The position numbers and the translations under genes are program-made. From the NCBI GenBank assembly GCA_020091685.1, contig CM034600.1, positions 6,337,837 to 6,401,836 of the forward strand: a DNA stretch of 64,000 bases, in the 5' to 3' direction. The notes under the pieces were generated by a model. That model saw only the letters and a program-made list of their open reading frames with translations, was not told where the DNA came from and ran no database searches. Below are positions 1-64,000 of this stretch, piece after piece. Each line of letters opens with the position of its first letter. Position 1 is the stretch's first letter. Source of the DNA: Lutjanus erythropterus (lineage: Eukaryota > Chordata > Actinopteri > Lutjaniformes > Lutjanidae).

Positions 1-264
1 TGACTGCCCCACATGCCAACATATGGTTGCCAGACAGACAAACTCCTCCAGCAGCAGACATCAGCTCCATCACAGAGACGCTGAGGTGGCTGCAGATTGT
101 TATTAGGTATTTTCATACTAATATGCCGCAGCTAGTGAACATATGTAATATTTATCAACTCCCCAAACTGGCTCTGACTTCCCCTGTCACGGTCTCTATA
201 TGTGTGTGTCTATGTGAGAGTTTGTTTTACCTGCAAATTCTATAATTATACAGAAGCAACAGCA
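1..264. other. No gene recognised
   Basis: Short AT-rich stretch at the window edge. A 72-codon open frame from 27 has no family resemblance that I recognise and no splice context, so I do not call it. Confidence 0.4.
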
Positions 265-660
265 TGAGGAATAGCAAAGGAGAAGAGAGCGATCCTTTTC
301 CCGCCATTTGGAATGAGTTAAAACCATATGCGGCCACAGCCGCGTGGCATGGAAAAACAGGATGGAAAGAGACAGAAAGGGAGTGGAAAGCTATAGGAAG
401 ATGTAATGGTTTTCAAATGGGCGTTGTGCATGTCTGTGGGCGGCGAGGACCCTGAGGGGAAGGGGACACACAACGGAGGGTTTCCTTATGGAGCGGGGAT
501 ACCCCCCTTTTAGAGGGATTTCCCAGAAGTGGCCTCCCTCGCTGCACGTTCCATTTACTGTACAATCTACAAGGCGGCGACTCGTCCGCCAGGAGGTAAT
601 TACATGGGAGGAATGAGTCAGCCGCTGCACCTGAAATAGACACAGCCTGCAAAAATGCCA
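265..660. promoter_or_regulatory. Candidate conserved regulatory block (GC-rich)
   Basis: This block is clearly richer in GC and CpG than its surroundings. It contains an AP-1/NF-E2-like site (GAGTCAGC, near 615) and several GC-rich runs around 430-600. Overlapping open frames on both strands show no recognisable protein. The call rests on composition only; alignment with other fish would decide it. Confidence 0.25.
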
Positions 661-3030
661 TTAGCAGATGGGACAGATATAACTGCAGGCTCTGAGAACC
701 AATGGAAAAGCTGGAAAAATCTGAGCAAATCTCTGTACATTTCTTGCTCTTTCAAAGTATATGAGGATAAAATAAATCTATTTCACATGAGCTGTTTTAT
801 GCAGAGTAGTTTCATTAATAATAACCTCAGACTGTTGCTGGTGTTAACTTTGAGTTATAATATTTCAATTAATTTCTAGACTTCAATTTCTAGACAAAGA
901 AAGGCTCTACTTTGCAACTTTTCTTTAACTTTTAAAGAAGATATAGCACATTCCACCTTCCAAATGAAATTCTAAACTCAATTCAGTACATTAAAACATG
1001 AATTCTTTCTTTAATACACTTCTCTTGGTCTGGTATGACCAGTAGATTGTACATTTTTCATTGATGTTGCAGTGTAAACAATGCTACTGAGTCATATTCC
1101 TGATCTTGTGACTCACCCACCTGAGCTACTGGATAATAACATTTACTGTCATCCCATTATTTCCACTTCTGGTCACACTGAAAGACCACAAGAAGCAACA
1201 ATTAAGAGATGTTGTAATCACTCTTGGTTTGGTAGACCAGGCCACTGATGTGACAAGACAACCAGAAAAGGGTGATTAATTTGGTGTTTTGGACTGTGTA
1301 ATAATTTGGGAACTATTTTACCTATTTTCCCTTAAAAAAAAAAAAATCTGAACTGCCAACATCACCTCAAAGAAGAGTGAGTTGGTTAAAGTCTCGGGGC
1401 CTACCAGCCACACTGCTACTACCACCATCAGCCTTACAGGGGGACGTCATGTGACTTGGTTAATGTAGTCCTGGACAGAGTCCAGTCCTGCAGCGACAGG
1501 TAAGCAAAACCTGTTCCCCCATGGGACCTAAACAGAGCACACTTTTCACACCTCAGCTCTTTGTTTGTGATCGTGCTGGGCTCAGAGTACTGGTGACCTA
1601 CATTCAGTTCTGTCCCTGAATGTATCCAGTGTAGACACAAGGAAGGACACGCTGTATAAATCATGGACCGTTTCAATGATGTCACTCATATGTTTCTTAA
1701 CAGGTATTGTGAAAGTCATGGTATGTTGGCTCTGGCCATCGTAATTTGGCAGTGCCTGACTCAGCTCAACCCACGCTCCACTTCTTGCCCCATTTTTGGA
1801 TTAGCAGGGTATTAACTGAGGGCACCTGTGAGGTCACCCACCTGCTGCTCGAAGCAGGCACACCCTTAATTATGCATAACTTTTAGCCTTAATATTATTC
1901 AGATGGGTGAGTTATATAAAATATACAGTTCATACAGTTTTCATTGAAGGGGAAATAAGCTTAAAAAGTTTTTTTTAAAGAGTTTTTGTACCAGGCTGTA
2001 AATGTTTATTTCTGCTGTAAAATTGTGCATATTAATATGGAGGTCTATTGGGATTAGTCTGACTCACTGGATGCACACTACCTACACGCCAAAAAGGGCA
2101 AATTAGCACCTGGGATACTAATGGTACAAATGTAAACAAGCTAACAGCTGTTACCTTTTCTTTTGCAGTGATGCAGTCATATATTAATAAGATGTAGTGT
2201 CACAGCAGGACAAGCAGATGAGACTAAAAAAGTTAGTTAACTGACTCAGAAATGTCAGTTACACAGCAAAATCTACTTAAAGTTAAGTTAAGCAAAGGTG
2301 TATTATATTTAGAATATATTTAAGTTTTCATTTGTGAGAGGAATAAATATTTTGTTCCTCGTTACAAAACGTACATAGGCTCACTTAAAAGGACTAGTGC
2401 GTACAATTTAGTGGCGTCTAGCAGTGAAGTTGCATACCGGAACTAACTGAATAAGCCTTGCCTCACCCTCCCCTTCCAAGTGTCTAGGAAAGGCTTTGTC
2501 TAGAGCCAGTCTTTGGTTTGTTCATTCTGGGCCACTGTAGAAAAATGGCAGCCTCTGTGGTCAAGACCCCGCACAATCGATATAAATGAGTCATAAAGGT
2601 GACAAAAACACAACAATTCTTGTTTACAGGAGATTATACACAAATGAAAACATTAAGAATTTTATATTCCATTTCTACCATATCCTGTCAATCTTACAAA
2701 GTGGAACTTTAAAATTTACCAACATTTGCTAACATTAGCCACCATTAACTACTGGTCAGAATAGACCAAGTAATGTAGCAGCAAAACTCTTGAATGTATT
2801 GAAGTAAGTAGGGCGCATTTTATTTCTCATAAATTCAACTTTTCATTTGTAAGATGAAGAATTTCTTATAACGTGTTACAAAAGCTATGTAATCTCACTT
2901 TAAACTATCATTTATATGTGTAGGATAATCCCAGGTTGGCCAGTGTGGTTCAAACCATGTAATTGGCTTCACATTAAAAGCCTGTGTTGTCAACAGGAAC
3001 ACTTGATTCTCACACACGTCTCAATCAATG
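661..3030. other. Intergenic, no gene recognised
   Basis: AT-rich sequence with short open frames only and no recognisable domain, tRNA or long repeat. I see nothing that supports a gene. Confidence 0.5.
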
Positions 3031-3039
3031 GCTGATTCT

Positions 3040-3600
3040 TCTGAGAGTCAAACTTGGCCGGTTTGAACATTCTTTGAGACCAGACAGTGGTCATTCTTTC
3101 ACTCCCCCGACTTTTCATTCTCTTTATCCTTGACTGAGACTGAGACCGCTTTGGAGAACTTTTTTTTCACACTGTGCCTGTCCACTCAAATGAGCCCATT
3201 GTGTCTGAAAACATCCAGCCCAGCAGCTCAGACACCGAGGGGTGCGGAGAATAGCTCTGAAAAGTTGGACCCTGGCTACTGCAGTGTGTTCTTGCACGCG
3301 CTTGTGAAATGTGGTGTGTCAACTCCACCGGGGGTTTGCCAAGAAGCGTCTATACAGGCCCGTTATGCGTGGTGCCCAGCGGGGTCGTAAAATAACGGTC
3401 CGGGCATAGCAATTTCCCCAATGAACTCTGCAGATTTGTTTCTCGTTGCCATGGTAATGTGGTGAGCGCCCAGTTTGGAACTTTCTTTCCATGGCAGCGC
3501 TCTGCGTCAGAGGGAGGGATTCTGGGAGCAATTACTGAGCGGGAATTTGGGGTTGCAGTGGGGAGGAGGCGGAGACGCAGAGGCTAAGAATGTCTGACTG
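3040..3600. promoter_or_regulatory. Candidate regulatory block with an RFX X-box-like site
   Basis: Island of higher GC and CpG in AT-rich DNA. It contains GTTGCCATGGTAAT at 3445-3458, which matches the RFX X-box pattern (GTTGCC and GGTAAC half sites) except for the last base, and a GC-rich GGAGGCGGAG stretch near 3563. Short open frames on both strands have no recognisable domain. It could be an enhancer, an unrecognised promoter, or a non-coding first exon. Confidence 0.3.
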
Positions 3601-3749
3601 TGTGAAAGAAACTGAAGGAGTGAAAAAGAAAGTGAATTAGACCGTGTGTACTGTAAACGGTCTACACTATTGTGTGTGCATGTAAAAAAGAAAGCAAAAG
3701 ATTAAATTCTCTGTCTTACTGTCAGCCTCTTTCAGCCTCTAGAGGTTTA

Positions 3750-5520
3750 TTTTCAGACAGCAATTTCCCCTTAAAGCTCCCATGAAATCAAAATCAATAT
3801 GTAAGTGTTTTTTAATCAATGTATTGATCTATACATCATCTATATGCCAGTATGTGGCCCAACAATGACAAAAAAAAAGTTGTTTTGTAGGTATTCACGG
3901 GTATTTTTATTGGTAGTATGTCTTTTTCTGGAAAACTAATAAAAACTGTTGATGACTCACCCTGCTCTCGGGGGCGTTAGTAAATTTGCATCCAATTAAA
4001 TGTTTTCTTGCTCATGACACAGTGGAGCATAGAAGGAGAAAACATCCACTCACTGGAGCAGACTGGAATGTTACTGGAGGCTGGGCCTCACTGCTCAAAA
4101 GCACAACTTTAAAACTTTTTTCACTTATTTGGGTAAAGCTGGATGATATTTTAAGGAGAAAATATTTTCTGTTCCCCCTCTGATGCCTTCCAGCTGCTCA
4201 GCTTCAACTTTAATTTATTTGATTACAGACTCTCCTAATGGACAAGATAGTTTTAGCCATTTCTAAAAAAGCTAACTGAAAATGTCAGGTTTTAGCTCCT
4301 ATTAATGAACATTAACACAACCAGGCTTGAACCAGGATGAACACAGCCTCCAAGATCGCCAGGAAATACAGCACAGAGGTCATTTACTGAGTGTCCTGAT
4401 TGACAGATAGCTTTACTTGTTGCTAAAGTAAGTTAGCTAACCACTAACTTAGTTAGCTCAGTTAGCCATGACCCAGCAAAAAAGCCACCTTGGTACTTGA
4501 GCATATTCCTTGTCCTCAAACTCATCGGAGCTCTCCTGATGGACAAGGTAGCTTTAGCTGTTTCTAAAGTAGCTAACCATAACTCTTAGCTACTAGCTGC
4601 CGTTGATGGGCAACAGAACCAGGCTCAGCAGCCTCCCAGTGAACACAGCTGGTCACTGGGACAAACACAACCTCCGAGATCAACAGAGAATAAAGCACAG
4701 AGGTTGTTTACGGAGTGCCCTGATAGAAAGATAGCTTTCATTGTTGCTGAGGTAAGGTAGCACATGTATCTCTGTTAGCCATGATTCAGCCTCAGGGTGC
4801 AGGGAGCAAGAAAACAGCCACAGTTTCCTATTCTCTGTCGCCAAACTCACCGGAGCAAGTGGAATGTTTCTTGGGAGCATGCATCAATGTACGAAAGAAC
4901 CACTTTGTAATTTTATTCTGATCCAATCCAGCTGCTCAGCTTCAACTCTCAGTTATTAAATTACAGTGTGTCATGATGGACGGATAGCTTTAGCTTACTT
5001 GTTGCTAAAGTAGCCAACTATAACTCTTAGCTACTGTTAGTGGCCGACAGAACTGGGCTCAGCAGCTTTCCAGTGAACATGACTTATCACCAGGATGAAC
5101 ACAGCCTCCGTGAGCGTCAGGAAACACATCATACCGAAGTGGTGTTCTTGTGGGTGGGTTAGCTCCCTGTTGTTTGGCTAACTGAGATAAATGCGGTTAG
5201 TGGTTTGCTAACTTACTTTAGCTCGATTAGCCCAGCAAACTGCTGTTAGCTCAGTGAGCAGTGGCTGAGCCCCGTTGGTGCTGGGAGTCAAACACAGCAA
5301 GAAAACCACCTCGGCACTATAGCCTGTTCCCTGGCCTCGGTCGGTCTCGGAGGCTGCTCTCCCTCCTAACGTTACATCCACGTGCTGATGGCGGGGGACA
5401 TAATTCAAAGTGCTATTAGCTACTGTAAATGCCAATCATTATTGGAGACAAGCCCCTCCCTTGCTTCCTGTTTAAACACACAAGCAATAGCACCGCCAGC
5501 TGTTTCAAGGGAACTTTGAA
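3750..5520. repeat. Dispersed repeat with internal about 370-bp direct repeats
   Basis: The phrases 'CTGCTCAGCTTCAACT', 'TGATGGAC...TAGCTTTAGC' and 'GTGAACACAGC...CCTCC' recur about every 370 bp (near 4195, 4540 and 4930). Related sequence occurs inverted in intron 5 of the third keratin gene (about 38.95-40.2 kb), and part of it again at 57.2-57.5 kb. It is a dispersed fish repeat of undetermined class; no transposase frame is visible. Confidence 0.6.
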
Positions 5521-7340
5521 ATGAAGTCCTACGTGCCACATTCTTGTATAACACTCGTTTATACTGAACTGACCTACACCCTATAGGCCTTCCTCAGAGG
5601 TGACACACCCTTCTGAGCCTTTCCTGCAGCATTCTTACAAGTCTCTTTACCTTGGGGTCTCTGATGACACGTACTTCCAAGGAAAACACAAAGTTCCTGT
5701 TCAACTCTTACTCATTTACAATTTTGTTAACCTTTCTCCTCTTTACCCAGTGTCCCACACGTTAATCATTCTGTAGAATCTGCAGAATATCTTCCCAGCA
5801 TCTCAACCCACTCCCATCCTTGACACCTAAATCACTCCACTCCACCCTTTATCTGCTCTGAATTTATCTAGCCTTCAAATACACTGTACAAACCCTGACT
5901 CCCCACCATGATTCCTGAGTAATACGGTATACTGTATGTCCACCCTGCTGACTAAAACTTAAAATAATTTCTCTCCTTCTTGGAATGTTGTATTATTATT
6001 GTTCTGTATGTAATATTTTCATGCCCAAATGGAACAAGTTGAAGGAAGAATAGGTTGATTGCAAATGACTCCCAAAACGACATAAATGACCACTGGTACC
6101 AGTGACAGGTGAACTGGACCTTAGGGTGACATAAGTCATGTGGGATAAATCATGTGAACTTATCATGTGCACAAGTTAGTAAACCAACAGCAGTGTGGTT
6201 AGGTTTAGGCACAAACATTATTTAGTTATGTTTTCGGGCAATATTGTGGTTTGGGTAACAATGTGTGTTACGTATGTCACATGATGGAAGTGATGTGACG
6301 GAAATCACATGAAGGAAGTAATGTATATAACAAAACTTAGGCAACTTAAAGTGAAAGTCCTGTGTTTGACCCATCCATCCACCCTGACCTCCAATCATAA
6401 TTACTACAGCCGCTACAGCTCACCGCCTATAGGGCTGTTTTTCAGGTGAGGACAGGCTGTTTCAATTAGAGTCAATTGTCCATTTCCAAGCATCTGACTG
6501 CCACATTGCTATGCATTTTCTGCAGACCAGCAACTTGAGAATGCTTTAAAGGAATTGTTCAAAGTACTGTAATTGTGAAGCTTTTAGCTAAGCTTAGCAC
6601 AAAGACTAGAGGCAGAAAACAGCCTCTAGTCAAATTTTACAATACATATGCACAAACAGCAAAGCTAATAAGAATTTAGTCAGTAGGACCAACTTTTTAA
6701 CTTATGTAAAGTATGGAAGTTATGTAACATACATAAGTTATATTAAATAACTTGCATACACTGTGTACATTACACTATTTAAGTTACATTAACTTAACTA
6801 ACATACTTATTATAACCCAAACCATAATCTTTTCCTAAACATAATAAAGTAGCTTTTGTGCATTTAGTTTCTTGGATGTTTGGATAATAAGATAAGATAA
6901 AACTTTATATATTTACCGTGAAGCCTGCATGTGGGAAAACATGGGAAAAACTGGGTGAACATGTTGCATATAGAAACAAAGGGATTACTTGCTAATCAGC
7001 AGGATTATAACAAGTGCATGTTTTTAATGAATGTGTCTGCAAAACTGCAAAAAACTGAAAACATACTGAAGGTATCTACAAATTTCATTGGCACCATATT
7101 TCATTTGTTTCCCTACAATATCTGCTACATTCTTATAGTTATATTCAGGCAACTTAAAGACACTTGCTTGAGGTTAGGGAAAGATCACATTCTTGGTTCA
7201 GTAATTAAAAACTCAACACTGGCATGATGCTCTGACAGGAGGTGCCAACTCTTTCATATTTAACCAAAGCACAAGTTTTAAATCCCTAAACTTAGCCAAT
7301 GTGCTTTTGTTTCCTTAGCTCAACCACACGGGACGCAGAT
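5521..7340. other. Intergenic, no gene recognised
   Basis: AT-rich. It holds GTTAGGTTTAGGCAC-type sequence near 6200 (a phrase common in fish repeats) and a GCTAAGCTTAGCACAAAG-type repeat fragment at about 6560-6630. A 98-codon open frame at 6931-7227 has no recognised domain, splice context or promoter. Confidence 0.45.
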
Positions 7341-7360
7341 TGTGAACTCATATCTCCAGT

Positions 7361-7391
7361 GTAGTAGTGGTGTAGTAGTAGTAGTAGTAGT
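7361..7391. repeat. GTA/TAG trinucleotide microsatellite
   Basis: Nearly pure run of GTA triplets with one GTG interruption. Confidence 0.9.
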
Positions 7392-8389
7392 TCACATAGT
7401 GAACCTGGAAAAATGTTTCCAAATGTGTTTGGCACAACTTGATAAAAGTCTGTACCACATCTATAATAGTTCTGATAGTCTGCACTTTGGTAACCTCTGT
7501 GGTTTGAGGCAGAGTTCGTTCCAAACATTTTAATGACTCAGACTGTACGGAGCATTAATGGTCATTAATGGCCTGATTCCAGTCTGACCAAAGTTACGCA
7601 TCAATTGTAACATTCACACGATTGTAATCACTCCTATTATTACACAATTCAGTCTTTTGTTTGCTTTTGATTAGTAAAGATTACATTCTTGAAATAAATC
7701 TACGTGAACGTCCCTTGTCTCTGCATGTCAGCAAGCACAGGTGAAGTCAGGTAACAGGGTGGGTCTATGATCGGATCTAAACTGAAGAAAAAGTGAGTTT
7801 TAGTTGGACAAGTCAAATTTTTCATCTTCAGTTGGTTGAAATACACAAGAGATACATTTTGATAACACAGACAATCCCTCTCTGATGTCAAGTCCTCAAT
7901 CAGTGTTTAATTTAGCGTCAGTGTATCGAATCTTACTTTACCTTTAATTTGTATCTATTTTTCCTGTGTCTGCAACACAGCTTTGTTACATATGACCTGG
8001 GATACAATGACACAGTGTTTGCAACTTTCATGTGTTATTTTTTCCAGTGCTCCACCCTGAAGGCCACATACTCCATTACTGACCTCACTACACCCAGGCC
8101 GGTGACCTCTGACCTCTTCCTTTGTTATCTGTGCATCTGTCCACTCCTCCTGTCTAGCAAACTGAGAGCCTTTCAACAATTACCACATTAATAAAAGTTT
8201 TAAAAATGTGTTATGACTCAGATTTAAAGACCTGCTTCTCTGCAGTGAAAAGAATGACAAATGCATTCATCAGCATTTTGTAATTTTAAGATATATACAA
8301 ATGTAAACCCCCATCAGTCATCCTTGTCCCACCCCATCTCCCTAACCTTCTGTCAATAAATGACACACAAAGAAATTATTGATAGTTAT

Positions 8390-8890
8390 TTGATGTGTCA
8401 TGTGGTTGTTTTGTATTTCTTTGTGGTTGTTCTGTGGGGTTTTTAGGTGTTTTACATCTCTTTATGGTTGATTTCTGGTTTTTTAATGCTTTACGTCTCT
8501 CTGTTGCTGTTTTGCGTATCTTTGTGGTTGTTTTGCATCTTTGTGGTTGTTTTGTTGTTCTTATTAGTAATTTTGCGTGTCTTTGTGGTTATTTAGTCTT
8601 TCTTTTTAGTCATTTTACTTGTCATTTCAGTTGTTTTGTGTTTCTTTTTAATCGTTTTGCATCTGCGGTTGTTTTGTGTCTCTCGTTGGCTGTTTTGCAT
8701 TTCTTTGTAGTCATTTTATGTCTATTTGTGGTTGTTTTGTGTTTCTCTGTGGTTGTTTAATGTCTCTTTGTGGTTGTTTTGTGTCTCTTACTGGCTGCTT
8801 TTGCATTTCTTTATAGTCATTTTATGTGTCTTTGTGGTTGCTTTGTGTGTCTTTTTAGTCTTTTTTGTCTCTTTGCAGTCATTTTATTGG
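8390..8890 (+). repeat. Imperfect T/G-rich minisatellite
   Basis: About 20-24 imperfect copies of a roughly 21-nt unit resembling TTTTGTGTCTCTTTGTGGTTG. A 121-codon frame at 8395-8760 is a by-product of the repeat: its translation is a monotonous Phe/Leu/Val/Cys run. It is not a gene. Confidence 0.8.
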
Positions 8891-8894
8891 CCTT

Positions 8895-10920
8895 ACATTA
8901 ATAAATGTTAACATTCACCTCATGGAAAGGTTCTGTCCAGAGGCTACAGGCCCATATGCTGTAGTACCACTGAGTAATTCATCTCAATACTGACAAGCCA
9001 ACCACCTATAAGTTATTGTCGGGGTGGCCAATCCAGTGGCACTGTGCCCCTCTGGTCCTATCTGAGAGACTAACGTGCTAATTTATATTTCCAGCTGTCA
9101 TACTTTACTCATATTTTACTTCAGAAAAACTTTTGTCTGTCTCTTTTTATCTGCAGCGTCTTCAGACACACACCCTTCATTAAAACCCTTATAAAAGCTC
9201 ACAGAGTTCTCCTGTCTCGTCTCGGCCACCTGCTGCCTCATCCGCCCCCTGCCGACATGAACAATCACATCTCAGGCTTCCTGGAACCGTGCGGCAGTCA
9301 TTCCTTTAATCATGATCACCCTCACTGCACATTGTTTTGGACTTAACAGGTACCAAAGAAAAACACCCTCCGACATTATGTCTGGGCTAGTCATTTTTCT
9401 CGCATACACGCTCGGGAACTCTGACGGGCATTTCCCGTCGATAGCAGATTGTCTCATATCAGATCAGTGATTCAGCAGCGTCTGCAGTGGGACACTGCAC
9501 CTGGTGGGAATGTTCCACACACCTGTAAATTGTCTGCACACAAGTGATTTCCATCTGTCGTCCCCCTCGGTGAGTCACTCTGATCATCTTCAGTTTCACA
9601 GTCTCACCCTGAGTTGCATGGACGGTGGTGCATAAGGGTCATTCTACAAAAACAATCTGGGTGACACAAATCTGCTGAAGTTCATTTGTTCTTACATACC
9701 TTAAACTTATTTACTAGCAACAGATAACTTCTTAACTTGATCTGTTTGGTTTTAGTTAGCCTGTGGTAGACAGATAGATAGACATGGTAGACAGATGGCT
9801 CATGACCTATAATGTCAACAAAATTTATAGAAATCAATTTTATCTGTCAAACCAACAAACAAAATATTGCTAGAAAGTTTTTTTGTTTGTTTGTTTTTTT
9901 TTAAAGAAGCCTCAGCTATTATCAAAATCATTTAATTATTCAGTTTAATATTTTTTTCTGGGTTTTTTTTCACCCACTTGGCTATGAGATGAGTAGCACC
10001 AATCAAAAGCTTCATGCAAAACTCTAAAATAAATCATGACATTTAACAGACAAAAAAAGACAGAAATCTGACTTTCCACATGCCATTGTCCACTGCAACT
10101 CCAGTGACCTGGCATTATTTCAAAATAAAAGTGTTTTGTGAAGCTGTAACACCAATGACATGACAATTTTGGGTGGCTGATATATATTTTTGGTATTATT
10201 AATAAATAATAATTATTTATTCACCATTCCAATGTTCTACTTTGTGTATGCAATGTAAATGTACATGTGAGTGAGATATAATTAATTCCAAAAATATTTT
10301 ATGATGAAAAGTATACGGCTTCACTTACATGTATGAGCAAAGTGACAAGGCAATTCCTTGAATGTGGCATTTTAAAAAGTGCTGAAATTAAACATTAGAT
10401 GAATACACTTTGTTTTGTCATTGCAGGGGCAATCTTCATTTGTTGAGCATATATATTTAGCTCAAAGGATTTTGGTGAATGAAAGAAGAAATGACACTTT
10501 GCCACCATTTTTGTGGAATGAATCATACTGTCACACTGAGCCAGAAGTGTCACATAGAGACACTGCTGTCAGCTGATGTCTTCACAGGGTGAGTACGTGG
10601 TGGTGCTTGTGGGGAAGTTATGACTGAAGGCTCTTGTGTCAATAGGAGTTTTAATGGGAGTTCCTTTGAAATCATCCATGGTGGCCTGTCCTCCTACTGA
10701 ATGAGGTGTTGAGTGATGAATAGTCGAGGGCTCGGTCAGTATCTAACCCGGGGTCAGATACTGGACGATCTGTGGCCCTCGGCCAGGCCCATAAAGGAGA
10801 CTTCTCAGCGGCCGTCCTCTGCTTCTGTCAGTGCTGCTCTGATTTAGCACTTTGTGTGGGTGTTCTGACCCCCGAGCATGAGAACAAGAGTCCTACAGTC
10901 TCAATGAACAGCTCGAGCCA
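8895..10920. other. Intergenic, no gene recognised
   Basis: Mostly AT-rich with short poly-T tracts. Two somewhat GC-richer patches (about 9170-9600 and 10690-10910) might be conserved non-coding sequence, but nothing in them identifies a product. Confidence 0.4.
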
Positions 10921-10924
10921 GCTG

Positions 10925-11240
10925 AAATTAAAGGGACATTTATCCATCAAGATAGTTTTGGTGCGATTTGCAGAGTTTTGGAGATATTGCTTGCTTCTAC
11001 TCATGGATAAGAAGTTACAGCTCAGCCGTGGAGGACACCATTAATGTTTACATCCTGCACTCTCCTGAGCACAAGCCTCTCATCCATGAGTAGATGCACA
11101 TATTTCTCCAAAACTAGGTGCCACTGGGTTTGTGCTGCTCCAACCGCATCACCATGCCGACGGAAGGAGTGCTAGTAACAGTGTGGAATGTGACCAGTGA
11201 TGGCGTCCTCTCAACCATGAGTAGATGCACGCTTCCTTCT
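10925..11240 (-). repeat. Dispersed repeat, reverse copy
   Basis: Contains GCAGAGTTTTGGAGATATTG, the reverse complement of a phrase at about 56.0 kb and 60.5 kb, and the phrase ATGAGTAGATGCAC twice. It belongs to a dispersed family with other members at about 11.53-11.69, 51.33-51.56, 55.92-56.10 and 60.47-60.60 kb. Confidence 0.6.
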
Positions 11241-11251
11241 GCAAGGTGATC

Positions 11252-11525
11252 AGAGATGGGAAGTAACTAAGTACAAATACTTTGGGACTACTTAAGATGA
11301 TTTTTTCAGGTATCTGTACTTTACTTGAGTATTCTTTTTCAGACAACATTTTACTTTTACTCCCTAAATTTTTGAACAACTATCTCTACTCCTCCTTAAA
11401 TAACGTAACGAGACGCAACAAGACATAATGTGAGACGTAACATAAGATGAAACTGACATAACAAGATGAAACTGACTAAAAGACATGATAATACATAATG
11501 TAATAATACATAACAAGAAAAAAAT
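11252..11525 (-). mobile_element. Fragment of a TIR element, same family as the one at 37.06-37.97 kb
   Basis: CAGGTATCTGTACTTTACTT, GAGTATT and TTTTACTTTTACTCCCTA match the reverse complement of the right end of the 37-kb element. The following AAGACATAATGT/AACATAAGATG run is the reverse complement of its TCTTGTTACAT internal repeats. Only one end is present. Confidence 0.65.
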
Positions 11526-11529
11526 AATG

Positions 11530-11690
11530 TAAAAGTTGTGCTTTGAGCACCACAAGCCGAGTGTCATTTAGTTCCATTATATTCATGAGAAGGCAGATAT
11601 CTCATTCAGTAACTGACTCATACCAAAACAATCTAGATTGATTTATAGGCTGACCTGCGCTTTTAAGGTTTATACTCCAAAGAGTTTCAA
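11530..11690 (+). repeat. Dispersed repeat (TTTGAGCACCAC family)
   Basis: GTGCTTTGAGCACCACA, TTTAGTTCCATTA and GAGAAGGC occur in the same order as in the copies at about 51.35, 55.93 and 60.49 kb. Confidence 0.65.
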
Positions 11691-12064
11691 CTCATTATCA
11701 GATGATCATGAGTCAAACCCATGAGCGTATTACCTCAGCAACAAACACAACCCTTGTAACCAAACAGAGGGATGTCCAGACAGAGAAGTCAGGTGGTTTC
11801 AGGTGGCTTTCACTCTCACAGCGTAAAAGCCATATATAGACATACATGTCTGACCCTGTTACCCGCCCACATATCAAGCAAAAGTGAGAGTGTGGCCTGG
11901 CATACCATTTGTCGTACTGCAGGTGTGACTGTCTTGTGACTTCCCAGACTCAGCACCCATCCCGGTCAACGGCATTATTACACCAGGGTGTGATGATAAG
12001 GGTGGTGGAGTAAAGCAAACGGAGGCTTACAGTGTAAAGGAGTATTGCTCCTCCCATGTCCAGC

Positions 12065-12067
<3 letters not shown>

Positions 12068-12097
<30 letters not shown>
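12068..12097. repeat. CA microsatellite
   Basis: Uninterrupted run of about 15 AC dinucleotides. Confidence 0.95.
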
Positions 12098-12101
<4 letters not shown>

Positions 12102-12299
12102 AACACTGACATGCATTATGAGGTTGTTATCAGTGTTAAAGGTGCACTTCCACATGGAAATCCCTGTTTCTATAAAATAATTCAGATATTTAATTAAACA
12201 TCCGTAATTCTTTATTTTTTGAATCATGCCCTCAATGATGAGTTGGTTTTATTTGTCTGTATGCATTTAAACACAATGTGTGTAATTTCTGCTGCTCTC

Positions 12300-12510
12300 A
12301 ATCAAAACAATAACTAAAGCAGGACTTTGATGATGTTGTGAAGTAGCAAAGAATCATGGGAGTTGTTGTCTTCATCATTAACAACCACCACTGCCAAAGA
12401 AAATCTGACGTGACTCAGGCAGAAACCATGTTCACGCAAGAGATAATGCATTTTCGTTTTATTCACGTTTTGTTTTGTCATGTCGGGATTATACTCTGAA
12501 CAGATGTGGA
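12300..12510 (+). repeat. Dispersed repeat (CATGGGAGTTG family)
   Basis: Shares ATCATGGGAGTTG, a GTCTTCATC phrase and GGCAGAAACCATG with about 35.09-35.17 kb. Its 3' part also resembles sequence leading into keratin promoter modules at about 41.87 and 46.46 kb. Confidence 0.55.
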
Positions 12511-14360
12511 CAACATGGTAGTAGTTCTTAAATACTATTATATGGGGTCTGCTTAGAGACACATGCCACACATGTAGAAGGGCACCTATAGGATCAGCAT
12601 AGGGGTCCATGTAGTCACAACAAATTAGGGGTATGCAAATGTTCACACCAGAGCCTTCACCAGGGATACACAGCTTCCTTTGCCTGAGGCCACTTTTGCA
12701 GAATGACAGAACACCAGGGGCCGAGCAGGACTAGCATTAGTAATATTTATCAGATATAGTTAATAAACATTAAAAGGTTCATAACCCATCTTTGAAATTC
12801 TTTATTTTCAAATTAAATGGCTTATTAACTAAATTAAATTAGTACAAGGATTGACACTACCCCTATATGACAAATCAGATATTTTACTGCATTGATGAAC
12901 TGCAACTGCATTTTAGATCTAAATGCTTTGGCTACATTTGTTTATAGAGTTTATATAATTGAAGATACCTTGAACATCTTCAATCATGCAATCACTCAAA
13001 ATTTATTTGATTCATTTATTTTGATTGAAAATCAGAAAATGGCCAGCGGGCCACCTAGCACCCATTGACGGGCCAGATTTGGCTAATGTACTTTAAGTAT
13101 CACTGGCCTACAGGCAGGCCTGCGCCATCTGACAAACTTTAAGCTTTGCAGATCCTCACACAGTCACAGACGCACAAAGTAATACTAGCTAGACATATCA
13201 TCTGGTGTCTCCTGTGTTTCCTCGCCAGTTATGGCAACTAGCGACCACATGAAACACCTTGAATAAAATTATGGATGAACACTGTTGGAAACATTAAAGG
13301 TAAAGTAAGTAGTTGTTAGTAGATATTTTAATACAGCAGTATTACATATTATACCTCTCACTTTTTTTCCAAATCAAAAATACTCTGATTAATTTTAAAG
13401 GGACATGTTTGATTTTTTCACAGATTTTATCTCCCAACATACCTGAAACTGGTTGCTGTTTTCCTGCTGGAACGTCTGTTTCTGGCTGTTCATCATAGTT
13501 TATAGTAAATGAAGTGCACTAACAGTGAAAACAGCTGAGAACATTTTTGCAGTAAACGGAAGTAAAGAGAAAATGGAGAAAAAACTAAATTATCCCCAAT
13601 AACCCCTAAAAGTAAGAAAATAAATGGTTAGTCTATGTAGTTTTCACTCATTTTACTGATAAATTCAGTCAGTCTGTGTTTGTGCATGCAATAGTAAATA
13701 ATTTCATAAGACTTTTAATGACAAATTCATGATCTGTTCATATGTATGGGAAAACACTGTGCCCTGCCCCCTGAAGGAACAGAGATTAGCTTGTATCTGG
13801 GAAGGGATGCATTCATGGTGGCTGATGACTATCACAGTAATGACGGGCAAACATTCTTGATATTGGGCCAGAACCTTTGAGGTAAGTCCTAGGTGCCATT
13901 GCTGCCAGCCAAAACTTGTGACAAAGGACAGACTCATTTTCCACATCAAACATTTCAGCAGACTGTGAGCAAAAGCTGGCATTAATCCCTTTCACATTTT
14001 AAAATCATTACGAAAACATGGTGTTCAAACTAACGGGAAAACCAGCAAGAGTGTGAAAGAAAAAGGAAATAAAAGATGTGTGATGAGTAATAATCATAGG
14101 GGTTGCAACCATTTGTATCTAATGGCACCATCTTGTAACATTGTGCAACAGAATTTGTCAAAGTCAAAAGTTGATGAAATCTGTTGGCTTCATCATTTTC
14201 TTCACCCAACACCATGACAATGTTGATGGTACGTGGAATAAATTGGCAGCACACACGCAATAACATGCCATGATGAAACATGAGAAAAGAGGAAAAACAT
14301 AACTGGATTTCACACGCCTGGAAGGTTAGGTTAGGTTGAGGTCAGATCTCGAAAAACAAA
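12511..14360. other. Intergenic, no gene recognised
   Basis: AT-rich. Minus-strand open frames at 13704-13982 and 14030-14281 show no recognised domain. Nothing here supports a gene. Confidence 0.45.
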
Positions 14361-14369
14361 GGTTCTTAA

Positions 14370-14530
14370 ATGATATTTTGGGAATTACTCATTTTCTATA
14401 TTATTCTGAGATTGGTATGTAAAGATAGATGCCAATTTCCTATCAGTGGGTTAAACACTGAGCTGAATTGAGAATGTTGTTAGCTTAACAATTAGCATAA
14501 GTGACCAGAAACGAGGGAAAGTGCTGACCT
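14370..14530. repeat. Dispersed SINE-like repeat fragment
   Basis: Contains the order 'TTAGCTTAACAATTAGCAT...GACCAGAAACGAGGGAAA', a variant of the GCTTAGCATAAAGACTGGAA phrase widespread in teleost genomes. Relatives lie at about 6.56, 22.85, 33.8, 41.4 and 45.45 kb. Confidence 0.5.
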
Positions 14531-16320
14531 GACTTTTTCTAAAGTTCAAGAATACGCCCGCTAAAGCCCACTAATTAACTCATCATATTTGGTGAGCACA
14601 CATTTTAGTACAAAACTCATGATGACATGAGCATGAAGCATGATGACACCACACCTCACTGTCACAAGATCATTTGCTGCCTTCAGATGGAACTTGTGAG
14701 GAACTCACAGACATGATATTATTGGCCTTCAAAGTAGTTAAGTCATGAGAACACAGATGCTAGGCAACGGCAACAGGGCTGCCAAAACTATCTGTGTTTC
14801 GAAGCCACGAGGCTAATGTTTAGTAATCTACAAGCAGGTAATTAGGAATATCATAATTTTTACGCAGACATTGTAAAATTACTAAGAAAGGCTATATGAC
14901 TAACATTCAAATTTAATAACCACAAACATTTTTTTTAAATATATTTTACAGTATTTTAACTTACCATCCAAGGAAAAATGAACTTATATAACCAATGCAA
15001 TTTATGGTGTATTTTTCTCTTATGCAAATGAGCTACCAACCCAGTGTCAACCCTTGTGCCTTAAGCTACCCAACCCAAATGACCCAAACTAACGAAGACA
15101 ACAAATATGAACCAATTAGATCAAGACTAAAGGGTGGGTCATGACTTCGCTTTCCTAGGAAAAAAAAGTGTCCTGGCTCCAGTTCCATACTCATCCTGCA
15201 TTCATGTGGTGTCAGAATAATAAGAAAAAATGACTTAACAGACTAGAACAACACATGTGAAAACAGCTTCAATCAGACCAACAACTACTTATCTCACAAA
15301 ATGTTGAACTTTTCTTTCAAAAGAATATACAGAAACTATGTTTTTTTAATATAATAAACTGAATTTAGAGGATAAATAACCTTTTGTTAGCAGTAACAGC
15401 TTAAGGTTTATGTGGGAAAACACCGAGACTGAAGCCTACTGTAAGATCTTTTATGTATCTGACACATGCAAGTCTGAAACCTGATGCCTTTACCCGCTCT
15501 ATACAACCATCATGTCTGTACCTTAATCTTTGTTTTCTCTGTAGGGTGTGGCAGCCATCAGCACCAGACAAAACACGGCACTCACCGTCGCCACTGACAA
15601 ATCCTGAAACTTATCAGCCATAAAGTGGGCCCGTGTGATTGGTGTTAGTTTTGTCTGTATTTGGGATTACTCACTTTTGGAAAAACATTCCAGGATGTTT
15701 GATTTTATGTTTATCACAAGTACATCTTGTTGTCTCATTGTCTGTCACTCCACACTGATTTTATTTCTGTTTCTGTATGTCCCCTCCTCTCTATCGCTTT
15801 CTCTTTGTCTAGATAAACAAAGATAGAGCAACTGCCTTTGTGCACATCTTATGCTCACAATGAGAACTTGCAAACTGTCTTGGATGCATTTTGCATTTGT
15901 ATCACTATCATAATACTGTATGTTTTGAGGGAACATCTTATGCAAGCCACTTTATTGCTATGATTAGCAGGGATTCCTTTTGTTTGCCTTCTCAGTGACA
16001 GTACAAGAGTTGTTTTGATTTCATCAGGAGCTCTTTATACTTTAATATCCTGCTGCATGTTCCTTCCTGAAAAACAAACACAAAACTTGGAGCAAGGATG
16101 AGACTGGACATGACTGCAGACAAACCGTTAAGAAGGAATTGCACCTAAGAACACGTCGATGCTTAAACAGAAGACCATGGGCGTGAAGACAGGTTTGGAT
16201 TTCCAAATAAGACTTTTAGACCATTAGGCAACAATGCCTAATGGTTTGTACCTTGGAAAACAGAATTTATGCTCTGATGACGGACAGATATATCAAAAAA
16301 AAAAAAAAACACCACAACCT
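14531..16320. other. Intergenic, no gene recognised
   Basis: AT-rich. TTTGTTTTCTCTGTAG at about 15530-15545 looks like a splice acceptor before a moderately GC-rich stretch, but no codable exon follows, so I do not annotate one. Confidence 0.4.
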
Positions 16321-16329
16321 TCCATGCTT

Positions 16330-17170
16330 TTTCCCACACATTTTTTTCCCGGCTACACTGGAAATAAGGGTGCCAAAAGGGTTCTGCCTGAAGGGCTGAA
16401 GTTCTACCCAGAACATTTACCCTCTGAAGAACACCTTTTTTGAAGAAAGGCTTTGTCAAGGGTTCTTTGTAAGACAAAGGGATCCATCACTTCATCCAAT
16501 CAATCTAGAAGGTTCTCGGTAGAAGCCCCTGGGTGAGTTCTTGATAAAACCTTTGGAATATAAAAAGGTTTCTCGGTAGAACCCCTTCTGTGTATTCTAG
16601 AAAAAAAACCCCTTGGATTATAAAAAGGTTCCCTGTAGAACCCCCCGGCAGTTTTTTGACTTAAACCCTTGGTTCTCCGTAAAAACCCCTCATTGTGTTC
16701 TACAATAAACCTTTGAAATATAAAAAGGTTCTCGGTACAACCTCTTTAGTGTGTTTTAGATAAAACCCTTGGAATATAAAATGGTTCTAGAACCAGTGTG
16801 TTCTGGATAAACCTCTGGAGGTTCTCAATAGAGCCCCCTTTGTGAGTTCTAGATTAAACCCTATGAATATATTAAAAAAAAGTTCTCAGTGGCCCCCAGT
16901 GTTGTGACCATTAGAAGGTTGAAAGGTTCGTGATAGAACTTCCAGAGTTCGCTCTGGGTAGAACCATTACACCATAAAAAGGTTCTCTTTAGAACCTTTC
17001 ATAGGCCTCTCACAGATGGTTCTAAGAATAACTCTTATAAACTTTATACTGGGCTCTAGGTAGAACTCTTTTAAAGTGCTCCAAGTGGAACCTTTATAAA
17101 AAGATTCTAGCAGGAACCCAAATAGGTTTTCCTATGGGAAGAAGTCAAATAACCCTTTATGGTTCTAGTT
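16330..17170 (+). repeat. GGTTCT/AGAACC minisatellite
   Basis: Ten or more degenerate copies of a roughly 65-75-nt unit built on GGTTCTCGGTAGAACCCC, then GTGTTCTAGATAAAACC, then TTGGAATATAAAAA. GGTTCT and AGAACC are reverse complements, so each unit can fold into a small hairpin. No coding content. Confidence 0.85.
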
Positions 17171-17699
17171 AGTGTGTTTATTTCTAATAAGGGTGTAAAA
17201 ATGAGCAACAAAGGAGAACATAAAACTGCAAGGAGACCAAAAGAAAAGAAACAGTGGTTTTCTGTTTGTTCTGAGCCAATAACAAGTAGCTTTAGAGGGA
17301 CCATGTGTGGAATGTGCCTGTGTTAAAAACCTGCAGGGGGGCTTCTGGAATATGTTTACTGTTTTAGAGGAGTTATTGTTCCTACAAATCTACTAAGGAG
17401 ACTGTGGAATTGTTCCTTTGTTTGACCATATCCTTTATGGGAGGGGGACAGTCAGATACACATCCGGTTACATAGGATAGATAACTGTTATCTCTATCTC
17501 TATGTTTTTTGTCCTCATTTATGTTTTCGTTTGATATCCTTAAAGGAAAAGTTTATTACCCCACAGCAGATTGCAGTTGGCACACTCACAGTTTGGGGAG
17601 GCAGCAGGAGTACTGCTGTAGGAAGCCAAGAAATGTTCTGCTGTGGACAGGGTAAAAGGTATTTTAGCTACCTAAAAAAGGTCAACTTAAAGAAAATCT

Positions 17700-18185
17700 A
17701 TATCAATTTAAGTGTACGCTACAGTTAGAATATTTTCACAGCTTTATCTTTCCATCAAACAGCCTTTTCTGAGGGGAAACTGCCGTTATACAAGCCAAAT
17801 ATCGCTCTCTCCAAAGCCACCAAACCCCTTTAGCAAAAACCGCAATTTTACCTCACAGAAAATGGGAGTTGCTGGTCTACTGCTGCCTCGATTGGTTAAT
17901 TTGTTTGTGTGATTGTGAAACTTCAGTGGATCCAAACTAAGCATTTAAAACGCCAAAGTCACACAAAAACACAAACTAACTAACCGATCGTGGCAGCAGT
18001 AGACAAACAACTCCGGTGTTCTGCAAGGTAAAATGACTGCTTTTATCAGTGGAGTTTGGTTTGGAGAGAGCGATATTTGGCTTAAACAATGGTTTCCTGT
18101 TGGAAAAGGCTGTCTGACAGAAAGGTAAAGCAGTGAAAAATTCTAAAAATAGTGTACACAGTGTAAACTGATGTTGTTACTGTAA
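17700..18185. mobile_element. Palindromic element with about 200-bp inverted arms
   Basis: The left arm (about 17700-17930) and the right arm (about 17950-18185) are imperfect reverse complements. Examples are AGCCAAATATCGCTCTCTCC at about 17794 and its complement GGAGAGAGCGATATTTGGCT at about 18063, and GTCTACTGCTGCC against GGCAGCAGTAGAC. The spacer is only a few tens of bases. This fits a fold-back MITE. Confidence 0.8.
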
Positions 18186-18189
18186 GGCA

Positions 18190-19180
18190 GAAACCTTGCA
18201 TGTCCAAAATCGTTACTTTTCAGGAAATGGAAAAAAATGTTTTTAAACTAATTGAATGCTGCTTAGCCAAAGTTAGTAGCAGTTTTTAAAACTTTCAGTT
18301 GGTTAAACATTTATAAAACTGACAGACATAAAGGGTGATCAATAGCATTGATTCATGAAAAAAAATAAAAGAAAAATGACAAAACATAGCAAATCGAGGT
18401 TTGCCCCCAACAGTGACGATATTTAGATGTACTTTAGCAAAACTCCAATACAACCCATTAAAACTATTTCATGTGAGTACACAATTCTTTTCCATATGAT
18501 GTGTAGCTTAGTGTTTTGTCAACAATTAAGAGTGCAAATACACATTGAAGTTGAACTTCACATCATAACACTAACAGACTCCAGCGTCCTGATGATGCAA
18601 TTAATTCTCACCGTCAAGTGATTAGACGTCTCGCCCCTCCAGGTGTGACATGGCCTGATCTCACCCACCCACAGTGACTAAAGACAGTGATGAAATCATT
18701 CGAGTGAAGTGACTGTAAACCCATCCTCAGACATGTCTCAATGGAATTCTTGGAAAATGTTGAAAGGTCTCCCTGAAATGTCACTGTCTTAAGGGTGGGA
18801 CGTGTGAAGCAACCTATAACATGTCTTGATGAGTCTGATGTAGGCAGCAAAATGATAAATGTTCGATTATGCAACTAAATTTGGTTGGATGTTATTGGGA
18901 TGGTTGGACACATCTGTAACTGATACCAACACACTGACACACATTATAACTTTATTCAGGTAAAAGTCTTAAAAGTGTACAGCTGGTTTTATTTTATCTT
19001 TTTATTATCCAAAATTTGGTAATATTCCTTGGGCCTTACTGATAAAGCAGTAAAGTTCAAGAACATCATTTTATTTCAACAGTCTCCCCCAGAGAAATTA
19101 AAGCCAACAAATACATTTCTTTTAGATTTTAGCATAAATTATATTAATATAAATTCACGTCTCGTTTAGTCTCTTCAGGG
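18190..19180. other. Intergenic, no gene recognised
   Basis: AT-rich with short frames only; nothing identifiable. Confidence 0.45.
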
Positions 19181-19186
19181 AGATTG

Positions 19187-19945
19187 GTGGTAAAACTTTA
19201 TTTGAAGGGGTGTGCAGAAGACCGTCATAAAGCCGCCACAGGCATGACAAGACAACTGTAATGATCATGAAGGAGTCTTTAAGAATGTGTTTTGACTGTT
19301 GTCATTAAGCCACTGTCAGTTCTAGTGCAAAACTGACATTGTTCTGGAAGTCTTTGTTATGACCACTTGACATTAACAAAGTCAGCATAATCTGTCGTAA
19401 ACATGCTATAGCAAACTGAATTATCAAACTTAAAGGAAATATATGTGATTATAATATAATGGTCTGACAACCAATGTTACAAATGCATGACTGACTCATT
19501 AAGGCTTTTCCAATCAGTTATGTCATTTTTAGTGCAAAGTTGACTTATATCTTTGTTATGACAACTTGACATTAACTGACATGAACTTGTCATAACATCA
19601 AACTTTGAGAAACTATGTAGCTTCTTGTTTTAACATTACATTAAACTACCATATGTGGTTGGTTTTGACATTGGTTGTCATAAGACCCTTGAATTGTGTC
19701 AGGAATAATTTTCTTTAGGTTTGATAATTAGGCTGGCTATGGCTTAATGTCAGATTTTCATAACAAAGACAAAACCAAATGATGTCAACTTTGCAAGAAA
19801 AGTAACATATACTTAATGACAACAGTCAAACATCTAAAAAAGACTCCCTCATTTTCATAAAAAGTTTCATGTCATGGTAATGACAGTGTTATGACAGTCT
19901 TATGCACACCCCTTCAAACAAAGTGTTGCCAACACTTTCCATTAA
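19187..19945. mobile_element. Long-TIR MITE upstream of krt18
   Basis: The left end ACTTTATTTGAAGGGGTGTG is matched on the opposite strand by the right end (CACACCCCTTCAAACAAAGT, about 19905-19925). Similarity continues inward for about 100 bp: CATGACA tracts and GGAGTCTTT against AAAAGACTCCC. There is no transposase frame, so it is non-autonomous. It ends about 430 bp upstream of the krt18 TATA box. Confidence 0.75.
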
Positions 19946-20320
19946 GAGATTGGTCTGAACTGACAATGAATTAGTCCTACAAACTATTACTGTCTGTATA
20001 AGTGATCTAATTTATGCTTCACCGCTCCATTGTTGTTGTACAAAACATGTAGAAGAAGAAATATATTGTTATTTTTAATATCTTTTGTGGGAATTTATAG
20101 TAGAAAGATAAAATGATGTTCTTGGTCTTTACTGTTCTATCCAAGTAATGTTTAGAATCATTCATTTCTAATAAAAAAGTTTTATTTTCCAAATTCTGCA
20201 GATCTCCAGGTTATTAAATTCCTCTGAGTTCTCAGAATTGACCAACTTAGGAAGGTTGAAGAGGACGAAGGCATGCAGTGAGCAGCCCTGCGGTTTAGTC
20301 CTGTGGAAAAAAGAGGGAGG

Positions 20321-20327
20321 TGACTCA
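20321..20327 (+). promoter_or_regulatory. AP-1-like site in the krt18 promoter
   Basis: TGACTCA about 50 bp upstream of the TATA box. AP-1/Ets control is established for mammalian KRT18; use of this site is inference. Confidence 0.5.
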
Positions 20328-20348
20328 GGCAGAGGGGGAGTGGTTTGA

Positions 20349-20356
20349 GGGGCGGA
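20349..20356 (+). promoter_or_regulatory. GC box (Sp1-like) of krt18
   Basis: GGGGCGGA about 20 bp upstream of the TATA box, in the usual place for a proximal Sp1/KLF site. Confidence 0.55.
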
Positions 20357-20373
20357 CCTGAGGGCCCACAAGG

Positions 20374-20382
20374 TTTATATAG
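20374..20382 (+). promoter_or_regulatory. TATA box of krt18
   Basis: TTTATATAG, 121 bp upstream of the chosen ATG. It predicts a transcription start near 20405 and a 5' UTR of roughly 100 nt. Confidence 0.8.
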
Positions 20383-20502
20383 TTTAACGGCTTCCCCTCT
20401 CCTCCTGCCTTGTGTCTGTGAGCTCCCGTTTCAGCCGGCCCGCCTGTGTCTCTGTGTCTTACTCACAGTCTGTCTCACTGAGTCTCACACTCAACAGCAA
20501 CA

Positions 20503-23500
20503 ATGCAAGCCATGAGGAAATCTACTTCATACTCTGTGCACTCTTCCACTAGTAGCAGGCCTCCTGCTATATCAATGACCCGTACCTCAGCTCCTGCCTT
20601 CAGGGCCTCCTCTATCCATGGTGGGGCCGGTGGCCAAAGAATCAGCATCTCCTCCAGCAGCAGGTTGGGATCCAGCATGGGAATGGGCTCTGGAATCGGG
20701 GGCTTGTCCAGCAGCATCCAGGTGAGCGCCAGCGGGAACAGCGCCGACATCATGGGCAACGAGAAGTTCGCCATGCAGAACCTGAACGACCGCCTGGCCA
20801 ACTACCTGGAGACAGTGAGGAACCTGGAGCAGGCCAACCACAAGCTGGAGATTAAGATCAAGGAGGCCCTGGAGAAGAGCGGACCCGACTTCAGAGACTA
20901 CAGCAAGTACCAGGCCATCCTGGACGACCTGAGGAAGAAGGTGAGGAGGAGGGGGCTGGGGGTTGGGGATGTTGGAATGTGCATGTGTTGATTTATTTAG
21001 TGTTGAGCAAAAGCATATGAGGGGAACGTTGGATGGATGGATGGAGGGAGGGAGGGAGGGAGCTGAGAGATGAAACCCAAGGTGAGTTATGAGATGCTTT
21101 TTGAAGATGTGAGCAATAAATGGGTAAAACAGCACAAGGCACGGTACATCTTGAAGATTTTTACACTGTTCAAAGCAATATGTTCTGTACCCCCTGACCC
21201 AAATATAACCCCATCAGTGCTCTATTACCGCTCGTCTGGAGTTCCTGCCGGTCCTCGGCACCGTGCCTGCTGCTACCCAATGGGCCGGGGGCCGAGGGCT
21301 GGACCGGAAACAGTATGGTGGAGGAATGCTGGAGCATCAGGGGTCAGAGAGACAGGAAGGCAGTGGGAAACACACACAAAAAAAGAGTCCAGGGACTTTA
21401 AAGGGTCAACTTACAGCCTCATATATCACAACTTAAACTACCTTTTTCCTCTTTGTTCAGAAGAACACAAACAGTGTTATTAGTTGAACAATTGGACTGA
21501 ACATTCAGTACTACTGTGTATACATACAATAGAAGCTGATAAGGTAGGTTCAACTCATTTCTTCTCACTCATCTTTTAAGGTGGAGCTTTAAAGTTCTTT
21601 ATGTTCAGCATTTTATAAGTAATTAATCTGATAGCGCAGTTAATTTCACACTTTTCCTGATACGCCCCATATGAATACATCCGGCACAGTGCGAAAAGGT
21701 TTTTACATGTAGAACTGAAAATAAAAGAAGACATTACACAACCTGGAAAATTTGTAAATCATTCATTCAAGGTTTTGCCCCATTGACTGCCAAGAGAGAA
21801 AAAAAAACCTCAGCAGCCTATTGACTGAAAGAGAAGTAGACTGTAACCCTCGTCCTGCTGCCACGCTTCATTCAAAGCTATTTTCCCTTCCAGAAAATTA
21901 AGTCAATTTCCAAATGGAACATTCCACTCGGGCTCAATTGGACCCAACTTGGAGAAACACTCAAAGACTTTGTGTCTACTGTAGCAGTGCACTGGAAAAC
22001 TGTTATTCTTGCATGTTCTCATTGTAATCAAAGAGCATTTCATTTTCTAATCTTTTTCCTTGTGGGAGCAGCACAGATAGCATCATCAAGGTCACCTAAC
22101 TTGAAGGCAAATTCAACGGGCAAAACGGGAGTTTTCCATCTGTTATCGTCCTCAAAACATTACATAAAAAGTGACTCTTTGAAATTAGGTTCTGTTTGTT
22201 CTACCAACAGCTGAGGGCCTCAGTTCATCTAAACAGCCCAGGGTCAGAACTGCTTCATTTTTCACTTGCTGTGACGCAAACATCACTCAAACAGCGCCCT
22301 TTGCCTCGGCCCCCATGTGAGAAAACCCAGACTCTCCAGACAACGTTAAAACAGCCTGCATGCTCGGTCAACCGCCCATGCAAACACACGCGCTCACATG
22401 ACCGAGCATGTACACACACAACCACAGTCACAACCACCATCACCACTTAGCTCATGCAAATGACCTGCTGACAGGATAGATCCTGTTCCTCAGGACAACT
22501 GCTGCCTGGCAGCCACTGATTGGCTCATGGACTTTGTCACCTGGATGACTCCTCTGTATCCATCGCAGCTCTTATCTACCGCACTGTGACTGTAAAGCAA
22601 ACACTGCAACCATCTGGGTCTGTCACTAAATCTATTACTGGACATCCATTACACACAGAGACAATTGACTGTGTGTGTCAGTTTTAACATATTTGAAAAA
22701 ACAAAACAAAAACAAAGCATTTAATTTGGTCTTCATGAAGAACAATGCTCTTAAAATATTTTAAAAGTTTCCTAAGGTTTTACTGTTGCCATGAGGTTGC
22801 GAGGAACTTAATGGTTGCTGGTCAGCAGACTTTGTTAACCTTTGGACAGAGCTTTCCAGTCTTTATGCTAAGCTAAGCTAACTGCCTGCTGGCTCTAGCT
22901 TCATATTTAGCAGATAGATATTGATCTTCTTGTGTAACTCTCTGCAAAAAATAAAATAAAAATAAATAAATGAAAAACATGCATTTTTCAACATGTCGTA
23001 GTGTTACTTTTAAGCTACTACAAGGACCTCTCACATTTTTGTTCTTTCTGGAGCCTCCTGTGGACAAAAGCGGAGGTGTTTCCACTGCCATAAGTACACA
23101 CATAAAAATAAAATAAAAAAATAAAATTATCTAAACTAAAATTTTCCTCCTTCCTTGAACTGGCTAACATACCACTCACAGTAACTTTTCCTGGGGACGT
23201 GTACCCACAGGCTTGTATCTGATTTCACAGAGGATCTGACCTGGTCGCAGGCATTAAAAATAACTATAAAGAAATTAAATTGTATTATTATACTGTATTA
23301 AAATAAATCAAGTAGTAGAAATAGTATCAAATTTCATAACCAGTTAAAAACTCCTTGTGGATCTTTGGATAGAGCCAAGTTAGCTGCTGTCTGTAGCCTC
23401 ATATTCAGCAGACATGAGAGTGGTACTGACTAAAAAAGCAAATAAACATCAAATTATTGCTTCAAGGTATTACTACTTGGTGATATTTGAACTACAAAGC

Positions 23501-26500
23501 TTTTTGTCAGCTCTCCAGTATAAACAGTTGGTTGTCAGTGCTGTTTTCAATCTAAATAACCTCTGGCTTTTGTAAACCTGTTCCAGGTGTTTGATGCCAC
23601 CACTGACAATGCCCGCCTGGTCCTGAACATCGACAACGCTCGCCTGGCAGCCGATGACTTCAGGGTGAAGTAAGTCCCGCCCTTGTCATCACTGAGGTTG
23701 TAAAACACTAAGCGGGACAGCTGCGGGCACACCCTGCTTTACTGCTGAATGGTCTGTAGGATGAATACACAGCGTGATGATCTACAGGGGCAATTGTTTG
23801 TCCTGTAGTCACAAATTATCACCTTTCCATCACAGCCGCTGGAGACATTTCAGTTGTGCCATAAATAAAATGTCAGAGCAAACACAGCTGGCAAATAGAC
23901 TGTAGAGTATTGTACAATGACCATGTTTATTCAAACTTCAAGGAAAAATGCCATAAAAAAGACCGTTCAGGTCTATTCAGTAACGTTAATCATTGAGTTA
24001 TTCAGTTGGACTAATCTCTGTGAATCTGAGCAGCTGTGCCAGACTTTGAAGTTGTCCTCACCTCCCTGCTCTGTTCTGTTTAGATACGAGTCCGAGTTGG
24101 CCATCCGCCAGTCCGTGGAGGCTGACATCGTTGGTCTGAGGAAGCTCATCGACGACACCAACATGAGCCGCATGAACCTGGAGAGCGAGATCGAAGCCCT
24201 GAAGGAGGAGCTCATCCACCTTAAGAAGAACCATGAAAATGTGAGTACAATGGCATTCAAATACATGTTATACACCACAACACCTTGTATGTTGAAAACC
24301 TAAATGGTAATAAATCTGATTCTGAAAAACAACTTTATAATTGTGGAACACATATATGTTCCGATACCATTTTTTTCCTTCCTAATACTGATTCTAATAC
24401 CTTAACTTAATGCATCGAAGGCCTGGATTAGCCTGGCTCTGATTTTAAAAAACTGGCAAACAGGATGCTGCTGGGATCACAGTCCTGTTTCGGGGCTAAT
24501 TAATTTTGTGACATTGGATTGGTGCGTAGACTCGCTATTGCCGATATCTGTAAAGGATTTTAGACTGTAGCGGTATTTTCAATACTAGTGTCATATCAGA
24601 ACAAACCTATTTTCAAGCCTCGGAAAACTTTTAAAGTTTGAAGTATTTCTCAATAATATTAAAAAATTAATGACTAAATTAGTAACAACCAAAATTAAAG
24701 TTTGGGGAAAAATAGTCTGAGTTATTTATTAAGAGGTTAACATTCGAAAATGTAGCTAAATTTTGAACGGACTATGTGGGTTTGAAGAGTTTTGACTGAT
24801 AGCAGTTTTTTACAAACAACCCCATTAACTATCATAATACTGTATTTTGATTCAAATGTTTATAAACTCTGATTGGTACATAGTGACATCACAGTTTTCC
24901 AGCTGAACTCCACCCACTTCGAGCTGGAAAAAAAGCAAGGACAAAAACAGAAATGCAGAAATAAAAAAAACTGTTCTAACATTAGCAGAAAATTCTGTGT
25001 TGATGTAAGACCGTATGACCTATCGTGTCAAGCTGTTTTAGAAAGTAGGTTTTCAGGGCATTTAACATAGCCTTAGGCTCTGGTTTTGTACATCTTGTCG
25101 ATTAAAGTCAATGGTTAGTCAAAGGTAGTATTCCTGCTTCCTCAGTGTTAACAATTTCAGTGCTTCTTTCAACAAAGTCTAATGAATTCCAAACAAAAGC
25201 CACTTTAAAATGACCTCTGGACATCATCTCAGCAAAGATCCACACCTTTAGACGGCCTGAATAAATATTTGCTTACTAGCAGCTGATCTCAATACTCCCT
25301 TTAAACATCATGACTGTGTGCTTAAAGTGAGATATGCATGTTACACAGACCGACACATCCTGACATGCTGCAGGGCGTCCGGCAAAACAAGCCTGAGAAA
25401 ACTTCAGTGGGAAGAGGGAGGTTTGTTAAGAAATGTGAAATATCTGAATGTGAATTTTGTGGCGAGCCTCATCGTAAAAATGGTCCCCAGCCATATGGCA
25501 ACAGAGTGAAAAAACACCAAAGAATTAAAATGACTGTAATTTAAGAGCATAAGCGAAAACACAAGCATTTGTTTACTGAAGGAATTAAGTATTTAGGGCC
25601 CCAGACAAAGGTTTAGATGCACCGCCTGTATATTTACCTGACCATAATGTGATTATGGTTGAAAGCGGCTAGGAGTCAGAGCTGGGTCAGAGCATTTAGT
25701 GGTAGGAGCCATAAGATCTAAGCAGTGCTCTATTCCTTTTAAATGACTGAAATATTTCACATGGATCATTTCATTTGCAGAATTAAAGGAGGAATCAACA
25801 ATATAGTTATTTCATAAAATTACTGTAATTTGTCATGACAGATTAAGAAAACTTTCTATTTTCCAGCATTGGGCTTTTCTTTTCAGGATAACAGGTTTAG
25901 CTTTACATTGACAGACAACTGACAGTGATTAACAGCTGATCATCTTACACTGAAGTACTCATCCTCGCCTGTTAATGTGAAATAACAATTGTGCACCTGT
26001 CTTGTACTCCTGCAGTGTTAAATGGGATTTTAACTCACTATTCAGGCTGCTGTGCTCATTTTTGGACATGTAGTTGTTACAAATTTGCACGAAGGCTACT
26101 TTCAGACTTTCTAGTCATATGAGGATTTCTAAAAAGAAAGTTAGAATTTGTGTTTATGTCTATTAATTCCTCTATCGATTCTTATTTCTGTAGGAAGTTA
26201 TGGAGCTTCGCAACCAGATCGCCCAGTCAGGAGTCCACGTGGATGTCGACGCCCCTAAAGGACAGGACCTGGCTCAGATCATGGCAGAAATAAGGGCAAA
26301 GTACGAGAAGATGGCACAGAAGAACCAAGAAGAACTCAAAGCGTGGCACGAATCTCAGGTAAACGATGAACAATACAGTATCGTCTGCAAACATGAAAGT
26401 TCCTCTCGAGCAAGTCCTGGTTAAAGCTACCACAATGAGTTTTTAAGTAGCTATGAAACAGCCTCAATTTATTACTGATGTCTGCGTGTGACCTACATAA

Positions 26501-28339
26501 TTTAACAAGATTATCCACAAGAAGATTGGCTATTTCTGTATAGTTTTTCTTAATGCTTACCACCGGATTGGATTCTCCATGAAATCAGGTGAAATAAGCT
26601 TGTGTTTACATTTTCTCAGGCAAAATCATTGTGTGCTACAGGCATGATTTAGATAATTTTATTTTTGACATTATTTTATTGACATTATTAACATTGCTTT
26701 TGTCCACAGGGGGCACCAAAAACAACACTATATATCAAAGTTCATTGTAGCAGCTTAAAAAACTATTTTTACTTATGCATTAATCCCAATTATCCTTTCA
26801 GATCACAGAAGTGCAGACCCAGGTCAATCTGAACACAGAGGCCCTGAAGGGTGCCCAGACAGAGGTGAACGAACTGCGCAGACAGATACAGACCCTGGAG
26901 ATCGAGCTGGAGTCACAGAGGAGCCTGGTGAGAAGCACTCAGTCAGCGCACACTTCATTTACTTCCACACACGCTTATCTCCCCTCCCTGCAATGCCTAA
27001 CTCAGCACTCTCACTTCAAGTCTCTCACATTTACTTTGTGGACACAAGCTTTACACTCGGGTGACCCCTCGCTATGGAGCTGTCACCGGCGAGCTGGGTT
27101 CGCTGGAAAATTATTAACCCGTTCTTTTCTTTCCCTGCTGTCGCTCACAGAAAGCTTCGCTGGAAGGCACGCTGAGGGACACAGAGATACGTTACAACAT
27201 GGAGATCGAGTCTCTCAACAACGTCATCCTGGGCCTGGAGGCGGAGCTCACACAGCTGCGTAACAACATCCAGGTGCAGTCGCAGGATTACGAGGCCCTC
27301 CTCAACACAAAGATGAAGCTGGAGGCCGAGATCGCCACATACAGACGGCTGCTGGACGGGGAAGACTTCCAGTATGTACATTAAAGATTTTACAGTGGCA
27401 GAAATGTGAAAACCAATGGAAAAAAATGTATTTTACATTGTAATATCAGCCCATGCTCACTCCCATCCTGTTAAATACAACAGCTTGGTCAGTGTCCCTG
27501 TGCTTCAAACTGTGACGCTGTACTTACCCCTCTGGTGTCAGTTTTGCCCTGTCAAGTCAGAAAATATGTGACATATTAATATGCAATGTCCAGGAAGACT
27601 TGCAAAATAAAAGCACAAAAACTACTCCATTGGTTTAAGGCCAGTGATTCTCAAACTTTTTAAATAATGCCTCTTTTAGGCAAGTACTCCCCTGACAAGT
27701 GCAAAAAACATTTTCAACAAGAATTTAAGAACATTTATTATCATTCTACAACACATTGTTATATATTTATAAATTAGAGCTGTAGTTCATAATACACGCA
27801 AAAAATTAAGCGTGGAATAGAGTGAAAATTTAAAACAAAATACACACGAATACAACCAGGAAATAATTCTAAAGTTAAAGTTAAGGTACATAATGTAGTT
27901 TATGTAAGTTACATATGTTATGTAAGTTTAAAGGAAGTCAACATAGACTCTTGGTCTGTATGGGACTGTAAATAGCGGTCTCCTGGGTGAATGTTCTGTT
28001 TGTTTGACCGAGCCAACCACCCCAATTCCTGCATATGTGCACTTTCTCACTGTTCACACTGTGTCGCCTGACTTCAACAGCACAGGAAAACATAACGCTG
28101 GAGGGGCTCCTCAAAAAATGAAGCATAAGGACACTGATTGAGCTGCTGTATTTGATGCATTGGCACTGAGGCAAAGTTTACCATCATGTCTGACAACTGA
28201 TTTGTCCTCGATCTTTCCATCCAGGCTCCAGGATGCTCTGGAAAACCAGAAAACAGTGAAGACCAAAGTGATGACCGTCACACAGACCCTGGTGGACGGC
28301 AAGGTGGTTTCCTCCAGCACAGAAACCAAGCAGCTCTGA
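20503..28339 (+). CDS. krt18: Keratin, type I cytoskeletal 18 (7 coding exons)
   Basis: Simple-epithelial type I keratin that pairs with keratin 8 in cytoplasmic intermediate filaments. Coding exons: 20503-20940, 23587-23669, 24084-24240, 26194-26358, 26802-26927, 27151-27371, 28225-28339, all with GT/AG borders and continuous frame. Total 434 aa (human K18: 430). Residues 1-85 are a Ser-rich head. The helix start motif [13 protein letters not shown] lies at about 91-103. The coiled-coil rod runs to [10 protein letters not shown] (about 386-395). A short tail carries [11 protein letters not shown], like the K18 tail. Linker L12 has VDVD followed by Ala, equivalent to the VEVD caspase site of human K18; the second human site (DALD) reads DALE here. 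The ATG has A at -3 and follows a TATA box at the normal distance. Intron 1 (2.6 kb) corresponds to the intron that carries enhancer activity in the human gene. Identity as K18 is firm; paralogue naming within fish is not. Confidence 0.93.
21031..21062. repeat. GGAT/GGAG tetranucleotide microsatellite (krt18 intron 1)
   Basis: Four GGAT units pass into GGAG units. Confidence 0.9.
22454..22461 (+). promoter_or_regulatory. Octamer motif in krt18 intron 1
   Basis: Perfect ATGCAAAT (POU-factor site) inside the least AT-rich part of intron 1 (about 22200-22620). Function is inferred only. Confidence 0.3.
22750..22960. repeat. SINE-like repeat fragment in krt18 intron 1
   Basis: Contains TTGTTAACCTTTGGACAGAG and ATGCTAAGCTAAGCTAACTG, then AGCTTCATATTTAGCAGA, a phrase series dispersed in this window (also about 23.35-23.43, 33.8 and 45.45 kb). 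Confidence 0.6.
27640..27760. mobile_element. hAT-like element end in krt18 intron 6
   Basis: CCAGTGATTCTCAAACTTTT resembles the terminal repeat of hAT/Charlie-type elements. No matching second end was found nearby, so this is probably a fragment. Confidence 0.45.
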
Positions 28340-28680
28340 ACACCAGAAGCAACCACCTGATACTCCCAACAGTCACTGTCGCTGCATCATAACACTAACA
28401 TACAATTGGCTAAAACTGATCTTTTACTCTAATGGGTCTTCTTAGTCACACAGCACTAACCAACGCAGCAATTAGTTTGACTTCCTGGGTAAACAGCTCG
28501 ACCACAGGCTGATAAAAAAAACTGGACCAGAAGAAAACTAAATCATCTTTTATTTATTTCATCATGATTTATTTATGTGTTTGAGTTGTTTTCACCTGCA
28601 GATGTTTACAAAAGTTCAGAATTGGAAAACTGTGAGAACTTTTTTTGGGGACAAACTAATTGAAGACATTGGATATTTCT

Positions 28681-28686
28681 AATAAA
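28681..28686 (+). terminator. Poly(A) signal 1 of krt18
   Basis: AATAAA 342 nt after the stop codon. Confidence 0.65.
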
Positions 28687-28788
28687 AGAGTCTGATTAAA
28701 TGCAAAAAGTTTTTTTTTTATATTTCATCATTGGTTTTCTTTCTGTCCAGTCATATCTGCCTGTTGCACTGTGATATTCAGACATTTC

Positions 28789-28794
28789 AATAAA
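28789..28794 (+). terminator. Poly(A) signal 2 of krt18
   Basis: AATAAA about 100 nt after the first, followed by GT-rich sequence (GTGTGG, GGTGTTTTGTTTG). Probably the main 3' end. Confidence 0.65.
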
Positions 28795-28859
28795 GTCCAT
28801 TCCTGAAATTTCCTGAAAAAGTGTGGAAATGGTGTTTTGTTTGAATCTCAAGGTAATCT

Positions 28860-30680
28860 GTGTCAAATATATCAGACTATATTGTCATAACATGACAGAG
28901 GAGGAATAAAATGAATGAATGAATCAAGCAAAAAGACATAAAACAACAGTAGAGTGACGGAAGAAAAGTTACTGCTTGTACTCCCAAAAACAATACATGA
29001 ATGCTTGAGAAGAATCAAATTAATAATACAATGAAGCGATGGCTGGAGTCAAGATAAATAAACATATATGTATATCTTTATATTATATAAATATAGATGA
29101 AAAGGAACACCTAACACTGTGAATAAATTAGGGCCCAGAGTTCATGTAGGATGAGCTTCAGATACATCCATCCATTGGTAACTTTAGCTTTTCTTCATTT
29201 ACCTTTAAAGGTGCACTGCTACATTTACAGTCATGTCAGAAATTTCATAGGCTGTGGTAATCCCCTTTAACTTTTACTCAGTGGGGCTCACTAGTAGAGA
29301 TTTAGTTTTCACAAGTGGAAAATCAGTCAAAATGTTCATTTAAGATATCTGCAACAATTTTGACATGTTACAAAATTTAGATTCACATGTATAAATTTGC
29401 GATGAGTGAAAAACTGATTTACTGATCATCTTTAATTATAGATATCAGGAATTTCTTTTTCACTGCTAAGAATAATGATTACAGACATCTACAATTGAAT
29501 CTACATGTTGAAAAAGGATTGTGACTAGTGGAGAAAGCTGTAATTGCATGTCCAATATGTCATGTGACATATCAACAAACCTTTTGGATATGTTGACATA
29601 ATTAGCATATTCATTCACTTATGTAGGCTGAAGAGATCTACAAGGACATTTTGTTTAATGGAAATTCCTTTTTTGATATTTAAAATTAAACTCTGACAAG
29701 TTATAAAAGGGATATCTACAATATAACAGCTACTGCTTAAAATAGCTTTCACTTGTTGCAGTTGTATGTCAGATATTTGAAATGTAATTCAAGATATCAG
29801 AAATGACATTCGTTACAATTCCACACCATTGTTGATACCTACAGTTTCTATAGTGGATAGCGATAAATGTTGAAAGGACTTACCATATATAGGCAACTTT
29901 ACCGCTACTAATATTAACAGCCCATGGGGAAAAATATGCATCCCCCTCATTCGTTTTAATAAGATGACTGGATGTACCAATGCAGGATCACTGTGTAGAC
30001 TGGAGTATTTCCAGTGCTTACCTTGCAGTGGTAGAGATAAAGGATAAAATGACTGATGCCATAATAACTTTCCAGAGTTGTACAATCCCTCCTCTTAATA
30101 TAACAAAGCACTGTGCAGTGTTTTGGCATTGATAGGTTGTATTGTTAGTTGTGTTACTCTTCCTGGATTGTGGTTCATGGCCTCACGGGTGCCTGAAACA
30201 ACAAACCCGTGCCAGCATAACCCCTTGCATTTTTGGTCTGAACATCCAGTTACAGGATAAAGCTGGTGTAATTTTATATTTTCCTTATTGTCAACAAATT
30301 CCATGGGAAAAAAAATAGGTTGTCACTCAATACTTTATGACTTCCCTAACCTGTCTGTAGCTCTCAGTGCCAAGCCTGTTGGTTGGGTCACTTTTATGCA
30401 CTTTCAATTTTAAAACAAATCGCCACTTATTACTTTTGCAAACTTTACTTAAATGTGAATATAAAGTGCATTTGTTGGGGACTATTTTCAGCTCAGACGT
30501 TTGGTGTTTTGGTGAGTACTTACAGCATCAGCACACTGTATGTATGTACATAAAACCTAAAAAAAAATGTTCAGTCTGGTGAAAGTCAGTGCAACACTGT
30601 GGTTCAGCCACTGTTGGTATGTTACCATAGTTACAACTCATTTACTACAGACTATTAAAAATATCAGCATACCTTTTTGC
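28860..30680. repeat. Intergenic spacer with a degenerate GATATC repeat
   Basis: No gene recognised. Between about 29290 and 29830 the phrases AGATATC, GATATCTACAA, GACTAGTGGA and AATTGCAT recur at irregular 50-70 nt spacing, as in a decayed tandem repeat. The rest is AT-rich. Confidence 0.45.
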
Positions 30681-30684
30681 CTTT

Positions 30685-30835
30685 GACAGATCAGGTCACA
30701 ATGGGTGTAACAGGGACAAAGTCTACACAAGAAGGCAAAAGGTAAAAATGTAATATAGATAGGAGAGGAGTGGCAGGAAGGAATATTGCCTTTTGGAGTG
30801 CTATATAAGACCCTAGGACTCCCCTCTGTCATTCA
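30685..30835 (+). promoter_or_regulatory. Keratin promoter module A (gene 2)
   Basis: Order of elements shared by all modules in the cluster: GGGACAAAGTCTA, GGCAAAAGGTAAA, AGGAGAGGAGTGGCAGGAAG (Ets-like CAGGAAG), AATATTGCC, then TATATAA at 30802-30808. The leader runs CACTCTCAGCTGCCAAACCC...CCAGGACGCACTG up to the ATG at 30907. Confidence 0.8.
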
Positions 30836-30906
30836 CTCTCAGCTGCCAAACCCCTCTGCGCCAGGACGCACTGCTTCTTCCTCTGATCAGCGCGCTTCTT
30901 TCAGCA

Positions 30907-33900
30907 ATGGAGGCCCGGATTATGCGCCAGAGTTCCCATGGTGTTGGTTTTCACACAGGCATTCACAGACCTCACATGGAGAGGGGCTATGCCTTCAGCG
31001 TCAGTGGAGGGGCTGGCGGCCAAGGGACCAGGATCTCAACCGCCACCTACGGCACACGGGTTGGCAGCGGTTTCGGGGGTGGGTATGACTACCAATCCCA
31101 AGGATCAACCTCTGGAACCCTGGCCATCACTAACGAGAAGATGACCATGCAGCACCTGAATGACCGCCTGGCTAGCTACCTGGAGACGGTGAGGAAACTG
31201 GAGAAGGCCAACAGCGCGCTGGAGATCAAGATCATAGAGGCCATCGAGAAGAGAGGTCCCTTGGAAGGGAGGGACTACAGCAAGTACGAGGCCATCATTG
31301 CGGACTTGAGGGCCAAGGTGAGTCTATAAATTAATCAGTCTATCTTAATAATAATTGAACTTATTAAGTCTGGACCAGTGATTCCCAAACGGTGTGCGGA
31401 GGCTGTGCTGTGAGGCAAGTGTGTCTTGAGATTTTGTTATGAAAAAAGTTAGGAAAGAATTACTACATTAGTACTTTGTACTTTCTCATTTACCAGTATA
31501 AAGGCAAATTCTGTACCCTAAAAAATCCTTTAAAAATCTTTAATAAAAGTAAATCACAGTTTTTGCCATTTGCACAGTCGCCAGATGGTCGTGACACATC
31601 ATGGGCCCTGATTGGCTGATGCCTTTTTTCCCATGAACTCTGTCTCTGATCGGTTGCCTCTGTCAGTTTGGCTGCTTAAAGAGGCTATTTTGCATGGATA
31701 TGAACACAAGTGTGCCTTGAGATTTGGGCTTGTCCGTCGGTCTGCCTTTGGCAAAAAGCGGTCTGAAAACCACTGGTCAATTAGAGTTTAAGAAAAACAT
31801 CCACCAACAAATCCAGTCCAGTCTTTAGGGCAGCCCTTCATACTGGGGTGGTGACATTGTTTTCTTACTACTGTAAAGAATGGGAGGGGGGGAGTATGGT
31901 TTCAGGTAAGGCGAGTAAGGGACGTAGGCCATTCAAGAAACTACCTTGTATTTGCAAATACAAGGTTAAGTTACTATTATATAAACTGCAAAAAAGGTGT
32001 ATAAAGATTGCACAGTGATCAATCTGGATCTCTTTCAGTGTTCTGGTTTGACCGACACTGCAGTGTCTCTAAATAAAGAAAACACAGCATGAATGTCACT
32101 AAATGTGTCATGCATTTTCATGTTGGTGCACAAAATAGTTTTCCAAGTGCTGGAGTGCTGGATGAGGCAGCTATGCTATGCCAAACTGATGAAACATATC
32201 TCAAAAGACAATCCAGGATGAATCATTTTAACTTTATATTATCATGCATCCTGCACTCTGAAGTGTTCATGTACCTCTCTGACTGATTTTACAACATTTA
32301 TCACCCATAGACTCTTATCTTAATCTCCATGTCGAGCTATTACACACAATATCAAATAGATAACCTGCTTTGTTCTTTTATGACTTACAGCCTGTTATCA
32401 AGGCGTATCCTTTTACCTGCACAGTTTATCAAAGTGCAGTTTGCAGGCCATCAAAAGTGACTGTGGGAGAACACAAAACACTGTTTGTTTGTATTTCACA
32501 CAATGAAAATAACCAAAAATATTTCATTTCTTTTAGATATTGGACATGATCAAGGGCAATGCACATCTTGCTGTCGCTGTTGACAATGCACGTCTGGCTT
32601 CAGATGACTTCAGAGTCAAGTGAGTGTTCAGCTTTGTGTACAAAATGACACTATTTTTCTGTCCAGCATGAACATATCTGATATACAGAATGTTTTATCA
32701 GGATGGAGTACGAGTTGTCCATGCGTCAAACGGTGGAGGCTGATGTCGCCAGACTGAGGAAGCTTCTGGATGACACCAACGTTATTCGCATGCACCTGGA
32801 AAGTGATATTGAGTCTCTGAAGGAAGAGTTGATCAGCCTGAGGAAGAACCATGAGACGGTGAGGAACACTGGTTGGGAATTACTCGTAGAAGAATACTCC
32901 CTTTGGCCTAATTCAACTAAACAATGGGGTATTAATTCAAAGAGAAAAACCTAAGAATGTGCTCGCCATTATGGCCATCTGTATGTTCCTTAACCTCTTT
33001 GCACAGGATAACCCCACTCACCTTGTTCAGGAAATCACTCCCTGACTATTTCCCCCCCAACAGGATGTTGCTGAACTGCGTGCCCAGATCACCCAGGCTG
33101 GCGTCCATGTGGATGTTGATGCTCCTAAGGGACAGGACCTGGCCAGGATCATGGAGGAGATGAGGGCTCAATATGAGAAGATAGCACTGAAGAACCAGGA
33201 AGATGCCAAAGCTTGGGCTGAATCTCAGGTAATTCATCAATGCTTAGTCACATTATAAATTGACTTGCTGTGTTTGTTGAGCACCTTTTCTGTGTACTAC
33301 ATGTATTTTATCTTGTTTCCAGATCACAGAGGTGCAGGTCCAAGTGACTGAGAGCTCAACAGCTCTGAAGGAAGCCACGAGTGTGTTGACTGAAATCAGG
33401 AGGAGGTATCAGACACTGGACATTGACCTGCAGTCTGCACTGAGCCTGGTATGAACAACTCTATACAACTAAAAGTACTATATATCTACTTACCATCCAC
33501 TGAAAAATGAAATTCATGCACCATTCTGAAAAAGTTAGCAAAAACAAACAAACAAATGTGGTGAATATCACAAGAGTGGGGTGTTATATGAACACGGTAA
33601 ACACAACGCAATTGAATGCAGCATGTGACACTATAGTCAGGAGACAATTAGCTTAGTTTGGCTTGGTAAATGTATTACATGTTGTGTGTTTAATCTGTAC
33701 AAAAAACAGAGTTTTGAGGTTTGACAGGGTGTTATGTGTGAGATTCAAAAGCTCTGGTAGGCAGATTTTGTTTGCTGTTTCCCCTAATTTTGTGCTAAGC
33801 TATGCTAACCAGCTGCAAGCTGTAGCTTTATATTCATCATACAGACATGCCTGATATCAATTTTTTCATTTACTTCTCTGCAAGAAAGCTGTAATTCTGT

Positions 33901-34635
33901 TTTCTCTGCTGTATCAATCAACCATACAATCAAGCTTTTTCTTTACCTCTTGACAGAAAGCGTCCCTGGAGGCCAACCTGCACGACATTGAGGCGCGTTA
34001 CAACATGGAGGTGGAGAGGTACAACGCCATCATCCTGAGGCTGCAGGAGGAGCTCACTAACATCCGCAAAGACATCCAGCACAACTCAAGCGAGTATGAG
34101 AACCTGCTCAACATCAAGGTGAAACTGGAGGCTGAGATCATGGAATACAGGAGGCTGCTGGACGGCGGGGACCTCCGGTGAGTGAGAGGAGAGGAGGCAG
34201 AAAGTTTGGTTTAAACAATAATAAAACTGATGTTAAAAATGAAGTTGACAGCTCTGCAGTGTGAGCTTTGTTCATCTCAGGAAAGCTTATGGAAATTTGA
34301 TTCAAATTAGCTTCATGCAAACATGAAGCAACATTGATATGGAAAGTAAAAGTCAATTCATATATTAATTTTTCAACTGCTGACCATACTAGATACATTT
34401 AAGTCACAGAATAGGGACACTTATCATCTTATTCCACTGTATAAAGTAGGACTAAATTTAGTTTTACTCATAACAAACCAAATATTGATTTTACTCTTTT
34501 GTTCTTTTTTCCAGACTAGAGGATGCTGTTGATTCAAAGACAGTCGAAGTGGTGACAGTCACTCGGACTCTGGTTGGTGGAAAAGTGGTGTCAGAGAGCA
34601 AGGACATCAAATCCAGTGAGAACGTTGTTGATTAA
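30907..34635 (+). CDS. Keratin, type I (K18-like), second gene
   Basis: Complete type I keratin with K18-like exon structure. Exons: 30907-31317, 32537-32619, 32702-32858, 33064-33228, 33323-33448, 33957-34177, 34515-34635; all borders are GT/AG. Total 427 aa. Gly-rich head (about 1-75, with [12 protein letters not shown] and GGGYDYQSQ), helix start [13 protein letters not shown] at about 81-93, [11 protein letters not shown] in linker L12, and helix end [10 protein letters not shown] in place of the usual TYRRLLxGE. The tail keeps GGKVVSES. The start has G at -3 and +4 and lies 99 bp downstream of TATATAA. Intron 2 is only 82 nt. It presumably pairs with a type II keratin; that partner is not in this window. 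This is the only extra copy with a full tail, so it is the best candidate for a fully functional paralogue. Confidence 0.9.
31376..31778. mobile_element. hAT-like MITE in intron 1 of the second keratin gene
   Basis: The ends CCAGTGATTCCCAAAC and CTGAAAACCACTGG are near-inverted repeats. The interior has GTGTGTCTTGAGATTTTG and GTGTGCCTTGAGATTTGG. No coding capacity. A clear target duplication was not found. Confidence 0.7.
33640..33895. repeat. SINE-like repeat in intron 5 of the second keratin gene
   Basis: TTGCTGTTTCCCCTAATTTT, GCTAAGCTATGCTAACCAGC, and AGCTTTATATTCATCATACA. Same family as at 22.85 and 45.45 kb. Confidence 0.6.
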
Positions 34636-34668
34636 AAACTGAGAGGGAAAAAAAAGCTTTGTAACAAA

Positions 34669-34674
34669 AATAAA
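34669..34674 (+). terminator. Poly(A) signal of the second keratin gene
   Basis: AATAAA 33 nt after the stop, followed by a GT-rich stretch. Confidence 0.75.
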
Positions 34675-34839
34675 ATGAACATAAATTGTACCATTGTGCT
34701 TGTGACTGTTTTTTAGCTTTGTCTTAAGAAGCAAAACAATTATTACATTACAACACGGTTATCCATTATGCAGTCGTGTGTCTGCTGAATATATGACATA
34801 ATTTCATATTCATAATCCATAATTTTCTTAAAGGAATAA

Positions 34840-35200
34840 TTTAACATTTTAGGACATTTGTGTCTGTCAATATTAGATGAGAAGACTGATACCAGACTGA
34901 AACTACAGCCAGCAGCTATCATATCTTAACAAAAAGACTTGTGTTGCACTATTTCTTTGCCAAGACACTCTTGGAGTCTGCTGGTTTTTTACCTTTAATT
35001 AAATGCACAGTGTATAATTTCTACCACTAGGGGTATCTCAAATCAAATCCATAACAAAAGACGTACTCTTGTGACAAGTAATAGTGTTGGATCATGGGAG
35101 TTGGTGTCCTGCCCGTCTTCATCTATCTGACACAATTCCGGCAGAAATCATGGTCACGTTCAAGGTAATGTATTGAGGTTTTATTCACACTAAGTTTAGT
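34840..35200. repeat. Dispersed repeats between the second and third genes
   Basis: Two fragments: a TTTTAGGACATTTG...CTACAGCCAGCAGC piece (related to about 41.35 kb) and the GGATCATGGGAGTTGGTGTC / CAGAAATCATGGTCACG piece (related to about 12.35 kb). The second leads directly into the GGTAATGTATT start of the next promoter module. Confidence 0.55.
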
Positions 35201-35470
35201 CAGGCTCACTGTCCTCCTTTGTCACTCTCGGATGTGTATCCCATGTTTCTCCAGAGGTTATAGCACCATGCAACCACGCTGTCAATATGAAAATGTCGGC
35301 ATACCTTTTAAGCTTGACAGATTGGTTCACAGTGGCCATTACGGGACAAAGTCTAAGCAAGAAGGTAAATTGTAAACATAGATAAGAGAGGAGTGGCAGG
35401 AAGGAATATTGCCTTTCAGAGTGGTATAAGACCCTATAACTCCACTCCGTTCTCCACTCTCTGCTGCCAA
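35190..35470 (+). promoter_or_regulatory. Keratin promoter module B (gene 3)
   Basis: Same element order as module A: GACAGATTGGTTCACAGTGG, GGGACAAAGTCTAAGCAAG, AGGAGTGGCAGGAAGG, AATATTGCC. The TATA box is TATAAGA at 35425-35431; the TATA repeat is one unit shorter than in the other modules. Confidence 0.75.
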
Positions 35471-35517
35471 ACTCCTCTGTGCCAGGACCCTGATTGATCA
35501 GCACACTTTTTTAAGCA

Positions 35518-38500
35518 ATGCCGTTCAACAGTAAAAGCCAGACCTATACTGGTAATAGAGGCATGACTGCAGTCAACAGGTCTGCACATCATTCTGTCAG
35601 CGCAACTTCAGCACATATTCACAAACCTGAAGAAATGGAGAGGTTTTATGCATTTACTGTTGCTGGAGGGGCAGGCGGCCAAGGGACCAGGATCTCAACT
35701 GCCACCTCTGGCACACGGATTGGCAGTGGTTTCAGGGGTGGGTATAACTACCAATCCTCGGGGTCATCATCTGGAACCCTGGCCATCTCTAATGAGAAGA
35801 TAACCATGCAGCACCTGAACGACCGCCTGGCTAGCTACCTGGAGACGGTGAGGAAGCTGGAGAAGGCCAACAGCGCGCTGGAGATGAAGATCATAGAGGC
35901 CATCGAGAAGAGAGGCCCCATGGAGGGGAGGGACTACAGCAAGTATGAGGCCGTCATCACGGAGCTGAGGGCCAAGGTGAGGGCAAAAAATGTTGTTTAT
36001 GGCATATATTTTACAACATAATGACAAAACTGCAAAAATAAGTGTGCAAAGAAGATTGCAGAGTGATCAATCTGTCTTCATAAGAGTTATGGTTTTACTG
36101 CAAAGAAGTGGTCATACCGTAGCATGATTGCCACTAAATGTGTTACTCACTTACATGCTACTGCACAAAATATCTTTTTAATATCATGACAAACGGATCA
36201 AAACTATCAGTTAAATTGTAGCTTTTTTAAAGAATCCGTCATTGACCAAGATCTCAAGCCTTTACTTACCTTGTAAAAGTCACATAATGTTGGGGCAAAA
36301 GACATTCTGAATTAACTACTTTCACTTTTTACTCTTGTGCCTCTTGCTCTCAAAGTGTTCATTTACTTCTCTGACTGATTTCACAACATTTATTACCTGT
36401 AGACTCTTACTTTTCTATCCATGTTGGGCTACAGGAGACAATATCCAAAAGACAACCTGCTCACTGTTTTATGATTGTAGCATATTAGCAAAGGTGCGTC
36501 TTTTGACCTGAACAATTTATCAAAGTGAAAATTTCAGTTTGTAGTGTGTCACTAAACAGTCTGTATACCTCATAATGAAAATAACATAAACTTCTTCATT
36601 TCTTTCAGATACTGGACTCGATCAAGGACAACGCACATCTTGCAATTGCTCTTGACAATGCATGTCTGGCTTCAGATGACTTCAGAGCCAAGTGAGTGTT
36701 CAGCTTTGTACACAAAATGAAACAGACTTTATCTACCTTGAACATATCTGATATACAGAATGTTTTATCAGGATGGAGTATGAGTTCTCCATGCGTCGAA
36801 CGGTGGAGGCCGATGTCGCCAGACTGAGGAAGCTTCTGGATGACACCAACGTTACTCGCATGCACCTGGAGAGCGACGTTGAGTCTCTGAAGGAAGAGTT
36901 GATCAGCCTGAGGAAGAACCATGAGACGGTGAGGAACACTGGTTGGGAATTAATGTTCCACAGGAGGCTGCCTTCACATAACATCTATGTGAATACAGAT
37001 ATGTGAATATGGACATGAGCACAACTTAAAAAGAAAATTGACAACTGTAGTATGAGTCTGTCAGAGGTGGCAAAAGTACACACATTGTTTTCTTGAGTAG
37101 AAGTACAGATGTTTGTGTCAAAAAAAGACATTGGTAAAAGTAGAAGTACTGATTCAACTTCTTTATTTGAGTATTTTTTATTCAAGTTATGTCTTTTACA
37201 TTGTTTTTCCTTTTTTATGTCTTGTTACATCTTGTTACATTTTTCATGTTATGTCTTGTTATGTCATTTTCAACATTTTTGACTTGTTACATATTTGTGT
37301 TGTTTTCATCTTGTTACATCTTGTTATGTCTGTGAAGGTTCTCAGTCATCAAGGTCATTTTATTCGTAGAAAAACAACCTTTTCTATGAATATATCTTAT
37401 GTCTCATTAAATTGTTTCTGTCTTGTTGCATCTTTTACACCATTTTCTTATCTTTCACATGATTCCTATCTTGTTACCCCTTTTGTGATGTTTTCATTTT
37501 ATTTCTTGATATGTCATTTTCATCTTGTTGTATCTTTAAAATAGTCTTTATTGTTTTTGTCTTGTTACATTCTTTTCATCTTGTTACATCTGACTACATC
37601 CTTTATGCTGTTTCTGTCTTGTTTCGTCTCATTATGTCACATGTCTTTTGGGTTTGTCCTGCTCGTGTGTGGTATGCACTGAAGGATAAACTACAGAATT
37701 GTCCTTTTTATGTGTTACTGTCCCATCCATTTAGGTTGAAATCAGTCTTGATGTTGAGAAGGCTGCACACAATGATGCAAAATAAAAGAAACTGACAGTT
37801 CCCTTCAAATGTATTAAAGTTTTAAGTAAGAAGCCTGTTTTGAAAATGTAAGGTGTGGAACGTTTTTTGTGTAAAACTGTAGGGAGTAAAAGTTAAAAGT
37901 TGTCAAAAAAATAAATACTCAAGTACAGATACCTGAAAACCATTAAGTTTTCCCAAAGCTAACCAAGTAGTTTGGGAGCACAGACCTACCCAAGACTTTT
38001 AATTTGAAAGTGTGACTGGATGCTACATGTTTATAATTGCGAAACTGACTGCAGAATGATACCAACAGTGGATAATACATTACATTGAAAGTTTTGTGAC
38101 TGTTTCATAAACTGCTGTGAGACTGTGTTGCCCTTTGGCCTGAACCCACTGAATGATGGGATAGTAACTCAAAGAGAAAAGACTACACACCATTATGACA
38201 ATCTGTTTGTTCCTCAACCTCTTTGCACAGGATGACCCCTGTTACTTTGTTCCCGACTATTTCTGCCACAACAGGATGTTGCTGAACTGCGTGCCCAGAT
38301 CACGCAGGCTGGTGTCCATGTGGATGTTGATTCTCCTAAAGGACAGGACCTGACCAGGATCATGGAGGAGATGAGGGCTCAATATGAGAAGATAGCACTG
38401 AAGAACCAGGAGGAGCTCAAAGCATGGCATGAATCTCAGGTCTTAGTGCATATTCACACTATAAATTCACTAATCATGCTTGTTGAGCACTGTTTCTGTG

Positions 38501-41031
38501 TAATGTATGTATTTTTTCTTGACTCCAGATCACAGAGGTGCAGGTCCAAGTGACTGAGAGCTCAACAGCTCTGAAGGAAGCCACGACTGAGATGACTGAA
38601 ACCAAGAGGAGGTATCAGACACTGGACATTGACCTGCAGTCTGCACTGAGCCTGGTACGAACATTTGTGCTGGTTTCTGTCCCACTTTTGACCTGCAACC
38701 ACTCAACAAAAATATAAACATCATTCATGAGTTGAGATGAAAGATTTCAGACTTATTATATGAAAGCAAAAGTTTTATTTTTCGCAAATTTTGCTCACAA
38801 ATTTGTTAAAGTTCCCACGAAATGGCACGCAGCTAAAAGCAGTCCATGGATCTAGGGAGAGAGCGTTCTTAGTTGACTCACAGCTCACAATGAATGCAGC
38901 CAGGCTAAAACCAAACCAGCCTCCAGCCTCCGAGAGGGAATAGGCTACAATACCAAGATGGTTTTCTTGCTGGTTTTGGGGCTGACTCATGGCTGCTGGT
39001 AATTATTCTTAGTGTATTTACTTTAGCAACAAGTAAAGCTATCTTTCTATCAGCAAACTGTGTAAACAACCTTGGTACTTCCTGTCAGGCTGTCCTCATC
39101 CCAGTAGTGTTCTTGGAGGCTGCTGAGCATGATTGTGTTGCTCTGCTAACAGCTGAAAGTTGCATTTACCAGTTGATTCCACTGGGCACGGCACATCTTC
39201 ACCACAGTTTTTACCTGGCCTCGAAATGTCTGTAACCCCACTTGCAGTGGTTCAGCAGCATTTCAGCCCGCTTGATTATGTTGACGTGCTCAGATTTTGT
39301 TGATTTCGGTCCTCTTCCTTGCTCTTTCTGCTTCTACTATAAGCAGGCTATGTGGTTAAATAGTTTATTTTCTGTCCGTCTTTATGATCACAAGTCTGCA
39401 TGGGGGCTTTTAATTTGAAAACTGACTGGATGCTCTCTACTTTTTCTGTGTCTGACTTCCTGCCCACTCGATCTGCTCTGTGCTAATTCATGCGGCATCC
39501 ATCAAAAAAAGACTGATGCATGAAGACAACAAAATGTAAGCGCTGCTGGGTCTTTCTGTTGGTCACAATACAGGTGCTCTTTGGACACCTCAGGTATTTT
39601 GCACTTATTCTTAAGGTGAAGAGCTCATTGCATGGGTCAAACAGTCTTAATAAAAAAATCAAAAATACAAAATGACCAAGGCATATCGACCAACACAGGG
39701 CTGGTCAATACGTGTTTTGCATACAATTTCTTTTATTTTTTTTATTCTTTTTGTTGTTTTTGTTTGCCATGTAAAATAAAGGCATTTTAACTTTATACAA
39801 ACTTTACTGTGTGCCATGGTGTGTTTTTGAAGGAGCCTTGCAGTTTTGATTTTTAACTAAGACTGTTTGAAAATGCAATGAGCCCTTCACCTGAAGAAAA
39901 AGACTGATGCATATTTAAAGCAGAGGGAAGTGGAGAGCAGCCGCGGCGCAGCCATAACCCAACGCAGCTGTGCCTGGTGGAATTTAGCCATTAGTGACTT
40001 TAGCAACAATAGCTAAAGCTTTCTGTCCATCAGTAAACTAATTAAATTGCAGAGTTGAAGCTGACATCGGAGAACATCAAAATGGAAAACATAACTTTTT
40101 TTTTTTTAATATGATCCAGTTTCACCCAAGTTAGTGAATACATGTAAAAAGTTGTGCATTGTACAGTGAGGCTTGACCCCCAGAAACACTGCAGCTCCCT
40201 CCGCAAAATAACCAAGAATACCTACAAAGCAACAGATACTGGCATATAGGTGGCATATAGTACAATGTATATGTGATAAACTCTCAGTGTCTAGAAGCCA
40301 GCAAGGCTAACAGTTTAGCAAGGTAGCAGGTAATTTAATGCAGGAACTGCAAAGACCTAATGAAAAGACAAGAGCTGCTGCTGGCAATATCAAAAAATTC
40401 TGTTTCTCTACTGCATCCTTCAATCAAGCTTTTTCTTTACCTCTTGACAGAAAGCGGCCCTGGAAGCCACCCTACGTGACATCGAGGCGCGTTACAACAT
40501 GGAGGTGGAGAGGTACAACGCCATCATCCTGAGGCTGCAGGAGGAGCTCACTAACATCCGCAAAGACATCCAGCACAACTCAAGAGAGTATGAGAACCTG
40601 CTCAACATCAAGGTGAAACTGGAGGCTGAGATCATGGAATACAGGAGGCTGCTGGACGGCGGGGACCTCCGGTGAGCGAGAGGAGAGGAGGCAGAAAGTT
40701 TGGTTTAAACAATAATAAAACTGATGTTAAAAATGAAGTTGACATTTTTTGCTGAAAGCCAAACATTCACTGCTCTACAGTGTGAGCAGACAGGTATTGA
40801 GGCTTTGTTCATCTCAGGGAAGTTTTCACAGATTTGATTCAGATTATTTTCATTTGAACACATATTGATAAGGAAAGTAAAAGTAAATTCATTCCCTACA
40901 TTATCTGGCATCCACTGCTGTATTTCAGCATGTGGATGCCAGATAACTTTAAGACACAAAATATGTGAACCTAGTATTGATTTTTGTCTTTCGCTCTTTT
41001 TTCCAGACTAGAGGATGCTCTTGATTCTTAG
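35518..41031 (+). CDS. Keratin, type I (K18-like), third gene, tail truncated by TAG
   Basis: Exons: 35518-35976, 36609-36691, 36772-36928, 38275-38439, 38529-38654, 40451-40671, 41007-41031. Total 411 aa. The head (about 1-91) has a different N-terminus from gene 2 ([15 protein letters not shown]...), then the shared [20 protein letters not shown] and FRGGYNYQS. Helix start [13 protein letters not shown] at about 97-109, [11 protein letters not shown] in L12, helix end [10 protein letters not shown]. Odd points: the conserved Arg of NARLASDDF is Cys ([10 protein letters not shown], exon 2); the exon 4 donor is GTCTTA, which is weak; an in-frame TAG at 41029-41031 ends the protein at LEDALDS, while the former tail remains readable to 41118. 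Introns 3 and 5 are swollen by insertions. All other splice sites are sound, so a near full-length rod protein is expected. Confidence 0.8.
37061..37975 (+). mobile_element. TIR element with TCTTGTTACAT repeats inserted in intron 3 of gene 3
   Basis: The left end (CAGAGGTGGCAAAAGTACAC, TTGAGTAGAAGTACAGAT) is echoed inverted at the right end (ATACTCAAGTACAGATACCT). The interior (37180-37640) is a degenerate array of CTTGTTACAT / TTATGTCTTG. Gene 2's intron 3 lacks it, and flanking intron sequence (about 38130-38270) aligns with gene 2 at 32900-33060, which shows an insertion. The 143-codon frame inside is repeat-derived. Confidence 0.75.
38770..40280 (-). mobile_element. Repeat insertion in intron 5 of gene 3 (inverse of the 3.75-5.5 kb family)
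   Basis: The stretch at 39010-39125 (TTTAGCAACAAGTAAAGCTA, TTTCTATCAGCAAACTG, TTGGAGGCTGCTGAGCA) is the reverse complement of about 4340-4440. CCAGTTTCACCCAAG at about 40118 inverts a phrase at about 4130 and about 57300. The other keratin genes have 508- and 648-nt introns here against 1.8 kb in gene 3. Exact ends are not resolved. Confidence 0.6.
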
Positions 41032-41118
41032 CCGGTCCAGACCAAAGTGGGGACAGTCACTCAGACTCTGGTGGATGGAAAAGTGTTGTCAGAGAGCAAG
41101 GACGTCAAATCTAGTTAA
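41032..41118 (+). pseudogene. Untranslated former tail of gene 3
   Basis: After the TAG the ancestral frame stays open for 28 codons and still encodes the K18-type tail motif VDGKVLSESKD before TAA at 41116-41118. Against the same region of gene 4, five codons differ and all five change the amino acid (P/T, G/V, T/S, L/V, V/I), so selection on it appears relaxed. Confidence 0.7.
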
Positions 41119-41128
41119 AAAGTTGTTG

Positions 41129-41177
41129 AATAAAAGTGGAAGGAAAAAAACAAACAAACATTTGTAACAAAAATAAA
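41129..41177 (+). terminator. Poly(A) signals of gene 3
   Basis: AATAAA at 41129-41134 and 41172-41177. The second aligns with the gene 2 signal. Confidence 0.65.
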
Positions 41178-41334
41178 AAGGAACAAAAATTGTACCATCA
41201 TCTCTGTGACCGTTTTTTAACTTTGTTGTAAGGAGCAAAACAATCATTATATTACTTACATCATAATTATCCATTATTCAGTGCATCTGCTGATTATAAG
41301 ACATACACTATATTATTTCTATTCATAATTCCCT

Positions 41335-41740
41335 GAAAGGAATAATTCCAGTCCTTTTGGGACACATGCGTATTTGCTCCTTTGTGGAGAGTTAGGTAAG
41401 AAGATGCTACATATAAAGCTACAGCCAGCAGTTAGCTTAGCATTGAGGCTGGAAAAGGGGAAACAGCTAAGCTGGCTCTGAGCAAAGGCCCACTGGCACC
41501 TCCAGAGCTCACTAATTGATATGCTGTATCTCATTGTGTATTCATACAAAAGCCAAAGTGTAAAAACGTCAAGTTGTATTTTATTGTCTTTTATTCAAGT
41601 ACTGTACTATTTTACTTTCCATTATATACTACTTTATACTTCTACACTAAATTATAATTGCTCTTTTGTGCTTTTTACTCTACTTGTATTGACATAAAAT
41701 ATAATCAAATAATAATAATTAATAATGATTATTATTATAT
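41335..41740. repeat. SINE-like repeat and CAAGTACTGTAC-type repeat downstream of gene 3
   Basis: The first part has CTACAGCCAGCAGTTAGC, TTAGCATTGAGGCTGG and GAAACAGCTAAGCTGGC. The second has TTCAAGTACTGTAC and ACTACTTTATACTTCTACAC, a phrase common in teleost repeats. Confidence 0.6.
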
Positions 41741-41879
41741 CAGTAAGACTTTATTGATCCCCTACATGTGCGTCAAAAGAATAACAAAAGATGTTTTTTT
41801 ACATTGTGAAGTAGAGTGGGAGTTTTGTTCATTAACAATGAAAGTCTCTGACATTTGCAGAAATCATGTTCACAGACAA

Positions 41880-42361
41880 GGTAATGTATTCAAGTTTACA
41901 TTTTGTTACATTCACCGACGTTCTTTGTAATTTTCTGATGTGTACCGCGTTTGCCCAGAAGTTATAGAAACACTATCGATTTCAGCATACCCTTCAACAG
42001 ACTGGTTCATAGTGGGCATTAAGGGAACAAAGTCTAAGCAGGAAGGCTAAAGGTAAAAAATATAATATTGATAGGAGAGGAGTGGCAGGAAGAAATATTA
42101 CCCTTTAGAGTGATATATAAGACACTATAGGACTCTGTCCTCCACTCTTAGCTGCCAAATCCCTCCGTGTCAGGACGTATTCCTTCTTTCTCTGGTCATC
42201 AGCACACTTCTGTTAAGAGTCACAGTTCTATGCAGTTCACAGTTTGTCTCTGTGGTTCTTTAGTTTTCTGATCGACACACAGTCCAACAGCTTAAGACAT
42301 GGATAAGGTCCACTCTGTCTCTGCCTTTGGAGGGGCAGGTGGCTATGGGATAAGGAGGCGG
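41880..42361 (+). promoter_or_regulatory. Keratin promoter module C with truncated exon 1
   Basis: Full promoter (GGGAACAAAGTCTAAGCAGG, AGGAGAGGAGTGGCAGGAAG, TATATAA at 42114-42120) and a leader like gene 2. A short exon-1 remnant follows: ATG at 42299 opens a 21-codon frame, MDKVHSVSAFGGAGGYGIRR plus R, ending at TAA 42362-42364. This keeps only a fragment of the Gly-rich head. Module D starts at the GGTAATGTATT junction. Confidence 0.75.
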
Positions 42362-42877
42362 TAATGTATTAATGTTTTATTTATGTTATGTTTAGTCACA
42401 TTCGTTGACTTCCTTTGTCACTCTCTGATGTATCCTTGGAAGTTATAGCAAAAGGCAACTGCACGATCAAAATGAAAATGTCAGCACACTGTTTTGCCTT
42501 TGATAGCTTGGTTCACTTGGGGAATAATGGGTACAAAGTCTAAGCATGAAGGCAAAAGCTAGATATGTAATAGGAGAAGAGCGGCTGGAAGGAATATTGC
42601 CTTTCAGAGTGATATATAAGATCGTAAGACTCTACTCCATCCTCAACTCTCAGCTGCTAAACCCCTCTCTGCCAGGACGCACTGCCTCTGCCTTCGATCA
42701 ATCAGCACACTTCGTTTCGCAATGGAGGTCCAGATTAATATTGCAGTTCTACATGATTCACAAATAACCACCACAGTTCTTCAGCCTTCTATTTGATTTG
42801 CAGTCCCACAGCTGAAGACAAGGTCCACTCTGTCTCTTCCACTGGAGGGGCAGGCGGCTATGGGATAAGGAGGCGGT
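42362..42877 (+). promoter_or_regulatory. Keratin promoter module D with truncated exon 1
   Basis: Second full module: TATATAA at 42613-42619. ATGGAGGTCCAGATTA at 42722 matches the gene 2 start context but stops after 24 codons (TGA 42794-42796). A second head fragment lies at about 42804-42876 (GGAGGGGCAGGCGGCTATGG, then GATAAGGAGGCG). This is the nearest intact TATA box upstream of gene 4, and the likeliest driver of gene 4 if that gene is expressed. Confidence 0.75.
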
Positions 42878-43060
42878 AATGTATTAAAGTTTCTCTGATA
42901 TATCCCATATTTCCCCAGAAGTTACAGCAACATTCAACCACTCTATCAGTACACCCTTTTCCCTTTAATAGATTGGTTCATAAATAGCATTATGGGGACA
43001 AAGTCTAACCACTGCAAGTCTTCAGTTTTCTATTTGATATGCAGTCCCACAGCTGAACTG
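42878..43060 (+). promoter_or_regulatory. Keratin promoter module E, partial (TATA deleted)
   Basis: Starts with the same TAATGTATTAAAGTTT junction and keeps AGATTGGTTCATAAATAGCA and GGGGACAAAGTCTAA. It then jumps to the TTCAGTTTTCTATTTGAT segment just before exon 1 of gene 4. The Ets-like box, TATA box and leader are missing. Confidence 0.7.
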
Positions 43061-46000
43061 ATGGAAAGGGGCTACGCTTTCACTGTCCCTGAAGTGGAGG
43101 GCAGCTATGGGTCCAAGATCTCGACCACCTCCTACGGCACACGGGTTGGCAGCAGTTTCGGGGGTGGGTATGACTACCAATCCCAAGGATCAACCTGTGG
43201 AGCCCTGGCCATCACTAACGAGAAGATGACCATGCAGCACCTGAACGACCGCCTGGCTAGCTACCTGGAGACGGTGAGGAAACTGGAGAAGGCCAACAGC
43301 GCGCTGGAGATCAAGATCATAGAGGCCATCGAGAAAAGAGGCCCCATGGAGGGGAGGGACTACAGCAAATACGAGGCAATCATTGCAGAGCTGAGGGCCA
43401 AGGTGAGTCTATGAATCTATCAGTCAGTCTTAATGGTTACTGAGGTGTCTTCTGTTTAGTCAACTGAGGGCAAAAGATGTGTTTATAGCATATGTTTTAC
43501 ACAGCAAAAGTCATTCCAGGATGAGTCACTTTCACTTTTTTTATCAAGCCTCCTGCACTCCAAAGTGTTCACATATTTCTCTGACCGATTTCATAACATT
43601 TATCACCTGGACTCTTACCTTTATCTCCATGTTGAGCTATGGGAGAAAGTATCTAAAAGATAACCTGCTTTGTGGTTTTATGATTATAGCATGTTATCAA
43701 AGGGTGAACAATTTATCAACTTTAAAATTACATTATGCAGTCCATCAAAAACGATGGAGAATTAAAAACACTAAGTGCAACTGTGTATATAGTCTGTATT
43801 CCTCACAGTGAAACTCGTATTAACTATTTCATTTCTTTCAGATACTGGACACAATCAAGGGCAATGCACATCTTGCTGACGCTGCTGACAGTGCACGTCT
43901 GGCTTCAGATGACTTCAGAGTAAAGTGAGTGCTCATTTTTGTACACAAAATGAAACAGGCTCTCCATCCAGCATGAACATATCTGATATACAGAATATTT
44001 CATCAGGGTGGAGTACGAGTTGTCCATGCGTCAGGTGGTGGAGGCTGATGTGGCGAGCTTGAAGAAGCATCTGGATGACACCAACTTTACTAGCCTGCAT
44101 CTGGAGAACGACATTGAGTCTCTGAACGAAGAGATGATCAGCCTGAGGAAGAACCATGAGACGGTGAGGAACAATGGTCAGGACTTGTCTGGTTTTTAGA
44201 GGCATACAACTTTGCAAATCTACAATATTTTTTGTGGCAGTAAAACAGGACTTTTAGAGTAATGAGGATGAACATAGTATAAAGAGTGAGAAAGCAATAA
44301 AGTCCATATACATTATTGCCTCCTTGACCATGGCATGAGAATGAGGGTCGTTAATATATTAGTTTGAAAGTTGTGCTGACGTCATGAAAAAAATGTCCAG
44401 GTGCATGATTTTAATTTAGCATTTTCATGACAATTCATTGACTGCCATGTGACTATGTAAACAGGACTGAATACTTCTGTGCACAAGATAAGCACACTAA
44501 CCTTGTTCAGGAAATCACTCCGTGACTTCTTCCCCTGCAACAGGATGTTGCTGAATTGCATGCCCAGATTATGCAGGCTGGTGTCCATGTGGACGTTGAC
44601 TCTCCTAAAGGACAGGACCTGACCAGGATCATAGAGGAGATAAGGGCTCAATATGAGAAGATAGCACTGAAGAACCAGGAAGATGCCAAAGCTTGGGCTG
44701 AATCTCAGGTAATTTGTCATCGTTTGCATTGTCACATTTTCAGTTGACTTGCTGTGTTTGTTGAGTACTTTTTCTATGTACTACATGTATTTTATCTTGA
44801 CTCCAGATCACAGAGGTGCAGGTCCAAGTGACTGAGAGCTCAACAGCTCTGAAGGAAGCCACGACTGAGATGACTGAAGCCAAGAGAACGCATCAGACAC
44901 TGGACATTGACCTGCAGTCTGCACTGAGCCTGGTACGAACATTTGTCCTTCAAATTATACATTCATACTAGGCGATCGCAAAATATTATGCTCTTTGGGT
45001 TCCATTTGTTGCATAGGTTGCATAGGTTAACAGTGTGGACAATCTGCTTATTTTCTTGCAAGAAAGACTGAATCACTCTAATTTATATCTGTGTGAAACA
45101 TTGGTTAAGATATAGGAAGTTGTGTACACCATATGCTTGACTTTGAAGCTTTCAAGTGGTGAGAAAACTGCCGTGAGGCAACTGCAACATGGATGCTAAA
45201 ACTGTCACCGTCTAAGAGCTACAAAGGCTAACAATTTATCAAGCTAGCAAGTGGTTATTTTCCTGGGAATATCAACACTTTCCTCAGACATATTATAGAA
45301 TTATGCAGACAAGGTCTATACGACCAAATTTAGAATACATTCACTTACCATTTTTTTTAGCTAATTCGTACAAAAAGCAAAGTTTAAGAATGACAGGTTG
45401 TGGTTTTGCAGGTTATGCTTTTGGCCTGATTTTGCTGTTTCCCCCAGTTTCTTGTCTTTACATGCTAAGCTAAGCTAACTAGCTGTAGCTTCATATTTGT
45501 CAGGAAAAAAAACATCTCATTCTTGGCAACAAAGAGAAAAACTGTCATCAGAATCAAGCTTTTTCTTCACCTGTTGACAGAAAGCGTCCCTGGAGGCCAA
45601 CCTGCACGACATCGAGGCGCGTTACAACATGGAGGTGGAGAGGTACAACGCCATCATCCTGAAGCTGCAGGAGGAGCTCACTAACATCCGCAAAGACATC
45701 CAGCACAACACAAGAGAGTATGAGAACCTGCTCAACATCAAGGTGAAACTGGAGGCTGAGATCATGGAATACAGGAGGCTGCTGGACGGCGGGGACCTCC
45801 GGTGAGCGAGAGGAGAGGAGGCAGAAAGTTTGGTTTAAACAATAATAAAACTGATGTTAAAAAATTAAGTTGACTGTTTTTTGCTGAAAGCCAAACATTC
45901 ACTGCTCTACAGTGTGAGCGGACTGGTATTAAGGCTTTGTTCATCTCAGGGAAGTTTTCACAAAATTGATTTTCAAATTATATTGATAAGGAAAGTTAAT

Positions 46001-46132
46001 TCATTCCTTACATTTCAGCTGCTGTATTTCAGCATGTGGATACCAGATAACTTTAAGACACAAAGTATGTGAACCTAGTATTGATTTTACTCTTGGTTTT
46101 TGTCCAGACTACAGGATGCTCTTGATTCTTAG
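43061..46132 (+). CDS. Keratin, type I (K18-like), fourth gene; short head, truncated tail, promoter damaged
   Basis: Exons: 43061-43402, 43842-43924, 44007-44163, 44544-44708, 44807-44932, 45581-45801, 46108-46132; all borders are GT/AG and the frame is continuous. Total 372 aa from the ATG that matches the internal MERGYAF of gene 2. The frame is also open upstream to an ATG at 42992, but that part is former promoter sequence. Head about 52 aa, helix start [14 protein letters not shown]12 [11 protein letters not shown], helix end [10 protein letters not shown]. It ends at LQDALDS by a TAG at the same codon as gene 3. Exon 3 differs at conserved places ([25 protein letters not shown]). The TATA-proximal promoter is deleted; intact TATA boxes lie 450 and 950 bp upstream. 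It may be expressed from those or be a young pseudogene. Confidence 0.65.
45330..45515. repeat. SINE-like repeat in intron 5 of gene 4
   Basis: TTGCTGTTTCCCCCAGTTTC, ATGCTAAGCTAAGCTAACTA, and GTAGCTTCATATTTGTCAGG. Same family as at 22.85 and 33.8 kb. Confidence 0.65.
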
Positions 46133-46218
46133 ACAGTCCAGACCAAAGTGGTGACAGTCAGTCAGACTCTGGTGGATGGAAAAGTGGTGTCAGAGAGCAA
46201 GGACATCAAATCTAGTTT
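46133..46218 (+). pseudogene. Untranslated former tail of gene 4
   Basis: The ancestral frame is open past the TAG and encodes [15 protein letters not shown]. The old stop codon has also been lost (TAA became TTT), so the frame would run on toward the poly(A) signal. This is further evidence that the tail is no longer maintained. Confidence 0.65.
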
Positions 46219-46231
46219 TAAGAAGTTCTTG

Positions 46232-46291
46232 AATAAAAGTGGAAGGAAAAAACAAAAAACTGTAACAAACTGTAACGGTAACAAAAATAAA
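46232..46291 (+). terminator. Poly(A) signals of gene 4
   Basis: AATAAA at 46232-46237 and 46286-46291, in the same places as in genes 2 and 3. Confidence 0.65.
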
Positions 46292-46454
46292 AAATGAACA
46301 AAAATTGTACCATCATGTCTGCGACTGTTTTTTTTTTTTTTTCAAAACAGACATTACATTACATCAAGACTGTCAGTATGCTACATATAAAGCTACAACC
46401 AGCAATTAGTTTAGCTTAGCATTGAGGCTTGAAACATATACATATAAAAATCTC

Positions 46455-46822
46455 CCTGATGTTTCTCAGGCAGAAATCATGGTCACAGACAAGGTAATGT
46501 ATTAAAGTCAAGCATATGATTGGTTTAGAGATTGGCTTACAGTGGGAAATATGGGGACAAAGTCTAAGCAAAAAGGCTAAAGGTAAAAATGTAATATAGA
46601 TAGAAGAGGAGTGGCAGGAAGGAATACTGTAAGCTGCCAAATCCCTCTGTGTCAGGACGTATTGCTTCTTTCTCTGATCGACCAGCACACTTCTTTTAAG
46701 AGTCACAGGTCTCTGCAGTTCTTCAGTTTTCTAATCGACACACGGTCCCACAGCTGAAGACATGGATAAGGTCCATGCTGTGACTGTCACTGGAGTGTCA
46801 TGCGGCTGTGGGACAGGATGGA
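46455..46822 (+). pseudogene. Keratin promoter module F with truncated exon 1 (TATA deleted)
   Basis: Counterpart of module C in the next block: GGGGACAAAGTCTAAGCAAA and GAGGAGTGGCAGGAAGGAAT, then a deletion that joins the box directly to AGCTGCCAAATCCC, removing the TATA box. The exon-1 remnant has ATG at 46762 and a 21-codon frame starting MDKVHAVTVTG, ending at TAA 46825-46827. Confidence 0.7.
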
Positions 46823-47321
46823 GGTAATGCATTAAAGTTTTGTTCAGGTTATGTTTAGCCATGTTTGCTTCTTTCACTCATCACTCTCTCGTGAAGTTAT
46901 AGCAAAAAAAATGTCAGCATGTCGTATTGCCTTTGACAGATCGGTTCACTGGGGGGAATTATGGGGACAAAGTCTAAGCAAGAAAGCAAAAGGTAAATAT
47001 TTAATATAGCTAGGGGAAGAGTGGCAGGAAGGAATATTGCTTTTCAGAGTGATATATAAGACCATAGGGCTCTAGATCCTTCACTCTCAGCTGCTAAACC
47101 CCTCTGTGCCAGGACGCACTGCTTCTTCCTCTGATCAACCAGCACACCTATTTTAGCAATTGAGGTCCGGATGAATATTGCAGTTCTATGCGGTTCCCAA
47201 AATAAACATCACAGTTCATCAGTTTTCTATTTGATTTGCAGTCCCTCAGCTGAACACCTGGAGAGGAACCTCGCAGTCACTGTCACCGGAGGGCCTGGCG
47301 GTTTATGGATAGGGAGGCGGT
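46823..47321 (+). pseudogene. Keratin promoter module G with broken exon 1
   Basis: Counterpart of module D. Promoter elements are intact with TATATAA at 47053-47059, but the start codon is ATTG instead of ATGG (about 47160). A head fragment lies at about 47241-47321 (GGAGGGCCTGGCGG), ending in the AGGGAGGCGGTAATG junction. Confidence 0.7.
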
Positions 47322-47452
47322 AATGTATTAGTTACTCTGTCGTTTCTCTTTTTCTTTTGATAGACTGGTTCACAGTTGGTATCATGGGGACAATGTCTAA
47401 ACACCACAGGTATTCAATTTTCTTTTTCATATGCAGTCTCATAGCTGGAGCG
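47322..47452 (+). pseudogene. Keratin promoter module H, partial
   Basis: Counterpart of module E with the same internal deletion: AGACTGGTTCACAGTTGG and GGGGACAATGTCTAA are followed directly by TTCAATTTTCTTTTTCATAT. The shared deletion shows the block of three modules was duplicated after the deletion arose. Confidence 0.65.
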
Positions 47453-48297
47453 ATAGAGAGATTCTACGCCTTCACTGGAGGGGCAGGCAGCTGTGGGCCC
47501 CAGATCTCAACCGCCACCCACGACACACGGGTTGGCAGTGGCTTTGGGACTGAAACTATAAAAACTGATGGTAAAAATAAAGTTGATATATATATATACT
47601 GAAAGAGCCCTTCAGTGTGAGCTGATATCAGAGCTTTGTTCATTCCAGGGAAGTGTTTGCAAATTTAATTCAAATCAGGCAAACATGAAGCACCTTTGAT
47701 ATTAAAAGTAAAAGTCAGTTTATGTCCCTTACATTTCAACTGCTGAATTTCAGTGTGTGAATTTTTGATAACTTTAAGACATAAAATACATGTGATGCCA
47801 AAATAGTGAGTGAAGTAATGGTCAATTATTCAAGTGTATAAACTAGAACTAAAATTAGTTTTACTCATAACAAACAACCTTCATTTTAACATCTCAACAT
47901 CAAGGTGAAACTGGAGGCCGAGACTAAGGAGTACAGGAGGCAACTGGACAGAAGAGACTTTTGGTGAGTGACAGGAGAGGGGATTTGTCAATTCATAACT
48001 TAATTTTCAACTGCCAACCATCCTAGACAACTTTAAAAACACAAAATATATTTGCTGCTAAAATAGTGACACTAATGATCTTATTCCACTGTTTAAACTA
48101 GGACTAAATTTAGTTTTACTCATAACAAAGAGCAACCAAATATTGATTTTACTCTTTTGTTCTTTTTTCCAGACTAGAGGATGCTGTTGTTTCCAGACCA
48201 AAGTGGTGACAGTTACTCAGCGGTGGTGACAATGGTGGATGGAAAAGTGTTGTCAGAGAGCGAGGACGGCAAATCCAGTGAAAAGGTTGTTGATTAG
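47453..48297 (+). pseudogene. Broken fifth type I keratin copy
   Basis: Mosaic remnant. Exon 1 fragment 47453-about 47549: the start codon is now ATA; ERFYAFTGGAG and RVGSGFG are recognisable. It breaks off into intron-6 sequence (AAAACTGATGGTAAAAATAA), so exons 2-5 are lost. A 3' piece of exon 6 follows (47893-47963, [18 protein letters not shown]) with its GTGAGT donor, then a second intron-6 copy, then exon 7 (48173-48297), which has a deletion that shifts the frame into a TGA. The far-downstream VVD-stop matches gene 2. The copy carries two intron-6 homologues in a row, a sign of unequal recombination. No functional product is possible. Confidence 0.85.
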
Positions 48298-48307
48298 AAA
48301 CTGGAAA

Positions 48308-48313
48308 AATAAA
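48308..48313 (+). terminator. Relict poly(A) signal of the fifth copy
   Basis: AATAAA 11 nt after the relict stop. Downstream sequence to about 48460 still aligns with the 3' flanks of genes 2 and 3, which marks the end of the duplicated unit. Confidence 0.55.
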
Positions 48314-48487
48314 ACTTCCTAACAAAAATACAATGAGCATAAACTGCACAATCATGCCTGTGACTATTTTTTAACTTTGTGTTAAAGAGTCATTACATTA
48401 GATTACATCACAGTCACCCATTCTGCAGTCGTGCATCTCCTGATTATAAGATACTATTACAACTTATTCATTTTTGGTTTAGTATTG

Positions 48488-49202
48488 TTTATTTGATAAA
48501 AACTCAAATACAATCACAAAACGAAATACCAGCGTATGTGATATTGGCAGGGATAACATGATAAAGTCCAGAACTTATTTCCATCATGGTCCCTGGTGTT
48601 CCATTGAACTCCTCACCACAACAAGACAGAGCCAGCCAAGGAACATCCATAACAGGAGACACACATCGCACCACAACAATCAACTTACAAATAAGAATGC
48701 CAATGAAAGAGTAATTTAACCAGAGCACTACTATCAGTTTGTTTAGTGCAACTAGCCCACCTGGCTAGGTATCTTGTTCTGGAATTTGTCTTGCCTAAAA
48801 TGTTCAGGGTTCTCCGTAAGTTCCCATGTAGGACACAATCCAAGTAACCAACAGAGGCCTCTGATGTAACAGATTCCCCTTCAACCCTAAAGATGTAGTA
48901 GAAGCTTTATGTGTGATATCCATATTATTAATTAAAACATTTGCTGAGTATATAGAATTAGGTCTCAAACCACTGTGACCTGAAACATGGACGCTCCGTC
49001 TAGCAGCTTTAGTGGACGTGTTTGTCCCAGAAGAGCCAGAGGATGATGACAGGATGATATTTTTTCGGGTTTTTGGAACTGAAGTGAGCTCAAGTGAACT
49101 GTTGGGCTGATTTGGACTAAGAGAGTCACTGAAGGTACACTTGTAACTTACTGTTAAGGATGAGGCAGTGTCGTTCGTGTGTCAGTTTGTGGGGTTTATA
49201 TA
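48488..49202 (-). other. Unassigned minus-strand block: TATA-like box, open frames, poly(A) signal
   Basis: Read on the minus strand: TATATAAA at 49202-49195; an open frame of 125 codons from 49181 to the TGA at 48806-48804, Ser/Thr-rich in its first half, with its first ATG only at 48923; a second frame ending at the TGA at 48504, with a hydrophobic start (LIVVLWLNYSFIGILICKL); and AATAAA at 48493-48488. I recognise no family. It could be a small spliced gene, a non-coding RNA or a decayed element. It abuts the end of the keratin duplication unit (about 48460). Confidence 0.25.
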
Positions 49203-49204
49203 GT

Positions 49205-50790
49205 GTTGGGGGACCATGGCCCGGACATGTCATCGAGCCATGTTTCACAGTTTAACACTCCACAATTCAGCACTACATAGTTACCAGTTTTCACATGCTC
49301 TCAGAAACTATGTTCTAACATGTATAAAGTCCTCAGAAGAAAAAGTTCCCTTTTTCATTTACAAGGACTAAAATCTGACAATGGACAGAAAGCTGAAAAT
49401 GTCTGATGAAGTATTATACATTATCAAACATTATATAACCTCCCCTGTCACACACATAGACAGTGATGGCTGTCTGGCCTCCTGCCATCATCCTCCCACA
49501 CACCAAAGTCTGCTGCGAGTGCGGGAAATTCTTTCAGCCTCTGAGAAATTCACATTCTGACCTACAGTTCTTTAGACTTGGCCCATAATAGGCCAAAGGC
49601 TCCTATTCCCATGCCATATCCAAGCAGTCCTGTTTGCCTGCTTTCTGTTTATTTACATTCACATTACTCAGTCTAATTCGTGTGTGTTCTTTGATAAAAA
49701 CAGACGTTTTTTGATCTCAGTTGAATCACAGCATAAGTTTATGTTAATCAGCCATTCATTTGGTGATAATAGAGATGTGGGGAGGAACATATTTTGGTAA
49801 TTGGCCGCGACATTTTTGAACATTTCTATATAATTATAGAGTTTGAACTCAACCTTTCCAAATCAATCCACTATTCATCAACACAATGTCATGCCTTTTT
49901 GGAAATATTCAATTGCAACATGCCACAGACAGCACCATGAATCATGCTGCCAGTCTGATCAAGATTGCTTTCTCAACTGAGTCTGTCAGAAAGTTTCTTA
50001 AGTTTTACCAGTTTCCAGTGAAATGCTGCATACTCACCAGGTGCTATTGTGTAAAGTGTGTGCGATAGTGTGTCTGCTGCGAGTGGCTCTGTGTGCCAGT
50101 GTCACTAACTGTTGCTATGGGTGAGGTCGTAAAGCTGTCTTCCCCTGACAGTCTGAGCCTTTGTTTCAGCCAGACGCTTCGTTCTCTGGCCACGCTGACA
50201 GGAGCTGGAGAGACAAACCAGGGAGACAAGGAATTCCAGAGATAGAGTAGAAAAGGAGGGATGGTGGGACTGACAGACATAGGAGATGGATGGAGGGATA
50301 CTGGAGAAAAAAAGGACACAAGTGCATGTCTCTGCTGCATGCTTGTAATTCCTCAGGCCCCACTGAGAGCTGGCTGAACAATACCTTTCTCTCTGCATGA
50401 AGAGAGGAGGCCCTCTGAGGATTTACTTTGGTCAGTCATTTCTCACCAAAATATTGAGTAAAAAACCGGGAAAATTCATTCTAACTGAAACTGTATCTAT
50501 AAGAATACAAAAAAATGCTATGAGAAATAAAAATGTATGTTATATAAATTGTGAAAAAAGATAATTGAGGCAATAAATGCAAAAAGAACAGTGCGCTCAG
50601 TAAAGTGCAGATCCCCACCAGGCGACAGATGGTGAAGCACCTACTGCAATGCCACCACAACTACCAGATGCAACCAGCTGAGATATGCAAATTTTTCCAC
50701 CAACATTAACATGACCCCCACATATGCTGTCTCGAGCTGAAACAAGATCTCAAACTAAAACAGGTGTTGATCATTTGCGGCCCCTGGCGA
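49205..50790. other. Intergenic, no gene recognised
   Basis: AT-rich, with a moderately GC-rich patch at 50090-50400. Several overlapping minus-strand frames there have no recognisable domain, and low-complexity purine runs explain their length. Confidence 0.4.
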
Positions 50791-51150
50791 CCGAGAGATT
50801 CCCTCAAGGCGCTCTTGACATATTGCTTTCACAAAAATGTGATGGACATAAGGTCACAGTGACCTTGATCTTTCACCTTTGACCGCCAAAATCTAATCAG
50901 CTCATCTTTGGGTCCAAGTGGTCATTTGTGCCAAATTTGAAGAAAATCCCTCAAGGCATTCTTGAGATATACAAGAATTCCTATACAAGAATACAAGAAT
51001 TGGATGACCTGAAAACATAATACTTTCTGTCTTAAAACGCTGATCAGTCCAGTAGTGTTCAAGATTAGCTCGGGACAAGATGCTTTTTACAGGCAAGTAC
51101 AGAGAGAGAGAGCTGAATATTATGTCATAGTGAAGTTGACCTTTGACCTT
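50790..51150. repeat. Dispersed repeat (GGTCACAGTGACCTT family)
   Basis: AAGGTCACAGTGACCTTGAT, TTTGACCGCCAAAATCTAAT, GTGCCAAATTTGAAG and CCCTCAAGGCATTCTTGAGA are phrases of a repeat very common in teleosts. The CCCTCAAGGC unit occurs twice, about 140 bp apart. Confidence 0.7.
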
Positions 51151-51155
51151 GCTCA

Positions 51156-51294
51156 CCTTGTTGTGAGCAGTTTCAAGTAGGTACTACTTTCTTACTGCAA
51201 TAGGAGATACCTGGACTAATTTAGAATCTAATGGAACAACTTTCTTTTCAGCAAAAAAGAAAGTAGTTCCTACATGAAACTGCTCACCACAAGG
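51156..51294. mobile_element. Small fold-back element
   Basis: Arms of about 38 bp, CCTTGTTGTGAGCAGTTTC at the left and GAAACTGCTCACCACAAGG at the right, flank a short AT-rich core. A near-perfect hairpin of about 139 bp. Confidence 0.75.
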
Positions 51295-51329
51295 TCTGTG
51301 GCTGGGTCATGATTTCTGGGAAGAGACAC

Positions 51330-51560
51330 TGTTTTTGAATTTTTCAACTGTATTTTTTGGTGCTTTGAGTACCATTTAGTCCCATTATGTTGGAGAGAAG
51401 GCAGACTTCTCTACGGACAATATTTTCAAAACTCAGCAACTCACACCAGAAAAATCTACATGGATAAATAGCACTGCAGGAATAATATAATATTATAATA
51501 ATATATTTTTATATTTTAATAAAATATTTTTTGATTTTGGGGTGAACCGTCCCTTTAAGA
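51330..51560 (+). repeat. Dispersed repeat (TTTGAGCACC family)
   Basis: Phrases GGTGCTTTGAGTACCA, TTGGAGAGAAGGCAGAC, AACTCACACCAGAAAAATC and CCGTCCCTTTAAG in the order seen at 55.92-56.10 kb. Confidence 0.65.
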
Positions 51561-51649
51561 CAGACAAAATGTGAGCCTGTCTTTTAAATATTTCAAATGT
51601 CAAAAGATATAACTAGTGTGAGACACATTTCAGTTCAGCTGAGACAGCA

Positions 51650-51662
51650 CCCCCCCCCCCCC
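51650..51662. repeat. Poly-C run
   Basis: Thirteen consecutive C. Confidence 0.9.
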
Positions 51663-52675
51663 ATCCCCCAACCACCCATACAAACATTATTAACACGTCT
51701 CACCAAAAGACTTATTTTTTAATTAAAAGTCACTGTTGTCTTATAATCTTAAAGGGTGGTGACATGTGGTGACATGTTTCTCCAGCCAAGTCTCAGTTAA
51801 ATGTTGCAATTCCCCCAAAAACTGGAATATGTTTTACATGTTACAGACGAGCTCCGCATTCCAAGTGTTGCAAGCACGTTGCATCACCCAGAGTGTAGAA
51901 ATTCACAAACTGCCTCCTTTTCTTTTGACAGATCCTTTTATTTAATGTGAACACAAACAGGCCTGTAGAGGGTTATCAGCAGCTATCATGAGTGAAGATA
52001 AACAGTTTAAGCTGGAACATGAGAGTTCATTCAGAACTCTCTTTAGGCCGTGCATGAGTCAGTCATGACAGGTCAGTGGCCTGCAGTATAACAGTAACTG
52101 TTTGATCTCTCTGCCCTTTTTCCCTGGTAAAACAGTTAATAGGCTTTTACATAGATAAACCATGAATCATCCCTCCCTGTCACACACACACATAGATAAA
52201 CACACACTCTGGATGTTTCCCTCTACTCCACACATCTGCTGGGTGTGTCGGGCGTGAGTCAAGTCAGGTTTCCAGTGCTCCCAACCCACTCGGCCTCCTC
52301 CCAGTGGGAGCAAAAAAGGGGGAGAAGTAAGGGACCGGTGGTAGAGGGAGAAGGGTGTGGTGTTTGTCTGTGCGTGTTTGTGTGTTTGGGAGACATAAGG
52401 GACAAATAAAGTACTGGGAAAGTAAAGAGAAAGTGAGCTGTGACAGGAAAAAAGGAAATACAGTGGTGTAAATAATTGTTTAAAGCTGCAGAGAAGTCAC
52501 CCAAATTGACCTTTCTTACATTTTCCTCTCTGCGCCAGTAACAGCTGATCAAGCCTCTCACTCGGCAGAACCTCAGTTAACTTTCACTTTTCTTGTTTCC
52601 TGTGCTCAGATATGCTATGTGCCAGAATCGTCTCTTGAAAAAAAAATATTGTATAGATGGTCAAACGATGTTGCT
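51663..52675. other. Intergenic, no gene recognised
   Basis: Unremarkable sequence with a CA-rich patch at about 52185-52210. A 100-codon minus-strand frame (52259-52561) has no recognised domain. Confidence 0.4.
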
Positions 52676-52679
52676 GGGG

Positions 52680-52970
52680 GACCTGTAAAGCATCTTAAGT
52701 TAACTAATATAAGCAAAACCCTAGCTAATCTACATCAATCAGAGCCTGGTTAGTTACATCTGATAGCCAAAAACAATATAATAAATATAGATAGTCACAT
52801 CTTAAGTTAAGTAATTTACCACAGCACTAGCTAAGTAGGCAGCTAACGATTGATGTAGATTACCTAGTTGGTTAGCCAGCATTTTGTTAACATTAGTTAT
52901 CAGTTGTAACTAGCCAGCTAACAGTTGACATAGATAAACTAGCTAGTTAGCTAGTATTTTGCTGCAGAAT
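52680..52970. repeat. TTAGCTAG-rich repeat with inverted segments
   Basis: CTAGCTAATCTACATCAATC (about 52722) is the near reverse complement of GATTGATGTAGATTACCTAG (about 52848). Multiple AGCTAACAGTTGA/TTAGCTAG phrases. Confidence 0.55.
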
Positions 52971-52974
52971 AATG

Positions 52975-53236
52975 GTGTGTTCCGTTTACCCTGGAAGTAA
53001 CCATAGCATCAGCCACAGACGGTGCTGTGTGTATAACTGATTTAATGAGACACAATCTGTACTTAACACTGTTGATACACAAAGCAGCCATATTGGATTT
53101 TGAGGTCAGGGTTAATCAGTACCTCTGACTCTCCGAGTTGGAAACTGGACTTCAGGTGGAGTTCCAGTTGACATTTCCAACTTGAAATTCAGAAAGTCAG
53201 TCTTCCCAGTTCATACGGAGCGCACCATAATACACA
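52975..53236. mobile_element. Small TIR element
   Basis: The left end ATAATGGTGTGTTCCGTTTA is matched inverted by CATACGGAGCGCACCATAAT at the right end. About 260 bp, no coding capacity. Confidence 0.6.
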
Positions 53237-53239
53237 CTA

Positions 53240-55330
53240 GCTCGTCAGCCTCTTGCTAATCTAAGCTAATTTAAGATATGTGTTTAAACATCCCCCAGCA
53301 ACATCTTTTCACCATTTGTTTTTCTTTTCAACATAGACAAGCCTAGCATGTCCAAGTACAGGAAACAGGAAAAGACAAAGTGAACCAGGGTGTCAAAATG
53401 GGCGGGGCTTAAGAAGGGTCAACTGGCAGAATAAACCAAGCTAGCTTAAAATGTATTAATATACCGTGACTGTAGTGAGTGACAGCAGCTTGTAAAAACT
53501 TGAGCTGAACACATACATGTTGTCTTGAAAGCCTTTACTTTTACTTTAATAAACTTTATAAATGCTTGACATGCTTGTGCACATTCAAACACTAACACAC
53601 TGGATAATCGTGTCAAATTTCTTCTTAGACACTGGCGGCTCTACAAACACCAGCAGTGGAATAAAAGTAAGTGGAGAAAAATTAGGCCTTGCAGATCAAA
53701 GGTGAATGAATATTTAGCAACTGGACAAACATATTGGAAAAAAAAAACACTTTTGGTGGACCGCTATGGTGAAATAAGTAACATTTATGTAACCGTCTTT
53801 GTAAAACAAAACTCTAGAGCTCACGCTCAAGACTGACTCACAGAACCAGGGCCTCAGGAGGGAGGACTGCAGTTGGACCCTCCTCAAATAAACGCTCTAT
53901 GTGAGATATATGTAACCAACTGCCCACAGGAAACGTTCATAATCAGAAGCTACAATCAAAATCCAAACAGTGGCGAGCATTTGCTCCGTTCAGTGACAGA
54001 CTGCCTCACCAAAATGAGATCCCTGTCCCCTCCTGACCTCACAGAAACAACAAACTAGTAAACATCCTAATGTCACCTTAAGTGACTTCTTCTGGGAAAA
54101 GAAGATCACATTTTTAAGCAGTTACTGTAAATCTCTCCACTTTTTTGAGCTGCCAAGTTTTGGAGGTCGAGGGCAGTGGAGAGGTGGTACAGAAAAGGTG
54201 CAAGGGAGGGTGGGAAGAAAAAAGGTGAATGCGAGCTAAAAAGAAAGAAATTGAAAGAGAGTGACAGATGAAAATGGGGGAAAAACAGGATAGTGGGAGA
54301 GCAGAGACGTGGAGGAGGCAGAGAAGGAGGAGGTGCAGAGGGCAGATTGAGTAAGAACACAACTGGGCAGGGTGCCACCATCCAGCCACCGTTTTCTCTC
54401 CCCCATTTTCATTTTCCAGTCCTGTTGCGTGGTGAGTTGGAAATCCAAGGCTCACCCCCTCGAAACTGAAGAGCTGAATTGGCTGAACTTGTTGAGTGAC
54501 TCATTCGTCTGGTTTCCGTGGAAACTCACCAGAAGAACTTGGTGACCAAGAAAGTCGCAAGCCATACACCCAAAGGAGTAAGATGATTACCGCCTGTGCG
54601 CTGCTAAAAATACAGCGGTGCAGCTTTTTGGTGTGGATGAATTCAGCCTAAAACAACTTTTGCACAGAGATCCAAAGCAGAGTTCAACAAGTTAAAAGCA
54701 CCCAGCTTTGCTCATGATGAAGCAAATGTTTAACCTTAATGAAAGAGCAGCATTTATTCTTTTTTTCCTCTCTGGAAAGTGAGCTTTTTTTTAATTCACA
54801 TACACATATCTGAAGCAGTTTCACTACCCTTGACATTTTTAATGAGTAACTGGCTCACATTCCAGAGCAAAGGGCAAATGATTAAAACTGGAAGTTGGGC
54901 TGTGCTGCTCTCTCTTAAGTTAATGATAGGAAAGTTCAGAAGATTCAGTTTAATAAAAGATTTCTCTTCATCTGTCATGTAGACTGGGGCACAGGTCTTA
55001 TGGGCTTATAACACCGATCAATACAAGATATCATGAGGGGTGCAGTGTAGCACACATTAGATTTTAATGGTTTAATGACTGTCTTTTTGCACCTTGTTGA
55101 AAATAGTCACAGGGAAGCTATTCAGCTATTTACACCCAGCTGCTAATTTAGCTAAGCCATAAAGAGTGGCAAAATCTACACAGACGTTGATTTATTATTT
55201 TCGGGTTTCAGTCGCAGTTTGGACAGGTCTAAAAAACAAAACTACCTGGTGAGGTTTAGGAAAAGATCAGTTTGTCTTTGCCATGCAGAGACTAACCATG
55301 GTCTTTACATAGCCAGGCCACAGCCATAGC
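53240..55330. other. Intergenic with a polypurine tract
   Basis: No gene recognised. 54170-54350 is strongly purine-biased (GAAAGAAATTGAAAGAGAG, GGAGGAGGTGCAGAGGGC), which gives long but low-complexity minus-strand frames. Confidence 0.5.
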
Positions 55331-55339
55331 CAGACTTAA

Positions 55340-55880
55340 CATAGACAGGCTATTCACACCATCCACACAGGCTATTTACGCCCCGGGTGCAAAAAGCATT
55401 GCTGGCTACTGACACCAGGGTGCTTGTGTCTCCAATGGGGTACAAACAGCCACATTGTCTATTCACACCTGCTGGATTGGCTATTTATACTCCAGGTACA
55501 AATAGCAATGGTGGCTGAGGACACCTGGGTGCTTGTGTCTGCGCTGCTAGCCTATACAGACTCGGTTGTAAATAGCCACATTGGCAATTCACACCTGCTA
55601 TATTGGCTATTTACAACGTAGGTGCAAATAGCATTGTTGACTACAATATACACCCAGGTGTAAAGAGCTAGCCTATACAGACTCGGTTGTAAATTTGGCT
55701 CATTGGCTCTTCACACCTGCCACAGTGGCTATTTACAGCCTGGGTGCAAATAGCGTTGTTGACTAAGGACACCTGGGTGCTTGTGTCTGCAATGCTACCC
55801 TACATACACTTGTAAATACCCACATTGGCTATTGCACCCCAGGTGGCTACTGGTAGCTGGGTGCTAATAGCATCTGCCTA
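55340..55880 (+). repeat. Imperfect minisatellite (GGCTATTTACA unit)
   Basis: About four degenerate copies of a roughly 140-nt unit: CACATTGGCTATTCACACCT, GGCTATTTACA, GGTGCAAATAGCATTGTTG, ACACCTGGGTGCTTGTGTCT, then CTAGCCTATACAGACTCGGT. Confidence 0.75.
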
Positions 55881-56370
55881 AACAATCCACAACTTTTAAA
55901 AGATTTGTACAAAGTTATATTTTTTGGTGGTTTGAGCACCACAGGACTGGTGCCATCTAGTTCCATTACATTGGAGAGAAGGCATAAACTTCTTTGGCCA
56001 ATATCTCCAAAACTCTGCAACTCACACCAAAATAAATAGCACTACAGGCCAGAGGAAAGTATTTTTGAGTTTGTGGTGGACCTGTCCCGTTAAATACAAA
56101 GTATTTCACTTTCAACAAAACAATGAATCAGCAAACTGCTACAATGCAAGGTGTAAATTCAGCCATATGCAGTTTTTAGCAGCACTCAGTGGCAAGAGGG
56201 AACCATAAACTTTAACTAAACCATAAACTCCTGAAAGACCACAGACCCAGCTCCACCCTTACGTTTCTCCCCAACCTCCCTCCGTCCACGAGATCCAGGG
56301 TGGCCCATAGTTTTGTGGAGTTTGATTGACAGAATGTACCATCCTGCTTTCTCACACATTCCAGACTGTT
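55730..56370 (+). repeat. Duplicated segment, copy 1
   Basis: Matches 60256-60871. The last 315 bp (56056-56370) align with 60557-60871 without gaps and with only a handful of mismatches. Confidence 0.8.
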
Positions 56371-57175
56371 AATAACATCATATTATAAAATGCTACAAGT
56401 TTTAAATATGGAATCAAAAGCTAGGAAAGCTCAGCTCCCTGCTAAGGCTGTTTGTCAAGCTGTCATCACTCACTAACCAGTCAGTAATTATACCTTCACT
56501 GTTTACTAGCAACATGTTGTTTGCAAGCACACCAAACATATTTCTAACATTATGAAAGGATGGTGGTCCGATACTGTAATTGACTTTATATGTAGTTAAG
56601 GCATTATGTCATTGTACAGAATGTGCGGGCTCAACATAGCCCACAATATCTTTACAGCAAAAAAACTGTAACAAATTCATTTCTCATGAATGCAATATTT
56701 ATTCAATTACAACAAAATGAACTTTGTCTATATATATCTACATTGCCAGGTATTCATGTTTCCAGTGTGTGTACTGTGAACTGTAGCAGGGATAGAAGCA
56801 GAAATTCAGTTAGACTCCATCACTGATGTCACAGCCATGATGTTTTTTCTTCCAAGGGCACTCTAGCAGTTTAGCATAGCATGCATTGCATTCCACAAAG
56901 TTAAAAAAAAAGTTTTTAAAAAGTATATTAAAAATAGAATAGTCATAATAAAAGAAGCAGAGGCTGAGATATCTTGACTTTAGTTTCCACTACGTAGAGC
57001 CACAGTGAAACCGGTGCTTTGGTGTTTTGAGCTTCCCATTTCCCATAAGCTCTAGACCATCACAGGTCTGGCTTGACTGAAGAGGCAAGACAGTGAGCGA
57101 GTTGAGAGTAGCTCAGACATGTCTGTGATAACTACAGGATGAAGAGGACCAAAGAATCCACTTTAAAATAACAAC
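56371..57175. other. Intergenic, no gene recognised
   Basis: AT-rich, short frames only. Confidence 0.45.
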
Positions 57176-57179
57176 TTCA

Positions 57180-57475
57180 AAATCAGTTTGATGCTACACT
57201 GACTTATAATAGAATGCATCTGTAATTCCCACGCTGTAACTTTCCTGGCCAGGTCATGAAAGTGCATAATAACATACACACCACCACCTATCACTGATTT
57301 TGGTGAAACTGGATCATATTTTCTGGAGAAAATGGTTTTCACAAGGATTTCAGATTTACAGAGTTCACTGATAGACAGTGAAGTAAACAGCTGCTAAATG
57401 TTGTTAGCTAGTTAGCTAGTTAGCCATTGCCTACTGCTCAGATTTGTAGTTCAGAGCCCTAAAGAACTGCTGGTG
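57180..57475 (+). repeat. Dispersed repeat related to the 3.75-5.5 kb family
   Basis: GGTGAAACTGGATCATATTT and TCTGGAGAAAATG, then TTAGCTAGTTAGCTAGTTAG. Related to about 4.1 kb and, inverted, to about 40.1 kb. Confidence 0.55.
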
Positions 57476-60125
57476 TTTACTTTTCTAGCACAGGAGCTTT
57501 GCACCACTGGGAAGAGGAGGTTTTCAGAAACTGGGGGCACCAAATCACTAAAAAATACCAAATTTTACACGTTTCTTTGAATAGCGAGCTTTGGTAGAAA
57601 TTCATGGATATGAATGAAACCAAGCTACAGTGGTGTAAAAATTGTGAACTGGTGCGCTGGTGAAATCTTCATGGAAACAGCAGTTTTACATGCTAACTTT
57701 GTTGAAATCTTGAAGCTAGATAGTCTATGTAGCTAGATAGATTGATGCCCAGTCAGTCCATTGAGTGTTGCTCGCCTGGCACATACCAAAAAGGTTTTTA
57801 GCTCCCGAGTTTACTTCCTGGTTATACGACTCACCAAATATAGCCCATAGACTTTACATGGTGATGATGTCACAGATTTTTAAGTAGCTTTTCTTGCCAT
57901 AACTGACCTTGTTTGCAGTTCAAAGTGTCCCATCAAGAGTTTTACAATAGTGGCCTATGGGAGACAATGTTGTTTTGGCCGAATTTTTCGTTGCAAGTGG
58001 TCACTGAGAAAAATTGGCGAGGCTGGGCAGCAATGCCCTGTCTAGTTCTATTATCAGTTTATGGCAGGTTGCAGCTCAGAGGTTGTTGTTGTTTCCCAGA
58101 GACTTGGAAAACGTAGATGGCGGATACCGCAGTGCCCACTGAAACCAAGCAACCAATGAATCTAGTTGTGTGCATTGTTTCCTCATTGAATGACCACATA
58201 TTTTGTTGTTCATCAAGTGAAACTGATGTGAAATACCATCAGTAAATAAGTAAATAAATCAAAACTCATCAAAATATGTTTGTTCTGTAATATATCTTAT
58301 TTTATTTGTCATTGTTGGCTTTGTGTTGGAGGATTAGACTAATAATTTAGGGAGTGCGCCGAATACACTTGGGGTCATTTTGGGACATTCTAGGAGTACA
58401 TTTGACTTGGGCACAAAATATATGAGTGTGAACCTTCTCATATCCTCTCTCAAATAATAAAAATTATGTTGCTTTTTTTCAGAGTGATAAGTCAGGCTGT
58501 GGTTTTTGAATCATTTTAATATGCTCACAATAACGACGGACAATAAAAAAAATGTTTGGTTGAAGAAATGAAATAAATTAAAACCACCATTAGATTCTGA
58601 TGAGTTTTCATGACAGCCATGACGCTTGCACAGAGACCTCTTTGTTTCCTTATTAATTCCCTTTATCTAACCCCTGATAATCCACTTACTGCAGGATGCT
58701 GTTGCAGAGGGAGCTGTAATTACAGAGATTGTTTGGGAGAATTTTTTTGACGCGAGGAATTCCATCACAGGAAGGGAGAGGCCGCATTTAAAAAGCTCCA
58801 AAGGTTGGAATGACCCTCTGTCAAAACAGCATGCCCAGGAAGGCTGACGCATAAACACATACACACGTACACACAGTTCAAAGGAACACACACACACGAA
58901 CACCTGCGTGCTTTGGTTTCCTGCGCTTCACGAGCGCACAAAAGGCCCACGTAACACAATCTTGACAAAACTTTGGCTTGTGTCCCTAAGTGAAATCTAA
59001 ATCTAATAAATGAGACAGAGTGAGAATGAGGAACGCTGAGGGTGTGACTCTGGGAACTAAAGTCCTGAGGCTCCTCTCTGATGGTTAGTAGTAAAACCAG
59101 GGGGATTTCAGAGAGACGTGAGGTTTCCAAAAACACCACCAACAGCTTAGTCCCTGAATGAATCATCCGTTAATACAGTGGTTTCCCACATAATAACTGA
59201 AAATAACTGAATTTGTTTGTGCCAGTTCATTACAGCCTCCAGCTGGCTGGATGGGAATATGTTTGTTTAGGCCCGTTCTGTCTGTACACAGGATGTGTTC
59301 TAAAATTTAGGAATAGACACTGATTGCTCCACCAAGTTCTCATGTCTGCATGTGAAACTTTGTGTATTTGCTCTAAATTATGTTTTAAGATCTGTTAATG
59401 TCTTGTTATATTTATACAACTAAAAACTGATGGTTATAGAAAGATTTTCTTCATCACATTCAATATAAACATATTTAATTTCTGCCCTGGGACTAAATGA
59501 TCGACAGTAAATAAAGATGGAGTAAAGATGCAAAAAAGTGTTTGCTCACAATTTGCAACCCTATTAAATTCAAACATCAAAGACTAAAGAACAGAAGGTA
59601 CCTTCCTGAATCAATCACTGGTAAAATGAATGACCAATTAATCTATTAATTGTTGTTTTTTAAACTAAAATTTTTCTTATACCAAACAATACTAAATGTG
59701 TTTTTTCCTTTCAACAAAAAGCTTTATTTCCACAGCAACATGTTGTATATTCCCTGACAGCATTATGAAACTAATAAAGAAGTGAAGGTCTATATATTAA
59801 ACTCATATATATATCAGATACCATGCGGAGCGCACTCATTAAAATAATCTTGTATATTTCAGATCTTCATTTGATAGTATTGATTAAATTTCACTTGATC
59901 GATCAAATTCTTAATGACCAGTTATTAATCATCGATTAATCATTATCATCTCCAGAATTTACCTTTCACTACTACTCACCAACTTTTATTGGTAATTCCA
60001 AATGTAATTAACAGAAATTGAAATTGTAGTTTTGTTTAATATGTGATGCTAATATATTTTGGGGTCTGCATGTTATGTATCTTCAGTGTAATATTTTATA
60101 TTTTGCAATGTAGCGCACAATTTAT
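57476..60125. other. Intergenic, no gene recognised
   Basis: The stretch at 57770-58170 looks repeat-like (ATAGACTTTACATGGTGATG, CCTATGGGAGACAATG). 58770-59130 has antisense frames up to 133 codons with no recognised domain. The remainder is AT-rich. Confidence 0.4.
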
Positions 60126-60129
60126 ATAG

Positions 60130-60245
60130 TATTATATAATGTCCATCCATCCATTGTCCGTAACCACTTAACCTGACGGGTCGCTGGGGTGATGGAGCCT
60201 ATGCCAGCTGACACTGGGCGAGAGACGGGGTGCAACCAAGACGAG
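60130..60245. repeat. Common teleost repeat (CCATCCATCCATTGTCCGTA type)
   Basis: CCATCCATCCATTGTCCGTA, then GGTCGCTGGGGTGATGGAGC, then CCAGCTGACACTGGGCGAGA: the conserved order of a repeat found in many teleost genomes. Confidence 0.75.
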
Positions 60246-60255
60246 TCACCAGTTC

Positions 60256-60871
60256 AGCCAGTAAAGCCCGTGTACAAATAGCACTGTTAGCTAAGGACAC
60301 CTGGGTGCTTGTGTCTGCCCTGCTAGCCTATATACACTTGTAAATACCCACGTTGGCTATTGCACCCCATGTGTAAAAAGCATTGTTGGCTACTGGTTCC
60401 TGGGTGCTAATAGCATTTGCCTTAACAAGTCCATAATAGTGTGTACAAAACTGAAAAGAAAAAGGATTTGTACAAAGTTATATTTTTTGCTGGTTTGAGC
60501 ACCACAGGACTGGTGCCATCTAGTTCCATTACATTGGAGAGAAGGCAATATCTCCAAAAGTATTTTTGAGTTTGTGGTGGACCTGTCCCTTTAAATACAA
60601 AGTATGTCACTTTCAACAAAACAATGAATCAGCAAACTGCTACAATGCAAGGTGTAAATTCAGCCATATGCAGTTTTTAGCAGCACTCAGTGGCAAGAGG
60701 GAACCATAAACTTTAACTAAACCATAAACTCCTGAAAGACCACAGACCCAGCTCCACCCTTACGTTTCTCCCCAACCTCCCTCCATCCACGAGATCCAGG
60801 GTGGCCCATAGTTTTGTGGAGTTTGATTGACAGAATGTACCATCCTGCCTTCTCACACATTCCAAACTGTT
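60256..60871 (+). repeat. Duplicated segment, copy 2
   Basis: Counterpart of 55730-56370 with a roughly 70-bp internal deletion near 60545-60556. It begins immediately after the CCATCCATCC repeat. Confidence 0.8.
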
Positions 60872-60879
60872 TTGGTGCA

Positions 60880-62540
60880 ACTTGTGATTATCAGTGCAAT
60901 CAATTTGACACTACCTCTGTCAATCTATATTAGGTTGGTAGTGGTAAAATGGTATTTTATTATATAATAGCTGTATAATAGTTGATGTTTTATATATTGT
61001 AGGTTGTTGTTGTTTTTTAGTAGTTAGCCTATATCATGGTAATTCTGCACAATTCTTTTAAACAAATATGGCCAACCAAGGCAAGAAAAGGACTGAGATA
61101 CTGATTAACCCTTTCAGAGGTTCTACGAGGAATCCTAATTTCATTCAAGAAACATTGCAAAATTACAAATCATACACTGACCAAACGTATAACAATCCTT
61201 GGGGAAACATGAATATCTGGCAATCCACCCAATAATTGATGACCAACAACTGACTTTTCTATCCTGAGAGCCACACTGCTAGCAGGGATAGAAAACTAAA
61301 GACAAGATAAACAAAGATGAGATGCATGTCTGTCATTTACAGGCACATAAGTATGGAAATATTTGTGAAAGAAAAGCTCGACAACAAACGCAACATAATG
61401 CTTATTCATCTTCAGTCTTCACATGAAGCTGCTATCTGTCAACAAGCAGGATGTACACACTCGTACCCAACAGAGAAATAAGTCTGTTCCCATGTCAGTG
61501 TGATAAAGTACACAGAAGCAACATTCTGACACTGCTGCTGTTGGTGGTCGAGAGAGATTTAGTGAGTAGGTTTGCTCTCTTATCCGCCCATTAAAGTACT
61601 GAAAACAGCTCATTGTTTGTTGCTCTTTGTAAAAGTCCTTGGTCTTAAAAAATCCTTCAGCATTCCTTTCATGAATAAGTCTTCTCCTTCAAACCTTTTA
61701 CTCGCTCATATATTCTCAGAAAAAGAAAAGGCCATCGGATGCTAACCTTACATCATTGTTTACCCAGGATGCTTTAGGAGGTTTTAGGTGCCTACTGAGT
61801 GGGGACACGCTGAAAGACAGACAGGGAGGAAATGAGCAATAATTAATCTTACTGGTTGCTGCTTGCACAGTTGTGGGTCAAAGGTTAGGTTCATTCAAGG
61901 ATCCTATTGCACTGTGTTTACCTGGTTTCCATGGTAACATCAGCAACAAGAAAAAACTGTTCGATTGTATGCTTTACACTGCACTGAATAATGACTTTTG
62001 GGGTTTGTTTAGTTTTTACAGAGAGAAGAATCATGTGTTTAACAGCTGGACAGCACATGGAGAGGTGAACTGTGGGTGATGATCTTTTTAAAAATATGCA
62101 GCATTTACTCAGGCGTAAACCTGGCAGAGATCATGTGATGAGTCGTGTGTGTCTGAGTTTGTGTGTGTGTGAGTGACCAACAGGGCTGGAGCTGTCCACA
62201 GCTAATCTTGCATACTACTGCACATTCATGACTGTATGCTCAAGGACATCTTGGGGTTGTGGTGAGTCACAGTTTTTGAAAAACCATGCCAGTAGGAGCC
62301 GTAAGTCATCAACAACTGCTAGGCTAAAAACCAGGCTCACCCAGTCTGTTGCAGGCCACATTTTGGTCTTTGTCATGGCTCAGAAACTGACATCCACAAT
62401 TTCATTTTGAGCTGACATCTGCACATTTATTCCACATCTGCACGGTCGCCATATTCAAATGAGAGGTGCAGACTTCACTACGAACTCATTTAATTCTGAG
62501 CCAATTTTCATGGAATTTTGTGACATTGGTTACTTGTTGG
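60880..62540. other. Intergenic, no gene recognised
   Basis: AT-rich with short frames. GTTTCCATGGTAAC at 61925-61938 is a good RFX X-box match, in a stretch with no other regulatory sign. Confidence 0.4.
61925..61938. promoter_or_regulatory. RFX X-box-like palindrome
   Basis: GTTTCCATGGTAAC fits the X-box consensus on both half sites. Isolated site; function unknown. Confidence 0.3.
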
Positions 62541-62542
62541 AG

Positions 62543-63826
62543 TTGCAACCTCAGTTCCAAAAAAGGTGGGACGCTGCAAAAAGTAAATAAAAACAGAATG
62601 CAATGATTCGCAAATACTTTTCGACCTATGTTCAGTTGAATATGGTACAAAGACAAGATATTATTTCAATCAGGAGAGAATAAGGGTAAAAGAAAATGAT
62701 TTATTGGCACATGCATGAGATATGAAACATGAACAGTCTTTGGCGGTTAGACCCCATTGAGGTGAAACAATAAGCACATATATAAATGGGGGTGATGAAG
62801 CTGTAGTGAAGAGAACCCCCAGGGTCTAGACACTGGTGGTGGTAGTGATGAGGTTCAAAGCAGAGACAGATGAGGTGACGTGGCTCTGGACTCCTGCTGC
62901 CTGGACCTGAAGACTGGAGGAGACGCGTCGGGGAGGATCGAGGTGAACATCTTGTGGCTGCCTGTGTTCAATGACTGGAGGAGAGAGGGGTGGAGGAGGG
63001 TTGCACAACTGACTGAATGACAACTGATGGAGCAAAGACAGAGGCGATTTAAAGTTTGGCAGCAGCAAATTGATTGGCTAAATCTGATTGGACAGTAAAG
63101 AGGAAGGTGAACGCCCACAATCAGCTGATTAGAGGGAATAAGAATAGAGAGACGGAGTAAAGGAAAGTTGTGAATGAAGGCAGCATAACAGAATGTACAT
63201 TTAATGTTCAAACTGATGAACTTTATTGTTTTTTGTAAATAGACATTTATCCTGAATTTCATGCCTGCATCATAAATTCTTAGCAGTTTTGCGTTGAGAA
63301 ATGTTGTTCTTAAACTGTTAAACCAACTATTTTTACAGACATTTTTTCACATCCATGCTTGTGAACCAGGCTCTTGCCTTTTTACAGGCCACCATTGTAA
63401 ATAAATATTTGTTCTTAAATACTTCCCTTGTTAAATGAAGGTAAAATTTAAATAAAAGGAAAGGGAAAAAAAAGCACTGAGCCTTGGACACCCCTTTAAT
63501 ACAAAATCATTATACTGTTACCTATCATCAGTTAACCTGTTTACTTGTGAATGTTCCACACAGGTGTTTTTTGAGTATTTCACAACTTTCCCAGCATTGT
63601 GTTGTGATTGACACAACTTTTGGAACATGCTGCAGGCAACATATTCAGAAGAAAAGTCTATATTTACAAAAAAAAAACCAATAAAGCTTATCAGTTTGAA
63701 CATTGAATATCTTGACTTTTTGATGTTTTCAATAGAATATGGGTTGAGAAGGATTTGCAAATCATTGCATTCTGTGTATATTTATTTTTACACCATGTCC
63801 AAACTATTTTGGATTTGGGGTTGTAA
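62543..63826. mobile_element. Non-autonomous TIR element, possibly with an internal insertion
   Basis: The left end (TTGCAACCTCAGTTCC, AGAATGCAATGATTCGCAAA) and the inverted right end (TTTGCAAATCATTGCATTCT, GGATTTGGGGTTGTAA) share long terminal inverted repeats of about 120 bp. TTTTGGAACATGCTGCAGGC near 63620 is typical of this abundant fish family. The middle (about 62690-63180) is GC-richer and unlike the ends, perhaps a separate insertion. It encodes nothing I recognise. Confidence 0.75.
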
Positions 63827-64000
63827 ATTCAGTTACTTGGGTGATGTAATCAGCTCTATGCCAAAACATTACCCTTCTGAATAACCACAACTTCCACTGG
63901 GACATACAGAACAGGGCCATGTGTTGAATAGGCAACATCAAGTGTGAATTATTAGAATTTCAGCTTATGTGAGTTCCTCCAAAAATGTAGACTTTTTTGT

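Follow-up and report, generated by a model that had tools for sequence, protein, structure and literature searches.

A unit of roughly 500 bp, consisting of a promoter and part of exon 1, has been tripled in front of one gene of what looks like a type I keratin gene cluster, of inferred teleost origin, and the block of three units has been copied once more, in the same order, in front of a degenerate fifth copy. The sequence analysed (the window) comprises 64 kb of the Lutjanus erythropterus assembly GCA_020091685.1 (CM034600.1, positions 6,337,837-6,401,836, forward strand). We consider it probable that the array arose by partial tandem duplication at a dispersed repeat, followed by unequal crossover and decay, which is an ordinary kind of uneven duplication. 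Both the tripling of the unit and the recopying of the block had been proposed in an earlier, sequence-only reading; the module tree, the common deletions and the junctions agree on each.

A search of the window for GACAAAGTCTAAGCA, allowing up to 2 mismatches, returned 8 sites, all on the plus strand and none on the minus strand, so that the eight full or partial motif sets of the earlier reading were all recovered; successive sites within the array are spaced 506, 465, 410 and 423 nt apart. AGGAGTGGCAGGAAGG (up to 2 mismatches) is present in five of the eight modules (A, B, C, F, G), exact AATATTGCC in three (A, B, D) and exact TATATAA in four (A, C, D, G); counting the variant in B, a TATA box is kept only in A, B, C, D and G. 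The core promoter is missing from E, F and H, and its deletion together with the leader is common to E and H; broken promoters are half of the extra copies. The order claimed for the motifs was right wherever the motifs exist, but several modules lack exact AATATTGCC, TATATAA or the core promoter. When a 241-base query from the module D promoter was run against the 937.6 Mb genome, 6 candidates with 7 matches were obtained, all within the window, which rules out that the promoter itself is a dispersed element. Tandem Repeats Finder, applied to 30-49 kb, reported one short array only (37187-37249) and missed the module array, presumably because its units are too diverged. A bacterial promoter scan was set aside as meaningless for vertebrate DNA.

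Table. Positions of motif sites, modules, repeat stretches and genes in the window.
Feature	Position	Strand	Description
GACAAAGTCTAAGCA sites	30715, 35345, 42026, 42532, 42997, 46556, 46966, 47389	+	motif search, up to 2 mismatches
Module A	30657..30920	+	promoter with TATA, leader, start of gene 2
Module B	35290..35520	+	promoter with TATA variant GTATAAGA, leader
Module C	41991..42358	+	promoter with TATA (42114), leader, head fragment
Module D	42354..42873	+	repeat 3' part (42354-42459), promoter with TATA (42613), leader, head fragment
Module E	42867..43165	+	repeat 3' part, upstream motif fused to head; runs into gene 4 exon 1
Module F	46524..46820	+	mate of C; TATA segment deleted
Module G	46816..47318	+	mate of D; TATA kept (47053)
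Module H	47312..47552	+	mate of E; promoter deletion shared with E; some 11 bases of repeat remain
Dispersed repeat 5' of module B	34999..35274	+	interrupted match
Dispersed repeat 5' of module C	41775..41971	+	alignment
Dispersed-repeat fragment 5' of module F	46444..46508	+	alignment
Gene 2, putative type I keratin	30907..34635	+	seven open exons, full tail
Gene 3, putative type I keratin	35518..41031	+	seven open exons, the last with an early stop
Gene 4, putative type I keratin	42992..46132	+	seven open exons; start codon ATG 42992 or 43061; exon 7 stops early
Fifth copy, putative pseudogene	47447..48395	+	head part, part of exon 6, exon 7 only

The parallel diagonal expected of a copied block was found: 41999-43152 (C-E) aligned with 46529-47538 (F-H) over 1169 columns at 70% identity (E=5e-175). 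In the module tree each unit before gene 4 paired with its counterpart before the fifth copy, as the earlier reading had it, with bootstrap values of 100 for C+F, 89 for D+G and 95 for E+H; the order of the first tripling is weakly supported, since the deeper nodes uniting the pairs reached only 58 and 77. Direct repeats, common junctions and order-preserving kinship, the marks of partial tandem duplication, are therefore all present in the array.

The sequence GGTAATGTATT, at which every step of the array had been said to have its junction, is the interior of a dispersed repeat; in a repeat search, the 40 scored of 4108 candidates were 76-81% alike, the query's own place excepted. With up to 1 mismatch, GGTAATGTATT occurs at 7 places on the plus strand. 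Four of these (42360, 42875, 46823, 47319) do lie where a head fragment meets the promoter that follows, but the other three (35164, 41880, 46493) sit inside a longer stretch of the repeat, and the view of the junction as a bare recombination point had to be given up. Repeat copies elsewhere match D from 42354 onward only and G from 46816 onward only, and the match reaches further upstream at B and C; more of the repeat is found before B and C, and a fragment before F. In D, E and G, pieces of the exon-1 head run straight into the repeat's 3' part; in H they meet the roughly 11 bases of it that remain. A repeat element at the breakpoint, which is helpful to the diagnosis of partial tandem duplication and not obligatory, is hence observed here.

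Exons of the window carry Pfam Filament matches. The predicted gene 4 protein matched K14 (E 2.9e-21) and K10 (4.2e-21) versus 1.5e-8 for the type II keratin K5, and its predicted rod is of the type I keratin kind; full-length vimentin was the top match overall, the best keratin matches being type I. In the fifth copy the full set of rod exons of a type I keratin is incomplete. In exon 1, gene 4 resembles gene 2 more closely (133/150, vs 117/150 for gene 3), its 3' end is nearer to gene 3 (114/124, vs 69/87 for gene 2), and it is mosaic elsewhere: exon 5 is 96.8% identical to gene 3, the exon 1 rod 94.5% to gene 2, and exon 3 about 86% to both. Intron 6 identity is 91.1% of 304 between genes 3 and 4, 87.6% of 185 between gene 2 and the fifth copy, and 60.6% of 132 between gene 4 and the fifth copy. 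Exon 7 plus 3'UTR is 88% identical between genes 3 and 4, and that of the fifth copy is 81.8% identical to gene 3 and 81.9% to gene 2; the 3' end of the fifth copy is called gene-2-like because of intron 6. The flank after gene 3 (41404-41455) matches that after gene 4 (46378-46434) at 86%, and the likeness of the 3' ends therefore extends toward C and F. To judge by these comparisons, the copying of F-H seems to have made gene 4 chimeric and to have left the fifth copy as a pseudogene that lacks the rod. The earlier claim that amplification was independent of the gene bodies thus holds for C-D-E, but not for F-H, which seemingly took the gene 3 3' end and the gene 4 5' part along.

The history that we favour would begin with the dispersed repeat just 5' of the common promoter of B to H, where the alignments place it. 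A tandem duplication would then have linked a breakpoint within the exon-1 head to the repeat interior at GGTAATG, giving a unit of repeat part, promoter, leader and head fragment (about 410-510 nt), and further unequal exchange within the array would have yielded three units; the junctions can be seen, and the order is our inference. The gene-proximal unit, ancestor of E and H, then lost its core promoter and leader, as the common indel shows. Unequal crossover would subsequently have copied the stretch that begins at the gene 3 3' end, spans C-D-E and reaches the 5' part of the gene-4 ancestor; judging from segment-wise similarity, gene 4 would combine its own 5' part with a gene-3-type 3' end, and the old 3' end would have stayed with the fifth copy, which then lost its rod. 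Later decay would include the loss of TATA in F. The co-copied parts differ in divergence (mates 75-83% alike, 3' ends 88-91%, 3' flank 81.6% of 87), and because the 3' ends of genes 3 and 4 (intron 6 91%, exon 7 plus 3'UTR 88%) are more alike than the mates, one single-age event would need later gene conversion or faster upstream change. The greater likeness of the 3' ends, the equal closeness of the fifth copy's exon 7 plus 3'UTR to genes 2 and 3, the gene 4 mosaic, the weak deeper nodes and the excess identity of the core section (below) were counted against this history.

As to promoter use, gene 2 is most likely driven by A and gene 3 by B. Gene 4 has no TATA of its own, and is most likely driven by D, possibly also by C, through a long leader; the predicted transcript from D meets four short upstream frames (starts 42722, 42753, 42860, 42879) before 42992. 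The head fragments and modules F to H are probably remnants. The frame that starts at ATG 42992 reads through GGGGACAAAGTCTAA and on into keratin head sequence, and in module H, too, the frame stays open across the motif-head fusion that it shares with E. It is an improbable extension that D, with C providing a second start, took over gene 4 after that gene had lost its own core promoter, acting across a spacer derived from the repeat, and that the old motif GGGGACAAAGTCTAA is now translated.

A minor possibility, compatible with the same history and overlapping in its odds with the preferred reading, is that gene 4 is promoterless and unexpressed and that all of C-H is debris. The missing core promoter of E and the short frames ahead of 42992 would fit, as would the gene-specific nonsynonymous to synonymous changes of gene 4 (31:15, vs 11:11 in gene 2 and 25:22 in gene 3). 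However, each of the seven exons of gene 4 has an open frame and its splice sites, and the 365 codons aligned with genes 2 and 3 show no difference in length; dN/dS against these genes is 0.45 and 0.42 (95% limits 0.28-0.76 and 0.29-0.64); and in the head, conservation between E and H is higher at columns that A and B share (60/72 vs 20/33, p=0.012).

It is distinctly unlikely that gene 4 has a working multiple promoter, with transcripts starting from both C and D (and short ones from G) so that output is raised or tuned. TATA, leader and motifs are kept in C, D and G, and the core section of the mates D-G and C-F is more alike than its surroundings (131/147 vs 520/651, one-sided p=0.005, for a section chosen post hoc), a possible sign that some of the extra promoters are retained. 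Yet at the columns that A and B share, conservation is no higher in D-G (152/180 vs 29/36, p=0.36) or in C-F (120/144 vs 23/27, p=0.69), D has accumulated no fewer changes than G, a unit with only a pseudogene downstream (21 vs 14 polarised changes, 4 unclear; columns 180-440), TATA is gone from F and the whole core from E and H, and the gene-4-specific changes (31 nonsynonymous to 15 synonymous) are near an assumed neutral share of 0.76 (p=0.17). The signs of constraint on the extra promoters are weak and conflicting. Alternative promoters, decoy sites and short transcripts, the roles suggested in the earlier reading, are speculative, three of the eight modules (E, F, H) being short of a core promoter. 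The rarity of the array has been counted in favour of function: among 20 regions of 4.8 kb lying 5' of exons with a match to the beginning of the Filament profile, hand-picked from 147 profile matches, no repeated first-exon module was found, and 17 contained no direct repeat pair of at least 60 nt. Of the remainder, L056 and L057 hold one short pair each and L042 a minisatellite of about 84 nt plus one longer pair, none of them at the exon. Within the window, gene 1 has 4 pairs off its exon 1, gene 2 none, and gene 3 only a match to exon 1 of gene 2. The array is therefore not general for intermediate-filament genes in this genome; nor did two same-contig stretches with other keratin matches (L038, L039) contain a module match at E 0.01.

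In the UGT1A and protocadherin clusters, tandem variable first exons are each spliced to shared exons. The keratin array resembles them in its tandem promoter and first-exon copies before shared exons, but each of its units closes with a broken piece of the head, where no donor is supported. That the units are spliced as alternative first exons into gene 4, from a donor GTAATG to an acceptor at TTTGATATGCAG or TTTAATAG, is very improbable and was rejected on present evidence. Each junction does offer a donor-like GTAATG, and pyrimidine-rich stretches ending in AG lie downstream. The donor, however, belongs to the dispersed repeat (GAGGTAATG is carried by two of five examined repeat copies, L013 and L018, with variants in the other three), and no donor beyond this inherited sequence was found at the unit ends; the TTTGATATGCAG stretch lies inside a reading frame common to D, E, G and H and is therefore derived from coding sequence; and joining the D donor to TTTAATAG gives, on manual reading, a frame shift and a stop. 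Misassembly of a single module is scarcely credible, repetitive as the region is, because modules differ pairwise by 17-38% (columns 175-620), the best pairs being only 82-83% alike, and carry private indels.

GGAAGG, we presume, resembles an ETS site. Tandem duplication of promoter sequence with an ETS motif activates TERT in cancer (PMC9481613); those duplications are somatic and within the core promoter, whereas here units of about 500 nt are separated by head fragments. As in the chicken BG multigene cluster, where hybrid genes occur and the 5' end sets cell and tissue expression, a same-strand cluster has had 5' and 3' ends switched between copies by unequal crossing-over or deletion, but the BG cases considered involve whole genes, and here a promoter with part of exon 1 was also multiplied alone (PMC4046983). 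A survey of human duplicate genes describes tandem duplicates that are incomplete and whose transcription starts turn over, and in the parts covered contains no promoter array such as this one (PMC2687787). Stickleback MYH3C (PMC12776057, preprint) is likewise a fish cluster grown by tandem duplication carrying coding and regulatory sequence; its copy number varies between populations and is accompanied by expression and reporter data, whereas the keratin mates are only about 82% alike and were analysed at the sequence level. Literature titles and abstract openings yielded no promoter array in a fish keratin cluster, with subscription journals mostly uncovered, so that one may be published.

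The locus shows legibly how a tandem family can multiply its regulatory starts apart from its coding bodies, the breakpoint lying in a dispersed repeat. It also provides a natural test of survival on a duplicate promoter by a gene that has lost its own core promoter. If the extra promoters are inactive, the array would caution against counting promoter-like copies as promoters; if they work, it would be a modest case of regulation altered through partial duplication.

The motif sites of all eight promoter/first-exon modules (A to H) claimed by the sequence-only reading are present, every one on the + strand, and self-comparison of the window (contig C10, 6337837-6401836; genome 937.6 Mb in 444 contigs) gave the parallel diagonal of tandem modules C-D-E, before gene 4, against F-G-H, before the fifth copy, over 1169 columns. 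In a module tree (HKY+G, columns 175-620 of the eight-module alignment; nonparametric bootstrap, 200 replicates), the pairs recovered were C-F (100), D-G (89) and E-H (95), the ultrafast values being 100, 88 and 94; the deeper nodes were weak (58 and 77). The pairs also have indels in common: the same stretch of exon-1 head is missing from C and F, D and G begin the head at GAGGTCC, and a gap from GTCTA to ACCAC or AACAC takes the TATA and leader from both E and H. Because tree and common indels agree, the earlier claim that the whole block was copied once more is right. Identity of the module mates, over the same columns, was 82.7% of 313 for C-F, 82.0% of 394 for D-G and 75.3% of 170 for E-H. 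When supplied as a genome query, the promoter of D found no match outside this locus (6 candidates, 7 matches).

The window exons matched the Pfam Filament family in a profile search; on comparison of the gene 4 protein with PDB, full-length vimentin ranked first overall and the best keratin matches were type I K14 and K10. Nothing of the fifth copy was found beyond a piece of the head, some of exon 6, and exon 7.

Features of the keratin cluster and other repeats in the window (local coordinates)
Feature	Coordinates	Description
Gene 2	30907-34635	Seven open exons
Gene 3	35518-41031	Seven open exons; early end in exon 7
Gene 4	Start 42992 or 43061, end 46132	Seven open exons; early end in exon 7
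Early TAG, exon 7	41007-41031 (gene 3), 46108-46132 (gene 4)	Common to both; cuts off most of the tail that gene 2 keeps
Exon 6 and flanking intron	33927-34226, 40421-40720, 45551-45850	Genes 2, 3 and 4 match at 97%
Fifth copy, around exon 6 remnant	47767-47874, 48026-48129	Duplicate stretch, 81% alike
Open frame in module H	47384-47602	Open frame from old promoter motif through head fragment; gene behind without rod
Dispersed repeat upstream of B	34999-35274	
Dispersed repeat upstream of C	41775-41971	
Dispersed repeat upstream of F	46444-46508	Fragment
Internally repeated element	55348-56370	Second copy 60262-60871, 81% alike; outside keratin block
Diverged local direct repeats	4179-5222, 8448-8887, 16509-16890	

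An unequal crossover probably copied a segment that began at the 3' end of gene 3, took in C-D-E and reached into the following gene. Such an event would explain why intron 6 is nearest to gene 3 in gene 4 (91.1% of 304) and to gene 2 in the fifth copy (87.6% of 185), with 60.6% over 132 aligned bases between gene 4 and the fifth copy; why the sequences downstream of gene 3 (41404-41455) and gene 4 (46378-46434) are 86% alike; and why gene 4 is closest to gene 2 at exon 1 but to gene 3 at its 3' end. One clean event, however, is argued against by the 3' ends of genes 3 and 4, which are closer (88-91%) than the module mates, by exon 7 plus 3'UTR of the fifth copy, equally near gene 3 (81.8%) and gene 2 (81.9%), and by the internal mosaic of gene 4. 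Genes 2, 3 and 4 are 96-98% alike over exon 6, and the last 71 bases of the exon are identical; this points to a likely gene conversion tract.

Used as a query, the block matched many contigs besides the keratin locus (at least 45 matches; 40 of 672 candidates scored); among the matches listed, nearly all of those off the locus fell on 42354-42459, and a few on 41857-41897 and 41934-41971. One dispersed copy of this repeat gave at least 40 matches (40 of 4108 candidates scored) over many contigs, those listed being 76-81% alike, the query's own place excepted. The 16 copies fetched had common stretches of ~260-450 nt, and with them no match was found upstream of A. D, E and G carry only the 3' part of the repeat, beginning at ~GGTAATG, and H retains ~11 bases. 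Since the repeat extends upstream before B and C, and D, E and G hold its 3' part only, the common junction is an exon-1 head fragment fused to the interior of a dispersed repeat; the sequence-only reading had recognized the shared junction but missed the repeat within it.

As a control, 20 regions upstream of other intermediate-filament exons in the same genome were searched; 17 contained no direct repeat pair of at least 60 nt, and in the remaining three (L042, L056, L057) the repeats all lay away from the exon. In this 20-region sample, the module array is local and not general to the intermediate-filament family. At 2900-3278 (1524-1902 as read on the reverse strand), L042 has a minisatellite of ~84-nt period.

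TATA is kept in A, B (as a variant), C, D and G, and is absent from E, F and H. No exact TATATAA occurs between 42613 and the gene 4 start, so the nearest intact core promoter is that of D, ~450 nt upstream of the ATG at 43061, and we infer that D drives gene 4. A leader assumed to begin at ~42638 would hold four short frames (24, 4, 2 and 2 codons) ahead of the ATG at 42992, an in-frame start for gene 4 that sits in the old promoter motif; one further frame, of 5 codons, comes after 42992 and before 43061.

Constraint on the extra promoters at the sites constrained in A and B would predict that columns conserved from A to B are also the better conserved ones in D-G or C-F. They were no better kept in D-G (152/180 vs 29/36, p=0.36) or C-F (120/144 vs 23/27, p=0.69); for E-H the counts were 37/47 vs 7/13 in the promoter part (p=0.078) and 60/72 vs 20/33 in the head, which is coding in E (p=0.012). 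Polarised changes in columns 180-440 numbered 21 in D and 14 in G (4 unclear), and 16 in C and 10 in F (5 unclear). In a second test, mates were closer in columns 300-400 (131/147) than in other sections (520/651; one-sided p=0.005), a section picked post hoc, once the similarity profile was known, and with the unreliably aligned repeat part of C-F excluded. The two tests disagree, and the alignments may hold a weak sign of constraint on the extra promoters.

dN/dS of gene 4 was 0.45 against gene 2 and 0.42 against gene 3, with 95% limits below 1, and its unique changes (31 nonsynonymous, 15 synonymous) were close to the share of 0.76 assumed under neutrality (p=0.17); on these grounds gene 4 has been kept open yet looks relaxed. 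The corresponding ratios of 11:11 for gene 2 and 25:22 for gene 3 both depart from that share.

The array is real, was well described in outline by the earlier reading, and can be accounted for by familiar processes: partial tandem duplication, the breakpoint lying in a dispersed repeat; unequal crossover with a switch of gene ends; and decay.
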